DNA from: Pristionchus mayeri
Lineage: Eukaryota; Nematoda; Chromadorea; Rhabditida; Neodiplogasteridae
Reading direction: 5' to 3'
Assembly (NCBI GenBank): GCA_036245805.1
Contig: BTRK01000001.1
Coordinates: 3,968,001 to 4,032,000, forward strand
DNA length: 64,000 nucleotides
Shown here one piece after another: positions 1-64,000 of this stretch (positions are counted from its first letter, which is position 1; every line of letters begins with the position of its first letter). The notes under the pieces are model-generated. The model was not told where the DNA came from, made no database searches, and was given only the letters and a program-made list of their open reading frames with translations. The translations under genes and the position numbers were made by a program.

Positions 1-398
1 TATATTTTCTCACTCAACGTTCATTTATTCACCTGGAGAAGGCTCGCCGAATTTGGTGAAATTGAGGAAATATTGGGGATAGAACTTTTCTATTTCCTGA
101 ATACCTTCTCTCCCTTTCTTCTTATTTGATCAATCGTTTACCTTTTCATTCTCATCTCTTTCAAAATAGTGAATTCCCATCAGGTAGGAGAGATCGTCCG
201 TGTGTCTATTATGAGTCGGCTGGTCGAATGAATACAAGAACGCCTTAGTTTTTTTAGTTCGCTCCTTTCTCCACTTTTATCTGTCTACCTTCCTTTTGTT
301 TTCCATGATCGATCTTGATGTTAGGTATGCACCCACGTACAAGGCCTGTGATTCCGGATGGTGAGTCTGACCTGAAATTACCGTTTCAGGAGAGAACC

Positions 399-518
399 GG
401 CAGTAGGACGGATGATACCCAAACATTGAACAGTATTTTCTCCGAATGTTTTTCGATATCCTACAGGAACCTACTGTGAAACTACTGGGGAACGAATGCT
501 ATCATCCGACCTAGTGTC
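399..518. repeat. CACTAGGTCGG-family hairpin MITE, diverged
   Basis: Ends read GCAGTAGGACGGATGATA and, inverted, TATCATCCGACCTAGTGT. The interior resembles the 34002-34195 copy (CCTACTGTGAAACTACTGG). It lies in a carboxylesterase intron. Confidence 0.6.
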
Positions 519-749
519 AGAAAAACAAAAGGAAAATATCTCACTTGTCTTTCCCGATTCGGTCAGATTATAGTAGAGTTCATCCAATTCTACCAAATTC
601 TTGGCTCCAACGAGAGTTCCTACTTTGGCTCTGAAAACATTCCTAATTATCCGCAAAGAAATGACTCCATTCAATTATAACGGGTCATATTGGCGAGAAA
701 GTACGCTGAAAAGTCATGACTTGCTATTCCGTTGCTAGCTGTAACTTAC

Positions 750-839
750 GGCATTAGGTCGGATGAGAACTATGATGTCTTGTTTCCGTTGATATATCAA
801 AAGTGGCATGACGTCATAGTTCTCATCCGACCTAGTGCC
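750..839. repeat. CACTAGGTCGG-family hairpin MITE, short form
   Basis: A 90 bp inverted repeat: GGCATTAGGTCGGATGAGAA at one end and TTCTCATCCGACCTAGTGCC at the other, with a short loop containing GATATATCAA. It lies in a carboxylesterase intron, a few bases from the donor of exon 848-909. Confidence 0.8.
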
Positions 840-1034
840 CAACTTACCCGTGTGTATACGGAGGGAAGTCCATTTCTTTAGTGGTTGTCCCGATCATAAT
901 GTTCACATTCTGAACAAGCATGTATTTTTTTCGTAATTCGGGTAATAGTGTATTCATTCTATACACTGCTTCGAGTAAAAGAATGAGTGAGAGATGTTTG
1001 CACAAGTGCACGAATGGCTAGTAATTAGCTACAA

Positions 1035-2845
1035 TTATGGGTTCTCTTATTGGAAATGTTTTGTATAATTTTCAGATATGTTTCACGTGTGCTATATGAT
1101 GCGAATCGCAAGAGAATTGACCATTTGAGGGGGGACAGCGGCGGTAGGATTCTAGTTTGCTCGATTCCCCTATAATTTTTTGTGTTAAGTACTTTGAATG
1201 ATGCTCTTTAAAACTGCGTCGTCAGAATTTTGATATCTATCGTCATCTTCGAGATTCAGAAGGCTAAACTTGGAACTATCACTTTCCGACTGTCAAATCG
1301 CGCTCACATAAATGATCATAAAATCGTTTAAAATATAGAAAGAAGGCCGTCCTTTTTTTGAAAAGAAAGCTATCATCATGCTCTACAACTTTAATGATGA
1401 GGTCATCATTCCTGGTCCTCATCCTGGTGCGGCGCGGTCGGGTGAACCAAAAGTGACGTAACTTTTCAAATCGGAAATACCTTCTGGGTTATCATGCTTA
1501 AGTTGTAGTACACATATGTACCTTACTTCACGCCAAAAATGGTCAAAATCGGGAGGTGGAAAAAAAGGGGGCGCACTTTTGTGAGGGGACCCAAAATGAG
1601 TTCCGGAATCGAGTTCTTCCGTACTTTAAATTGCCCTTATTTGTGCTCAAAATCATCGTTAAGCATCCTCAACAACATATAAAATTGTTTCCACGCATAT
1701 CATAACACCTCCATTGGTCATACATGATCACATGACCCAAAATTTGAAAATCGATATTTTGACCCATTTCAACTTGGGGGAGGGCGCTAATGCACGCAAT
1801 GGGTTTCTAATAATGTAGAAATCTCCCTCTAAACTAGTCAGAGATAGGGGGTCTCTATAAATGTGAGTTTTCATACTAGGAATTCAAGAAAAGGCGCAAA
1901 ACAGTACAATGGGTCAAAGTGGTCGTAGAGATCCGGCTTATGGCTAGAAATGTAGAGCACGATGAGTTGAACATCCATCTGTTGAAAGTGAGTCTCTATC
2001 TTTTCGATGAAGCGTGCTACAGAGCCTGGAAATTGGCTAGGAATAGCCTAGAATCCCCCGAGAGCGCGCGCTCTAACCGTCTGGCGCTCTCGCCCTCAGA
2101 CCTCCCACTCCCTCACCTCTATTTAGCGCTCCCTCGCTCGCCTCTTTCGTCGTTTTCTTCCATCATCTAAGCTCTGTAGCAAGGTTCAACGAGAAGATAG
2201 AGACTCACTTTCAACGGATGAAATGTTCAGCTCATTGTGCTCTACTTTTCTACCCATAAGCCGGATCTCTACGACCACTTTGACCCACAGTTTTGCGCCT
2301 GTTCTTGAATTCCTAGTATGAAAACTCACATTTATAGAGACCCCCTATCTCTGACTAGTTTAGAGGGAGATTTTTACATTATTAGAAACCCATTGCGTGC
2401 ATTAGCGCCCTCCCCCAAGTTGAAATGGGTCAAAATATCGATTTTCAAATTTTGGGTCATGTGATCATGTATGACAAATGGAGGTGTTATGATATGCGTG
2501 GAAACAATTTTATATGTTGTTGAGGATGCTTAACGATGATTTTGAGCACAAATAAGGGCAATTTAAAGTACGGAAGAACTCGATTCCGGAACTCATTTTG
2601 GGTCCCCTCACAAAAGTGCGCCCCCTTTAGCCTTCTGAATCTCGAAGATGACGATAGATATCAAAATTCTGACGACGCAGTTTTAAAGAGCATCATTCAA
2701 AGTACTTACCACAAAAAATTATAGGGGAATCGAGCAAACTTCTAATCCTACCGCCGCGCCGTGGTCGATTCTCTCGCGATTCGCCTCATATAGTGCAAGT
2801 GAAACATATCTGCAAATGATACACAAAATTTCCAATAAGATATAT
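1035..2845. repeat. Foldback element (long inverted repeat), about 1.8 kb
   Basis: The two halves are imperfect reverse complements. For example 1251-1266 pairs with 2627-2642 and 1652-1660 with 2532-2540. The shift between these pairs shows about 300 bp present only in the left half, roughly 1270-1560. The inner loop near 2096 is GC-rich with CTCTCGC runs. It lies in the carboxylesterase intron between exons 2863-2955 and 848-909. No transposase was seen. Confidence 0.85.
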
Positions 2846-4797
2846 CTCTCGCAACACAATACCGGAGGGTATTTCATAAGATCCGGAATGGATTTGTAGG
2901 GAAAGAGAGGAGGTCGCAGCAGAACTCCTCCGAAGGTGCCCATATCGTAGCTATCCTGCAAATTAATCAATTATTCAATCAATCAATATTTAACATCGCA
3001 TACAAGATGAGGAGGTGTTTTCTTTGGTAAGTGCTAATTATGGCAGTTCCGTGAAAAATATTGTTCAAGGTTTACCTCGGTTCCGTTAGTCTTATATTTC
3101 GAAACAAGAACTTTATGCAGGAAGATAAACGTTAAATCAAGCCAATTTGGTCACCTCTTCCATCTCTCTCTGAATGGCCAGCAGTTCCTGCCCGCTCTTC
3201 CTCATCATGCAGTCAAGGGTCATTTTCTTCGAGATTTTAGTGCACTGAAAATCCCCTTTTTCATATATTCCATTGACTTCTCAAACATTTGCTCTCTTGA
3301 TCATTTCCTTCGACAGATTCTTGTTATTTTCGGGGTCATCGAAGTAGAACCCTGCGGACATCATTATCAGTTGATGGACGGGGACTTGCCTGAAATCGTT
3401 TCTCGGTAACTGCCAGAGTTCGACATTTGTATGATCCAATGAACATTGTTCATGCTTTCTCGATTTTTTAGTTGTGAGAGATTTCGAAATATATTAATTT
3501 ATTAGCTTGCACTCACAGTTTCCTGACAGGCGAGTATCCCAGCATAATAGACAGAGCTCCACCGAAAGAATGGCCCATCAGAGTAACCGAACCTGAAATA
3601 TCACTAATTGTATGGTCCTTTTGCTATCCTGTCTGTTCAAAAAGGCTCTGAAATCCATGAGTGCCTTATGCGATTTTCGGATACTTTTCTGAGATAAAAT
3701 ACAAAAACCACTGGTTTTAAAAATCAATGGATCTCCAACGTATCATAACAATTCAAACAATATTGCTCCACAAATCGTTCGAATCATTAGATCAAGTGCC
3801 TAGAGTCGAGTCTCCCTATTCCAAGAGTATCATGTTACAGTTACCAGCCGAGGACGAAATCCTAAGAGGTTGTACGCGCTGCCCACGCGTCGCGTGCATG
3901 AGATAGTGTGCAAAAGTGAGAGTGCGCTGGATCAGTCAACTTCAACCTGATCCTTTCCGGCCATCCCCTGGGGCAATTATTGATTTTTGAATATTCTTAC
4001 ACAGATTATTCGGGAATCGTCTTTCCGATGGAAAGTTAATCACAGGGCGTCAAATTTTTCGTCCTCGGCTGGTAACTCTAATCAGAAATTTATGTCTCAC
4101 CCTTATCTCCACCGAATGCTGCAGCTTCCTTGTTGATGTATTTCAGGGCCTGCAGGGCATCTGGAGAACAAAATAATTTGTTTTGATTAATGAAAAATTG
4201 CAGTATTAATTAATTAATAACCTACCGTAAACTCCCAGATTGCTGGGCACGAGTTCCTGGTCGTCTCCCAGTGAGAATTGGCCTGTGAATCCGAGTCGGA
4301 AGGCGGGAATCACGAGCATTACTCCTGAAGGGAATGATGAGAGCGAACGGTGAGAGGCAACTAGACATTTTTTATTCGTAGTGGTGCCATTTTCCCACTT
4401 ATTTTACAATCACTATATGCCTTTCCTATAAAAAAATGAGATGTATCTGCACTAATTTAGAAGTATAGGCAGCAGTAGTGGCACTTCTTTCACTAATTAT
4501 GTAATCACTAGGTCACCAATCGAGCATATTCGCCCTGTTTTGCTAGAGCAACACCAGGATAGGGGTAGGAAAGAGTAAAGAAGATATCTGCATACCGTTG
4601 GCAGCGTAGGTCTCGATGAGTGCAGTATCATTCAAGTACGTCGCCGAGTCGTAATTCATTCCTCCTCCGTCATTTCAACATATTTTTGTTGTTTTTTTAG
4701 GAACCAAAAAACGGAAAACACTGAAAATTGAATCGCTTCTAGCTCATATAATACAAGTGAAGCACAACTGAAAGAAAATCAGAAAAAATGGCGGCTC

Positions 4798-5446
4798 TGT
4801 ACCAATATAAGGGTCCCAAGGTGGATTCTGTACCAATATAGGGGTCCCAAAGGAAGCTGTACTAATATAAGGGTCCCAAGAATTTCTGTACTAGTATAAG
4901 GGTCCCAAAGTAAGATGTACCAGTATAAGGGTCCCAAACAAAATTTCAAATGATGTTATCAATATGTGATATTGCATCTAGCTATGTAACACCGTGTTTC
5001 TGTAGTGTGTAAATGGAGTACAGCTCTGAATTTGTGTTCCCTTCGCAAATTGGCTCAAACTCAACCTACAAGACAATGTCCTTGGCCAGTATTCAATAAA
5101 TGACAGACGTTGAAGATGCAAGGATACAAAAAATGTTATCAAATATCAACGTTGGGAATTTTAAAAGAGTTCGAGCTGGTTCGAATAGCCCAGCCAAGCG
5201 CCTAGCCTTCTAGGATGAGATTGAGACGAATTACGAAAGGAACACACATGCATTTCTTGATTTCCATTAAACACATCTGAAACACGATATTGCATAGTTA
5301 TGATGCAGTATTACAGATTCATGGCAAAATTGTATTTGGGACCCTTATACTGGTAAAGAATACTTTGGGACCCTTATACTGGTACAGAATAGTTTGGGAC
5401 CCTTATATTGGTACAGAAACATTGGGACCCTCATATTGGTACAGAG
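4798..5446. repeat. Foldback with spaced GGGTCCCAA arrays (left arm)
   Basis: Five units of the type TACCAATATAAGGGTCCCAA, separated by variable 5-10 bp spacers, run from 4800 to 4937. Four inverted units (TTGGGACCCTTATATTGGTA) run from 5336 to 5445. Between them is an imperfect inverted repeat centred near 5115. No coding potential is supported. Confidence 0.8.
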
Positions 5447-6778
5447 CCAAAATGGCGCATTACAAATATTTACACTAAACATAACTCCAATTGTTAAAAG
5501 ACTAGAGAAGGGTGCAATTATTTATCGTTTACGACGATTTTGACCTAGTGCCGTTCCAACTTTTTACTTGTTGTTTTGGAAAACAGAGCACAACGAGAAC
5601 TGAAAATGGAATTGCTTCTAGCGCATAAACAATCATTGAATCACAACTGAAAGACTCGTCAAACCAGCAGATTATTGCTCGAAATATTTTTGTTTAAATA
5701 TCGATATTGTGTTCACTGGCCATTGGGAACCGTATGCAACTGTAAATGACCGTCGCTTTGTCCGTGCCCTCATCATCACCTTACAGCTCCTCCAACATCG
5801 TCCTCAGTGCTCAATCCTGCCCTTTCGTTGCCTGACGGCACAGTTCACTCTTCGAGGATGGGCCGGAGGCCCGGTTGGTAAATGTAGTACTGAAATAATA
5901 AATGTAAGAATCACATAATTTAGCATTACGTCACTGTCCATTATCCTTAAAAATAGAGCGAGGCAAGATTTGGAATGTTCACTAAACACCCCACAGGAGA
6001 CCCTCGTCTCCATCGTCCTCTCGGAGTGCAACGCACCGCATGGAGAGACCCCGGCTCGTGGTGCGTCGTGTAGTGTGGTCGATGCAGGGTGCATGGGGTA
6101 GATTTGAATGGAATGTTCGTAGGGGCACGTCCGTTCCGCGCACCACGCCCCTGCGCACGGTTACGGTGGAGAGATTCACCACGATCGACGGAAGGCGTGA
6201 GTGCACTTTAAACTCACTTTGTCCACTTTCTTCAATGCTTTTGTATCAAAAATTTAATCATAATTTTTGTTGAAAGCGAATTTGGCATTACATGAAATAT
6301 GCTCATTAGGTGTGCGCCAGAGAGTGGCCACCCGGATTCCGAGGGAGGCCTGTGAGTTTGTATGTGTATTGGACGAGCAATGCATGATGCACTTGTTCCT
6401 TAAATCCTGAGTTGTAGTAAATGCATGAAGATACGTAATTGTTCTGTCGAACGCGCCTGGGTTTATCAGTAGACATCTCATTGAGCTAAACTGAAAGCCG
6501 ATCATTCTTTTTCCTGAATCCTGAGTTATAGTAGCTGCGCCGCGCGGTATGCCTTCCCCTCGAGAGATGCACTCCCTTCCTCCTTCTCCCTGGTCATCGT
6601 CATCTTCATCTCAGACGACGTGGAGAGCGAGAAGAGATGACAAACCTGCGAGAGCATTTGGAAGCCACACTTGGAGCAGCAAGGGAGGAGAGACTGTGAG
6701 TGTATTTATTCTAGTAGAGCTCCCTTATCAATAATGGACAAGTATCAATTTTGAAATTGCGAAGTGTAATGTAAGTCA

Positions 6779-7028
6779 TTAAAGGAGGAGTAAACTCAAA
6801 ATTCATTTTATGAAGCTATCATATGCACTGCCTAGAGCTCCACAACGATAAGAAGCTCCTAAATTTTTACATTTATATCTCCATTCCGAACAGAGTTATA
6901 GCTAGTTGGCTGGGAGCCAGATCAGGGAAAGCTCAGGGAAGGGGCGAGATAGCACGCGACTTGAAGAGAGTGCGTCCCTAGGTGAAACATATCCCAACCG
7001 GGCGCGTTTGCATTTACTCCTCCTTTAA
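6779..7028. repeat. TTAA-flanked MITE, 250 bp (left arm)
   Basis: Termini are TTAAAGGAGGAGTAAA and TTTACTCCTCCTTTAA, with TTAA at both ends as in piggyBac-type insertions. The interior matches the copies at 21138-21389 and 40477-40726. It lies in the exon 10-11 intron of the truncated gene A copy. Confidence 0.85.
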
Positions 7029-7236
7029 AGAAAACTCAGATCAGAAACATGCTTGTGACTTTCACGACGTTGCCCACAAACTTGGTACTCCTACGCATGA
7101 CAGAAATGACCACATACATTGTAATTGTCTAGTCATCATTTCAGATCAGTCCGGTGCAGCCGGATCATCCACTCGATCGTCACGACCTTCTCGAGTCATT
7201 CACGCCGATTCAGCTTACATGTGAGCTTTCAATTAT

Positions 7237-7414
7237 TATTTTTATGCTAGTGATCGAAGAACTAATGGTCAGATTAGATAACATCTGCGAACTACTTTCC
7301 ACGAAGCATATTTGATTAATTATTTTTATTATTTTTTATGCTAGTGATCGAAGAACTAATGGTTAGATTAGATAACATCTGCGAACTACTTTCCACGAAG
7401 CATAGTTGATTCGT
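7237..7414. repeat. Tandem duplication, two units of about 94 bp
   Basis: The segment beginning TATGCTAGTGATCGAAGAAC occurs at 7243 and again at 7337 with one or two differences. It is mirrored at about 16055-16232 in the right arm. It lies in the exon 11-12 intron. Confidence 0.8.
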
Positions 7415-7732
7415 TCTATGAAAGGCAATCAATCGCGTATAAAAAGGTAACCTGCAAAATAAACATTGTTTCAGCCGCTCCTATCGGCTTTACTACATTA
7501 AAATCGATGTTTCCCTCAATGGATGACATCCTCCTTAGGCCGGTCAGACTCGATCCTGCTCTGGAGAAAATGCTCAATCCCACAAAGGCTAGTTTATGTC
7601 AATAATGGACAAGTATCAATTTTGAAATTGCGAAGTGTAATGTAAGTTTCACTCAACCTGTATTATTCTAGCGCATTCCTTAGTGTTCGATCTTTGGTTG
7701 GCTTCCCCAAATAAAAAAAATAAGAATTGTTG

Positions 7733-8746
7733 ATATGAGGCCGGTCGTGTAAGAATCAAACAATGTCCTTTAGGGGTTGGTACATCGATTTTTCGAAAAC
7801 ATGTTGGAAGAGGTTCTCGAGGGTGCTGATCATCGTGGTGTACTTCGTTTTGCACCATCTCGATCGGTTGAGCCAGGCTGCATGTAGGCTGCACCCACAT
7901 TTCTGATTATAACTCAACAATGGATTCATCTAATGACTTCAAACTTTGAGAATGGTTAAAATAGTCACAGATAACCACAGTGATGTTGAAATCTCATCAT
8001 GCATTATTTTATAAATATATGAAAAATGAGTTCTCGAATATAACTCCGAAACCATTTTCACAAATTAGATAATGAAATGCGCCTAGTCACGGGGATCATT
8101 TTTCTTATACATAGTTGTATATTACACCTAATCATATTTTAGCTACGTACTCATTGCTATCAATTTCTCAACTGTGATTCGCATCTGTTGCCCAAACAAT
8201 GATAAACCCGAATGAGTTTCACTGAGACATGTAAAATTTTTCTCATAATTAAAAGAGAAAAATCACAGAGGGGTAATTATGACTGTGAAACTCATTACAA
8301 ATTTGTCATTCAGCACAATTAGCCCAGTGCAGAGGTAAGAAATTGATCAGTTATGAATGCATAGCAAAAATATGATTAGGTGTAATATACACCTATGTAT
8401 AAGAAAAATGATCCCCGTGACTAAGCGCATTTCACTATATAATTTGTGAAAATGGTTTCGGACTTATATTCGAGAACTCATTTTTCATATATTTATAAAA
8501 TAATGCATGATGAGATTTCAACATCAGTGTGGTCATCTGTGACTATTTTAACCATTCTCCAAGTTTGAAGTCATTAGATGAATCCGTTGTTGAGTTATAA
8601 TCAGAAATGTAGGTGCAGCCTACATGCAGCCTGGCTCAACCGATCGAGATGGTGCAAAATGAAGTACACCACGATGAACCTCTTCCAGCATGTTTTCGAA
8701 AAATTGATGTGCCAGACCTTGTTTGATACTTAGGCGACCAGCCTCA
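7733..8746. repeat. Foldback element, GAGGCCGGT family (left arm)
   Basis: An imperfect inverted repeat of about 1 kb centred near 8240. The ends read ATGAGGCCGGTCG and, inverted, CGACCAGCCTCAAT. Subterminal TTTTCGAAAAATTGATGT and GGTTGAGCCAGGCTGCATG blocks occur in both halves. The ends are related to the element at 52563-53600 in gene B. It lies in the exon 12-13 intron. Confidence 0.85.
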
Positions 8747-8932
8747 ATACCTAGGTGAAATCCCCAACTACGTTTGCCTCTCATAATCTGTGCATTGCTA
8801 ATCGATGAATTCCAAATGGTGATTCTGAATTTAAAAAAAAAAGTTAAATATCAGATCGAGCCGATTCTCCGTTATCGTCGACATGCGGACAACTTCGTGA
8901 GGGTCGTCGAGCATCTGGCGAGGTGGGAATCG

Positions 8933-9009
8933 TCTGACTCTCTGCAATGTTCATACTCTCTCCCTTTATCTAATCTGCGAGAGAGTGTGGAAAAAGAAGA
9001 GAGTCAGAA
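8933..9009. repeat. GACTCTCTTCATT-type hairpin (left arm)
   Basis: TCTGACTCTCTGCAATGTTC and GAGAGTGTGGAAAAAGAAGA followed by GAGTCAGA form a stem of about 30 bp immediately after exon 13. Gene B has a member of the same family at the matching position (52187-52262). Confidence 0.7.
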
Positions 9010-9364
9010 TTCTGCTCCAAACACGAGGGACTAGTTATATAACACCAATACACTCAATATTGTACGATGCCCCTCCTTACAATTTACGTGTTAGTTATGA
9101 TGATTGGCTCCAGGTCTTCCTCGAAAATCGATGTGGGTACTGTGGAAGATATGGAGGAAGAAAACATGAGAGTGAAGAGGGAATACGACTTCTACGATGA
9201 GGTTTATATTTATTTTCCCTATGAGTGCGATGCAAATTGATATTGATTTGTTTCGAGATTTCAAGAACCATTGGTAAAACATATTTGAACTACGATACAC
9301 AGCCTATCAGGATGGATGAAACGGCTCATTTTCGTGGCGGACGAGGTCTTTCTTTGTTCGCTCT

Positions 9365-10972
9365 CTTAAGAGACCATCCACGAGAAAACGGGGAGGGGTC
9401 ACGGATGGTCAAATTATGAATAATTCCAATACTTTTTTCCTGATGTGTCCATCCAAAGTTAGGGTGGCAGGCACCAATAGCTAACCAAAAACTAAGTCGA
9501 TTTTGAAAAAGCTACAGTAACCCCTCATTTTGGAGGTCGAAAAAATTGATATCTCAAAAGTACGAGATTTATACATTTTCTGATGTATTTTCACTCGTAG
9601 ATAACGGATTTCAAGGTGAAAATGTCATATGGTTCGATATTAAAAAGGTAGAGCCAAAAAATCGATTTTGTCGGCCAAAATTGGGAAAAATGGTTACATA
9701 GAAAATTTGGTTGATGAAACGGGGAGCTGCCATTCACATTTTCTGATTCTACATGTCTTTTTGAGCATGTGATTTTTATCAGAATTTTAAAAATGGCCCA
9801 TTTCGCCCAAATTGCAGCCCGAACTTGACGCTTTGGTGAAATTTGGGAAAAAATCAAGAAATTTTTGAATGAGAATTCCGTTTATAGCTTTCAATCACCT
9901 TCAAATTTTGCACAAGAGTCATTCTGCACCACATAAATATATTTCATAGCAAAAATAGTCAAAAAGAAAAAAATTGGAATTCCGATTTTTTCGCCTTTTT
10001 AGGGTAATTTTTAGGGTCGAAAAAAATGATCTCTCAAAAGTCCGACATTTATATATTTTCCGGTGTATTTTCACTCGTAGAAAACGAATTTTAAGGTTAA
10101 AACTGCAAAACAAGCTAACTAAAAAAGTTTTGCTCGAAAAACTGTATTTGTCGCCCAAAATCGGCATATATCGTTACGAAAAAATATGAAGTTGGTGATG
10201 GGGAGAAAGGTGTTTCACATTTTCAGAATCAACGTCTCTTTTTGAGTATATTTGAGTTTTTTCCAGAGTTTCAAACAAGAACCATCCTTACCAAATGTCG
10301 GTCCGAACAAGAAGCTATTTCGAAATTTCGACTGAAAAAATCGAAATTTCAATATTTGTGTATTGTGACAATTTTTGTTTTTAAATATGTATATTTGCTC
10401 CAGAATGACTCTTCTGCAAAATTTGAAGGTGATTGAAGGCTGTAAACGGAATCTACATTCAAAAATTTCATGACTTTTTCGCCAAATTTCACCAAAGCGT
10501 CAAGTTCGGGCTGCAATTTGGTCGAAATGGGCCATTTTTAAAATTCTGAAAAAAATCACATATGCTCAAAAAGACATGTAGAATCAGAAAATGTGAATGG
10601 CAGCTCCCCGTGTCATCAACCAAATTTTATATGTAACGATTTATCCCAATTTTGGCCGACCAAATCGATTTTTTGGCTCTACCTTTTTAATATCGAACCA
10701 TATGACATTTTCACCTTGAAATTCGTTATCTACGAGTGAAAATACATCAGAAAATGTATAAATCTCGTACTTTTGAGATATCAATTGTTTCGACCCCCAA
10801 AATGAGGGGTTACTGTAGCTTTTTCAAAATCGACTTAGAACCTTAGCTATTGGTGCCTGCCACCCTAACTTTGGATGGACACTTCAGGAAAAAAGTATGG
10901 GAATTATTCATAATTTGACCATCCGTGACCCTTGCCCCATTGATCCGTTTTCTCATGGATGGTCTCTTAATT
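9365..10972. repeat. Foldback element, 1.6 kb (left arm)
   Basis: Outer ends pair TAAGAGACCATCCACGAG with CTCATGGATGGTCTCTTA. Pairing continues inward through TGGCAGGCACCAATAGCTA, CTACAGTAACCCCTCATTTT and TATCGAACCATATGACATTT, centred near 10168. The two halves differ at many positions, so the element is older than the giant palindrome. The open frames inside are by-products of the repeat. Confidence 0.9.
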
Positions 10973-11168
10973 CCTTCTCATTCATTTCTTTCTCACAATT
11001 CCCTCCGGACAGTCAGACGAAGGATGTAAAGAGTCAAATTTCCTTGATGAATCATAATCATTTTTTCAGTTTTAAAGATCCCTAAAAAGAAAAATTTTTC
11101 GAATTCGCTCCATCGACATGAACCGCAATTTCTAGCGCGCAATTTCAAATAGTGCACGCTATGATACT

Positions 11169-12300
11169 GATCGAGTGCAGGAGGGGTGGTGCACAAGGTA
11201 CGTATTTTAGGGTCATGGTCGATAATTGTGTCACGGTAGGTCAAGACTAAGTACTGTACCAATCGATAATACAGTGCTCCCAGATACCGTATGCCGCTAC
11301 CGTAACCCGGAATATCACGAACTAACTTTTTTTCCAAAAAGTCAATATACCGTACTCCATCGATCGTACAGTACCCATACCGTAACCATGTGTACAGTAC
11401 CACTTACTACCGTAATCCACACCACTGCGGTCAATCGTAAACTGACTTTTTTTCAAAAACATTTTCCATTGAGTTGATTCTTGCTCTATACCGTATCCAA
11501 TCGATAGTACAGTACCCCCAGATACCGTATACCACTACCGTAATCCCGATTATTGAAAACTAACTTTATTTTTAAAAAGCCCTGGTACCGTGCGCAATCG
11601 ATTATACAGTACACAAGTAACTACCGTAACCCAGTTCATTGGGTCAGATCCAGTTCCTTGGGTCAAACATTTTTCTAAATATTTCAAACATTCTTCTAAA
11701 AATTCAAAATTGAGCATATACTAATTATACAATAATCACATATACGGTAGGATGCTTTAAAATAATTTTTAAATCGATTTGGGATTTTTAGAAAAATGTT
11801 TGACCCAAGGAACTGGATCTGACCCAATGAACTGGGTTACGGTAGTTACTTGTGTACTGTATAATCGATTGCGCACGGTACCAGGGCTTTTTAAAAATAA
11901 AGTTAGTTTTCAATAATCGGGATTACGGTAGTGGTATACGGTATCTGGGGGTACTGTACTATCGATTGGATACGGTATAGAGCAAGAATCAACTCAATGG
12001 AAAATGTTTTTGAAAAAAAGTCAGTTTACGATTGACCGCAGTGGTGTGGATTACGGTAGTAAGTGGTACTGTACACATGGTTACGGTATGGGTCCTGTAG
12101 GATCTATGGAGTACAATATATTGACTTTTTGAAAATAAAGTTAGTTCGTGATATTCTGGGTTACGGTAGCGGCATACGGTATCTGGGAGCACTGTATTAT
12201 TGATTGGTACAGTACTTAGTCTTGACCTACCATGACACAATTATCGACCTTGACCCTAAAATACGTACCTTGTGCACCACCCCTCCTGCACTCGATCTAC
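11169..12300. repeat. Central foldback element (palindrome centre), CTACCGTAAC-rich
   Basis: Both halves contain repeated CTACCGTAAC/GTTACGGTAG, ATCGAT and ACTTTATTTTTAAAAAG blocks and the pair TTCATTGGGTCAGATCCAGT / ACTGGATCTGACCCAATGAA around a loop of about 60 bp near 11742. Unlike the flanking arms the halves differ: a 3 bp indel near 11169/12300 and scattered substitutions. The same element type occurs at 58299-59010. Confidence 0.85.
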
Positions 12301-12496
12301 AGTATCATAGCGTGCACTATTTGAAATTGCGCGCTAGAAATTGCGGTTCATGTCGATGGAGCGAATTCGAAAAATTTTTCTTTTTAGGGATCTTTAAAAC
12401 TGAAAAAATGATTATGATTCATCAAGGAAATTTGACTCTTTACATCCTTCGTCTGACTGTCCGGAGGGAATTGTGAGAAAGAAATGAATGAGAAGG

Positions 12497-14104
12497 AATT
12501 AAGAGACCATCCATGAGAAAACGGATCAATGGGGCAAGGGTCACGGATGGTCAAATTATGAATAATTCCCATACTTTTTTCCTGAAGTGTCCATCCAAAG
12601 TTAGGGTGGCAGGCACCAATAGCTAAGGTTCTAAGTCGATTTTGAAAAAGCTACAGTAACCCCTCATTTTGGGGGTCGAAACAATTGATATCTCAAAAGT
12701 ACGAGATTTATACATTTTCTGATGTATTTTCACTCGTAGATAACGAATTTCAAGGTGAAAATGTCATATGGTTCGATATTAAAAAGGTAGAGCCAAAAAA
12801 TCGATTTGGTCGGCCAAAATTGGGATAAATCGTTACATATAAAATTTGGTTGATGACACGGGGAGCTGCCATTCACATTTTCTGATTCTACATGTCTTTT
12901 TGAGCATATGTGATTTTTTTCAGAATTTTAAAAATGGCCCATTTCGACCAAATTGCAGCCCGAACTTGACGCTTTGGTGAAATTTGGCGAAAAAGTCATG
13001 AAATTTTTGAATGTAGATTCCGTTTACAGCCTTCAATCACCTTCAAATTTTGCAGAAGAGTCATTCTGGAGCAAATATACATATTTAAAAACAAAAATTG
13101 TCACAATACACAAATATTGAAATTTCGATTTTTTCAGTCGAAATTTCGAAATAGCTTCTTGTTCGGACCGACATTTGGTAAGGATGGTTCTTGTTTGAAA
13201 CTCTGGAAAAAACTCAAATATACTCAAAAAGAGACGTTGATTCTGAAAATGTGAAACACCTTTCTCCCCATCACCAACTTCATATTTTTTCGTAACGATA
13301 TATGCCGATTTTGGGCGACAAATACAGTTTTTCGAGCAAAACTTTTTTAGTTAGCTTGTTTTGCAGTTTTAACCTTAAAATTCGTTTTCTACGAGTGAAA
13401 ATACACCGGAAAATATATAAATGTCGGACTTTTGAGAGATCATTTTTTTCGACCCTAAAAATTACCCTAAAAAGGCGAAAAAATCGGAATTCCAATTTTT
13501 TTCTTTTTGACTATTTTTGCTATGAAATATATTTATGTGGTGCAGAATGACTCTTGTGCAAAATTTGAAGGTGATTGAAAGCTATAAACGGAATTCTCAT
13601 TCAAAAATTTCTTGATTTTTTCCCAAATTTCACCAAAGCGTCAAGTTCGGGCTGCAATTTGGGCGAAATGGGCCATTTTTAAAATTCTGATAAAAATCAC
13701 ATGCTCAAAAAGACATGTAGAATCAGAAAATGTGAATGGCAGCTCCCCGTTTCATCAACCAAATTTTCTATGTAACCATTTTTCCCAATTTTGGCCGACA
13801 AAATCGATTTTTTGGCTCTACCTTTTTAATATCGAACCATATGACATTTTCACCTTGAAATCCGTTATCTACGAGTGAAAATACATCAGAAAATGTATAA
13901 ATCTCGTACTTTTGAGATATCAATTTTTTCGACCTCCAAAATGAGGGGTTACTGTAGCTTTTTCAAAATCGACTTAGTTTTTGGTTAGCTATTGGTGCCT
14001 GCCACCCTAACTTTGGATGGACACATCAGGAAAAAAGTATTGGAATTATTCATAATTTGACCATCCGTGACCCCTCCCCGTTTTCTCGTGGATGGTCTCT
14101 TAAG
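12497..14104. repeat. Foldback element, 1.6 kb (right-arm mirror of 9365-10972)
   Basis: Exact reverse complement of the left-arm element. It lies just downstream of the last recognised exon of gene A. Confidence 0.9.
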
Positions 14105-14228
14105 AGAGCGAACAAAGAAAGACCTCGTCCGCCACGAAAATGAGCCGTTTCATCCATCCTGATAGGCTGTGTATCGTAGTTCAAATATGTTTTACCAATG
14201 GTTCTTGAAATCTCGAAACAAATCAATA

Positions 14229-17200
14229 TCAATTTGCATCGCACTCATAGGGAAAATAAATATAAACCTCATCGTAGAAGTCGTATTCCCTCTTCACTCT
14301 CATGTTTTCTTCCTCCATATCTTCCACAGTACCCACATCGATTTTCGAGGAAGACCTGGAGCCAATCATCATAACTAACACGTAAATTGTAAGGAGGGGC
14401 ATCGTACAATATTGAGTGTATTGGTGTTATATAACTAGTCCCTCGTGTTTGGAGCAGAATTCTGACTCTCTTCTTTTTCCACACTCTCTCGCAGATTAGA
14501 TAAAGGGAGAGAGTATGAACATTGCAGAGAGTCAGACGATTCCCACCTCGCCAGATGCTCGACGACCCTCACGAAGTTGTCCGCATGTCGACGATAACGG
14601 AGAATCGGCTCGATCTGATATTTAACTTTTTTTTTTAAATTCAGAATCACCATTTGGAATTCATCGATTAGCAATGCACAGATTATGAGAGGCAAACGTA
14701 GTTGGGGATTTCACCTAGGTATTGAGGCTGGTCGCCTAAGTATCAAACAAGGTCTGGCACATCAATTTTTCGAAAACATGCTGGAAGAGGTTCATCGTGG
14801 TGTACTTCATTTTGCACCATCTCGATCGGTTGAGCCAGGCTGCATGTAGGCTGCACCTACATTTCTGATTATAACTCAACAACGGATTCATCTAATGACT
14901 TCAAACTTGGAGAATGGTTAAAATAGTCACAGATGACCACACTGATGTTGAAATCTCATCATGCATTATTTTATAAATATATGAAAAATGAGTTCTCGAA
15001 TATAAGTCCGAAACCATTTTCACAAATTATATAGTGAAATGCGCTTAGTCACGGGGATCATTTTTCTTATACATAGGTGTATATTACACCTAATCATATT
15101 TTTGCTATGCATTCATAACTGATCAATTTCTTACCTCTGCACTGGGCTAATTGTGCTGAATGACAAATTTGTAATGAGTTTCACAGTCATAATTACCCCT
15201 CTGTGATTTTTCTCTTTTAATTATGAGAAAAATTTTACATGTCTCAGTGAAACTCATTCGGGTTTATCATTGTTTGGGCAACAGATGCGAATCACAGTTG
15301 AGAAATTGATAGCAATGAGTACGTAGCTAAAATATGATTAGGTGTAATATACAACTATGTATAAGAAAAATGATCCCCGTGACTAGGCGCATTTCATTAT
15401 CTAATTTGTGAAAATGGTTTCGGAGTTATATTCGAGAACTCATTTTTCATATATTTATAAAATAATGCATGATGAGATTTCAACATCACTGTGGTTATCT
15501 GTGACTATTTTAACCATTCTCAAAGTTTGAAGTCATTAGATGAATCCATTGTTGAGTTATAATCAGAAATGTGGGTGCAGCCTACATGCAGCCTGGCTCA
15601 ACCGATCGAGATGGTGCAAAACGAAGTACACCACGATGATCAGCACCCTCGAGAACCTCTTCCAACATGTTTTCGAAAAATCGATGTACCAACCCCTAAA
15701 GGACATTGTTTGATTCTTACACGACCGGCCTCATATCAACAATTCTTATTTTTTTTATTTGGGGAAGCCAACCAAAGATCGAACACTAAGGAATGCGCTA
15801 GAATAATACAGGTTGAGTGAAACTTACATTACACTTCGCAATTTCAAAATTGATACTTGTCCATTATTGACATAAACTAGCCTTTGTGGGATTGAGCATT
15901 TTCTCCAGAGCAGGATCGAGTCTGACCGGCCTAAGGAGGATGTCATCCATTGAGGGAAACATCGATTTTAATGTAGTAAAGCCGATAGGAGCGGCTGAAA
16001 CAATGTTTATTTTGCAGGTTACCTTTTTATACGCGATTGATTGCCTTTCATAGAACGAATCAACTATGCTTCGTGGAAAGTAGTTCGCAGATGTTATCTA
16101 ATCTAACCATTAGTTCTTCGATCACTAGCATAAAAAATAATAAAAATAATTAATCAAATATGCTTCGTGGAAAGTAGTTCGCAGATGTTATCTAATCTGA
16201 CCATTAGTTCTTCGATCACTAGCATAAAAATAATAATTGAAAGCTCACATGTAAGCTGAATCGGCGTGAATGACTCGAGAAGGTCGTGACGATCGAGTGG
16301 ATGATCCGGCTGCACCGGACTGATCTGAAATGATGACTAGACAATTACAATGTATGTGGTCATTTCTGTCATGCGTAGGAGTACCAAGTTTGTGGGCAAC
16401 GTCGTGAAAGTCACAAGCATGTTTCTGATCTGAGTTTTCTTTAAAGGAGGAGTAAATGCAAACGCGCCCGGTTGGGATATGTTTCACCTAGGGACGCACT
16501 CTCTTCAAGTCGCGTGCTATCTCGCCCCTTCCCTGAGCTTTCCCTGATCTGGCTCCCAGCCAACTAGCTATAACTCTGTTCGGAATGGAGATATAAATGT
16601 AAAAATTTAGGAGCTTCTTATCGTTGTGGAGCTCTAGGCAGTGCATATGATAGCTTCATAAAATGAATTTTGAGTTTACTCCTCCTTTAATGACTTACAT
16701 TACACTTCGCAATTTCAAAATTGATACTTGTCCATTATTGATAAGGGAGCTCTACTAGAATAAATACACTCACAGTCTCTCCTCCCTTGCTGCTCCAAGT
16801 GTGGCTTCCAAATGCTCTCGCAGGTTTGTCATCTCTTCTCGCTCTCCACGTCGTCTGAGATGAAGATGACGATGACCAGGGAGAAGGAGGAAGGGAGTGC
16901 ATCTCTCGAGGGGAAGGCATACCGCGCGGCGCAGCTACTATAACTCAGGATTCAGGAAAAAGAATGATCGGCTTTCAGTTTAGCTCAATGAGATGTCTAC
17001 TGATAAACCCAGGCGCGTTCGACAGAACAATTACGTATCTTCATGCATTTACTACAACTCAGGATTTAAGGAACAAGTGCATCATGCATTGCTCGTCCAA
17101 TACACATACAAACTCACAGGCCTCCCTCGGAATCCGGGTGGCCACTCTCTGGCGCACACCTAATGAGCATATTTCATGTAATGCCAAATTCGCTTTCAAC

Positions 17201-20200
17201 AAAAATTATGATTAAATTTTTGATACAAAAGCATTGAAGAAAGTGGACAAAGTGAGTTTAAAGTGCACTCACGCCTTCCGTCGATCGTGGTGAATCTCTC
17301 CACCGTAACCGTGCGCAGGGGCGTGGTGCGCGGAACGGACGTGCCCCTACGAACATTCCATTCAAATCTACCCCATGCACCCTGCATCGACCACACTACA
17401 CGACGCACCACGAGCCGGGGTCTCTCCATGCGGTGCGTTGCACTCCGAGAGGACGATGGAGACGAGGGTCTCCTGTGGGGTGTTTAGTGAACATTCCAAA
17501 TCTTGCCTCGCTCTATTTTTAAGGATAATGGACAGTGACGTAATGCTAAATTATGTGATTCTTACATTTATTATTTCAGTACTACATTTACCAACCGGGC
17601 CTCCGGCCCATCCTCGAAGAGTGAACTGTGCCGTCAGGCAACGAAAGGGCAGGATTGAGCACTGAGGACGATGTTGGAGGAGCTGTAAGGTGATGATGAG
17701 GGCACGGACAAAGCGACGGTCATTTACAGTTGCATACGGTTCCCAATGGCCAGTGAACACAATATCGATATTTAAACAAAAATATTTCGAGCAATAATCT
17801 GCTGGTTTGACGAGTCTTTCAGTTGTGATTCAATGATTGTTTATGCGCTAGAAGCAATTCCATTTTCAGTTCTCGTTGTGCTCTGTTTTCCAAAACAACA
17901 AGTAAAAAGTTGGAACGGCACTAGGTCAAAATCGTCGTAAACGATAAATAATTGCACCCTTCTCTAGTCTTTTAACAATTGGAGTTATGTTTAGTGTAAA
18001 TATTTGTAATGCGCCATTTTGGCTCTGTACCAATATGAGGGTCCCAATGTTTCTGTACCAATATAAGGGTCCCAAACTATTCTGTACCAGTATAAGGGTC
18101 CCAAAGTATTCTTTACCAGTATAAGGGTCCCAAATACAATTTTGCCATGAATCTGTAATACTGCATCATAACTATGCAATATCGTGTTTCAGATGTGTTT
18201 AATGGAAATCAAGAAATGCATGTGTGTTCCTTTCGTAATTCGTCTCAATCTCATCCTAGAAGGCTAGGCGCTTGGCTGGGCTATTCGAACCAGCTCGAAC
18301 TCTTTTAAAATTCCCAACGTTGATATTTGATAACATTTTTTGTATCCTTGCATCTTCAACGTCTGTCATTTATTGAATACTGGCCAAGGACATTGTCTTG
18401 TAGGTTGAGTTTGAGCCAATTTGCGAAGGGAACACAAATTCAGAGCTGTACTCCATTTACACACTACAGAAACACGGTGTTACATAGCTAGATGCAATAT
18501 CACATATTGATAACATCATTTGAAATTTTGTTTGGGACCCTTATACTGGTACATCTTACTTTGGGACCCTTATACTAGTACAGAAATTCTTGGGACCCTT
18601 ATATTAGTACAGCTTCCTTTGGGACCCCTATATTGGTACAGAATCCACCTTGGGACCCTTATATTGGTACAGAGCCGCCATTTTTTCTGATTTTCTTTCA
18701 GTTGTGCTTCACTTGTATTATATGAGCTAGAAGCGATTCAATTTTCAGTGTTTTCCGTTTTTTGGTTCCTAAAAAAACAACAAAAATATGTTGAAATGGA
18801 TTCGGAAAGGGACTATGTAAGTCGGAATATCACTGTCGAAAGAGAACCAATAATTGTAAATAGAATGAAATTTTATTTTTGTTTACACCTCATTAAATTG
18901 TGTTTCATTTCTACTTTATGTGCTAGATGCAACTCAAATTTCAATTCATAGACTCCAATTTCAATTCGCGACCAAAAAAAGAAAAATATGAATGAGACTA
19001 AATCGGATGACCATTGTCGAATGATAGCTACAAAATATACCCTTCTCTAGAATTTTCGCAATTTTGTTGTCTATTTTTTTTCATTATTAGGTGAAAAATA
19101 TTTTCTGGTTTGGAGAGTAATTCAATTGTGTTTCACGATTATTTTACATACTCAAAACAATTATTCATTAGATTAGCAGTGACATCTGGAGTTAGAACGC
19201 TGTCTCCCTAAGATCGGAGCATAGGGTGGCACAATGCTTTAAAATTATCGCTAGGAGTTCAAACTTTGGTGGTAGAGTCCTTATGGGCAAAGAAAATTTT
19301 TCCAGAAACTTTGACCTACCATTTGCATATTTTTCAAAAACTGTCATTTTTTATATTGACTCATTGTGTTATATACCATTCGAAAGAACATCAAAAGTTA
19401 TGTTAGAATCCAAATTTGCGAAGGAATTGATCAACATCTGTTCTTGAAACATGATAATATGTGAGGAAAAACAGCAATTTGAAATTTCGATAGTTCAGGA
19501 GAACATGTTCCAATCATTTCTTATTTCTGAAAATAGTGCTCTAGATGTAAAATGATATAAGGAATTCAGAAAAAAATATGACGAGGACGAACGAGGTGCC
19601 ACAAATTGACTTTTTCTCAAAAAACCGATATAGTACTTAAACGCAGGATCGATTCCTCCGAATGTATACATTTTTGCAGGCATTCATTATACACACTTTG
19701 ATTCAGAATCTGCTTTCAGAAATTTCATATTATCGAATTGGAAGCATATTAGAAGTAGAAAATTGCGCGGAAGATGCTTGCAAAAATGTATGCATTCAGG
19801 AGGAATCGAACCTGCGTTTAAGTACAGTATCGGTTTTTTGAGAAAAACTCAATTTGTGGCACCTCGCTCGTCCTCGGCATATTTTTTTCTGAATTCCTTA
19901 TATCATTTTACATCTAGAGCACTATTTTCAGAAATAAAAAATGATTGGAACATGTTCTCCTGAACTATAGAAATTTCAAATTGATGTTTTTCCTCACATA
20001 ATGGCATGTTTCAAGAACAGATGTTGATCAATTCCTGCGCAAATTTGGATTCTAACATAACTTTTGATGCTCTTTCGAATGGTATATAATACAGGGGGTC
20101 AATTTCAAAAATGACAGTTTTTGAAAAATATGCAAATGGTAGGTAAAAATTTCTGGAAAAGTTTTATTTGACCATAAGGACTCTACCACCAAAGTTTGAA

Positions 20201-23059
20201 CCCCTAGAGATAAGTTTAAGGCATTGTGCCACTTTGCCTCCAGGATCTGACGTTCTAACGGAGACAGCGTTTTAAGTCGTTCAAAAAAATTACGCATGTA
20301 ATCGCATGATGTGCTAAATAGCTGTAATCATGGGAAAATAAAAAGCGGAACAGGTAATGCTCACAAGCGGGCCTACTCCTCTGCTGCATTCTCTCATTGG
20401 ACCCCTCCATTGTGTTGATCAGCCTGGAGATACTCTGGAAACCACGAGTGAAAGTGCTGCATCTGAATGAGAACAGGATAATTGCGGACTTTTGATTTTA
20501 GTTGCATCTCATTCTGTGTCGTTTCGAATTCACCATTTGACTTCAGCGAGAAGTTATCAAAGCATTTTCGGATAGTGATACATAATAAGATTGATTCAGT
20601 CTTTGTTGCTGAGTAAAGCAATCACCACATCACTAACTACCCGCTAAAGGCCCCCTTTAGCATTAACCCAATCATTTAAATTTGGCAGTTCAGTGTGTGA
20701 CAAGGAAAGGCAATGCATGGAATTTATGCATGTGAGTATTTTTGTGTAATTCGTACATACAGATTCAATTCCAAATAACTAGGATACTAAATGTAAACAC
20801 TTGCCCACCTCGAAGAGTCCATACCGGAGTCCATGCAGCCAGCATGGATCATCTCGGGGTTTCTGTAATTATTTAATTATTTTTTTTAGTTTATATACAT
20901 GAAAATAGTTATTTTCACGAGTGAAATTGAACTGACTCGACGACACTGTTCCTCAGTTTCTTGTCAGCGAGCACTTGCGCGGCCAGATTGAGATTGGCGA
21001 TCCCCTGATCATTCTTGATGTTCTCTGCCTGAATTTAGTGAGAGATTCAGCCATGTTATTTAGCAATTATTCAACATCTTCTATATATTGATCGAAGCAC
21101 GAACGCTTTTATACATATTTTTAAGTTATTTGTTGTTTTAAAGGAGGAGTAAATGCAAACGCGCGCCCGGTTGTAATTTGTTTCACCTAGGGACGCACTT
21201 TCTTCAAGTCGCGTGCTATCGCGCCCCTTCCCTGAGCTTTCCCTGATCTGGCTCCCAGCCAACTAGCTATAACTATGTTCGGAATGGAGATATAAATATG
21301 AAAATTTCGGAGCTTCTTATCGTTTTTTAGCTCTAGGCAGTGCGTATGATAGCTTCAAAAATTGAATTTTGAGTTTACTCCTCCTTTAATACTGGTCGTT
21401 CTTGATGCTATCAGCCTGGATGTTGACATCAGTCGAAAAATCGTTTACTCATTTATCACTCTCATGCAATGTTTGCTTATTAATTTAGATACGATCTACG
21501 ACCTAATAGATGTGTTTTATCAGACTACGTTGCACCCTTCACCTATTGAATAGTTCAGTTCTCGACCGTGCATACAATTCTGACGAAGCATACTTTTGCG
21601 AAACAGAAATTGAGTCAACGGCGTTTCACATTACGACTAAATAGCGCACATAGGAGGGAAGCGGAAGGTTAGTCGTTGCGGCGCTCTGCAAGAGTTGTAT
21701 TTGTCTTCATTTTGCTCACTATCACGCACATCGACCGGTGAAGTAAGCAAAACTCTTGCAGAAAGCCGCAGCGACTAATTGCGCATTTTGTGCACAAAAG
21801 AGTAGGTGACCCGAATTATTTCGAAGTACCTGACACGCGATGAAGGCGGACAGTCTAGAGTTGCCATTGAAGAGGGGACCACTCTGGGGTGTGCGACGAC
21901 CGAATACTCTCGGGTCCTGTTGCGAATCCAGCATCTGTAGTTGCATTTACTGATTAGTAGTCTAGGTTGCCCCCGCCTTCTGAGGAGCTACTTTACAATA
22001 GCGTTCGAGAATACCACGCTCTCTTCATTCGTCGCATTCTCTCGATCTATCGAGCTGCGAAAGATAGAATGGAGATAGTGTTGTATCGTTTCTCGAACTC
22101 TACTGTGCAAGCGGAAATAAATGACAAATTTATGACAAATTTACGACCACCACAAGCGATAGCATAAAATTTGCAATTTGTAAACTGGTTTCACTCGATG
22201 TTGATGTATGAGTAACACTAAAAGTGAAATACAGTTGTCGAGATCGCAAACCCGTTTTGCGGGTCCTTCGAACTTTCGTTGGTCTCACTCGCTGAATACT
22301 TCGCAAGAAACAACTCTCTACATTCGGGACACCTTAACACCTGCTTGACCAAGGGGGAATCGCGTTCAATGTAATTATGATAGCATTTCTTGAGTACGCA
22401 TTCGCTATTTAGAACCTAGTACAAGAATCAAGACTACATTTCTTTGAATTCGATCATATTTGAAGAAAGCGCTTATGCCAAATGTTTTATTCAGTATGTT
22501 TCGGATATGTTTCAAATTTGATATGCAAAGGCCTTATTTATCCCCCCCCCCCCTTAATAGTTATTGATGTTGAGTAAGGAAAGAAAGGAAAAACACTCAA
22601 ATACTCAATTTAGCTGGAGTAATTTCAATTGAGTGATTATTTCCACTCACTGGTATGACACGTTTATTCGGCTAGTTCGAAAACTCGTGGGAAACTTCAT
22701 AATGCAAAGATCAGAGATCACTTGAACCCACGGGTCTGGCAAGCGTCATTTGCTGTCTCACGCTCGATACTCGATCCTCCACTATTGGCACGATCATTGT
22801 CATAGCCGAGTTGATAAAATCACCGATCACTGCTGAAATTTATTGAATCAAGAGCAATCACTAGTTTAGTACAACTAATAAAGAATGACGGACTATCATA
22901 TTCTGAGCGTGTTCCGTCTGATAAGAAAAATTGATTGACTGATTGAAAACCATAATAATATGCAAGCTAGAATTATTCATTAGGTACCTTACATTGAGCC
23001 GACACTCGGTGGCTTTGCGGAGTGACGAAAACGAGAATGAAGAGCAGTCGGTCAATCAT
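14229..23059 (-). CDS. Gene A: secreted nematode protein of unknown function, paralogue of gene B
   Basis: Not recognised. The start ATG at 23059 directly follows a TTCGCAG acceptor and encodes a signal peptide (MIDRLLFILVFV). Thirteen exons keep frame: 22993-23059, 22732-22832, 21830-21934, 20937-21028, 20809-20862, 20365-20462, 17592-17682, 17273-17472, 16774-16934, 16249-16324, 15882-15994, 14547-14614 and 14268-14355. Reading through the last donor gives a stop at 14229; this 3' end is uncertain. The product would be about 450 residues. Shared blocks with gene B include FNGNSRLSAFIACQ, NLNLAAQVLADKKLR, GCMDSGMDSS and CSTFTRGFQSISRLIN, then a basic region, a Ser-rich stretch and LDPALEKMLNP. 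Gene B exon 9 has no counterpart here; its phase is 1-1, so the loss keeps frame. Intron 6 spans the palindrome boundary (18798) and a foldback. The 15882-15994 exon uses a GC donor (AAG|GCTAGT). Exons 7-14 lie in the right palindrome arm. Confidence 0.75.
14460..14536. repeat. GACTCTCTTCATT-type hairpin (right arm)
   Basis: Mirror of 8933-9009. It lies in the intron after gene A exon 13. Confidence 0.7.
14723..15736. repeat. Foldback element, GAGGCCGGT family (right arm)
   Basis: Mirror of 7733-8746, inside the gene A intron between exons 15882-15994 and 14547-14614. Confidence 0.85.
16441..16690. repeat. TTAA-flanked MITE (right arm)
   Basis: Mirror of 6779-7028, inside a gene A intron. 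Confidence 0.85.
18023..18671. repeat. Foldback with spaced GGGTCCCAA arrays (right arm)
   Basis: Mirror of 4798-5446, inside intron 6 of gene A close to the palindrome edge. Confidence 0.8.
19190..20276. repeat. Foldback element, 1.1 kb, in gene A intron 6
   Basis: The halves pair around about 19730. For example GGTGGTAGAGTCCTTATGG pairs with CCATAAGGACTCTACCACC, and GGAGAACATGTTCC with GGAACATGTTCTCC. It lies outside the giant palindrome and is diverged between halves. Confidence 0.9.
21138..21389. repeat. TTAA-flanked MITE in gene A intron 3
   Basis: TTAAAGGAGGAGTAAA and TTTACTCCTCCTTTAA termini, 252 bp, same interior as the other three copies. Confidence 0.85.
22003..22099. repeat. GTTCGAGAA-ended hairpin in gene A intron 2
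   Basis: GTTCGAGAATACCACGCTCT and GTATCGTTTCTCGAAC ends enclose CTCTTCATTC and GAATGGAGATAG. It is related to the near-perfect hairpin at 40917-41020. Confidence 0.7.
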
Positions 23060-24053
23060 CTGCGAATATCGATTAGCTTTTGTCAAGGAAAAACATGAAG
23101 GTTCAGTTGGAAACATTGCTCAAACGTCATGAGTTGATCGATTCTCGGCAATAAAGGAACAACTGCGTGTGTAAATAACTGATGGGGTGAAGAAAGAGCG
23201 AAATGAGACGTTACTAAGCAGTGTCTGCTCAGATGTGATATTTAGTTTCGCGAATGGCACTTGAGAGATAGAGAGATAGAAAGAGCAATTGGTAAGTGAT
23301 TGAAGGGAGAGTTTGCTCTAGAAATGTGCCATATCTGCGGTTGTTTTCACTCCCGTGCAACCTTGAATGGTCGAGATAAAATCCAGCCAGCACAAGAATG
23401 GAATATTTCAAGAAGTAAAATCGTCCGGTTGTCTGTTCAACATAGACACTGCCAACATAAATTTTCATATATTTGTGTAGATGATACAAAATGGGAGAAA
23501 GTTCAGGATTTTAAAAGTCCTTTCCGATCCATTAACTCTACATCAAAGCTCCATCTAGAAGTGGTAAAATCAAGAAAAAAAACTAATATTCTGCATTTTC
23601 GAGGCTCCTCTATTATTTTAGATGCTTTTCCATTGCACGCTACATTGAAAGGCACATATGTTCACTGCGATTTTTGTCATTTGTGAGCACATTTTCGAAT
23701 AAAATTTACTATTCCATATAAAGCCACGTATTGCATTTGAATAAGTAGAAAATGTGCAATGCTCATTGTGTAGTCAAAGCAACAAAGGGGTAACTCTAAC
23801 AATCCGGCAAAGTTTATCTTGTCCATTTGGGCACCGAATAGGGGAAGAGAGGGAGGGAGAGAAACGAGGAAATATAGTGAGATCAAAGATCAATGAGAGG
23901 GGGTTGAGACCACATAGGAGGGAGGACAGATGAAATGTGCGGAGAGATCAGGTCAACATTATCTAGTCTTTTGTATAGTAAATGTGTGGGATGACAGGAG
24001 GAAGCTCGAGGTTCTAAGCGGATGAGATCGATTTATGGTGGTACTGTAATCAA

Positions 24054-24164
24054 TCAATAGTCGACGGGGTAGTCGTTGATTTCGATTCCGAGCGGCGTCA
24101 GAGGCTGGGGCGAGTCCTGAAATTATTGATATATTATCGATAGAGAGAGAGAGCATGGGAAATC

Positions 24165-24218
<54 letters not shown>

Positions 24219-26136
24219 CTACCGTACCCTTCGTCGTCTGTAGAAGCCACTAAAGTCGCGTGAGTCAACGAAGCCCGGCATGAAGCCTGCAAGTAGATCA
24301 GTACTGCAACTGTTCAATGGCATGGCAATCGATAATGAGGATACGGTACCTCTTCCGGAGATCATGAGTCCCGAGCGGGGCACGAACTTTTGCTTGTCAA
24401 CCGCCCTTTTATTCTGCTGAAAAAGTTTAATTAATATTATTGATATACTCTAGAGAGTTTGCGCACTTTGCAGCTCAACAAAAAAAGAGCACAAAAATCG
24501 CTCTAGAGATGAAACTTCGTGCAGAAAATACACCCTAATGGCGAGATCTTTTTTTTGCAGAACGGGAATACTTTTCGGGAATACTTTTTAGTCATCCAGT
24601 CTAGACCAATATCTGCTGCACGGAGTCTCATTTTTCTAGCGAAGTTTTTGTGCGCGCTCGGTTCGAGTGCATTTTTGGAACAGCATAGTGCGCAAAAGCC
24701 GCATCCGGGAAGTGGGAGGCGGCTTCCGGCAATTTCGAATTCTGCACTACGGATGACGTGTGGATAGAGCACAAAGAAAATACGAAAATATGCATTCAAA
24801 TACTCACGGCTCCGAGTCCACGCTTGCGTACGAAGTAGCGCGAGGTGAGCGTGTCGGCGCCAAAGCCGGGACCGAAGCCGCGACCCGAAATTAGCAGGCC
24901 CGAGCGAGGTACGTGTCGGCCCTGCAAATGGCGGTCGTGAGGGAAAAAGCCGGCTCGGCTCATTTAATGAAAGCGTGCTCTGCAGTTTGTCTTTCATTTG
25001 TTGTGAGTGTTGTGCGGAGGCTACAGAAGGGAATCTCAATTACACGGTAGGGAGAGGGGGGATTCGCGTTTCCGGGTCGACTCAATTAGGAGAAAGACAA
25101 CGGAAAGAGGGAATTAAAATGTGGAAGCTAACACTCTAGCTGTGCGTATAGCCGAGCGAAGACCTGCCTGATCACTGTACGTTTTGTATATAATCAGCAA
25201 TCTATAGATGCAGTCAGCTTACGCTTAGATGATCATGCTTCGTTGAGCTGTACCTAATGCATTGTGCGGCATTGTGTCCTCAACGACTACATGTCTTCAC
25301 ACGTATACCTTCATATCGCATGATTTGTCTACCTGACATTCAACCAGGAAGCAAATCCCTACTTTGCTTGTGACATTGGGATAAAAAAACTGAAAAAAAA
25401 CTGAACTGTGGTTAGCGAAACCCGTACGAGCGAATCCCGTACCAGTGGCAAAATTGTGAAGCCCCGCTATTGTCTGCTCCCTCGAATAGGCAGTCCGACT
25501 CAAATCAGTACTGCGAACTAGTGGGGCTTCCGTAACGCGCTCATCAAAAGACCAAACCGCGCCACTCAGTGGGCGTACTATAGCTGGAAATCGCGCTAAC
25601 AGGTGGAACGATGTTATTGGTGTAAGCTGAGATCTTGTTGTGTTCCTACGCGAGGAACAATTGAGTTATTCGTTGTTAGACGTCTACTGGCACCAGTTCC
25701 AGACATTATTAGTATAGCGACCAAAAGCGAAAACGGAAAGTTTAAGTGAAAGGGCCGAATTAGGGTGTTATGATCCAGTGATTCTATTGAAGCGATAGAA
25801 TTAGACAGTAGGTTAGAGAGAAACTGAACCAAGAGATAGAGCGGGTTAACTAGTCTCTACTCTCACCGGCTTTGGTGATTTCGCGTCCGAACTTGATGAG
25901 TGGCTCTGAATGAGCCCTTATCTATTTTCTGTTCGTATACCTAGTGATCTGTTTTTGTTTTTGGACCGGAAAATATGCCAGATGCTCCAAATTTGGAAAA
26001 CATTGTATTTTCAAAAAAAACTCACCAGTGCGGATTTCTTCTCGGCCGGTTCACCGAAGGGCTTGAGTGCGTATCCATGCAAGACGGAAATGCAGACCGA
26101 ACATAGTAGCAAGACAGTAGGCCATGATGCGCCCAT
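24054..26136 (-). CDS. Secreted peptide precursor (neuropeptide-like), six exons
   Basis: The spliced product is 150 residues from exons 26026-26136, 25867-25905, 24808-24921, 24350-24416, 24228-24286 and 24054-24116; phases agree and total length is divisible by three. The first exon encodes a clear signal peptide (MGASWPTVLLLCSVCISVLHG). The body holds two related blocks, HVPRSGLLISGRGFGPGF and FVPRSGLMISGRGFMPGF, followed by different tails ending in basic sites RKR and RRRR. A short acidic C-terminus (EINDYPVDY) ends at a TGA. Signal peptide plus repeated peptides plus dibasic sites is the layout of a neuropeptide or hormone precursor cut by proprotein convertases. The exact family is not recognised. 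A (GA)n tract fills intron 5. A small cuticle or antimicrobial protein is an alternative, but the basic cleavage sites favour a peptide precursor. Confidence 0.75.
24140..24218. repeat. (GA)n microsatellite
   Basis: Almost pure GA dinucleotides in the last intron of the peptide precursor gene, interrupted by CATGGGAAATCG. Confidence 0.9.
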
Positions 26137-28044
26137 TGTGTGTATTACCTGAACTATGATACTTTATTAATTGCTATAATACGTGCAAAGACAACGCGAG
26201 AAGTACAGAAACCATTTGCGGATAGTTCAAATCGTGACGGCGAATGTCGAATGAAGCATGCGGAAGAGTGGGTGCGCCTATGACGACTCATGGAATATTG
26301 AATGGGGCTAGAGATCGGGGTGAGGGTGCGTGGGTGTGAACAACGGGCGGAGTCCGGTGAGTTTAATGCAATGCGTGTTCATTCGAAAAGTCTGAACGAA
26401 GAGTTATCATGAGAAATGCGTAGGAGTAGAGGGAGAAGGAGGTAGAATGCCGAACAAAGAGAGCAAAAGAAATGGCAGACAAGGCTGTGAAATACGCGCA
26501 CATATGCGAAAAAAAGGAAGCGGACGATTAATTTACATCCCGTCTCTCTTCGAGAATCCCGAACCTCCGGCGCTCCAGCGCTCACTAATTTTCTCGCATC
26601 CTCGGAGAGATCGTGCGGCGTTTTCATTTCGGTTCTAGCGAGGTTATGAGTTTTTAGGCGGAGATTGTGCAGTTTAGAGGAGTGGGTATGCGCTCATTTC
26701 GTCATCATTGGAAGTGACGCGCCAAGGGGATCTCCATCGCTACGGTGAATGGAGTGGCTCGAGATTGGTAGTTACCAGCGATTCGCGCAACTTGTTGTGT
26801 GTCATTTGTGTCTAAAGAGAAAAGAAGAGCCAGGTAAAACAATAATTTGGAAGCGATTCGGAGGAGAAATCGTCTGGCTCTCCTCATACTGCACGCTCTC
26901 TCGCTCCCTCTGACCGAGGAGAAACCATTTCCCACTGATCCACTGTAACCACGATGCGCTCATAGTCTGCGGCGAATTTGGGCGCATAATTGGGTTATGC
27001 TAGCACGAAAAGAACGACGCGCGTTGTTCGATAATGTCATTGGAGAGCGGATTGGTCTAAAGTACTATATGCAACGCAACCTCATCTTTCTCGAACGTGC
27101 ACTTCTTCTCTTCGAGAGGATCCGCCATGAATGGAATCGAAATCTCGCGTGTGCTCAAGAAGCGGGAAATAACTAACGATTCCATCCATTTTACATCTGT
27201 CCTCACAGTTGTAAATGACGAGGGGGGAGGGGAGTCTGAACGGAACTTGGTCTCGAGAAAAGAGGGCGGTTGCCAATAAAAAGCCACCAGATGGGCCCCA
27301 TAATAGGGGAGGCACAACATTTTGCGCGGCCAATTGGGTCTCATCCCGAGAAAAACAGCCAGCTTTTGTTCGCATTGTGCGATCCTCGATTTTTAGCCGT
27401 TCCAAAGCTTCTTGGAACGGCTCTGCGACGACTATAAATCACGTTAGAATTACAGCTTTATTCGCGCGAATTTTGGTTCCGGATGGGGAAATCACAAAAG
27501 GAAATGGAACGGTAATTGTTGGATAACGCCGAGAACCGTAGATTAATTGCCGGTTACCGTACCGAGAAGGGGGAGCTCTTCTGAAGAATAGCGAAGGGAG
27601 GGGGAGTACTGGGCTTGGATACATTTCCATTAGCGAAACGCAGGGAATGAGTACACTGTCAAATGCAGCAGAAATTCGGCGAAATCGTGTCAGAATCAGG
27701 CAACCTATTGAAACTCTCGTACTCGATTTGATCGGAAGCGGAAGGGTACGAAGGAAGGAAGGAAGATATAAGAAGATATGGAAAGGTTAGTCGCGTCGCC
27801 CCTTATCCGATCCAGAAAAGGAAGCGACGTCAGATACGAACACAATAAGAGGAGGCGGGCCGGCAAATGCAATCATGCCGGAACACAGAACCGGAAATAG
27901 TTGAGCCGGAGAATAAGGTCGGCAAATCGGACTAATGGAGGTGAAATCGAGTCCGGAGAGTTTATAATGCGGAAGGGGGCAGTGTATGTGTTGCCTTTCG
28001 CGCGGCGCTCACCTCTGCTGACTCCGCCCCTTCCGAGGGAGGGG

Positions 28045-28048
28045 GGAT

Positions 28049-28082
<34 letters not shown>

Positions 28083-28101
28083 GGAGGAGGAGGAGGAGGC
28101 C
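28045..28101. repeat. Purine (GGA/GAA) tract
   Basis: GGAGGAAGAGGAGG-type repeats, 57 bp of pure purine on the plus strand. Confidence 0.9.
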
Positions 28102-30449
28102 TCTCCACCTACACTACGAGGAAGGGCGTGCGCGCTCCGTCTCGCATCACTTCACTCCGGGTTGACCTACTGCCTATCTTTAGCGAGTAGGGGTTCAAGG
28201 GGGCGTTTGTAGTAGTGTTTTTGGCAGATGCAGCTGTTGTGGCAAAACATGCTCAGAATTGATACAGGGAAATGAAGCACTACTCCGGTGGCTGCTCAGT
28301 TAGCTCTGCATCTGCAGCAGTACGGTTTCGCACTGTATTTTGGCGCTCAGCTGGAGGAGACAGACTGTGCCTAACACCGGGAAGAGGGGCAGCAATGCAT
28401 AGATTTGGTCGAATGAGATACGGGATGGTTACGAAATGGAATGGACCGCCGGATTTCTACAAAAACATATACTACGTACAGACAGAACGATGAATCAGCA
28501 TTGGGAGCAGAATTGCGTGGAATACTTACTCTCGTTTTGCTGAGAGTGAGCCATAGAACGAAAACAGCCGAAATCCAGCAAATGCCAGCAGCCTATCGAG
28601 CATGGAAACACTATTGGGACAAAGCCAAAGAACCAAACATTGCCCTCGTCAGAAGTCGCCTCATTGCATTCTCTGCGCATTCTCTGACCGGTGATAGAGC
28701 ACGCAATTTGGAGAGAGTCACTTCTTGCCAGACCATCCCTAGTTCATCAGTCCTGGGCCAACGGATCTCTGGGGATAGCCCGGAGGCCTAGAATCTCTCG
28801 TCATTCGGTTCCTTACCCATTCTCCTAAATCTGTCGCCCAAATTGCGTCATGAGAGTTATGAAAGCCGAGACGAGGCGATGCGCAAAAGAAACAATGTTA
28901 GAAGAAAGGAGTGGGAGAGGAGCCGGTCAGGCGGCCCCCTATTTTTCCCAGTGGGTACTGCCTGAATACTCTTTAGAGAGTCACCCTAAGCTGGGAAGCG
29001 CACTGGATTATGTGCAGTGACGGTGGTGGGGGCAGAAGAATGTGCAAGGCAAGCTCGGAATTCCGGCTGTTTTCAGGGTCGAGAATGGCCAGAGTTTGGG
29101 TCAAAGCGCGGTATGTATCATCCCTTGACATTATAGAAGGACTATATGGATCAGACTGTGAAAGTACAAAATAGTGAATTTGAAGTTGCAATATTCAATG
29201 TATCCACCCTAACATAATCAGGGCTGTATATTCGTGAGCCGGCTCATTTGTTTCATTTCCCGGAAGAGATGTAGGGCACAATAGGCGCAAACAAAACGGG
29301 CCTTCCAGTTCCCGTTTTTACTATCGTCTAGAATAGCCCGCCCGCTTTTGGTCCGCAATGGGCCGAAATGTCTGCCCTTTATCATCTCTAGGGATGGGTC
29401 TACGAGTATCCGCATTTGGAGCACTCTATCACTGGTCTGGCTAAGGGAAGAGCACGAGATCTCTGGGAACTGACCACAGGGATAGCCTTCGCGTGGAGCC
29501 AAATGCGGCGCTCCAGCGCGAAAGTTCACGTATTTTTAGCCGTGTACTTGATCCAAGATGACCACTTGGTATTTTGGCTAGGCGAGAATTCCTAATTTGC
29601 TGCCGCAAACAATTCGTTATGCGATAGAAAGGTGCGAGGGCGAGAGGGGAAACCGGACACCCGGCGTGATTGGAGCAAGGGCCGATGGCGTTTGAAGGCC
29701 AGTCCTCATTGCGCATGCGCTCTCTCCTTTCCCTGGCCAGTAGAGATAAGGCTCACTGAAGATACTGCTCGACCATTCTTCGGCCCCTGGCACAACATCT
29801 ACTTGGCACATGTGTATGCTGAAGTATGAGAATGTTGAGAAACCATGTGCACTAGGGATTTATGGCAGCTTTCTCGTAATAGCATATGCTCGGCGTTTGA
29901 ACTTCGGCTAGACTTTACACACAGCCATAACTCAAGGCGCGCTATTTCAGGCATTTTTACCGCTCGAGAAGGCATTTCACGCTCTTTTCAGTAGGAACAG
30001 TAATGGGCAAAGTGAAACGCTCGGTGAACAAAGGAGCGTGGGTTGGCCACTCTGCGGGAAGCGTTCGCGGCGGATTCCAAAAGGAGCTTAAGCGGGGCTA
30101 AAAGAGGGGTGATAAATGGCTATTTCCTGCTCCCTTCCTGTTCTAACTCTTCCACAGCGCGGCTTTTCCTGCTTCTCTCCCCTCTCGGGCCTGGAAATAG
30201 CGCGCTAGCGAAGAGAGCAATCGCGACTTTCGTTCTCACACTCGTAAATTAGCGCCGAAATTAACAACTACTGCATTGGAATGTAAGCCCAGAATGGGCT
30301 CTCGGCAAATATAAATACACATTCTAAACTCGCGAGAATGAAAGATCGCATCGCTCTGGCACGGAGAACTCTGGCATAGAGAATGAGGCGTAAAATATGG
30401 GTAAAAACAAAGGGATGCAAAAAGTGGCTTGGGATAAGTTTAGAATCGG

Positions 30450-30560
30450 CGGCGCTAGGTCGGAGGAGAACCGTAGGATTTTCACAGAAGACGTTTTGAC
30501 ATAGTGGGAACCTATTGTAAAAATACTGGAGAATGGGTTTTCTTGGTTCTCATCCGAGCT
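30450..30560. repeat. CACTAGGTCGG-family MITE, diverged
   Basis: GGCGCTAGGTCGGAGGAGAA at the left and GGTTCTCATCCGAGC at the right. The interior (GGGAACCTATTG, ACTGGAGAA) matches the 34002 copy. Confidence 0.7.
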
Positions 30561-33466
30561 ATTACCGAATCCGCAGACGTTTCCTTTACTGCGCCGCCGT
30601 AAAGGATGAATGATCACGAAAGAAGGGGAATAAGTGGTCATAAATTAACAGCATGTATTTTTCCCGGAAAGATATCTTCTGCATTCATTGAATATCGGCA
30701 GCTGAACTACAGTCGTGGGATAATAGTTATCCACGTGGGGGTCTGTCGGCAACATCTGCGCTGTTCGTCAAGAGCTGATCGCCTCCGCCCACAGCACGAT
30801 ACCAAGCGAAAAGAGAGAGATTTGACTGCAAAAGCCTATATAATCACGAATTGTTGATACTGCCGGGAAATGGCAGGTTGTGGTATAAAATAGGCATGAT
30901 ATTGAGAAAACGCGGCGCCAAAAGCAGCAATCATGCGGCAAAATACTGCAGATGGGGGCTGTAATCACCCCGCCTAGGCGATTATATAGAAGGGAATCGA
31001 TGATGCTGATGCTCGTGTTCTTCTGCGCATCATGAGACTCCGCCCACTTGGACTCTTGTACCCAAGTGCACGATCACCTGGGCGCAAGTCGTGCGCGAGA
31101 TGATGCGGTATAGCATGACTATTGTTGTCTCAAGACATCGGCTATTTCCGGTGTGTGAGGGGGAGATCTTCTCGTTATCATCAACAAGGAAGTGAAGGAG
31201 AGTATCGAAGTGAAGAAAGCAAAAGAAGAAGCCTCTTACCTCATAAGCAGTGAGTGTGTGTGATTCCCACTCTCTTCACTGCACGAGGAAGTCGATTTTT
31301 GACGTTCATCAGCCACTCGATGGTCAGAAAGAGCGAGAGAGCACGGGATTTGAAGAGAGTCAGACGAGGAAACAACGTGCTAATCACATCTTCGATAAGC
31401 GCGCGATGTCGTAGCAAATTGTCGAGAACGCGACGCAAGGCGCCCCGAGACGGAAATAGATAATGAGCTGCGTAAGCAAATTGGATGATTGAATGATTGA
31501 ATGATTGCGGTAATGCACCGGAATAGCGGTGCATCTAGGATACAGCAATGTGCGCGAATTCAGAAAGGGCCAGAAAAACGCCGCGTGTCCTCGTCATAAG
31601 TGTTGTTTTTTCCATGAATATCTTGGATTTGCGCAATTTGATACCCGAACGTCGAAGGAAAGAACGACCACCGAATACCGACACAACCGTAGTTGTATTA
31701 GTCATACTGAAGAAGTTATTTTGGAATTGCTTTATGCCTAGAATTGGAACGCCTCTAGTCTCATGTCAGACTCTCGTTGCCAGTAGACTCTGCCCTTGCG
31801 TAGAAATGCTCACTATTAAGAGCATTTAAAAAAGAGTGAGGCTATAATAGAGACGCGTGAGTTGAGCGAGCAAGAATCGCGCGCGACTCCGTCACGAGAG
31901 TTGTTGTTCAGAAGAGCGGACACGTCAGAAGACGGTCTTGAATCAGGTAATTGAAGTGGAAGGAATGCGTTCTTTCCTCACGTTTTATATCGTTTGATGA
32001 GTAAGGAAATGATTAACAAAGGGACACTTGACATGAATTGAATGTACTGCCTCGTGTAGCCAGAGGAGTGGACATCACTCTCAAAATGTAAAGCGGAAGT
32101 ATCCCTTGCATTACTTGAAAATTTCAAGTTTTCCTTAAAGGGCAACAAAGGTGTTGTCAGGAAAGAGTAGTTCGTCGTATCGTAATTTCTCGATCTCGCG
32201 CAACTCGATCATTGGAACGGAGTCTGATATCATAATACTAATTCTTAGGCCTCTATTTGTAAATGCAACTTATTTCAAAGACGAGGCAATGAATTGCGTT
32301 CACATCAGTTTGAAATCGCCTTCTGCTGCTCATTTGCTAGTAATGACAGCAGTGAATCAAGGAAGCTGTCGGACATCGTTCGTGCATCCGATTTCTCGAA
32401 GAGCACGTACCATCTAGAGTTCGATAAACGGGCCTTAGTATATTCATTTCACTCACTCTTTCGGCCGGTCGAGCGGCGAAAGAGTATTGGAAATTAAGAA
32501 ACAAAGACCAGTTTATCAAATGCAAATCGTAGATTGGCAGCCGGAAGACAACTTGCAAGTGAATAAGCTAGATAAGTTGAGGGCAAAGCAATTGTTAGTT
32601 AGCATCGTCGCTATCGGTCAGACTTCATGTGAAGTGGAGTTGCTATGGCTTCGCATGGAATGAAAATGTTCAGTCTGCATCGTCTATCGCAAGTCTACCC
32701 GGCGAGATCGTTATGACTAGAGTTAGTTCACTCCTTGTGTAGAGTAACGAACGCGGAAGTTAACAATAATGTTCATTGAAAGGGTGTGAGTTCAAACGAA
32801 GAAGAGGTACACAATGCACACATGGTCGCTTTGCACTCTTTCATTCCTTTTTTGATGCGTGAAATGATGCATACTCTACATACTCGATGAGGACTAATCA
32901 AGGCTCACTTCCACTTTTCTCCCGCATCTAGATGTATGCACCTGCCGACACATCATCTTGAGTGGGACAGAGAGAGAGACGCAGGCGTGAAATGAACTAG
33001 AGCGCTTTTTTGCCCTCCCCCTCCTCGTTGCTGACAGACTCAATTATGCAAATTGACATTTTGGAGATGATTATTAGAGATGGATGAAGATCCAGAGGGT
33101 ATGAGGGAGAGACAGCGGAGCTATGCGTCTCATTTCAGGGAAAGACGCGGTTGTGGGTTTCGGAATACCCTAGCACGATAGTAAAATGTAAATCGGCAAA
33201 AAATCACAACCGAAGAATTATCGGAAGTTTGGTTGAGTTTCATGACAAATATGAGAATGTTAGTGAACGAGGAAACGGTAATATTTTCAGAATCCGCGTT
33301 AGAAAAAATTAGGACAAATTGAACTTCAGCGCGGGTGCATACCTCGAATTCGTTCTAGTCAAGAGCAAGTTTGATTGTGCTTTCTACTTAGATGTGCCTA
33401 GGAAGTGCGCAAGCACCGCTCTCAGAAACGGTAAATTCCATAACTAAGCTTGACTTGAGCAATCGT

Positions 33467-33540
33467 CCGACTCTCCTCAGTTTGCACGCTCTCTCATCTC
33501 TCCGACCGGCGAGAGAGCGTGCAAACCGAAGAGAGTCAGA
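33467..33540. repeat. GACTCTCTTCATT-type hairpin
   Basis: TTTGCACGCTCTCTC pairs with GAGAGAGCGTGCAAA around GACCGG, with outer CTCTC/GAGAG pairing: a 74 bp near-perfect stem-loop. Confidence 0.8.
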
Positions 33541-34001
33541 CCATTGGTCCTTGAGTTCCGTGAACTCGTATTTTGGCGTTGCTGTTGTCGCTTGATCAGA
33601 GTACTCAACTACGCTCGGTTGATAAAGAATACGAGTCGTTATCGAGCTTACGCGCATGGAAACTATGTAAATAAACTTGATGCGGAAAATACGTCACTGA
33701 AGAAAAACGGAATGGAATCCATCCCGGAAGACTCGAGGGGAGTCGTTCAAACACTTTTTATTATTCATGCATTACAATGAATTTAGGGAGAGCGCTAAGT
33801 AGAAGTCTGAGCAGGGGAAGGAGGGAATGGACCAGAGATGAGAGGATGCGTTCCACAACTGGAAGACCTGGGGAGGAATGGGACAAGATTGAGAAAAAGA
33901 TGAAGACTAGAGTTCGACAAACGATATACGGTCTCTTCATTCTACACACTCTCACGTCGATCGACCTGTGTGAAGAATGAGGCGGGAGTGTTATCATTTT
34001 T

Positions 34002-34195
34002 GGGCACTACGCAGGATGAGAACCGTCGGGTGAGAACCGTCGGATGTGAACCCACCGGATGAGAACCAAAAAATGGACCCTTCTGTAGGACTTTCACAGA
34101 AGCATATTTGGCACTTTGGGAACCTACTGTGAACATGCTGGAGAAGAGTACTTTTTTGGTTCTCATCCGGTGGGTTCTCATCCGACCTAGTGCCC
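34002..34195. repeat. CACTAGGTCGG-family MITE, long form
   Basis: GGGCACTACGCAGGATGAGA and TCTCATCCGACCTAGTGCCC ends, with internally repeated GATGAGAACC units and GGGAACCTACTGTGAA. Confidence 0.8.
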
Positions 34196-34660
34196 ATTTT
34201 CGAGGGTATTTGCACTGGGCGATATATCCCTCCCATCACTGGCCACGTAATGTGCAGAAACATGAAGATGCATGCATATTTAAGCGCCAGCAAGTGGTGA
34301 AGGGGGAACGTCAAAGAACCGAGATGCATCTCGCTCAACTTAGAGCAACGACGCGCCCATTTCGCAATGCTCACACCTGGAATTGTTTACACTATCCAGG
34401 TTACAGCGCACAGTCACGAGAGAAAAAAAGTAAATCTGAGAGTGGTCACGAGACGAGCCAAACTAGTCAGAGACGTTACAACAATATACGCAAACCCTGA
34501 ATCGCCACACTCTCTCTCACTTTCAATAAGCATTGAGCGTCATCTTGACCAGTAGATCACTCTAGTACCGTATTGTTTCGTCGGGTCTCGGAAATAGATT
34601 GATTATTATTGAGATACAAAATAATTGAGGCAGTTTCTTTATCGGTCAATGGCAGTATAT

Positions 34661-37600
34661 TTATGAATTGTTTCTCCTGCACGAGTCCGTGATTCTTCCA
34701 GCACTCGGGAAGATCGAGCCGATGAAGACCTTAATTCCGTGTGTGATTATCGTTTATTCCAACCCTTCGAACTAATTTTCGAAATAGGAACGACTTCGCA
34801 AGATATAGCTCCCTCGATTACTCTCCCTTCAATCAAGCGGGAGGAAGAGTATGCTGAATAAAGAAGCACTTATCGAAGGGCACTAGAACGGATGGAACTA
34901 TGACGTCATGCCGCCTTTGATATATCATTACGTCTTAGTTCTCATCCGTCCTAGTGCCATTGGAAGTGAACCTTGTTTTGAAAGTCGTAGTATTTTCGAA
35001 ACTGTTTCGAAACCCAATTCGAAAATTACTTTTCTGTTCTGCACAAGGTCGTAGGAGGTGATGGACAGCGGGCAACCGTTGACTTCGACCTGTATGGCTA
35101 TGATACTAAATGATGGTGATGGTAAAGTTAGAGAGTGTGCGAAAGTGAGAGCGACTCTCCTCATTCTCGGCACTCGCTCACTTTATTATGAATTTCATTT
35201 AATATTTCAGAAGGCTTTGTTAGTTTCAGTTTCAGGTGACCTTAAACTGCTCAAACATGTCACTGCACCTGCCCTTGAAATAAACACTTTGCAAAAGATG
35301 ACAAATCGGCGAGTGCTCTCTTCGTTTCCCGTACTCTCTCGCTCTGTCTGACCGGCGAGAGGGCACACGAAATGAAGAGAGATTTTGCCCATTAGGTAGC
35401 ACTACTTTGCAGTAACAGCGTGCAGGAGATTCAGCTTTGCCTGATATTACTGAGAAGCGCAGGTGCAATTGACCACTGTGTTAAAATAGCGGCCGAGTGT
35501 ATCGTTAAAGAAGGGGTAACACGAAAGAATGCTAGGAAGTCCAACCACGAAGATATTGCGCAAGCAATGGGAAACTGTAGCCTAATTACCCCAAGAACGA
35601 GGCGAAAATTATGTAGAGCAAGTGAAACATAAACGAACTAGCCACGACCCTGCGCCGTCAATGAACTTTGCGCGTATGTAAATAGCCTCAGAGCTGTTTG
35701 TGTAACTTCGGATAAAGTGAATCATGATCGGGCTGCCGGATTCTATTGCTCACGCATAGTGGATAATTAAACTAATTTTTCGTGTTACTCCTTCTTTAAT
35801 GCATTTTACATAATTGATCAACTAAGTGAACGTAATAGCCACTAATAGATGTGGTTTCCTTTGTTGGCATCTCTAATGAGCAGCACTGTAACTTTTATTA
35901 TATACGTAGCAGAGCCGGCTGGAATAAAAATTGTAAATATATCTAATGAAAACACTAGGATTAATAGGGATCGCCTCGCACGAAATCGTCCATTCACTGC
36001 ACAGTCTCGAAACACAAACTATACTAACTAATCGTAATAACCACAAATATATCAGCGTTCCTTTCTTGGCATGCCTAATGAACAGCTCAGTAACTTGTCC
36101 ATACATAGAGCAAAAAATAACTAATTATATGGTAGGATTACGGTATGAATACGGTTGGATTATGGTATGCTACAATACTCACATCACAGGTGTCTCTTCC
36201 TCGTCTCGACAGGAAGCACAGAGTGTACAGACTCATGTCGAATTCGGGGCTGGTTCCTGAATTGTATGTACTTCTTTTGTAATTTCTTTTAGAAAATTTT
36301 AATGCTAAAGTTGACGCTCCTTCGCATATTGCGAAATCCGAAGAGAGAGAGGGGATTGAGACATCGCAATGAACACCGAATAGCATACTCTGATACTTAC
36401 CGATCATCATTGATCCTGATCGCTTCATCTCTCGCTCCCAAGTGAACTTGACCGCAGCCATCATGTTCTGCAAAAATTTGCTTCAAGCGATTTATCCTCG
36501 ATCAGATACGGGACAGATTCAAAACTCGCTATGTTTCAGAAGCAAAAAGTAGTGAAAGAGGAAATTCAAGTTTGTATTGAGTTTCAGCGCTTATGTGAGA
36601 GTTCAAGCGAAGCAGCGAAAGGTGGTAGACGCGAGATTCGCCTACTAACAATAATTTTTTAGACTATTGGAAGAGCTGTATTGTACTAGTATATTCTCTT
36701 CACGCATTATCATGTTGTTGAACACTTTGCCCGGCCTGCAGTCGAACGGACTACATGATGCGTATGTGTTCCCATCTGGGAGACTACAATACTAAACAAG
36801 TAGTGTATCGTACGTGATGGAAATTTAGGAACGTATACCGTGCAATTTCCAAAAATATCATGTTTCATGGATTATGGTGAATTTTTATTTTTATGAGTTT
36901 TACTTTTTTGCATTCTTTTTTCATATGCGTTTTCGTAAAACGGATGGGTTTTTACACGGAAATATGGCTAGAAATGCAATAAATGCTCGTGAAAAAACCA
37001 TGAAATATTGACGAAATAGTGCTAAAACCCGGTTATGGCTATTTCTTCAATATTGCATAATTTTCGCGAGCTTTTATTGCATTTCTAGCCATATTTCCGT
37101 GTAAAAACCCATCCGTTTTATGAAAACGCATATGAAAAAAAGAATGCAAAAAAAGAAAAAGTCGTAAAAATGAAAATTCACCATAATCCACGAAACGTGA
37201 TATTTTTGGAAATTGCACGGTATACGTTCCTAAATTTCCATCACGTACGATATTATGAAATCACATCCAATCATCGCCATTTCATGAATGGACATAATAT
37301 CGTTCAGTTTTCGTATTGCAAGTGACGTTATTCGAATAATATTTGCCAATACCTCATTTGCAAGGTATTATATCTCTCTTCAGCAAGTCTAGGAAGTGTT
37401 CTCTGTCCGTGAATTTAAAAAATATATATATTTTGCATTTTGCGTGCATTCCTTATGATGATTTCAGGGTTCTTTCGAATTGAGGGATATTTTGGAATTA
37501 ACGAGTTGATCAGAAAGACAATACGAAATTCTTTCATTCCCCGCGACTCGTCAAATTAGATGTTCACCGGAGCATCTGATTAAACAAGTGATAAAGGTAC

Positions 37601-40600
37601 TCTTCTCCGAGACGGCTGAGCACTGAACGTCGATTAAAACTATCGAAGCAAAAAGTGATGAAAAAATACACAATTTGGTCAAATTTGTTTGAGTTGCAGC
37701 TCCAATATGAGAGTTCAAGCGTAGTGGTGAAAGGTAATGTGTGCACGGTTACTTGTGCTAATAATAAATTTAATGAGAATAGAGGAAACTCACGAATCGC
37801 TTGACGACGAATCCCTTGTAGTCGAAGTTGGCCCGCGGGTCTCTCTCCAGCATGTAGAAGCGAAGCCAGTTGTGCATCCCAGATATCTCGTCGTTCTTGA
37901 CCTGTAAAGGTGTAGATGAGTTACTTCAAGGGAATTGTACAGTCATCAAGATTCGACTACACAAGTTTGTGCAGTTCGATAACGCCGATTGACGCCTATT
38001 CCAGGTGTATCCCATTAGGACTGTGAAATCAGTTCTAGGTTTGGGAAAAGAACACGAAAATATGTCCCGATAGTATGCCTTAAATATCCGGATAATATGC
38101 CAAATATTAAAGGTGACTAACCTCTCCGATGAAGACGTGCTCAAATCCGGATGTGTCCGCGCGTCCGCGCGCACGGGAATAGTTGACGAACCTGCGCAAT
38201 ATATACTAAATCGTTACGATTTCTCTTTCATGTGGATTCACACAACTAAAGAAATTATGCATGGAAATGCTACAAGTGATTTGGAACATTTTTAAAAATA
38301 AGATACCAGAGCTGTGCCATCCAGAAGCGCCAGGTGACGGGGTCAGTAGCGAAGGGATGGCCTGAATTGGAAACCATTCATTCCAGAATAACCCCATTTA
38401 GAATGGAAGCACTGATATGGTGCAAACAAATGATGTCATACTACCACCCGTTCTCACTCCACTATAATCGTTTGTTATTCCCATCCCCCAAAAAGTAGAT
38501 CACTCGTGTACCATAGTTAGACACCGCAAGCTCCGCAAGCTCCGCCCACTCGGCACTGACACTTTCCCCCTCGAAAGCGAGATCAGGGGGACACAGGCTT
38601 CCTTCGCAACCAAATCACTAGTTCAAAAATGAATTTCGAAGCTCTTTTCATCCTCTATCGAATGAGCCTCCGTGACCCTGGAAAATCCATCTCTAAGTAG
38701 GTCAGCATACAAGTTTTATAGTGCGACTTAGCCTAGAAAACTATAAAACTCGTATGCTGACCTACTCAGAAAAGGATTTTCCAGGGTCACGGAGGCTCAT
38801 TCGATAGAGAATGAGCTTCCAAAATTCATTTTTGAACTAGTGATTTGGTTGCGAACTCATAATGTGTCTCTTCGATTTCGAAACGCGCATGGCTCGTGAC
38901 ACTCCCCGCGTCCTCTCCTCCCTCTCCCTCCACTCCTCTCGCCTTTCTCTCACCCGGCGTGACTAGAGAGCACCCTAATTACGAGAAAGCCCCTCTTCCT
39001 TCCTCCGCAGAGTTCGGCGAAGCCCTGCCCGATCGTTTCGAGAATTGAAAGGACAATGGAGAATTAGGCTCCGCCCCTCTTTCTCTCGTCTCGCTTTTTG
39101 GGCCTTTCACGTTACGCTCAATTCACCCACATTTTGCGCCATATCTTGGCTCAAACATTAGATATCAACCTAATTCAAAATGCATGATCCTATTTAGCCC
39201 CATGGGAACACATTAACCACACAATTAGGCCTGTGTGATAATTTCGGCCACCCACTTTGTGGTCCCTAACCATAATGTTTCGTTGCGCCTCGGGCGTAGA
39301 CAAATATATAATGTTTTAAAGTATGCCTCACCCTTCGATTTGAGGTAGTTGTAGAGTCGCTGCATCGGCTTGGACGCGAGCACAGTGGTGAGGAAGGTCG
39401 ACTTCTCGTTCTTGTCCTGCAGTTCCTCCTTATTTTATTAACAAAAAAGAACGGGCACCACTAGTTATCGATACGCTATTATGTTCATTCTGCATTATTT
39501 TCAACACAGTATACGCAGAATGAAGAAAATAATCTAACCAATATCGCTATGCATCCCTACTCACTAAACTATTCATGAGACAGGAAGTTATCATCGCTTC
39601 GAAAATTTTTCAGAACTTTCTAGGACTGTCGACTCAACTGATGTTAGTGTATAAAATGCGATAAACCTCGCTCTGGGACACGAGCGGCTCCGTCTCTCCC
39701 GTCTTTCGATTGAAGTTGTTCATCAGAGCGACGAACTGCTCGTAGGAGGGCTTGCGGAGCAGGGAGGAGTCAACGGTTTGGAACAACCTGGAAGTTTGAC
39801 TCATTCGATTTTATGTTTTGATATTGTGAATCACATCCACAAGACTATTGACTGAAAGTGAATCATTGGAGTTTGAAACGGTCGTGAAACACATTTCGAA
39901 ATGAGAAAAAGCCTCTCCCACTTTCATAGATGTGAGACGAATCAAAAATTCTGTTACATAGCACGTTAGAAATGATTTTAAAATTATTCGTTCAACTGTG
40001 CGTCACCGAGCGTAGATGAAATATGTTATTTTGACACTTTTCCATTTTAATATTTTGAAATTTGGTTCTGACACGCATTCCCATTGACTGCACAGTGAAT
40101 CCTTTAAGTATGAAAAGGTTGTGAAGCACATTTCAAATGAGGAATTGAAACCAAAATTCGAATTATCCTACGTGAAATGACTGTGAAGATCAACAGTTTT
40201 ACCGATTATTTGGACTCTAGAGACTCCAGAATGCAATGCACTTCATTCCTAATCATCGAGCAAGCATTATCCGTCAAGCATTATCTCACTTGTCCGCAGC
40301 ATTGTCCGTCGAGTCTCTCGTGGTCGTGTGGCCCTGGTAGTTGAGGCGGATCTTCAATAAGTGAATTTTATATTTGCTACACATCCTTGCTTTGTGAACG
40401 TCCTACGGGTTGATATATGTTTGAATACATACAGCGCGACTTCCTTGATACAAATGGTGACAAACTAGTGCAGATATTAAACTAGGAGTAAACTCAAAAT
40501 TCAATTTTTGAAGTTATCATATGCACTTCCTAGAGCTCCACAACGATAAGAAGCTCCGAAATTTTCACATTTATATCCATTTCGAACAGAGTTATAGCTA

Positions 40601-41399
40601 ATTGGATGGGAGCCAGATCAGGGAAAGCTCAGGAAGGGGGCGAGATAGCACGCGACTTGAAGAGCGTGCGTCACTAGGTGAAACATATTCCAACCGGGCG
40701 CGCGTTTGATTTTACTCCTCCTTTAATGATTACCTGTCCGGGCTTCGCAGCATTCTCATCTAGACTTCGCAACTCGTTCGCGAGCGAAATCAGCTCGGCA
40801 TTCGATATTTGGAAGGCTGAAAACAAGAGCGCGTCATTTCGATTACCGCCTCTGAATTCCACACACTCTCTAGAATGAAGAGACGGAGGTATTGTTTATT
40901 TGTTAGAACTATAGTTCAAGAAACGATACCACGCCCTCTTCATTCTACAGACTCTCTAGACCGGTCGATCGGCGAGAGAGTGTGTAGAATGAAGAGGGCG
41001 TGGTATCGTTTCTCGAACTCTTGTTAGAACCCTGCTGAACGGGACACAAAGTGGTTGTAATGGCTTCGCCATAAATGACACTACGCCGGATGAGAACTAT
41101 AACGTCATGGCGGCATTGGAACATCAAAGGCGGTATGACGTCACAGCTCTCATCCGACTTAGTGCACAATAAATCGATTCTTTATTCTACGAATGCTCTC
41201 GCCGATCGGACCAGTGAGAGAGAACTCGGAATGGATTGAATCACTTCTTGCGATACCATAAAATAGCTTTCAAGCATAAAAATTATCAATGAACACTGCC
41301 TAAAACTATACGAAAAGAGCTGAACTCACCTGGTACCTTCTCATACTGCCCGGATACGGCGTAGATTGACACTAACAACACGAGGGAGCCTGTTAGCAT
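34661..41399 (-). CDS. Secreted poly(U)-specific endoribonuclease (EndoU/XendoU family)
   Basis: The family cuts RNA at uridylates in a metal-dependent way. Twelve exons give 307 residues with every phase consistent: 41330-41399, 40734-40816, 40290-40351, 39667-39787, 39332-39416, 38307-38361, 38122-38191, 37794-37901, 36401-36467, 36183-36256, 35030-35089 and 34661-34729. The start follows a TTTCAG acceptor (probable trans-splice site) and encodes a signal peptide ([17 protein letters not shown]). Catalytic motifs are intact: His in GFEHVFIGE, His in [10 protein letters not shown] and Lys in FDYKGFVV. The C-terminal [14 protein letters not shown] and [13 protein letters not shown] are also family hallmarks. 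Length fits a single-domain EndoU. Introns contain two foldbacks, a TTAA MITE that ends a few bases from the intron 2 donor, and hairpin MITEs. It faces gene B across a 3.1 kb divergent spacer. Assignment is firm; the orthologue is not named. Confidence 0.95.
34879..34958. repeat. CACTAGGTCGG-family hairpin MITE, short form
   Basis: GGCACTAGAACGGATGGAAC and TTCTCATCCGTCCTAGTGCC ends; ATGACGTCAT and GATATATCA in the loop, as in the 750-839 copy. It lies in the last EndoU intron. Confidence 0.8.
35314..35382. repeat. GACTCTCTTCATT-type hairpin
   Basis: TGCTCTCTTCGTTTCC and GAAATGAAGAGAG flank ACTCTCTCGCTC and GACCGGCGAGAGGGC. It lies in an EndoU intron. Confidence 0.7.
36808..37251. repeat. 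Foldback element, 0.44 kb, in an EndoU intron
   Basis: ATCGTACGTGATGGAAATTT pairs with AAATTTCCATCACGTACGAT. The halves are almost perfect reverse complements around about 37030. Confidence 0.95.
38604..38855. repeat. Foldback element, 0.25 kb, in an EndoU intron
   Basis: TCGCAACCAAATCACTAGTT pairs with AACTAGTGATTTGGTTGCGA, and GTGACCCTGGAAAATCC with GGATTTTCCAGGGTCAC, around a short loop near 38730. Confidence 0.95.
40477..40726. repeat. TTAA-flanked MITE abutting an EndoU splice donor
   Basis: 250 bp with TTAA at both ends. The left terminus is slightly altered (TTAAACTAGGAGTAAAC). The right end at 40726 is a few bases from the donor GTAATC (40728-40733) of exon 40734-40816. Confidence 0.85.
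40917..41020. repeat. Near-perfect GTTCGAGAA-ended hairpin
   Basis: AAACGATACCACGCCCTCTT pairs with AAGAGGGCGTGGTATCGTTT. The next 15 bp of stem also pair around GACCGGTCGATC. It lies in EndoU intron 1. Confidence 0.9.
41077..41166. repeat. CACTAGGTCGG-family hairpin MITE, short form
   Basis: GACACTACGCCGGATGAGAA and CTCTCATCCGACTTAGTGCA ends, with CGTCATGGCGGC / GGCGGTATGACG inner stem. It lies in EndoU intron 1. Confidence 0.8.
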
Positions 41400-43793
41400 C
41401 CTGAAATGATTCAAATCACCGTGAAATTTGAATAAACTGGATGAAATATGGAGAAATTCGTTCTGACAATATCGCAAAGGTGAGTCACAGTGAAGAACGC
41501 GCGTTCGGGAAGAGAAAACGAGTGTATAGAGAGGAGAGCAAGGGAGGGTAGTGAACTTGGCACAATCGAGTGATTAGCGATGATAAGAGCGCGCGATAAC
41601 AAAGTCAAGCACATGAGTAGCGAGGTCGACCGGAAAAGTGCTCTCTTCATTCTCCACACTCTCTCTTCTAAAACAGCGCATTAACATAGACACACTGTGA
41701 GCCGGCTGTCACTTTCAGAGCCCGGAAAGCGCGAAATGGGAGAATGCGTTGATTTCCCTGCCCTAATCCCGAGTATAATTCTTTGATTCATCGGTCAAAA
41801 AGAGCGAGGGAGAAGCAATAAAAGGGAAAGCAACATGATGTATTACCCACCCTGCGTCGTACACACGAGGAGAAGGAAAAACCTTTCGCGGCGGTCAGTT
41901 GAGTTTATTGCACCGCGCAGACGCTTTGCGCTATTCACCTGCCTATTCTACCGCCTCTCTTTCAAGGGCGACAAGGCGCTATTTTCCAGCCAATTCTCAA
42001 TAGATTTCATGGATGTTGATCCTATTCCACTCTTTATCACTTTTTCAGACGTTGTTTTTAGGATTGTCCAAACGAGGCCGCTTTACGTTGTTGTTAGGAT
42101 ATCCCTAGTTGGCATGAACGATTACGGATGTTTATTGGAACTGCTTTTCTCGCCTCCAATTCAGGGCAGATTGCCCCCTCTGAAGCGGGGCCGATCCCAG
42201 CTTGCGCCACTCCAATCTGGTCTCTCCATCCCATCATTCATAGTCGCACCACCTCTCTCTCCTCTCGCTCCCATTCTTTATCTAACTCTCGCTACGCTTT
42301 CACAGCTTTTCCTACATAACTGGGATGACCAGTGGCGGTTTTCATCTCAGTTGAGGCGATAGATCATGCGAATTGGGGATAGCAGGGAAACCTTACTCAT
42401 AACGCATTGCGGATCTCGCGCGCGTATTATGAAGGCATCCCGGGTCGCGCAATAATAGTATGAAGCATTTCCCTAGCCTCCCTGGAGAGAAACGATTCTG
42501 AATTGAAAGCTTTCGCTTTCTGGACTTCTATAGCGAGAAGTTAGCAAGAATGAGCGGTATATAACGGACAAAGCAGCCACGGGATCTTAGAAAAACGAAT
42601 GAGCCCTGAGGGGGGAATCAATGGCACTTGTTGTGTTGTGTCTGTCTCTCCATCTCGCTGTCTCTCCTCTCTCTTTCTAGTTTAAACTGACTCATCCTAG
42701 AAGATGCATCCCAGATATCTTGAGAGATCCACAAGTTACCCGGAAAAAGACCAGCAATTTTTGAAACAGTCACACAAATGTGGATTCCTCACGAAAGACG
42801 GTCTTATAAACAAGGACGAATTCTTCCCTTTGAGATAGCCATCGAGACAATTCTAGATCCACAGCTATTGCATTGTCCTATCGACTTACGCGGCTTAGTC
42901 ACGTATCCGCTAGCTCAAATGACACCGCTTTCCCATTCTCTCAATCAATGTTTCCATGAAATCTGACTTGAAATGAGTCACATTTTCTCTTTTCTTTTCC
43001 GAGAAATTGATACAAAAAATGCCTGACCATTTCAGTTTGTGCGATGCCTCTTCCACGTTTGATCGTTCGTTGACTATCCTCATTCGCTATCATTCGCTCC
43101 TCTCTCCTTTTCCTCATGTCCCCCTTTCACTATCTCCTCACTCGCCTCACTCCTCGTGGACTATTACTGGTCAGGAGGAGCTAGAGAGCATTGAAAAGGG
43201 AGAGAGCGAGATTTGTCCTCCTCAACTCAATCCTCCCCGAGAGAGCATTAGTGACTGTGGTTTCCGCGCTCTATATCACACAGCCTATTCACACACTCTT
43301 CCGTGACCTCTCCCTCCTCTTCCTCACCAGTGGTTATTTAGCCAATGATGTTGACCTCAAACCAGCGCGCCCGGGGCTAGAATTTGAACTTCTCGCACCT
43401 CCAACCCCCCCAACCACTCGTAGATCCTTCATTATACGTGTATGAGGATCCTATAAGGAGCCCTTGAAGCCCATATTTATGCTGCTGAACCATTGCTATT
43501 TGCATAGACCCTACGAACGCACATGACCAGCATTTATGGCTTGTTTTCTTCATGCACATCATTCGTGTACAAACTATCGCAATCGATTTGCCACGATCCG
43601 ATTTTCGTCGCCTCGGGCACTGTTCACAATGGGTTTTCTTGCGTGTGTGTGCTAGTAAGAGCAGATGATTTGTACTCGACTCTCATCATTCGACACGCTT
43701 TCTCGATTATCAGACATTGTGAGAGAGAATGGGAAATGATGAGAGCACCGTTGTCTCCACCCGTTCTCGGAGTATTCGGGGAGAAAGCGAGTA

Positions 43794-43833
<40 letters not shown>

Positions 43834-44530
43834 ATATCCTGTTGATCGCGTCACGTTCCGCTATCTGCGCTAGAATTGGCCCAGATCGCGCCAATATTCC
43901 GCCATGTTTCTAGCTGTACTCGTAAAGCCACATGCAATGTGAAATAATTTTGGATTTCGGTTACCGTGATTGAATCGGTTGTTCACGAAATTTAACTATA
44001 TAGTACCCAAGGTTAGTGAAAATAGCCTGTTTAGTGAGGACAGACTGTTTCTTCACTCCCTCACCACTCCTCTCGACATAATCCAGTCACATACTTGCTA
44101 GGTTTTATCGAAACCGTTCAAGGTTGCACGAAGGGAGTGAAAACAACCGCAGAGTTGACACAATTCTCGCCATCTTTCACTGCATTTTTTCTTCGATCAG
44201 TCACAAATCTCTCTCCCCTCCTCAAGAGCCGTTCGTTGAACTAAATCCTCCTCAAATCTGGCCAAAGTGACGGCTCTCGGCTCCTTTCTCTTTCCCATTC
44301 ACTCCGTTCCACCCCCGCACTGGCTCACAGCCGAGAATCGATCCATTCATGCGCTCCGAACTTTACGAGTATTGATTGTGTTCCCATGTTTCCATCCCCT
44401 AGCAAATCCTTGTCAAGCAGATCCTTGCCTATTTCAATTTAACCAACCGTCAATTTCGATATCATTTCGTATTCTGTACGCAACTCATTGAATAATCTGT
44501 AAAATTTAATCAAATCAGTAGATATTCCAG
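41400..44530. promoter_or_regulatory. Divergent intergenic spacer between EndoU and gene B
   Basis: 3.1 kb separating two oppositely oriented starts, so it should hold both promoters. No TATA box or named site can be assigned. A 175-codon open frame at 41835-42362 has no domain, signal peptide or splice-consistent extension and is not called. A (GA)n tract lies at 43796-43830. Confidence 0.45.
43796..43830. repeat. (GA)n microsatellite
   Basis: GA dinucleotide run of about 35 bp. Confidence 0.9.
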
Positions 44531-47500
44531 ATGATTGATCGGCTGATTTTCATTCTCGTTTTCGTCTCGTTGCTGAGTCAGCCAGTGAAGGGTCAATGTA
44601 AGCCAAATTCTTCCAGTAGTCAAAATATTCTTATCACGAGGGGTTTTCGCATTTTTGGACTATAATTCAATACATTTCAGCGATGATTGGCGACTTTGTC
44701 AACTCGGCGATTTCGGTGTTCAGACCACTGGTGGAGGAGCGAAGATCGCACGTGAGAGAGCACTCGACGCTAGTAAGACCCGTGAGTGAATTATGAAGTT
44801 TTTTTTTCGGAAAGCCAAAGATTCTATTGCATTTCATATAGAGTGGTATTAAAAGCGTACCCATGAAACACATCTGAAACATGACATCATAGTCATTATG
44901 TTACAATGTGATTACATTAGACGATTGAATTCTGGGGTGTTGACCGATATAACAGTGAGTTTATGCTACTGTTATGAAGTATCTAGTGCTAAAATTTTGG
45001 GAGTAATATTGTTTGAATTGTTTTGGAAAACGAACTAATCCGTGATTGATTTCCACATTCAGTGGTCTGTATATATTATCTTTGAAACGCATCCACGCCT
45101 TGTTAGATCAATCTGGAATAAATTTGGCTATGCATCGTATTCTGAGATGTTGATGAAGGCTTCATTAAGGACAAATTTTCTCATATTCCAAAAGCAGAAT
45201 GAGAGGTGTTGAACGAGGGGTCTAAACTAGGCATGGTTTTTATATAAATGGGTATTTTCGTACTACGTGGTCGCCAGTCAGACGTGTGAGATATAACGCA
45301 AAATGAAGAGAGCCATTTTTATCAAAACCATCCCTAGTCTAAGGGTCGGACTAATCCCGCGAGCGAGATCAGCGAAAGTTCGAGAGTCAGGCCAAAACGG
45401 GTTTGAGAACTCGAGTCGGGGTGAAAACATTATTTCGCAAGTTACTTAGCTCAAACTTCTTCACCAAGTCAATATGCGGGGGGCGGACAAAACCCCAACG
45501 GGCACTTGCCGTTTGCTGGATATTTGATGTAGCCACTTGGGAGCTGTCGCATTGTTATCAGTATGCCCTCCACTACATCATCCTGATTAGATCCGCTACA
45601 TATGCTATCTTGATTTTCACTCCACATCACCGTATGGAAGTGCAAAAACTCGAAATCTCCTGAAATCTGCCCACATGTAGTACTCACTGAGACTAGCTCA
45701 CCCACCACGTATGGAGTGATCTAGGCCACTATTAATAAAGTTTAAGCATGATACCGTAATCAGAAGAAATTTAGATTTCGCTATTGATCAAAGCAGCGCA
45801 TATCTCAGAAGATGCGCCGCTGCCTGCTCATCAACCATACACGATTGCATCCCAATTGAATTTCAGCCCGTCGAACAAAATCGAAAAATCTAATATATTT
45901 TTCCTATTTTGCATTCTATCTTGTTCTGATGGGTAGGTAGATAAACTTTTTATTCCTTTATGTTGTAGTGCAGTTTACGGGCTATACACACTGAGCGTGC
46001 GAGCAAAATCAAAAAATAGGTTTTTGAGAAAAATGGCAAAAAAGTTCAAAATTTTTGAAAAAGTCAGTTCATGATAACGCCGAAGACCTACCGTAACAAA
46101 AACAAGAATGTGAACGAAAGTTCTAGAGTTATCCTGCATGTAAATTGCACTACAACATAAAGGAATAAAAAGTGTATCTACCCACCCATCAGAACAAGAT
46201 AGAATGCAAAATAGGAAAAATATATTTGATTTTTCGTGTTTTTTCGACGGGCTGAAATTCAATTGGGATGCAATCGTGTATGGTTGATGAGCAGGTAACG
46301 GCGCATCTTTTAAGATATGCGCCGCTTTGATCAATAGCGAAATCTAAATTTCTACTGATTACGGTATCATGCTTAAACTTTATTAATAGTGGCCTAGATC
46401 ACTCCTTAAGTGATGGGTGAGCTAGTATCAGTGAGTACTACATGTGGGCAGATTTCAGAAGATTTCGAGTTTTTGCACTTTGCCAAGAGTCTTCACAAAT
46501 ATGTTCACTGACTCAAAAAGTCTCTCATAGGGGTTCATGATCCAAAATTGAGAATGTTTGCGAAAAATCAAGGTTTGATAAACATCAAATGCCGTAACCA
46601 ATCGATGCCCATGTTACTGAGTTAGAGTAGTTACTGGAGTGCTGAAATATTGATTGGTTAGGTATTTGATGTTTATCAAACCTTGATTTTCCGCTAAAAT
46701 TCTCAATTTTGTAGCATAACCCCTGTACGGTGATGTGGAGTGAAACTCAAGAATGCATAGTCAGCGGATCTAATCAGGGTGGTGTGGGGGAGAGCATACT
46801 CATAACTATGAAACAACAACTCCCAAGTTGCTACATCAAATATCCAGCGAACGGCGATCCGTTGGGCTTTTGTCCGCCTTCCCAATCTGCTGCTAGTCGA
46901 GTGAGTAAGTGAAAAGAATTGTAAAATGACTTGTAAGCATACAAAGGGGAGATTTTCACTTCTCATAATCAGATCTTTAGAATATTATTTGTAGATGCAT
47001 GACGCACAAAGGGACGCTAAAGTGCTGGGAGCCGCCCCTCCCACGGGCCTGGGAGATGTGCCCATCTGCAATGGAAACTCGAGACTATGCGCTTTCATAG
47101 CGTGCCAGGTACTAAATTAATTTTCTGTTTTCCATCAAGAACAACACACAGCGTGTCAGAGGAGATCGACTTCTTTGTTCGCCACGGCGCTGAGGATTTT
47201 CCATTGTTTTCCCACCCTCCTATATAATTCAGACGAAACCTATTTTCAATTCTGATTTTTAGCGACCTGCACAGTCGATCTAATTGAAAAATGAGAGCGA
47301 ATCGTAGTCTCTAACAACGAATTGGATGTGTTTCATTCGGAATTATTAGCGATTCGAACAGGTAAATATAGCCTGCTCGTGAAACTCATTTCAACTTTGA
47401 AAGCGACTCTTTTTTACAATCGTTACTCTTTTTTACAATCGTTACTAAAAAAACGTTACTCAAACTTGCCTCCATCCTCTAAAAATGTGGCATTTTCAAA

Positions 47501-50500
47501 ACTCAGCTACGACCTTAAACCTTTTCTAAACCAATCACCTATAGAGCGATATCGACGTGGAATTGTTAGCTCTACATGATGCACTTAGAATTTAGGCTTG
47601 ATTATTCAAATGTAAACAGTAGCACTTTAAATTTGCCAATTTTTGATCGATTTGCCTACTCAAAGAACGTTTTTTTTCGGTCATGGGAAATGATCGAGGT
47701 AATATGTTTTCGTAGATGTCTTGGCAAACCCATTTGCAAGACTTCCTCCAGACAGAATTTCGATTTTTTTATGTGTTGCTGCGTTGCATGATATATTGTG
47801 AACCTATTCTAGTTTGAGCTGAATTAAAAATTTAACATAACTTAATTTCTAAAATGTCAATCGTATTCATGCTTCAATAGGAGGCTGATACAAGTGATAC
47901 CTATCGATCGGTATTGTTTTAGTGTTTTTAGTATTTTTTAGAGCAAGTTATGGTCATTCAAACATTATCATTTCTTCCCTCTCATTGACCGCTCTACGCT
48001 CCGCGAGTAATTGGAAAGGGAGCGCCGCGACGAACAAAGGAACTCGATCGCTCTGACACGCTGTGCAACAGAACAATTGATTCCGATTCAAATTCATTTC
48101 TCTTCAATGGCTATTGAAGCGTATTACAAGATATGAAAGAAACGGGAGTTGATAATATAAGTTGATGGTTAAATGTGCTATCCAGAATGTGAAATTCGAA
48201 TCACCTTCTCATCATTTTATACACTCTCTAGGCTTTTCTAGTTGGAACAAAATACGTATAATGCTTGATCCTGGTATCTTCCCTCTCACAACGATATGTT
48301 TCATGATATACATTTGAAAGGTCGGGACAGAGATCGACAGAGATCACTCACCTCTGAGAAAAAAAAATAAAATGACCAAATTCAATGAATGGGGAAGGTG
48401 TTTTACCCCGAATCTGATCTTCAGAACATGTTGAATGCAAAAACAAAATGTTTCTAACTCTCATGAAATTTAGGCCGAAAACCTAAAGAACGATCAGACG
48501 ATTGGCAACCTAAATCTGGCGGCGCAAGTACTCGCTGATAAAAAGCTGAGACACAGTGTCGGCGAGTAAGTGATTCGAGCAATTCTATGGCTTTCCTCAT
48601 TCTCATCAGTCAGAGCGACCGGTAGAGTGCATAGAATGAAGAGATAATTGATTTTTTCACTCTTTCGTGAATCTAATTTGTTATCGCCTGCCGTGTGAAG
48701 ACACACATTCTTATGATTATTTTACTAATTAATTAATTACAGAAACCCCGAGGCGATCAATGCAGTATGCATGGACTCGGGCATAGACTCGTCGAGGTGA
48801 GTGGACAATCCAATTGTATCAATTTGGCGCACCGAACAGTTGTATCGAATCCAACTTTGTGGCAAGTTACGCGCGTGTAGAAGCATTGCTAGACTACATC
48901 AATCTTACTGTTCATCACTTTATCCAAGCTGACTTGGAATTCTTCCTCTGAGAGTTTAAAGTTGGTAGAGAATGAGATACCGCAATGATCAGATTCAGTT
49001 TAATGATGTCGATTTTAATGACGTCATTTCATATTTTCATTCAGATGCGGCACGTTCACCCGCGGCTTCCAGATGATCTCCAAGCTGATCAATTCCATTG
49101 AGGAACCGATCGACAGAATGAAACAAAGGATGCCCGCACGTTCGTGTTTTCTGATCCTACATCTATTAACATCATTATGAACATATTTCGGCCGATTATT
49201 TGATTGATTGTATATTTTCGAAGCCCAGTACGACCATGAAATTGAAAAAAACAACAAATTCAAGAAATGTAGTGAATGTGAAACACAACTCCGCATCAAT
49301 CATATTTAAAGAAAATTAAGGATTTATCGTGGGCGAGAGCATTTCGGTTCGAATTGAGAGGTTATAGTTACGATCTTTCAGCTCCTCCAATGGAGTCCTC
49401 CGTCCTCAACCCTTCCCTTTCGATACCCGATGCATCAGGCATGCAGACGGTACCTTCTGCGAGGATGGACCAGCTGCCCGGTAGGTCACCGCTGAAAGCC
49501 CTTGTTTTTATCCCATTTGTCTATCCTCGAGAAAATACCAGATTGCATGATGAATTGTTGAAAAACCCTTACCAGAATTGGAATGTCAAATTAAAAAAGG
49601 GTTCCCACGAGTCTCGCGGACAACAAACTGGCACCATGGGGTTATAGAGGCCGCTTTTCCGATCAGAAATCAATTGGTTTTAAGTTAAATAAATGTCTAC
49701 AAATTGCAAAATTAATTTCCAAGGTTAATTGAAAATGCAGGCAAATTTAAAATACTGTAGGCATTCTAGCCATTGATTGAGAAAACGGCCGCTGGATTCG
49801 GAAAAGACGGAATTTCGTGATGCACGCAGCGTTACACCACGTTGTTTAGCATGGGGTTTTCTTCGTTATTATTGAATTTAATGGATTTTTAATGTGAACA
49901 CCTGGAATGTGCGATATAGTGTTATGCAATTTACATAAAAAATATATTCGAATTAGGCAAACTGTGCGTTGCGCAGAATTTAGCGAAAACCACCGTACAG
50001 TGCTCATCATGCAGTACCGTCGTTGTGAGAGTACATGATTCTGTTTCATGGGAACCCTTTTTTAAGGTTATCGCTAATTTCTGTCTAGTCTTCCTTCTTT
50101 CGAGCACACCATTCACCTTGACGTTGACTGTTAGTTTATTGCATGAGATCACACCCGTGCAAACAACAAATTGTGCACCTCTCTTGTTGGTTTGGAATGG
50201 GAATGTTCACTACTGTGCACGACGGAGATGAGCGCTCTCTTCGTTTCACGCACTTTCTAGACAGATCCGCAAGAGATCATGGGGAATGGAGCGACACGAA
50301 AATGTAATGTTCACTTTGCACCCCGCAGGCGGTCCACGGTTCCATCGTCCCCTCGGCGTGCAGCGAACCGTGTGGAGAGGCCCCGATTCGTGGTGCGTCG
50401 TGTAGTGTTGACGGTGCAGGGTGCATGGTGCAGGTTCCCATTTGCATGGAATGTTCACAGGGGCACGTCCGTCATGCGCACCACTCCCCTGCGCACGGTT

Positions 50501-53500
50501 ACGGTGGAGCGATTCACAACTATTGATGGTCGCCGTGAGTGAACTTTTATCGATTTTCTACTCGTAAATGTGTCTACCCTCTTCTCAAATATGTTGTACA
50601 AACATTCCTGAACGTATTGATCACTAATTCGCCTTTTTGTTTCAGAAAGCTCTTATTTCAAAAAATGTGATAGTGTAAACAGAATAATCACTAGGTGTGC
50701 GCCAGAGAATGGTAACTCGTGAACCGAGGGAGGCCAGTGAGTTTGTCTGCGTCTCGCACCATGAATGCTGCACATGTTGTTCATATCCTGAGTTGTAGTG
50801 AATGCGATGTAATTCCTCTGTAAAACGCGCCCACTTCTAATACGCCAACAGTAAAATTATTTTTCATGGAGTTACCACTGATTCAGAGCCAATAGTGCCC
50901 TCGCTCGACCTGCAGCCCCTCCGATCACAGCAGCAGATGCTGCAGCCACAGCAAGATGACGCGGTCTTCAGGCATCCTCCAGTGATCAGAAGACTAGATG
51001 ATTATGACTTCTCGTGGACGAGTAAGTGCAGGTTTTCTCGATCCTTCTAATAAGACCTACCTCAGCTGAGAATACCTGGTTTCGCAGACAACTCTAACAT
51101 TAAGTGCAATTGGAAAATTTATCGTCAAAATTGGCAAGTATGCACAATCACATGTATTATCGAAAAGCGCACACTCCATCACTATTCTACAGCAGCACCC
51201 CGCGGTATGCCATCTCCTCGAGGGATGCCCTCCCTTCCTCCTTCTCCCTGGTCGTCGTCATCTTCGTCTCAGACGACGTGGGGAGCGAGTAGAGATGACG
51301 CGCCTGCGAGAGCATTCGGAAGCCACACTTGGAGCAGCAAGGGAGGAGAGCCTGTGGGTTCAATTACTCTGCTCGAGCTCCTTTTAGCGTCCATATTTTT
51401 ATAGCAAGTACATCACGAAAGAACGCAGGTGACGGCCAACGCCTCGAAGTTTTTACTCCTCAGTGGGACATAAACGACCACATAAATGGGAATTTTGAAG
51501 TCATCAATTCAGATCAATCCGGTGCAGCCGGACAATCCCCTCGAACGTAATGATCTACTCGCATCATTCACACCAATCCCACCAACAGGCGAGCATGCCA
51601 ATATTATTTTATTTTACGTCCGATAACGACGAAGCAATGTTCAGATTAGTTAACAACTCTGAACAACAATCTGTGAAACATAACGAGGAAATTCCTGCAG
51701 TCAAATATTGTTTTATCCCAGACTCGAAAACGATGAGCTAATGTTCAAATTATGTAGATGACTATTGAGAGCTTGCATGTATGAAACGTAATACACAAAA
51801 CTTATTTTCCTCTGCCACGCAGATGAAATCCTAAACATGAACTATTTGTTCAGCTGCTCCTCTCGCCTTTCCCACGGTGAAATCGGTGCTGCCCTCCATG
51901 GAGGACCTCCTCCTTCGCCCATTCCGACTCGACCCTGCTCTGGAGAAAATGCTCAATCCTATCAAGGTTAGTTTCCGATTCAATTCTGAAGAACTTCTGT
52001 CAAATTGAAAAGAATAAGTTACATTTCACTAAATCTGTTTCAGCGTTGTCCATTTCTAATGGTGTTAATCTTCTGTTGGTCAGTCGAAAAAAAATCAATT
52101 GTTCTCAGATCGAGCCGATTCTCCGTTATCGTCGACACGCGGACGACTTCGTGAGGGTGGTAGAGCATCTGGCGAGGTGAGAATCGTCTGACTCTCTTCA
52201 TTTTCCATACTCTCTCGCTTTCTCTAAACTACGAGAGAATGAGGGAAATAAAGTGAGTCAGGCCATTTGCCATTTCTCCAAGCACGATTATCGCGATATA
52301 TAAACTAATGAAAAGTATGCAAAATAATGAAAAGGTTGAAAATGGAATGTCCTCGCAATAAATTACTCTCTTTATTCTGCAAGTACTATCACCAGTCCGG
52401 AAAGACCGTTCACAGAAGAGGGCCACAACATGGGAAACTACCACTGAAAATGTGAATTACAGGTCGCCATCGAAAATTGATTTGGGAACTGAGGGAGAAG
52501 AAAATGAAGGGTCAAGCAGGAGGGTCAAGAGAGAAGACGACTACTATGATCAGGCAAGATTATATATGAGGCCGGTTGCCGAAAAGTCAAACAGCGGCTG
52601 GCACACCAAAATTTCGAAAAATTGGGGAAAGGGGTTTTCGAGGGTGCTGATCATCGTGATCTACTTCATTTTGTACCAAACCGACCGGTGCAGCCGGGCT
52701 GTAAGCAGGTCGGAATTTGTTTTTCCTCAATAACTCAAAAACTACATGACCGATTTACTTGAAATTTGTGCAGGTGGTAAATCTGGTCATGCATATTTCG
52801 AAGAAATTTTAAGAACAAAAAATATTTTATGCAAATTAGGCAAAAATATATTTCTCGAATACAACGAAGAAGCGGAAGCTGAATTTGGGATAGACAGATG
52901 CGCCTTAACGAGAGGATCATTTTTCGAATGGTATATGTGAGATTTCTGATTATCGTGTTTTTGTTATGACGTATTTACTGCATGATTTTTCAGCCGAAAT
53001 CGTGAGAATCGATGAATTGAAATGAGTTTCATTTCAGAAAAGGTGAGAACAAAGGGATCATTTGATCTTTTGGCACGTTTGTCCCAGTAATCAACGTCAT
53101 TCTATCGCATTTTACGTGAAACATATTTCAATTCCTCGATTCTGACGATTTCGGCTGAAAAATCACGCATAAAATGCGCCATAACAAAAATACGATAATC
53201 AGAAACCTCACACATGCCATTCGAAAAATGATCCTCTCGTTAAGGCGCATCTGTCTATCCCAAATTCAGCTTCCGCTTCTTCGTTGTATTCGAAAAATAT
53301 ATTTTTGCCTAATTTGCATAAAACATTTTTTGTTCTTAAAATTTCTTCCAAATAGGCATGACCAGATTTACCACCTGCACAAATTTCAAGTAAATCGATC
53401 ATGTAGTTTTTGAGTTATTGAGGAATAACAAGATCCGACATGCTTGCAGCCCGGCTGCACCGGTCGGATTGGTGTAAAATGAAACATACCATGATGATCA

Positions 53501-54494
53501 GCACCCTCGAAAACCCCTTTCCCCAATTTTTCGAAATTTTGGTGTGCCAGCGTCCACACAATGTTTGCCGACTCTTCGGAAACCGGCCTCATATAATCTA
53601 TATATAATATATTATTTATTTTTCCACAGAACGCTCTTCTTCATTGAGTTGGATTCATTTCCAGTACTTTTCAAGGACTACTGAAACATATTAAAATTTC
53701 TACACGACCAGAATGATTTTTTTCTGGTATAGGAAAGGCTTCAAAAGAAAAGAGTCTCTTCGTTCGTTTGGCACACGCATCTTTCAAATCCATCCCTAGA
53801 TGGACAGAATGAGTACACGATACCGAATTAATTATGCTTTGTTAATTGATTATTTGATTATTTCAGGCTGACGCTGAGGACAACGCTCGTTCCTCTCTTC
53901 CAAAGGGAGGTCAACGGTCGAGAGGAGGAGGGAAGGGAACGACAGCCAATGACTACTATGATGAGGTGAGATGGGAGGATAGGAGATGGGGTAGGGTTAC
54001 TGGAATGGATTATACTCACGCCGGATTGGATCTTTAAAAAATTTGAAACGACATTGCGAGCAATTGTTGATTAAATGCCTCATGCTTCAGTCGAAAAGTT
54101 TGAGTTTGAAAAAATCGGATTATGTTGTGAAATATGCTTCACCAATAATGCAACCAGAAGAGACACTCCAGTTTTATCCTAGCCTAATTGAGGAATAAAA
54201 ATATGGCATGAGGTACTAGTTTATGTGGTAAAATGGGGTAGTATTGTAACATTGCTGTGATTGTTTTCATTCATAAATATTCATAAGTGGGTTCAACGAA
54301 AGAGAATCACTCGTATTCACATTCTCTCTCTCCCCCTGTGGATCCATGAAAGAATGTTTCTGGAATTCTTCCGACGTAACCGCAGTGCAAACTCCATATT
54401 TTTCCAGGTGGACACTGCAAGGGAGAATCGTCATCGAAATTCGCGTCCCGGTCGTCCGAAAATGCAGAGAAACTGTTTCGAATTACTGGGATGA
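44531..54494 (+). CDS. Gene B: secreted nematode protein of unknown function (about 553 aa)
   Basis: Not recognised. The ATG at 44531 directly follows TTCCAG and encodes a signal peptide (MIDRLIFILVFVSLLSQPVKG). Sixteen exons keep frame and end at a TGA: 44531-44597, 44681-44781, 46995-47108, 48474-48565, 48743-48796, 49045-49139, 49382-49484, 50329-50534, 50887-51021, 51193-51353, 51513-51588, 51854-51966, 52109-52176, 52463-52553, 53867-53965 and 54408-54494. Order of features: a Cys-containing N-terminal region (CNGNSRLCAFIACQ, NLNLAAQVLADKKLR, CMDSGIDSSRCGTF), Pro/Ser linkers, a basic segment (RVERPRFVVRRVV), a Gln-rich stretch, SPWSSSSSSQTTW, LDPALEKMLNPIKIEP, a possible convertase site RRVKRE, and a Gly/Arg/Asn-rich tail. 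Two donors are GC rather than GT (51589 and 52554). Introns 2 and 14 contain foldbacks. Exon borders match gene A exactly. The last two exons are the least certain. Confidence 0.8.
45478..46880. repeat. Foldback element, 1.4 kb, in gene B intron 2
   Basis: Halves pair through GGGCGGACAAAACCCCAACG / GTTGGGCTTTTGTCCGCC, CCTGATTAGATCCGC / GCGGATCTAATCAGG and CTTTTTATTCCTTTATGTTG / CAACATAAAGGAATAAAAAG. The right half carries an extra nested palindrome. The ends are related to those of 58140-60460. Confidence 0.9.
46481..46724. repeat. Nested palindrome inserted in the right half of 45478-46880
   Basis: The left half runs uninterrupted through GGTGATGTGGAG and the GCACTT block. The right half is interrupted there by about 240 bp, within which AATCAAGGTTTGATAAACAT pairs with ATGTTTATCAAACCTTGATT. 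Confidence 0.8.
48586..48653. repeat. GACTCTCTTCATT-type hairpin, diverged
   Basis: CTTTCCTCATTCTCATCA and GTGCATAGAATGAAGAG flank GAGCGACCGGT. It lies in gene B intron 4. Confidence 0.5.
52187..52262. repeat. GACTCTCTTCATT-type hairpin in gene B intron 13
   Basis: CTGACTCTCTTCATTTTCC and GGGAAATAAAGTGAGTCAGG flank TACTCTCTCGC and CGAGAGAATGA. Gene A has a member at the same intron position. Confidence 0.75.
52563..53600. repeat. Foldback element, GAGGCCGGT family, in gene B intron 14
   Basis: ATATGAGGCCGGTTGCCGAA pairs with TTCGGAAACCGGCCTCATAT, and GAGGGTGCTGATCATCGTG with CATGATGATCAGCACCCTC. Centre near 53080. The subterminal parts match the elements at 7733-8746 and 14723-15736; the inner parts differ. 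Confidence 0.9.
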
Positions 54495-55210
54495 ATCGAG
54501 AATTTTCCGAAATGACGAAGCCCTATTTCATGCAAATTAGAAAATTGAGTTCGAAAATCGATACCACGGTTTGCTCACTCCTCAGACATACTTCATCGGT
54601 GGAGTGGAGAGTTAATGAAGAATCCGGACATCGTTTTTCGAATTCTAATAGAGATAATCTATTCCTCATTTTCTAGATTCGCTTTACTATGTGATTTGCC
54701 CCCTATTTTGCTGGTTCTAAACTACATTCCGTTGTTCGATTTCCTCTTTCTCAATCTCAATCTGTCAGCTTGATCATAATGTTCCGGTGCGGGTATCCGA
54801 TAAGCAAGTGCATAAATACATTTGTATTTAAATTTTTTGGAGAGATATCCAATTGACTACAGTTGGCTAACTGTAGGAATTAGGTTGTTCCTGAGATTTC
54901 ACATAGTGGGTAGTTGAACTGTATGTCGATTACTATTACTGGTGACGCATCAGTGATGCAAGATTAAAAAGGAATTATTCTCATAGTCATAAAAAATCGT
55001 AGGTAAGGGAACATCGATAAACATAAATTTGAAGTGAAATTTTCAAAGCTCAAAATGAATTAATATTTGAGATTGAAAGAGAAAGAGTAATAGAGAAGGA
55101 GATACAGAGGGAGAAAACTGAAGCATCGCTATATTTGATCTCTCAATGTATTCTGAGACTGCACACAGCAATGAATTTCCAAGCCCCGGATTTATTCATA
55201 TTTATTATGC

Positions 55211-55357
55211 TTAAAGGGAGCTGGCCAGTTTAGGCGTGTTGAGCTCAGAAAGCGCAGTTTTGCGTTATGATTAAACAGAAAAAAAAGAAAATTCATTGTT
55301 TAATTTTGAACCTACTAGAAGCAAACAAAGTCAGAAATCCGGAGCCGTAAAGTGGTG
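55211..55357 (+). repeat. 147 bp direct repeat, copy 1
   Basis: Begins TTAAAGGGAGCTGGCCAGTT and ends GGAGCCGTAAAGTGGTG. It is nearly identical to 56882-57028. Confidence 0.95.
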
Positions 55358-56881
55358 TGGCGAAAAATCGCTTGCTCATTTCAATTAAATTAAATTAAAT
55401 TATTTATTCCGTTCATGTGGGAAAATTCAAGATATCATTGTGAAATGGTGTCGAAAAACGGAGGTCCGTCGATGTAGTCGAATCGGGTTTGCTTGCAGCA
55501 AGGGTATAGAATTGGAGGGGTGGGATCTCATTGATGCAGCCAATTATGGATAACGGATTTGGGAAAGGATAGAGGGGGGCTGTGAGGAGATGAGAGAACG
55601 GAAGGAATTATTTGGGAGAACAACAATATCTGTGGAAAGAGAATTCCAAAAGGAAATGGATCTAGATACGAGATCATTTCCTGTTTCATCCTGTAGGACA
55701 TTCCATAACTGATATTACGGAAACGGTATCCCCGTTTGTAAACAATAATCAAAAATATAATTACTTCCCGTTATTGTAGTACCGATCGACAAAGTCATTT
55801 GATAGAAGGATGTCACTGGAAGTTAAGCAACCTTTTCAAGCATATTTCATTCATTCAAGAGATTTTAGTGTAAAACACAAATTTAGAGTTGCCAGGAGCT
55901 TTCGTGCAGCAGGAAGAAGGTAAAGGTCTATCGATTTGTAATAATAGCAATGCTGCTCCTTCACGCCAGCCTGCTATTACTTCGATGCTCGATTCCACGT
56001 GTTGGGTAGATCTCTACCCGGTTTCCTCCCACGAATCAACTCTTCCACCTGCAATCATTCAACACATATCGTAACGAGAATAATAGATAAATCTCTGTCT
56101 CTCATATAAGTGCAGCGTACATAACAAAGTTAACATTGTATTCTTTACGATTCTCGTATTTTACTTATGAAAATAATCGAATACCATACCCACGCCTCTC
56201 TTAGGATATTGACCCTCTCAATGTGGATAACCCCTAGTACCTCGAGTGCATATCTCTACAATCTACCAGCTATCGACACTCCGCAACGTAGAGAATGTGC
56301 GAAAAAACTGAATTTAAAATAAAAATGTAAATTGTACAAATTTCGAGTTGCAAGGAATGCTCATGCATCACAGAGAAGGTATACGGAAATGATTACATCG
56401 CGTTGTAATAACAGCGATGCTACAATTGACACAAAAATATTGAAATACCGCCCATGGGCAACAAGTGCTTAATTCAAATGAATACTCGCCGTATCCGTTC
56501 TTTATCTGTAAAGTAAATTAGTTATTTAACTTCCATTGAAACCCATAAGTGTTCATGTCTACCGAACTCTAACCGATTTCTCATATTTTTAGTCCCGCTA
56601 GCTTCGCGCTGTACAGATACGACAACTGCCGATCACATTATTTGGTCACATTTAACGAGACTCTTCTCGAGATAAAACAAAAAAATGCTTGAATCAATGT
56701 CCGCTGAATCGGAGGAATCGAACGATTGTTTTTCCGAACACGAAAAAATGAAAAAAAAACCAAGCACTGTCAAGTTTCGTACAACTATCTAAAATCGTCA
56801 TTTCAACCATTGCCAATTGATCCCAGGAAATCTAGGCGAACTAAATTTTAAAAAAAAGCTAGCCGTAGGTGAATCGGGGCT

Positions 56882-57028
56882 TTAAAGGGAGCTGGCCAGT
56901 TTAGGCATGTTGAGCTCAGAAAGCGCAGTTTTGCGTTATGATTAAACAGAAAAAAAAGAAAATTCATTGTTTAATTTTGAACCTACTAGAAGCAAACAAA
57001 GTCAGAAATCCGGAGCCGTAAAGTGGTG
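56882..57028 (+). repeat. 147 bp direct repeat, copy 2
   Basis: Same length and ends as 55211-55357; the clearest difference is GGCGTG/GGCATG. The 1.5 kb between the copies has no coding evidence. Confidence 0.95.
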
Positions 57029-57272
57029 AACGCGAGGGATCGCCCGGAGCACACTCGCTGCACGCTCGGTTCACCACTGTTCTACCGTAGCTCACGAATA
57101 TTGATTTTTATTTAATTTTAATTATTTGCTGCGTATTTTCTGCATTCATAATGTCGATCTGAACTAAAGATGTACATGATTATCATATTCCCCCCTGATA
57201 ACACAGTTTCTGGCGTACAGCGTTAGCTATCGTTTAGAAATTCGTCGATAACCTTAAGTGGTGGATTCCGGA

Positions 57273-60200
57273 ATGAAGCGAAAGCGAACGTGTTACCTCT
57301 GTTCATTGGTCGATGATACACTACGAAAGTTTCCTGCAAACTCTCGAGAAGCAGAACAGAAACGGTGGATTGAGCGTCTTGGGTTGAGTGAGGAGGAGAG
57401 CAAGGAAAAGCTAGCAGACTACCGGAAGAAGATAGACCAGGGGGCAGGCATACGATGGTGCTCAGAGCACTCTGATTCTCCAATTGGCCTGCCAAAGGAT
57501 GTGAGTCTATCCACACTTTATCATCACTTCCCTACGCTACTACATTGCACTAACGAGCTTTACCAACGAACTGTAATGATTAATGGACGTTGGAAGTAGT
57601 TATACTAATTAAACAACCAGCACCAGCATCGTAATTAAACATCGTCGTCCTAATCCGTCGCCCTCCCTCCGAACATGCGCGCTAAGGCAGTTTGAGCGAC
57701 TACAGCAGCGATACCGTAACCCTACCGTGTCTTCTACGCCCGCTGTATCCGACTCTGAGATGGATGTGGACGAGGTTAGCATGAAACAGTTTATACGATT
57801 CAATCAGCCGGAAATAATGATACTGTAAACAGTATTTGTCCATAGTATTCGAACTATCTTAGCGAATGTAAAAAAAGTTTATACACACATCACACAATGA
57901 CGATACAATCAACTTTGGGGAAACATGTGAAACACAAGTACTGAATAGTCTTCATCTTTGGTTCATTTTTGTTACGACAGAAATGTAATATAATCGAAAT
58001 ACCTTAGGTGCGAAAAGCAGATAATTTGCCAAGTTGACAATTTCTTTGGAAAGATCGAGATAATCGAATTCTACAAATATTCATTACCGTGGTTGATATT
58101 TTGATGCTGTTTTCAGTATCGTTTCCTTCAAATTATATCATGATTAGCTCAACCCATCGAACAAAGCTGCATCAAGAACAACCAAAGTGATCTTCCAGCT
58201 GGAATCATGGACCAGGTTGTGATTTTCTATTTGACCAAACAATGAAATATAAATCTGCCAAGCGTGAAATTTTTTTAGAAAAAATCCTATGTGCCCTTCA
58301 TAGGTGTCCACGAATGGTGGCGAGGGAGGGGGGTGCTGCGCATAGACGCACCGTGCGTCTGTGCGCAAGCATGAATAGGAGGTCATGTAAAAATCGATGG
58401 TAGGTCATGGTAGGTCAAGAATAAGTAACGTACCCAATCGATAGTGCAGTAACAGTAGATACCGTATATCACTACCGTAACCCTCGATTACCGCAAACTA
58501 ACTTTATTTTTAAAAAGTCCTGGTACCGAGCGCAACCGTTTCTACAGTACCCAAGCAACTACCGTAACCCAGTTCCTTGGGTCAAACATTTTTTCTAAAC
58601 ATTTCAAACAGTTTTCTAAAAATCTAAAATTGATTATAAAATGATTATACAATAATGACATATACGGTAGGGTACTTTTAAATTATTTTAAAATCGATTT
58701 TGGATTTTTAGAAAAATGTTTGACCCAACGAACTGGGTCTGACCCAAGGAACTGGGTTACTGTAGTTACTTGGGTACTGTAGAATCGATTGCGCACGGTA
58801 CCAGGGCTTTAAAAAAATAAAGTTAGTTCGCGATAATAGCGGGTCACGGTAGTGATATACGGTATCGATAGTTACTGTACTATCGATTGGGTACGCTTGA
58901 CCTACCAATGACCTACCATCGATTTTTACCATGATCCCCTATTCATGCTTGCGCATAGACGCACGGTGCGTCTATGCGCAGCACCCCCCTGCCGCCGGCG
59001 GCGTGGACACGTGCCCTTTGTTAATTCTAACTCGTGGTTTATATATTAGTCATGTGCGTTTATCGATTACAAACCGCAATTCATAAATTTCGTGATTTTA
59101 GAATTCGGTTTTGATTGATCAAATCTTATTCTCAAAATTGGGGAAACTAATTGATCCCTGTCATGGCAGGGGGTTACTTAAGCCCAACTGATTTCCAATT
59201 GCTGAATGTTCGACGTAACTACTTGGAAGTTGTTTCATTGTTACCAGTATGCGCTCCTCTATATTACACTGATTAGATCCTGTCACTAGGCGATGATGAG
59301 TTTCGCTTCCCACTATAGTGCGTAATTCGAGTAATTGTCTCTTCATTTTGCACTCTCTCGCTCGGTTGAATGGTGAGAGCATAGGCGGGAGTTGAAGCTG
59401 GAAATCGAAACCCGGGGGTGTTTAGGGTCAAAAAAAGGGGGGGGGGTGATCGTAAATGATCGTTTTTGTGATAAAATTTTCCAAAACCGGGGGTGTCCAA
59501 TCCGAAACCCGGGGGTGTTTCACAGCTGGCTTCGATGGTGCCCACCTATGGGTGAGAGAGTATGAGGAATCAAGAAATGATTAACCGAATTACATACTTT
59601 ACTTCCCACGCATGTAAGTGTACTGGGTAAAGGTTCCATTCTGACAATTGATGGGAAAGACATTGTTTGATTAACGCTAACAACCATATCCAATCAATAC
59701 TACTTCACACAAGGACCTACTGTAACTCAGTTTCTCGGGTCAGGTTCAGCTCTTTGGATCATATGTTTGAACAAAAATCCTTGCGCAAAGTACTATCGAT
59801 TGGATATGGTTGATAGCGTTAATCAAACAATGTCTTTCCCATCAATTGTCAATCTTTACCCAGTACCCTTACATGTGTGGGAAATAAAGTATAAAATTCG
59901 GTTAACCATCTCTTGATTCCTCATACTCTATCACCATTCAACCGATCTAGTGGGAAGCGAAACTCATCACCACCTGGTGACAAGATCTAATCAGTGTGAT
60001 AAAGAGGAGCACATACTGGTAGCAATGAAACATTTTCCAAGTAGCTACGTCGAACATTCAGCAATTGGAAATCCGTTGGGCTTATGTCACCCCCTCTTAT
60101 TGCCTACCAATCGACTAGGCGAAGAATTCAAACAGTGCAGCCATGAAAGGAATAGATTAGTTTCCCCAATTTTGAGAATAAGTTTTGATCTATCAAAGCT

Positions 60201-61174
60201 GAATTCTAAAATCACACAATTGATTAATTGCGTTTTCATATCGATAAATCGCACATGACTAATATATAAACCACGAGTTAGAATTAACAAAGGGCACATA
60301 GGATTTTTTCTAAAAAAATTTCACGCTTGGCAGATTTATATTTCATTGTTTGGTCAAATAGAAAATCACAACCTGGTCCATGATTCCAGCTGGAAGATCA
60401 CTTTGGTTGTTCTTGATGCAGCTTTGTTCGATGGGTTGAGCCAATCATGATATAATTTGAAGGAAACGATACTGAAAAAAAGCATCAAAATATCAACCAC
60501 GGTAATGAATATTTGTAGAATTCGATTCTCTAAATCTTTCCAAAGAAATTGTCAACTTGACAAATTATCTACTTTTCGCCGTTAAGGTAGTTCAACTAAA
60601 CAAATAACGAAACAAAATTAAATAACAGGCCGGCCTTGTCACTCCTCCTCCAATTCTTTCGCCGGCTCGTCCGTCTTCCCCTCTTCGTGTCGAGTCGCTT
60701 GACCTGAATGGGTATCACAATGACGAGATGTATTATGGCGATATGGCAACACATAGGCAACAAAACTTGAGAGAAGTCATCGCGAGACAATAATCGTTTC
60801 AATCATATTGCACCAGTCATGCGAACGAGATAGAATACACAAACTGAAGAGTGATTTCCCGTACGCTAATAAAATGTAAAATTTAGATTCTGGTCGAGGG
60901 TGTACGCGTGCGCGAGCAACTGGAAGATACGAGAGTGGAGCGCCGACTCGGAGTACCCTCAGACCTCGTTTTTGACGGGATCTGCTCGTGGTACGAGAAA
61001 AGAAACGAGCAAGAGGAGGAAATCGAGGGAGAGAAAGGTGATGAATGGAGTACGATGAATACGAGGAGGGAGAAGAGGATGGAAATGAAAGTGATGGAGG
61101 GGAAGAAGAGGAGGGTGACTACGGGGAGCGAGAAACCGATAATGACACGGATTGAGCCGATAAAGAACGATTAA
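57273..61174 (+). CDS. THAP-like C2CH zinc-finger protein, three exons
   Basis: THAP domains bind DNA through a C2CH zinc site. Exons 57273-57500, 57691-57774 and 60887-61174 are all phase 0 and give 199 residues. Exon 1 encodes KRKRTCYLC (first Cys pair), LRKFPANS, RWIERLGLSEEE and RWCSEH (Cys and His), spaced as in THAP domains. Exon 2 is short with an acidic end (SDSEMDVDE). Exon 3 begins ILVEGVRVREQLEDTRVERR and becomes rich in Glu/Lys/Arg. An AATAAA at 61218 lies 44 nt after the stop. A second frame in exon 3 (61045-61155) encodes a strongly acidic peptide ending DNDTD, so a frameshift or alternative frame is possible at the C-terminus. The second intron contains a 2.3 kb foldback. THAP proteins include transcription factors and relics of P-type transposases; nothing here separates the two. 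Confidence 0.7.
58299..59010. mobile_element. 712 bp nested foldback transposon with 8 bp target-site duplication
   Basis: GTGCCCTT is present at 58291-58298 and again at 59011-59018. The partner half of the host foldback has it once (AAGGGCAC near 60292). The element is itself an inverted repeat (GTGTCCACG / CGTGGACAC ends; GCGCATAGACGCAC / GTGCGTCTATGCGC inside) and carries the same CTACCGTAAC and GACCCAAGGAACTGG blocks as the palindrome centre at 11169-12300. An 8 bp duplication is typical of hAT elements, but no transposase is present. Confidence 0.85.
59399..59530. repeat. G-rich CCCGGGGGTGT cluster in the foldback loop
   Basis: Three copies of (C)CCGGGGGTGT and a run of ten G lie in the unpaired loop region of the 58140-60460 foldback. 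Confidence 0.8.
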
Positions 61175-61217
61175 TTGACCGTTTACGTTTTCACAGTTGT
61201 ACTACGATTGTTATTGT

Positions 61218-61223
61218 AATAAA
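61218..61223 (+). terminator. Polyadenylation signal AATAAA of the THAP-like gene
   Basis: Canonical hexamer 44 nt after the stop at 61174. Confidence 0.7.
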
Positions 61224-61642
61224 GTTGAACAAAAAAAAGGGGTAGGATCGCTCTCACAAAGACAAGATAACTATGGAAACAATCGATCAGTCATAAAAAC
61301 AACGCGGGAACGGTAAAGTGAACGCATGCTGCTTGAACCACGTTCAAAAACGTCGAATGAGGGGTATAGAAGCGACATATAATTGGAGCAAGTGAATTCA
61401 AATGGCAAAATCGCGATAAAACTCGATGAAAACGTGCAAAACGCCGACGAGCGCCGGCTGGCCCCGGCCAGTGGGCGTGGCTTCCCCCGCGTACTTTCGA
61501 TAGCAGGAGTAGTCAACAAGTGAACTGGCGGAACGATTTAATTGGTTACTGTAGGTTTGCTAAATTATTTTAAATATTTATTTTTATTATTTTTTTAAAT
61601 ATTTTTTACTTCACTCGGAATGAAAAAACAAAGAATTGTGTT

Positions 61643-62109
61643 TCACTTCAAACTCCCTTTAAGTCCATCAGGGGTCTCGGTCTTGTCACGGTCGATAACG
61701 ATCCAGATCGATTCCAGCGTACGAATAATTTCCAAATTTGCGCACCGTCTCGACGAAGGCTCTCGATAAGTACCTGCAGAAACCTGAAACCAAAACGTTG
61801 AGCAATTGCAATGGAATAACTATGGTTAATTCATTTAAAACTTACCCCAATTCTGAACAGTTTCTTTGTCTTCCCAGCTCACTTCGAGTTGGTTATCGCA
61901 CGCTTTTTGCGTGTACGGCTTTAGTTTGTAGCAGTTTCTATGGTGCCTGAACAGTCGCGCTCGTTGGTACCTACCCAAGTACCAGCCTGGTATCATGCTG
62001 GCTCTGGGCTGTGGAACCCGCACTTACTTGCAGCATCTGTTGATGGGGAGCAGTCGATCGCACACGGTCCAAATGCCCTTCACAAAGAGAACCGCATCGT
62101 AAGAATACT
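61643..62109 (-). CDS. Phospholipase A2-like protein, 3' exons
   Basis: Three exons with agreeing phases: 62028-62109, 61774-61941 region (its acceptor lies near 61948 and its donor GTAAGT near 61842) and 61643-61773. They encode YSYDAVLFVKGIWTVC, INRCCKHHRNCYK, QKACDNQLEVSW, a Cys-containing C-terminal part and a TGA stop; AATAAA motifs lie about 55-65 nt downstream. CC-x2-H-x2-C-Y is the signature of the PLA2 calcium/histidine helix, here followed by CDNQ as in secreted PLA2s. The calcium-binding Asp after the His is replaced by Arg, so catalysis is doubtful. Upstream exons were not found with matching phase, and a minisatellite and a foldback occupy the region immediately 5'. It converges with the THAP-like gene. 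Family call is moderate. Confidence 0.55.
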
Positions 62110-62228
62110 CTGAGTGCGTGAGACGTTCGTGAGAACCCGTGAGGCCGCACTTCCACCAGCCGAGAGGCCCCCAGGCACTGCAAGGTTACGGTGAATCGTT
62201 GTTGGCATGGTGCCAAGAAGGGATAGAT

Positions 62229-62568
62229 ACAGTAACTAAGGTATTGGAACGGTGCGAACTCGGGATAATTACAGTAGCTGAGGGATTGGAATGGTGCCAA
62301 GAAGGCAATGGTGAGATAACTAGGTGTTGGCGCGGTGCCAACTCGGGATAATTACAGTAACTAAGGGATTGGAATGGTGCCAAGAAGGTAATGGTGCGAT
62401 AACAAGGTGTTGGCGCAGTCCCAACTCGGGATAATTACAGTAACTAAGGGATTGGAATGGTGCCAAGAAGGAAATGGTGCGATAACAAGGTGTTGGCGCA
62501 GTGCCAACTCGGGATAATTACAGTAACTAAGGGATTGGAATGGTGCCAAGAAGGTAATGGTGCGATAA
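62229..62568. repeat. 83 bp minisatellite, about four copies
   Basis: CTAAGGGATTGGAATGGTGC-type units start at 62278, 62361, 62444 and 62527, exactly 83 bp apart, preceded by a shortened unit at about 62230. It lies upstream of the PLA2-like exons. Confidence 0.95.
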
Positions 62569-63623
62569 TATTAATATGAACTGATTTAAATTTGGTGCAG
62601 ATTTTATTAATTCGTTTGATCGGGTGCTAGTTCGCAGAGATGAACAATTAACCAAACTTCTACAGCATGGTGATATGCCCCGTCAATGCTCTTTCAAAAT
62701 ATGTACCAGATATGGTGCTATGTTAAGCGGAACAAAAGATATACTTCACTGAGTGTAAGGTTAGCCGCTGATTCGTAGCCAACTTGACCAACTCTTCTGA
62801 ATCCACAATTACAACAACAGTGCGTAACATAAGTGCGTTCCAATGGCCACTCATGCAGGTATAATTTTTCATTTTATAATGTGGATGGTAGGTGACGGTC
62901 GCGAAAACTTTCGCAAGACGAATTTTCTTCTCAATAGATATCGAGATCCAAATAGTGGTGGAATATAGTTCACCCAAAGTGGTCAATATACAGACAAAGT
63001 TTGGGGTAGACAGGGTTCTGTTGAGATAAGTGGCTCCATTCGGAACGATGGCATGTTAATGAAACTACTGAAATTGGCACTTTGTTCATATTCCTACCTC
63101 ACACACACGTTCAATATCTGATTTATTGTGTCCATTCGAACCATCAACCCTACCCTTACCAATATCTACTTGGGATAATTTTGGAAATAAATAGCTTTTG
63201 AATGACAATCTTTAATTCGAAACACCTAAACTTGGATTTTTTGGTAAAATTGTGCGCGAATTGAATTAATGAAAATTCAAATTTCCCACAAGTAGAGTGT
63301 TCTTTCTCTCACGCGTTTAATGAAAAATTATACCTGCATGAGTGGTCATTGGAACGCACTTATGTTACGCACTGTTGTTGTAATTCTGGATTCAGAAGAG
63401 TTGGTCAAGTTGGCTACGAATCAGCGGCTAACCTTACACTCAGTGAAGTATATCTTTTGTTCCGCTTAACATAGCACCATATCTGGTACATATTTTGAAA
63501 GAGCATTGACGGGGCATATCACCATGCTGTAGAAGTTTGGTTAATTGTTCATCTCTGCGAACTAGCACCCGATCAAACGAATTAATAAAATCTGCACCAA
63601 ATTTAAATCAGTTCATATTAATA
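62567..63623. repeat. Foldback element, 1.06 kb
   Basis: TATTAATATGAACTGATTTA pairs with TAAATCAGTTCATATTAATA, and CTTCACTGAGTGTAAGGTTA with TAACCTTACACTCAGTGAAG. Halves are nearly perfect out to about 300 bp, with a unique centre of about 430 bp near 63095. Confidence 0.95.
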
Positions 63624-63948
63624 TTTTTCACATAGCCAGCGTGGGCGGTTCAGCTCTACCATATGGTTTGAATGTGCATGTACACCCCAAACGTATGCTA
63701 GGAGGTCAGGCATTGGGAATGTTTGAGAAGTATCCTTCATGGAAATATTGTGAACCTCCGAAATGCGACAAAACATGTTACAACCTAATATTCTCCATTG
63801 TTCCCTCTCCTCTCCATTCATTCGATCGTTCGTCGCTCGTCGCAAGTGGCCGCTCGCTCCTCTCTCCCTCTCCCATCCAGGTTGGTCCTCCCACCCCGAA
63901 ACCGGTACCGTATCCCTCTTCAGGTACCGTACTCGCTCCTCTTCCACA

Positions 63949-64000
63949 ATGCATCTGTCGACTCTTCTGTACATCTGCGTCATTGCTTCGGTCACCACGT
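63949..64000 (+). CDS. N-terminus of a secreted protein, cut by the right edge
   Basis: The ATG at 63949 opens a 17-codon hydrophobic stretch (MHLSTLLYICVIASVTT) resembling a signal peptide. The frame is still open at the window end. Pyrimidine-rich DNA with repeated GGTACCGTA precedes it. The product cannot be named. Confidence 0.45.
   Translation, partial: MHLSTLLYICVIASVTT

Follow-up and report, generated by a model that had tools for sequence, protein, structure and literature searches.

Abutting giant palindromes in Pristionchus mayeri, each centred on a foldback transposon-like element, as the probable product of a hairpin-capped chromosome break

Two giant palindromes that abut to the base in Pristionchus mayeri, each centred on a near-twin of the same foldback transposon-like element (hereafter c), are probably best explained by a break at a single c, both ends of which would have been capped by a hairpin, copied back over their own flanks and then fused. 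The locus was studied from a 64,000-nucleotide stretch of contig BTRK01000001.1 (GCA_036245805.1, positions 3,968,001 to 4,032,000; hereafter the window), to which plain coordinates refer, those beginning with C1 to C6 being genomic. Such a naturally occurring arrangement, with a single element capping the two sides of a break and the resulting pieces reunited, would be informative on the origin and resolution of hairpin-capped breaks beyond engineered microbes and tumours, and in particular on two routes: one cap is left when the break falls beside a repeat, two when a cruciform is cleaved. Should the small samples prove representative of how common such scars are, the frequency of germline breakage by transposon hairpins and the rate at which giant palindromes are lost could be measured from age series and from comparisons among strains.

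Structure of the locus

The palindrome that an earlier note had placed at 4671-18798 is present in the assembly, with two arms of 6,499 nt (4671-11169 and 12300-18798) that are 100% complementary; the coordinate sum of 23469 given there also holds, base i pairing with base 23469-i with zero mismatches from 4671 to 11169. A match of this length and identity cannot have arisen by chance. An inverted-repeat search places the arms 1,130 nt apart, and the short loop described earlier does exist, but it measures just 107 bp (11680-11786), as the remainder of the 1,130 nt is inverted-symmetric too. The symmetry continues inward through a stretch of approximately 205 bp that holds all of the differences (a 3-bp indel and 11 substitutions), followed by approximately 305 bp of identical sequence and then the true loop. 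Three repeats are nested within the arms, all on the plus strand in their left-hand copies: a foldback repeat of 29-bp tandem units (4793-5448, mirrored at 18021-18676; the A-family of our counts), a dispersed inverted-repeat element (7733-8746, mirrored at 14723-15736), and a foldback element of approximately 1.6 kb (9366-10970, mirrored at 12499-14103; the C-family of our counts).

The outer junction with unique DNA that had been proposed at 4671 proved to be of another kind, base 4670 being the last base of a second palindrome. This palindrome 1, located with a k-mer inverted-repeat finder, occupies C1:3956947-3972670 and has arms of 7,808 bp, which differ from each other by 3 substitutions and 1 indel and enclose a 107-bp loop; it lies mostly to the left of the window, which consequently displays half of a double structure. 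Palindromes 1 and 2 adjoin exactly, at C1:3972670/3972671, and no N occurs in the 144 kb surrounding the locus. The order of blocks is L/A-c1-A'/B-c2-B'/R, where c1 and c2 are the central elements and slashes mark the outer ends and the joint J (4670/4671), which is blunt, with 0 bp of microhomology on either side. A', the right arm of palindrome 1 (its last 4,670 bp at 1-4670, minus strand), would be an inverted copy of A; B (4671-11071, minus strand) would likewise be an inverted copy of B' (12398-18798, plus strand), to which its 6,401 bp outside the element are identical.

The copied flanks contain 0 substitutions over 7,199 bp in palindrome 1 and 6,401 bp in palindrome 2, and the sole difference between A and A' outside c is one C11/C12 run. 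This lack of substitutions across 13.6 kb of arm outside both central elements supports the suggestion, also made in the earlier note, of a very recent rearrangement, and gene conversion is not needed to account for the identity of the arms. Pfam scans of B and its diverged relative (50-52 kb of the window), covering ten open frames, found no match above the cut-off.

Native flanks

An esterase exon is open and unbroken across L/A. The carboxylesterase family PF00135 matches an exon piece in L (2.9e-12); it also matches the exon piece spanning L/A once the piece that follows in A is joined to it (1.6e-9), and this second match begins within the 11 residues to the left of the joint. A', by comparison, carries the carboxylesterase gene inverted and in truncated form, broken off in mid-exon at 4670. 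At the other end, R (18799-19220, plus strand), the presumptive native continuation of B', contains at 18825-19088 a diverged tandem-repeat relative of B' 17755-18004, such that a degenerate repeat runs across B'/R; the similarity score of 94 compares with a maximum of 55 in 60 shuffles and with 31-48 in six other comparisons. In each palindrome, then, one arm appears native and the other a copy, as judged from the exon at L/A and the repeat similarity between B' and R. Because the exon is continuous at L/A and the repeat at B'/R, A'/B is probably the only new joint, and the ancestral order is likely to have been L-A-c-B'-R.

The central foldback element

The central element of palindrome 2, c2 (11072-12397, plus strand), is 1,326 bp long, with arms of approximately 600 bp and TTAA at both ends; c1, at the centre of palindrome 1 (C1:3964146-3965470), is 1,325 bp. 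The two are 99% identical and in the same orientation, down to the sequence and orientation of their loops, and as both retain both ends, each side of the presumed break carries the whole repeat. Other copies of the family are at most 90% identical among the best 40 of 2009 candidates, and unlike flanks were found in 18 of the 20 copies fetched from elsewhere; that c1 and c2 are closer to each other than to these best copies is expected if they derive from one element. As single-stranded DNA, c2 is predicted to form one near-full-length hairpin (-752 kcal/mol, a value that stands without a shuffled control at such length).

The arms of c are older than their surroundings. Those of c2 differ by 11 substitutions and the 3-bp indel and those of c1 by 3 substitutions, against 0 in the copied flanks, which indicates that the central inverted repeat pre-existed. 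At the six outermost variable arm columns (approximately three mutational events), c1 left equals c1 right and c2 left equals c2 right, while c1 differs from c2, as predicted if the outer arms of c1 both represent the left arm of a parent element and those of c2 its right arm. Taken together, the variants in the four arms fit a single parent element that would have been folded back on both sides. The switch from own-arm to partner-arm type falls between sites 84 and 94 in c2, and c1 is compatible with it only if a repair patch covers sites 94-298, where c1 right is of the left-arm type; at sites 539-557, c1 left is the sole arm that differs. These two stretches count against the explanation favored here: to account for both of them, fold-back or cruciform cleavage in its simple form needs an extra step, either hairpin mismatch repair or later mutation.

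Proposed origin and alternatives

The sequence of events would have begun with one c in the native order L-A-c-B'-R. A break at c, presumably in the germline, would have left a hairpin of c on each of the two ends, either because c extruded a cruciform that was then cleaved or because resection allowed c to anneal back on itself. The ends so capped would then have been copied back over their flanks, one over 7.2 kb of A and the other over 6.4 kb of B', to yield A-c-A' and B-c-B', and blunt joining of the copied ends at 4670/4671 would have produced the present order. If the break was an ordinary one beside c, fold-back accounts for one capped end only, and the length of both copied stretches (6-7 kb) is unaccounted for by the model.

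The structure might instead be an artefact, in which c snapped back in vitro during whole-genome amplification and the assembler strung together chimaeric A-c-A' and B-c-B' molecules from a true L-A-c-B'-R locus. We regard this as unlikely. The effectively 100% identity of the arms, with the single C-run difference outside c, would suit such an origin, as would palindrome lengths of 14-16 kb, which approach those of typical long reads, and an inverted repeat of approximately 600 bp would make an ideal snap-back primer. However, A'/B contains neither homology nor N, a joint that an assembler does not normally make unless reads cross it; moreover, seven other near-identical palindromes aligned here differ by approximately 0.5-6.4 substitutions per kb outside their inner 500 bp, a range that would not result from a library artefact. 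An artefact would have to account both for a double structure that is coherent and free of gaps and for the older, diverged palindromes found elsewhere in the genome.

Replicative template switching is well known, and the same block order would result if one fork had passed through A and c, turned back along A, jumped to B'/R, returned through c and then resumed its forward course. Under this route, however, the loops of c1 and c2 should lie in opposite orientations; as the observed orientation is the same, a later loop flip by inter-arm recombination must be added, and we consider serial switching improbable. Two independent fold-backs at two native copies of c, with ends that touch by coincidence, are more improbable still: palindromes at other loci do occur without a visible twin, yet the abutment here is exact to the base, c1 and c2 are far closer mutually than to any copy listed, and the outer flanks A and B' are unlike, as they would be on either side of one insertion bounded by TTAA.

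Origin-dependent inverted-repeat amplification (ODIRA), which generates inverted triplications in yeast, resembles the locus in that its joints are centred on inverted repeats and lie inside the chromosome without distal loss, but it requires two inverted repeats around an origin and results in three copies, whereas the locus has one element and two copies (PMC4689423). Formation of a dog-bone molecule c1-A'B-c2 followed by its re-insertion would place inverted repeats at both centres with A'B between them, as found, yet it needs a native A'/B, while exon continuity places the native joint at L/A, and the expected triplication is at odds with blocks that were found twice; such an origin is very hard to credit. 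Although long, identical inverted arms could suggest a giant transposon with 6.5-kb terminal inverted repeats, this idea deserves next to no credence, as no other match among those listed (the best 40 candidates per search) reaches 4671 or 18798, the rest lying in dispersed repeats inside the arms, and the outer ends show no sign of a target duplication.

Relation to known systems

The hairpin-capped, two-sided break that we favor belongs to a mechanism class that is already known, although a two-sided and rejoined product seems unusual. Fold-back inversions or inverted duplications arising via hairpin-capped ends have reportedly been found in humans in one study. In yeast, they have been described from hairpin-capped ends (PMC10622511; PMC7467729), by a course of fold-back, flap trimming and fill-in that leads to a hairpin-capped chromosome (PMC10622511). 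Such events resemble the locus in having a pre-existing central inverted repeat, a flank copied back and an inner repeat older than the arms, but the products in the portions of these reports available involve one side only, the outcome being translocation, telomere capture or centromere loss, whereas here both sides of the break seem to have been retained and rejoined inside the chromosome. Events of this class are also expected to become more frequent when hairpin opening of the Mre11/Sae2 type is lost.

Cruciform cleavage leaves two hairpin-capped ends, each of which replicates into an inverted duplication (PMC3315005), and as at c, one inverted repeat caps both ends of the break (inverted Alu repeats in yeast; PMC3315005; PMC7999016). 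Insofar as these accounts extend, evidence for that process comes from nuclease mutants and from palindromes that had been inserted; at the present locus, it is deduced from the scar left around a naturally occurring foldback element with TTAA on each side. Long inverted repeats in Caenorhabditis are likewise near-identical and nuclear, but the available part of that report presents them as old, spanning orthologous genes and kept similar by an active process (PMC1803023), whereas the arms described here appear to be of recent origin and surround a transposon-like element.

Palindromes elsewhere in the genome

The earlier view that such palindromes are rare in nuclear genomes seems not to hold in this one: near-identical palindromes hold 7 of the 71 other repeat loci checked, or about one in ten, the loci coming from three repeat families met along the way rather than chosen at random. 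Their recurrence and mostly greater age argue against a pure artefact. The others that were looked at appear single, the double form being known from one locus. More broadly, and tentatively, the genome may keep a record of cruciform-type germline breaks at foldback transposons, with both capped ends copied and rejoined at the present locus and similar one-sided palindromes forming continually, then shrinking or decaying. On that reading, foldback transposons would continue to generate inverted duplications of several kilobases, among them truncated copies of genes.

The alignment set comprised nine palindromes, namely the two at the locus and seven others, five of which total 1.8-6.6 kb and could be spanned by one long read; a minisatellite-flanked palindrome at C5:17.457 Mb was excluded, as its repeats are not cleanly alignable. 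The older-centre pattern is missing in three of the nine (C3:18.96 Mb, C5:12.86 Mb and C1:3.14 Mb), and a search of the 1,180-bp spacer at C5:12.86 Mb found no inner inverted repeat. A central excess of differences is present in the remaining six (both palindromes at the locus, C6:15.46 Mb, C5:15.43 Mb, C6:13.06 Mb and 60.7 kb of the window), the last three of which also diverge toward their outer ends. Across all nine, longer arms go with lower divergence (rho -0.86).

Two abutting palindromes around one kind of foldback element

The earlier note had claimed a 14.1-kb palindrome with indistinguishable arms at window 4671-18798, and this claim is correct: base i compared with base 23469-i gives 0 mismatches over 4671-11169, and a repeat search returns arms of 6,499 nt, 100% complementary and separated by 1,130 nt. 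The window spans C1:3968001-4032000 of the assembly (290.8 Mb, 73 contigs). A k-mer inverted-repeat search over a 144-kb block (the window and 40 kb on each side, with 0 N) also found a neighboring palindrome 1, C1:3956947-3964754 versus C1:3964862-3972670, with 7,808-bp arms, a 107-bp loop, and 3 substitutions and 1 indel between the arms. Its final base is window 4670, immediately preceding palindrome 2; as the window includes no more of it than the terminal 4,670 bp of its right arm, it was invisible to the earlier reader. Palindrome 2 is half of a larger structure, written L/A c1 A'/B c2 B'/R, in which L and R are the outer flanks, A and A' the arms of palindrome 1, B and B' those of palindrome 2, and A'/B the joint J (window 4670/4671).

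At the two centers lie c1 (C1:3964146-3965470) and c2 (window 11072-12397), foldback elements of ~1.33 kb each with TTAAAGATCC ends, which are 99% identical and in the same orientation; the remaining members of their family are at most 90% identical among the matches listed (best 40 of 2009 candidates). Insertions of piggyBac-like elements typically have TTAA at each end, and single-stranded c2 is predicted to fold as one long hairpin.

One probable new joint

A carboxylesterase gene is present across L and A: an exon piece in L matches PF00135 (2.9e-12), the following piece is open (no stop) through L/A with 11 residues left of the joint, and this piece, scored jointly with the subsequent piece in A, matches PF00135 at 1.6e-9 from residue 3. 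The copy in A' is broken off at J, within the exon that spans L/A. Because this exon is open through L/A and cut in A' at J, L/A is native and A'/B is not. On the far side, R bases 27-290 align to B' with a score of 94 (maximum of 60 shuffles of R, 55; six other comparisons, 31-48), and this excess suggests that B'/R is crossed by a degenerate tandem repeat. The end of A' against the start of B scores 27, under the best of 50 shuffles (43), and no microhomology at J was found on either side. All the joint evidence is accounted for by one native order, L-A-c-B'-R, plus a single new joint. Near the esterase gene, L also contains a 291-aa open frame for a mariner-like transposase (PF01359, PF17906; C1:3953993-3954865).

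Mosaic and age of the arms

The four arms of c1 and c2 form a mosaic. Six variable columns lie outermost (arm positions 2-84) and represent about three mutational events; in all six, c1 left equals c1 right, c2 left equals c2 right, and c1 differs from c2, as expected if the outer arms of c1 came from the left arm of a parent element and those of c2 from its right arm. At positions 94-298 c2 right alone differs (11 substitutions and a 3-bp indel), and at 539-557 c1 left alone differs (3 sites). The pattern in c2 is directly accounted for by a switch somewhere from position 84 to 94, next to the 3-bp indel. To account for c1 right at 94-298, and for one of c2 left and c1 left at 539-557, either mismatch repair within a hairpin stem or later mutation has to be invoked. 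The mosaic is good evidence for one parent element, and it is only suggestive as a pointer to the exact route.

Outside c, A and A' show 0 substitutions in 7,199 bp (one C11/C12 run differs), and B and B' show 0 in 6,401 bp. Nematode-like mutation rates are ~3e-9 per site and generation; if such a rate holds here, the arms are no more than tens of thousands of generations old, and gene conversion could give them a younger look than their true age.

Palindromes elsewhere in the genome

For the A-family, a nested foldback repeat with 29-bp tandem units, the best 40 of 99 candidates scored correspond to 36 loci with inverted pairs counted once; four of these, this locus among them, are equal-scoring inverted pairs <15 kb apart, each confirmed by sequence as a palindrome. 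The C-family, a nested ~1.6-kb foldback element, gives 18 matches of at least 1200 bits outside this locus (16 loci, two palindromic). Among relatives of c, 20 of the 38 other loci among the listed matches were sampled, each with ~500 bp of flank: at 18 the inverted similarity ends at or within the element ends and the flanks are unlike, as for ordinary insertions, and at two (C1:3.14 Mb and C5:17.457 Mb) it extends into the flanks. At C1:3.14 Mb it clearly extends ~230 bp past the element (arms 99.6% identical), and at C5:17457016-17459721 the element has an array of a ~33-bp minisatellite on each side, the two arrays being mutually inverted. Apart from this locus, 7 of 71 loci are thus palindromes (A-family 3/35, C-family 2/16, c-family 2/20), which is no genome-wide rate, the families being no random choice and represented by their best-scoring copies only.

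Nine palindromes were aligned: both of those here, that at window 60.7 kb, and all of the seven counted above except C5:17.457 Mb. Beyond the inner 500 bp, the two palindromes of this locus each have 0 substitutions per kb, against ~0.5-6.4 per kb in the seven others; divergence is lower with longer arms (Spearman -0.86, p = 0.003, n = 9), and differences are in excess near the center in 6/9. No abutting twin with the same center was seen at the other palindromes examined, some with short flanks.

The near-identical palindrome at the right edge (window 59723-64000, on to C1:4034512) has arms of 1,886 bp (99.4%) and 423 bp (99.3%), a 1.6-kb spacer, and an internal 83-bp tandem array (62202-62568). 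Further complexity is hinted at by C6:15475653-15477466, an inverted repeat with ~0.8-kb arms (96.9%) overlapping the right end of a 16.7-kb palindrome (C6:15459674-15476403), and by C3:18957172-18968267, where a ~10.1-kb palindrome is followed at the next base (C3:18967301) by a 967-bp stretch that repeats a portion of the left arm in inverted orientation.

Mechanism and rival explanations

The structure is best explained so far by a hairpin-capped break at c, both ends of which would have been copied back and then joined at J. Passages of PMC3315005 describe a cruciform cut across the four-way junction, giving two hairpin-capped ends whose replication yields inverted duplications, and report E. 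coli data that, for an interrupted palindrome, speak for degradation and hairpin formation rather than cruciform cleavage; in an account within PMC10622511, resected inverted repeats anneal by fold-back, flap trimming and fill-in follow, and the hairpin-capped chromosome replicates, with related routes outlined in parts of PMC6103520 and PMC7467729. After cruciform cleavage c would sit on both ends; after an ordinary break next to it, on just one. The two-sided structure therefore favors cruciform cleavage, or else a break in each of the two sister chromatids.

In-vitro snap-back at c, which would make the structure an artefact, is the serious rival, but an unlikely one given that J is blunt and without a gap, that native flanks are consistent on both sides, and that a series of diverged palindromes exists elsewhere in the genome. 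A single polymerase walk is disfavored, as it would place the c1 and c2 loops in opposite orientation and they share the same one.

Among the PMC papers listed (titles and abstract starts; most subscription journals and bioRxiv lie outside), no description was found of a rejoined two-sided fold-back scar or of genome-wide foldback-centered palindromes in nematodes, an absence that is weak evidence of novelty. Sections of a nematode chromosome review (PMC9071541) name palindromes just for transgene arrays and DNA-elimination motifs; passages of PMC1803023 describe inverted repeats in Caenorhabditis that are old and that an active mechanism keeps in their inverted arrangement; and PMC13155455, which considers spacers of <=8 bp only, places mismatch-free arms of thousands of bases almost exclusively in bacteria.

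Other repeats

Window 50303-52709 is a diverged relative of B sequence 5971-9007, in the same orientation, ~44 kb apart, and with ~80-87% identity in most matching pieces; no Pfam domain scored above cut-off in the frames tested there. Two A-family copies of equal score lie in direct orientation 10.9 kb apart (C6:42832555 and C6:42843445), suggesting a recent tandem duplication. Finally, C20:17669-19282 is a counterpart, of equal score, to C3:39194877-39196490 and is perhaps an unplaced second haplotype.
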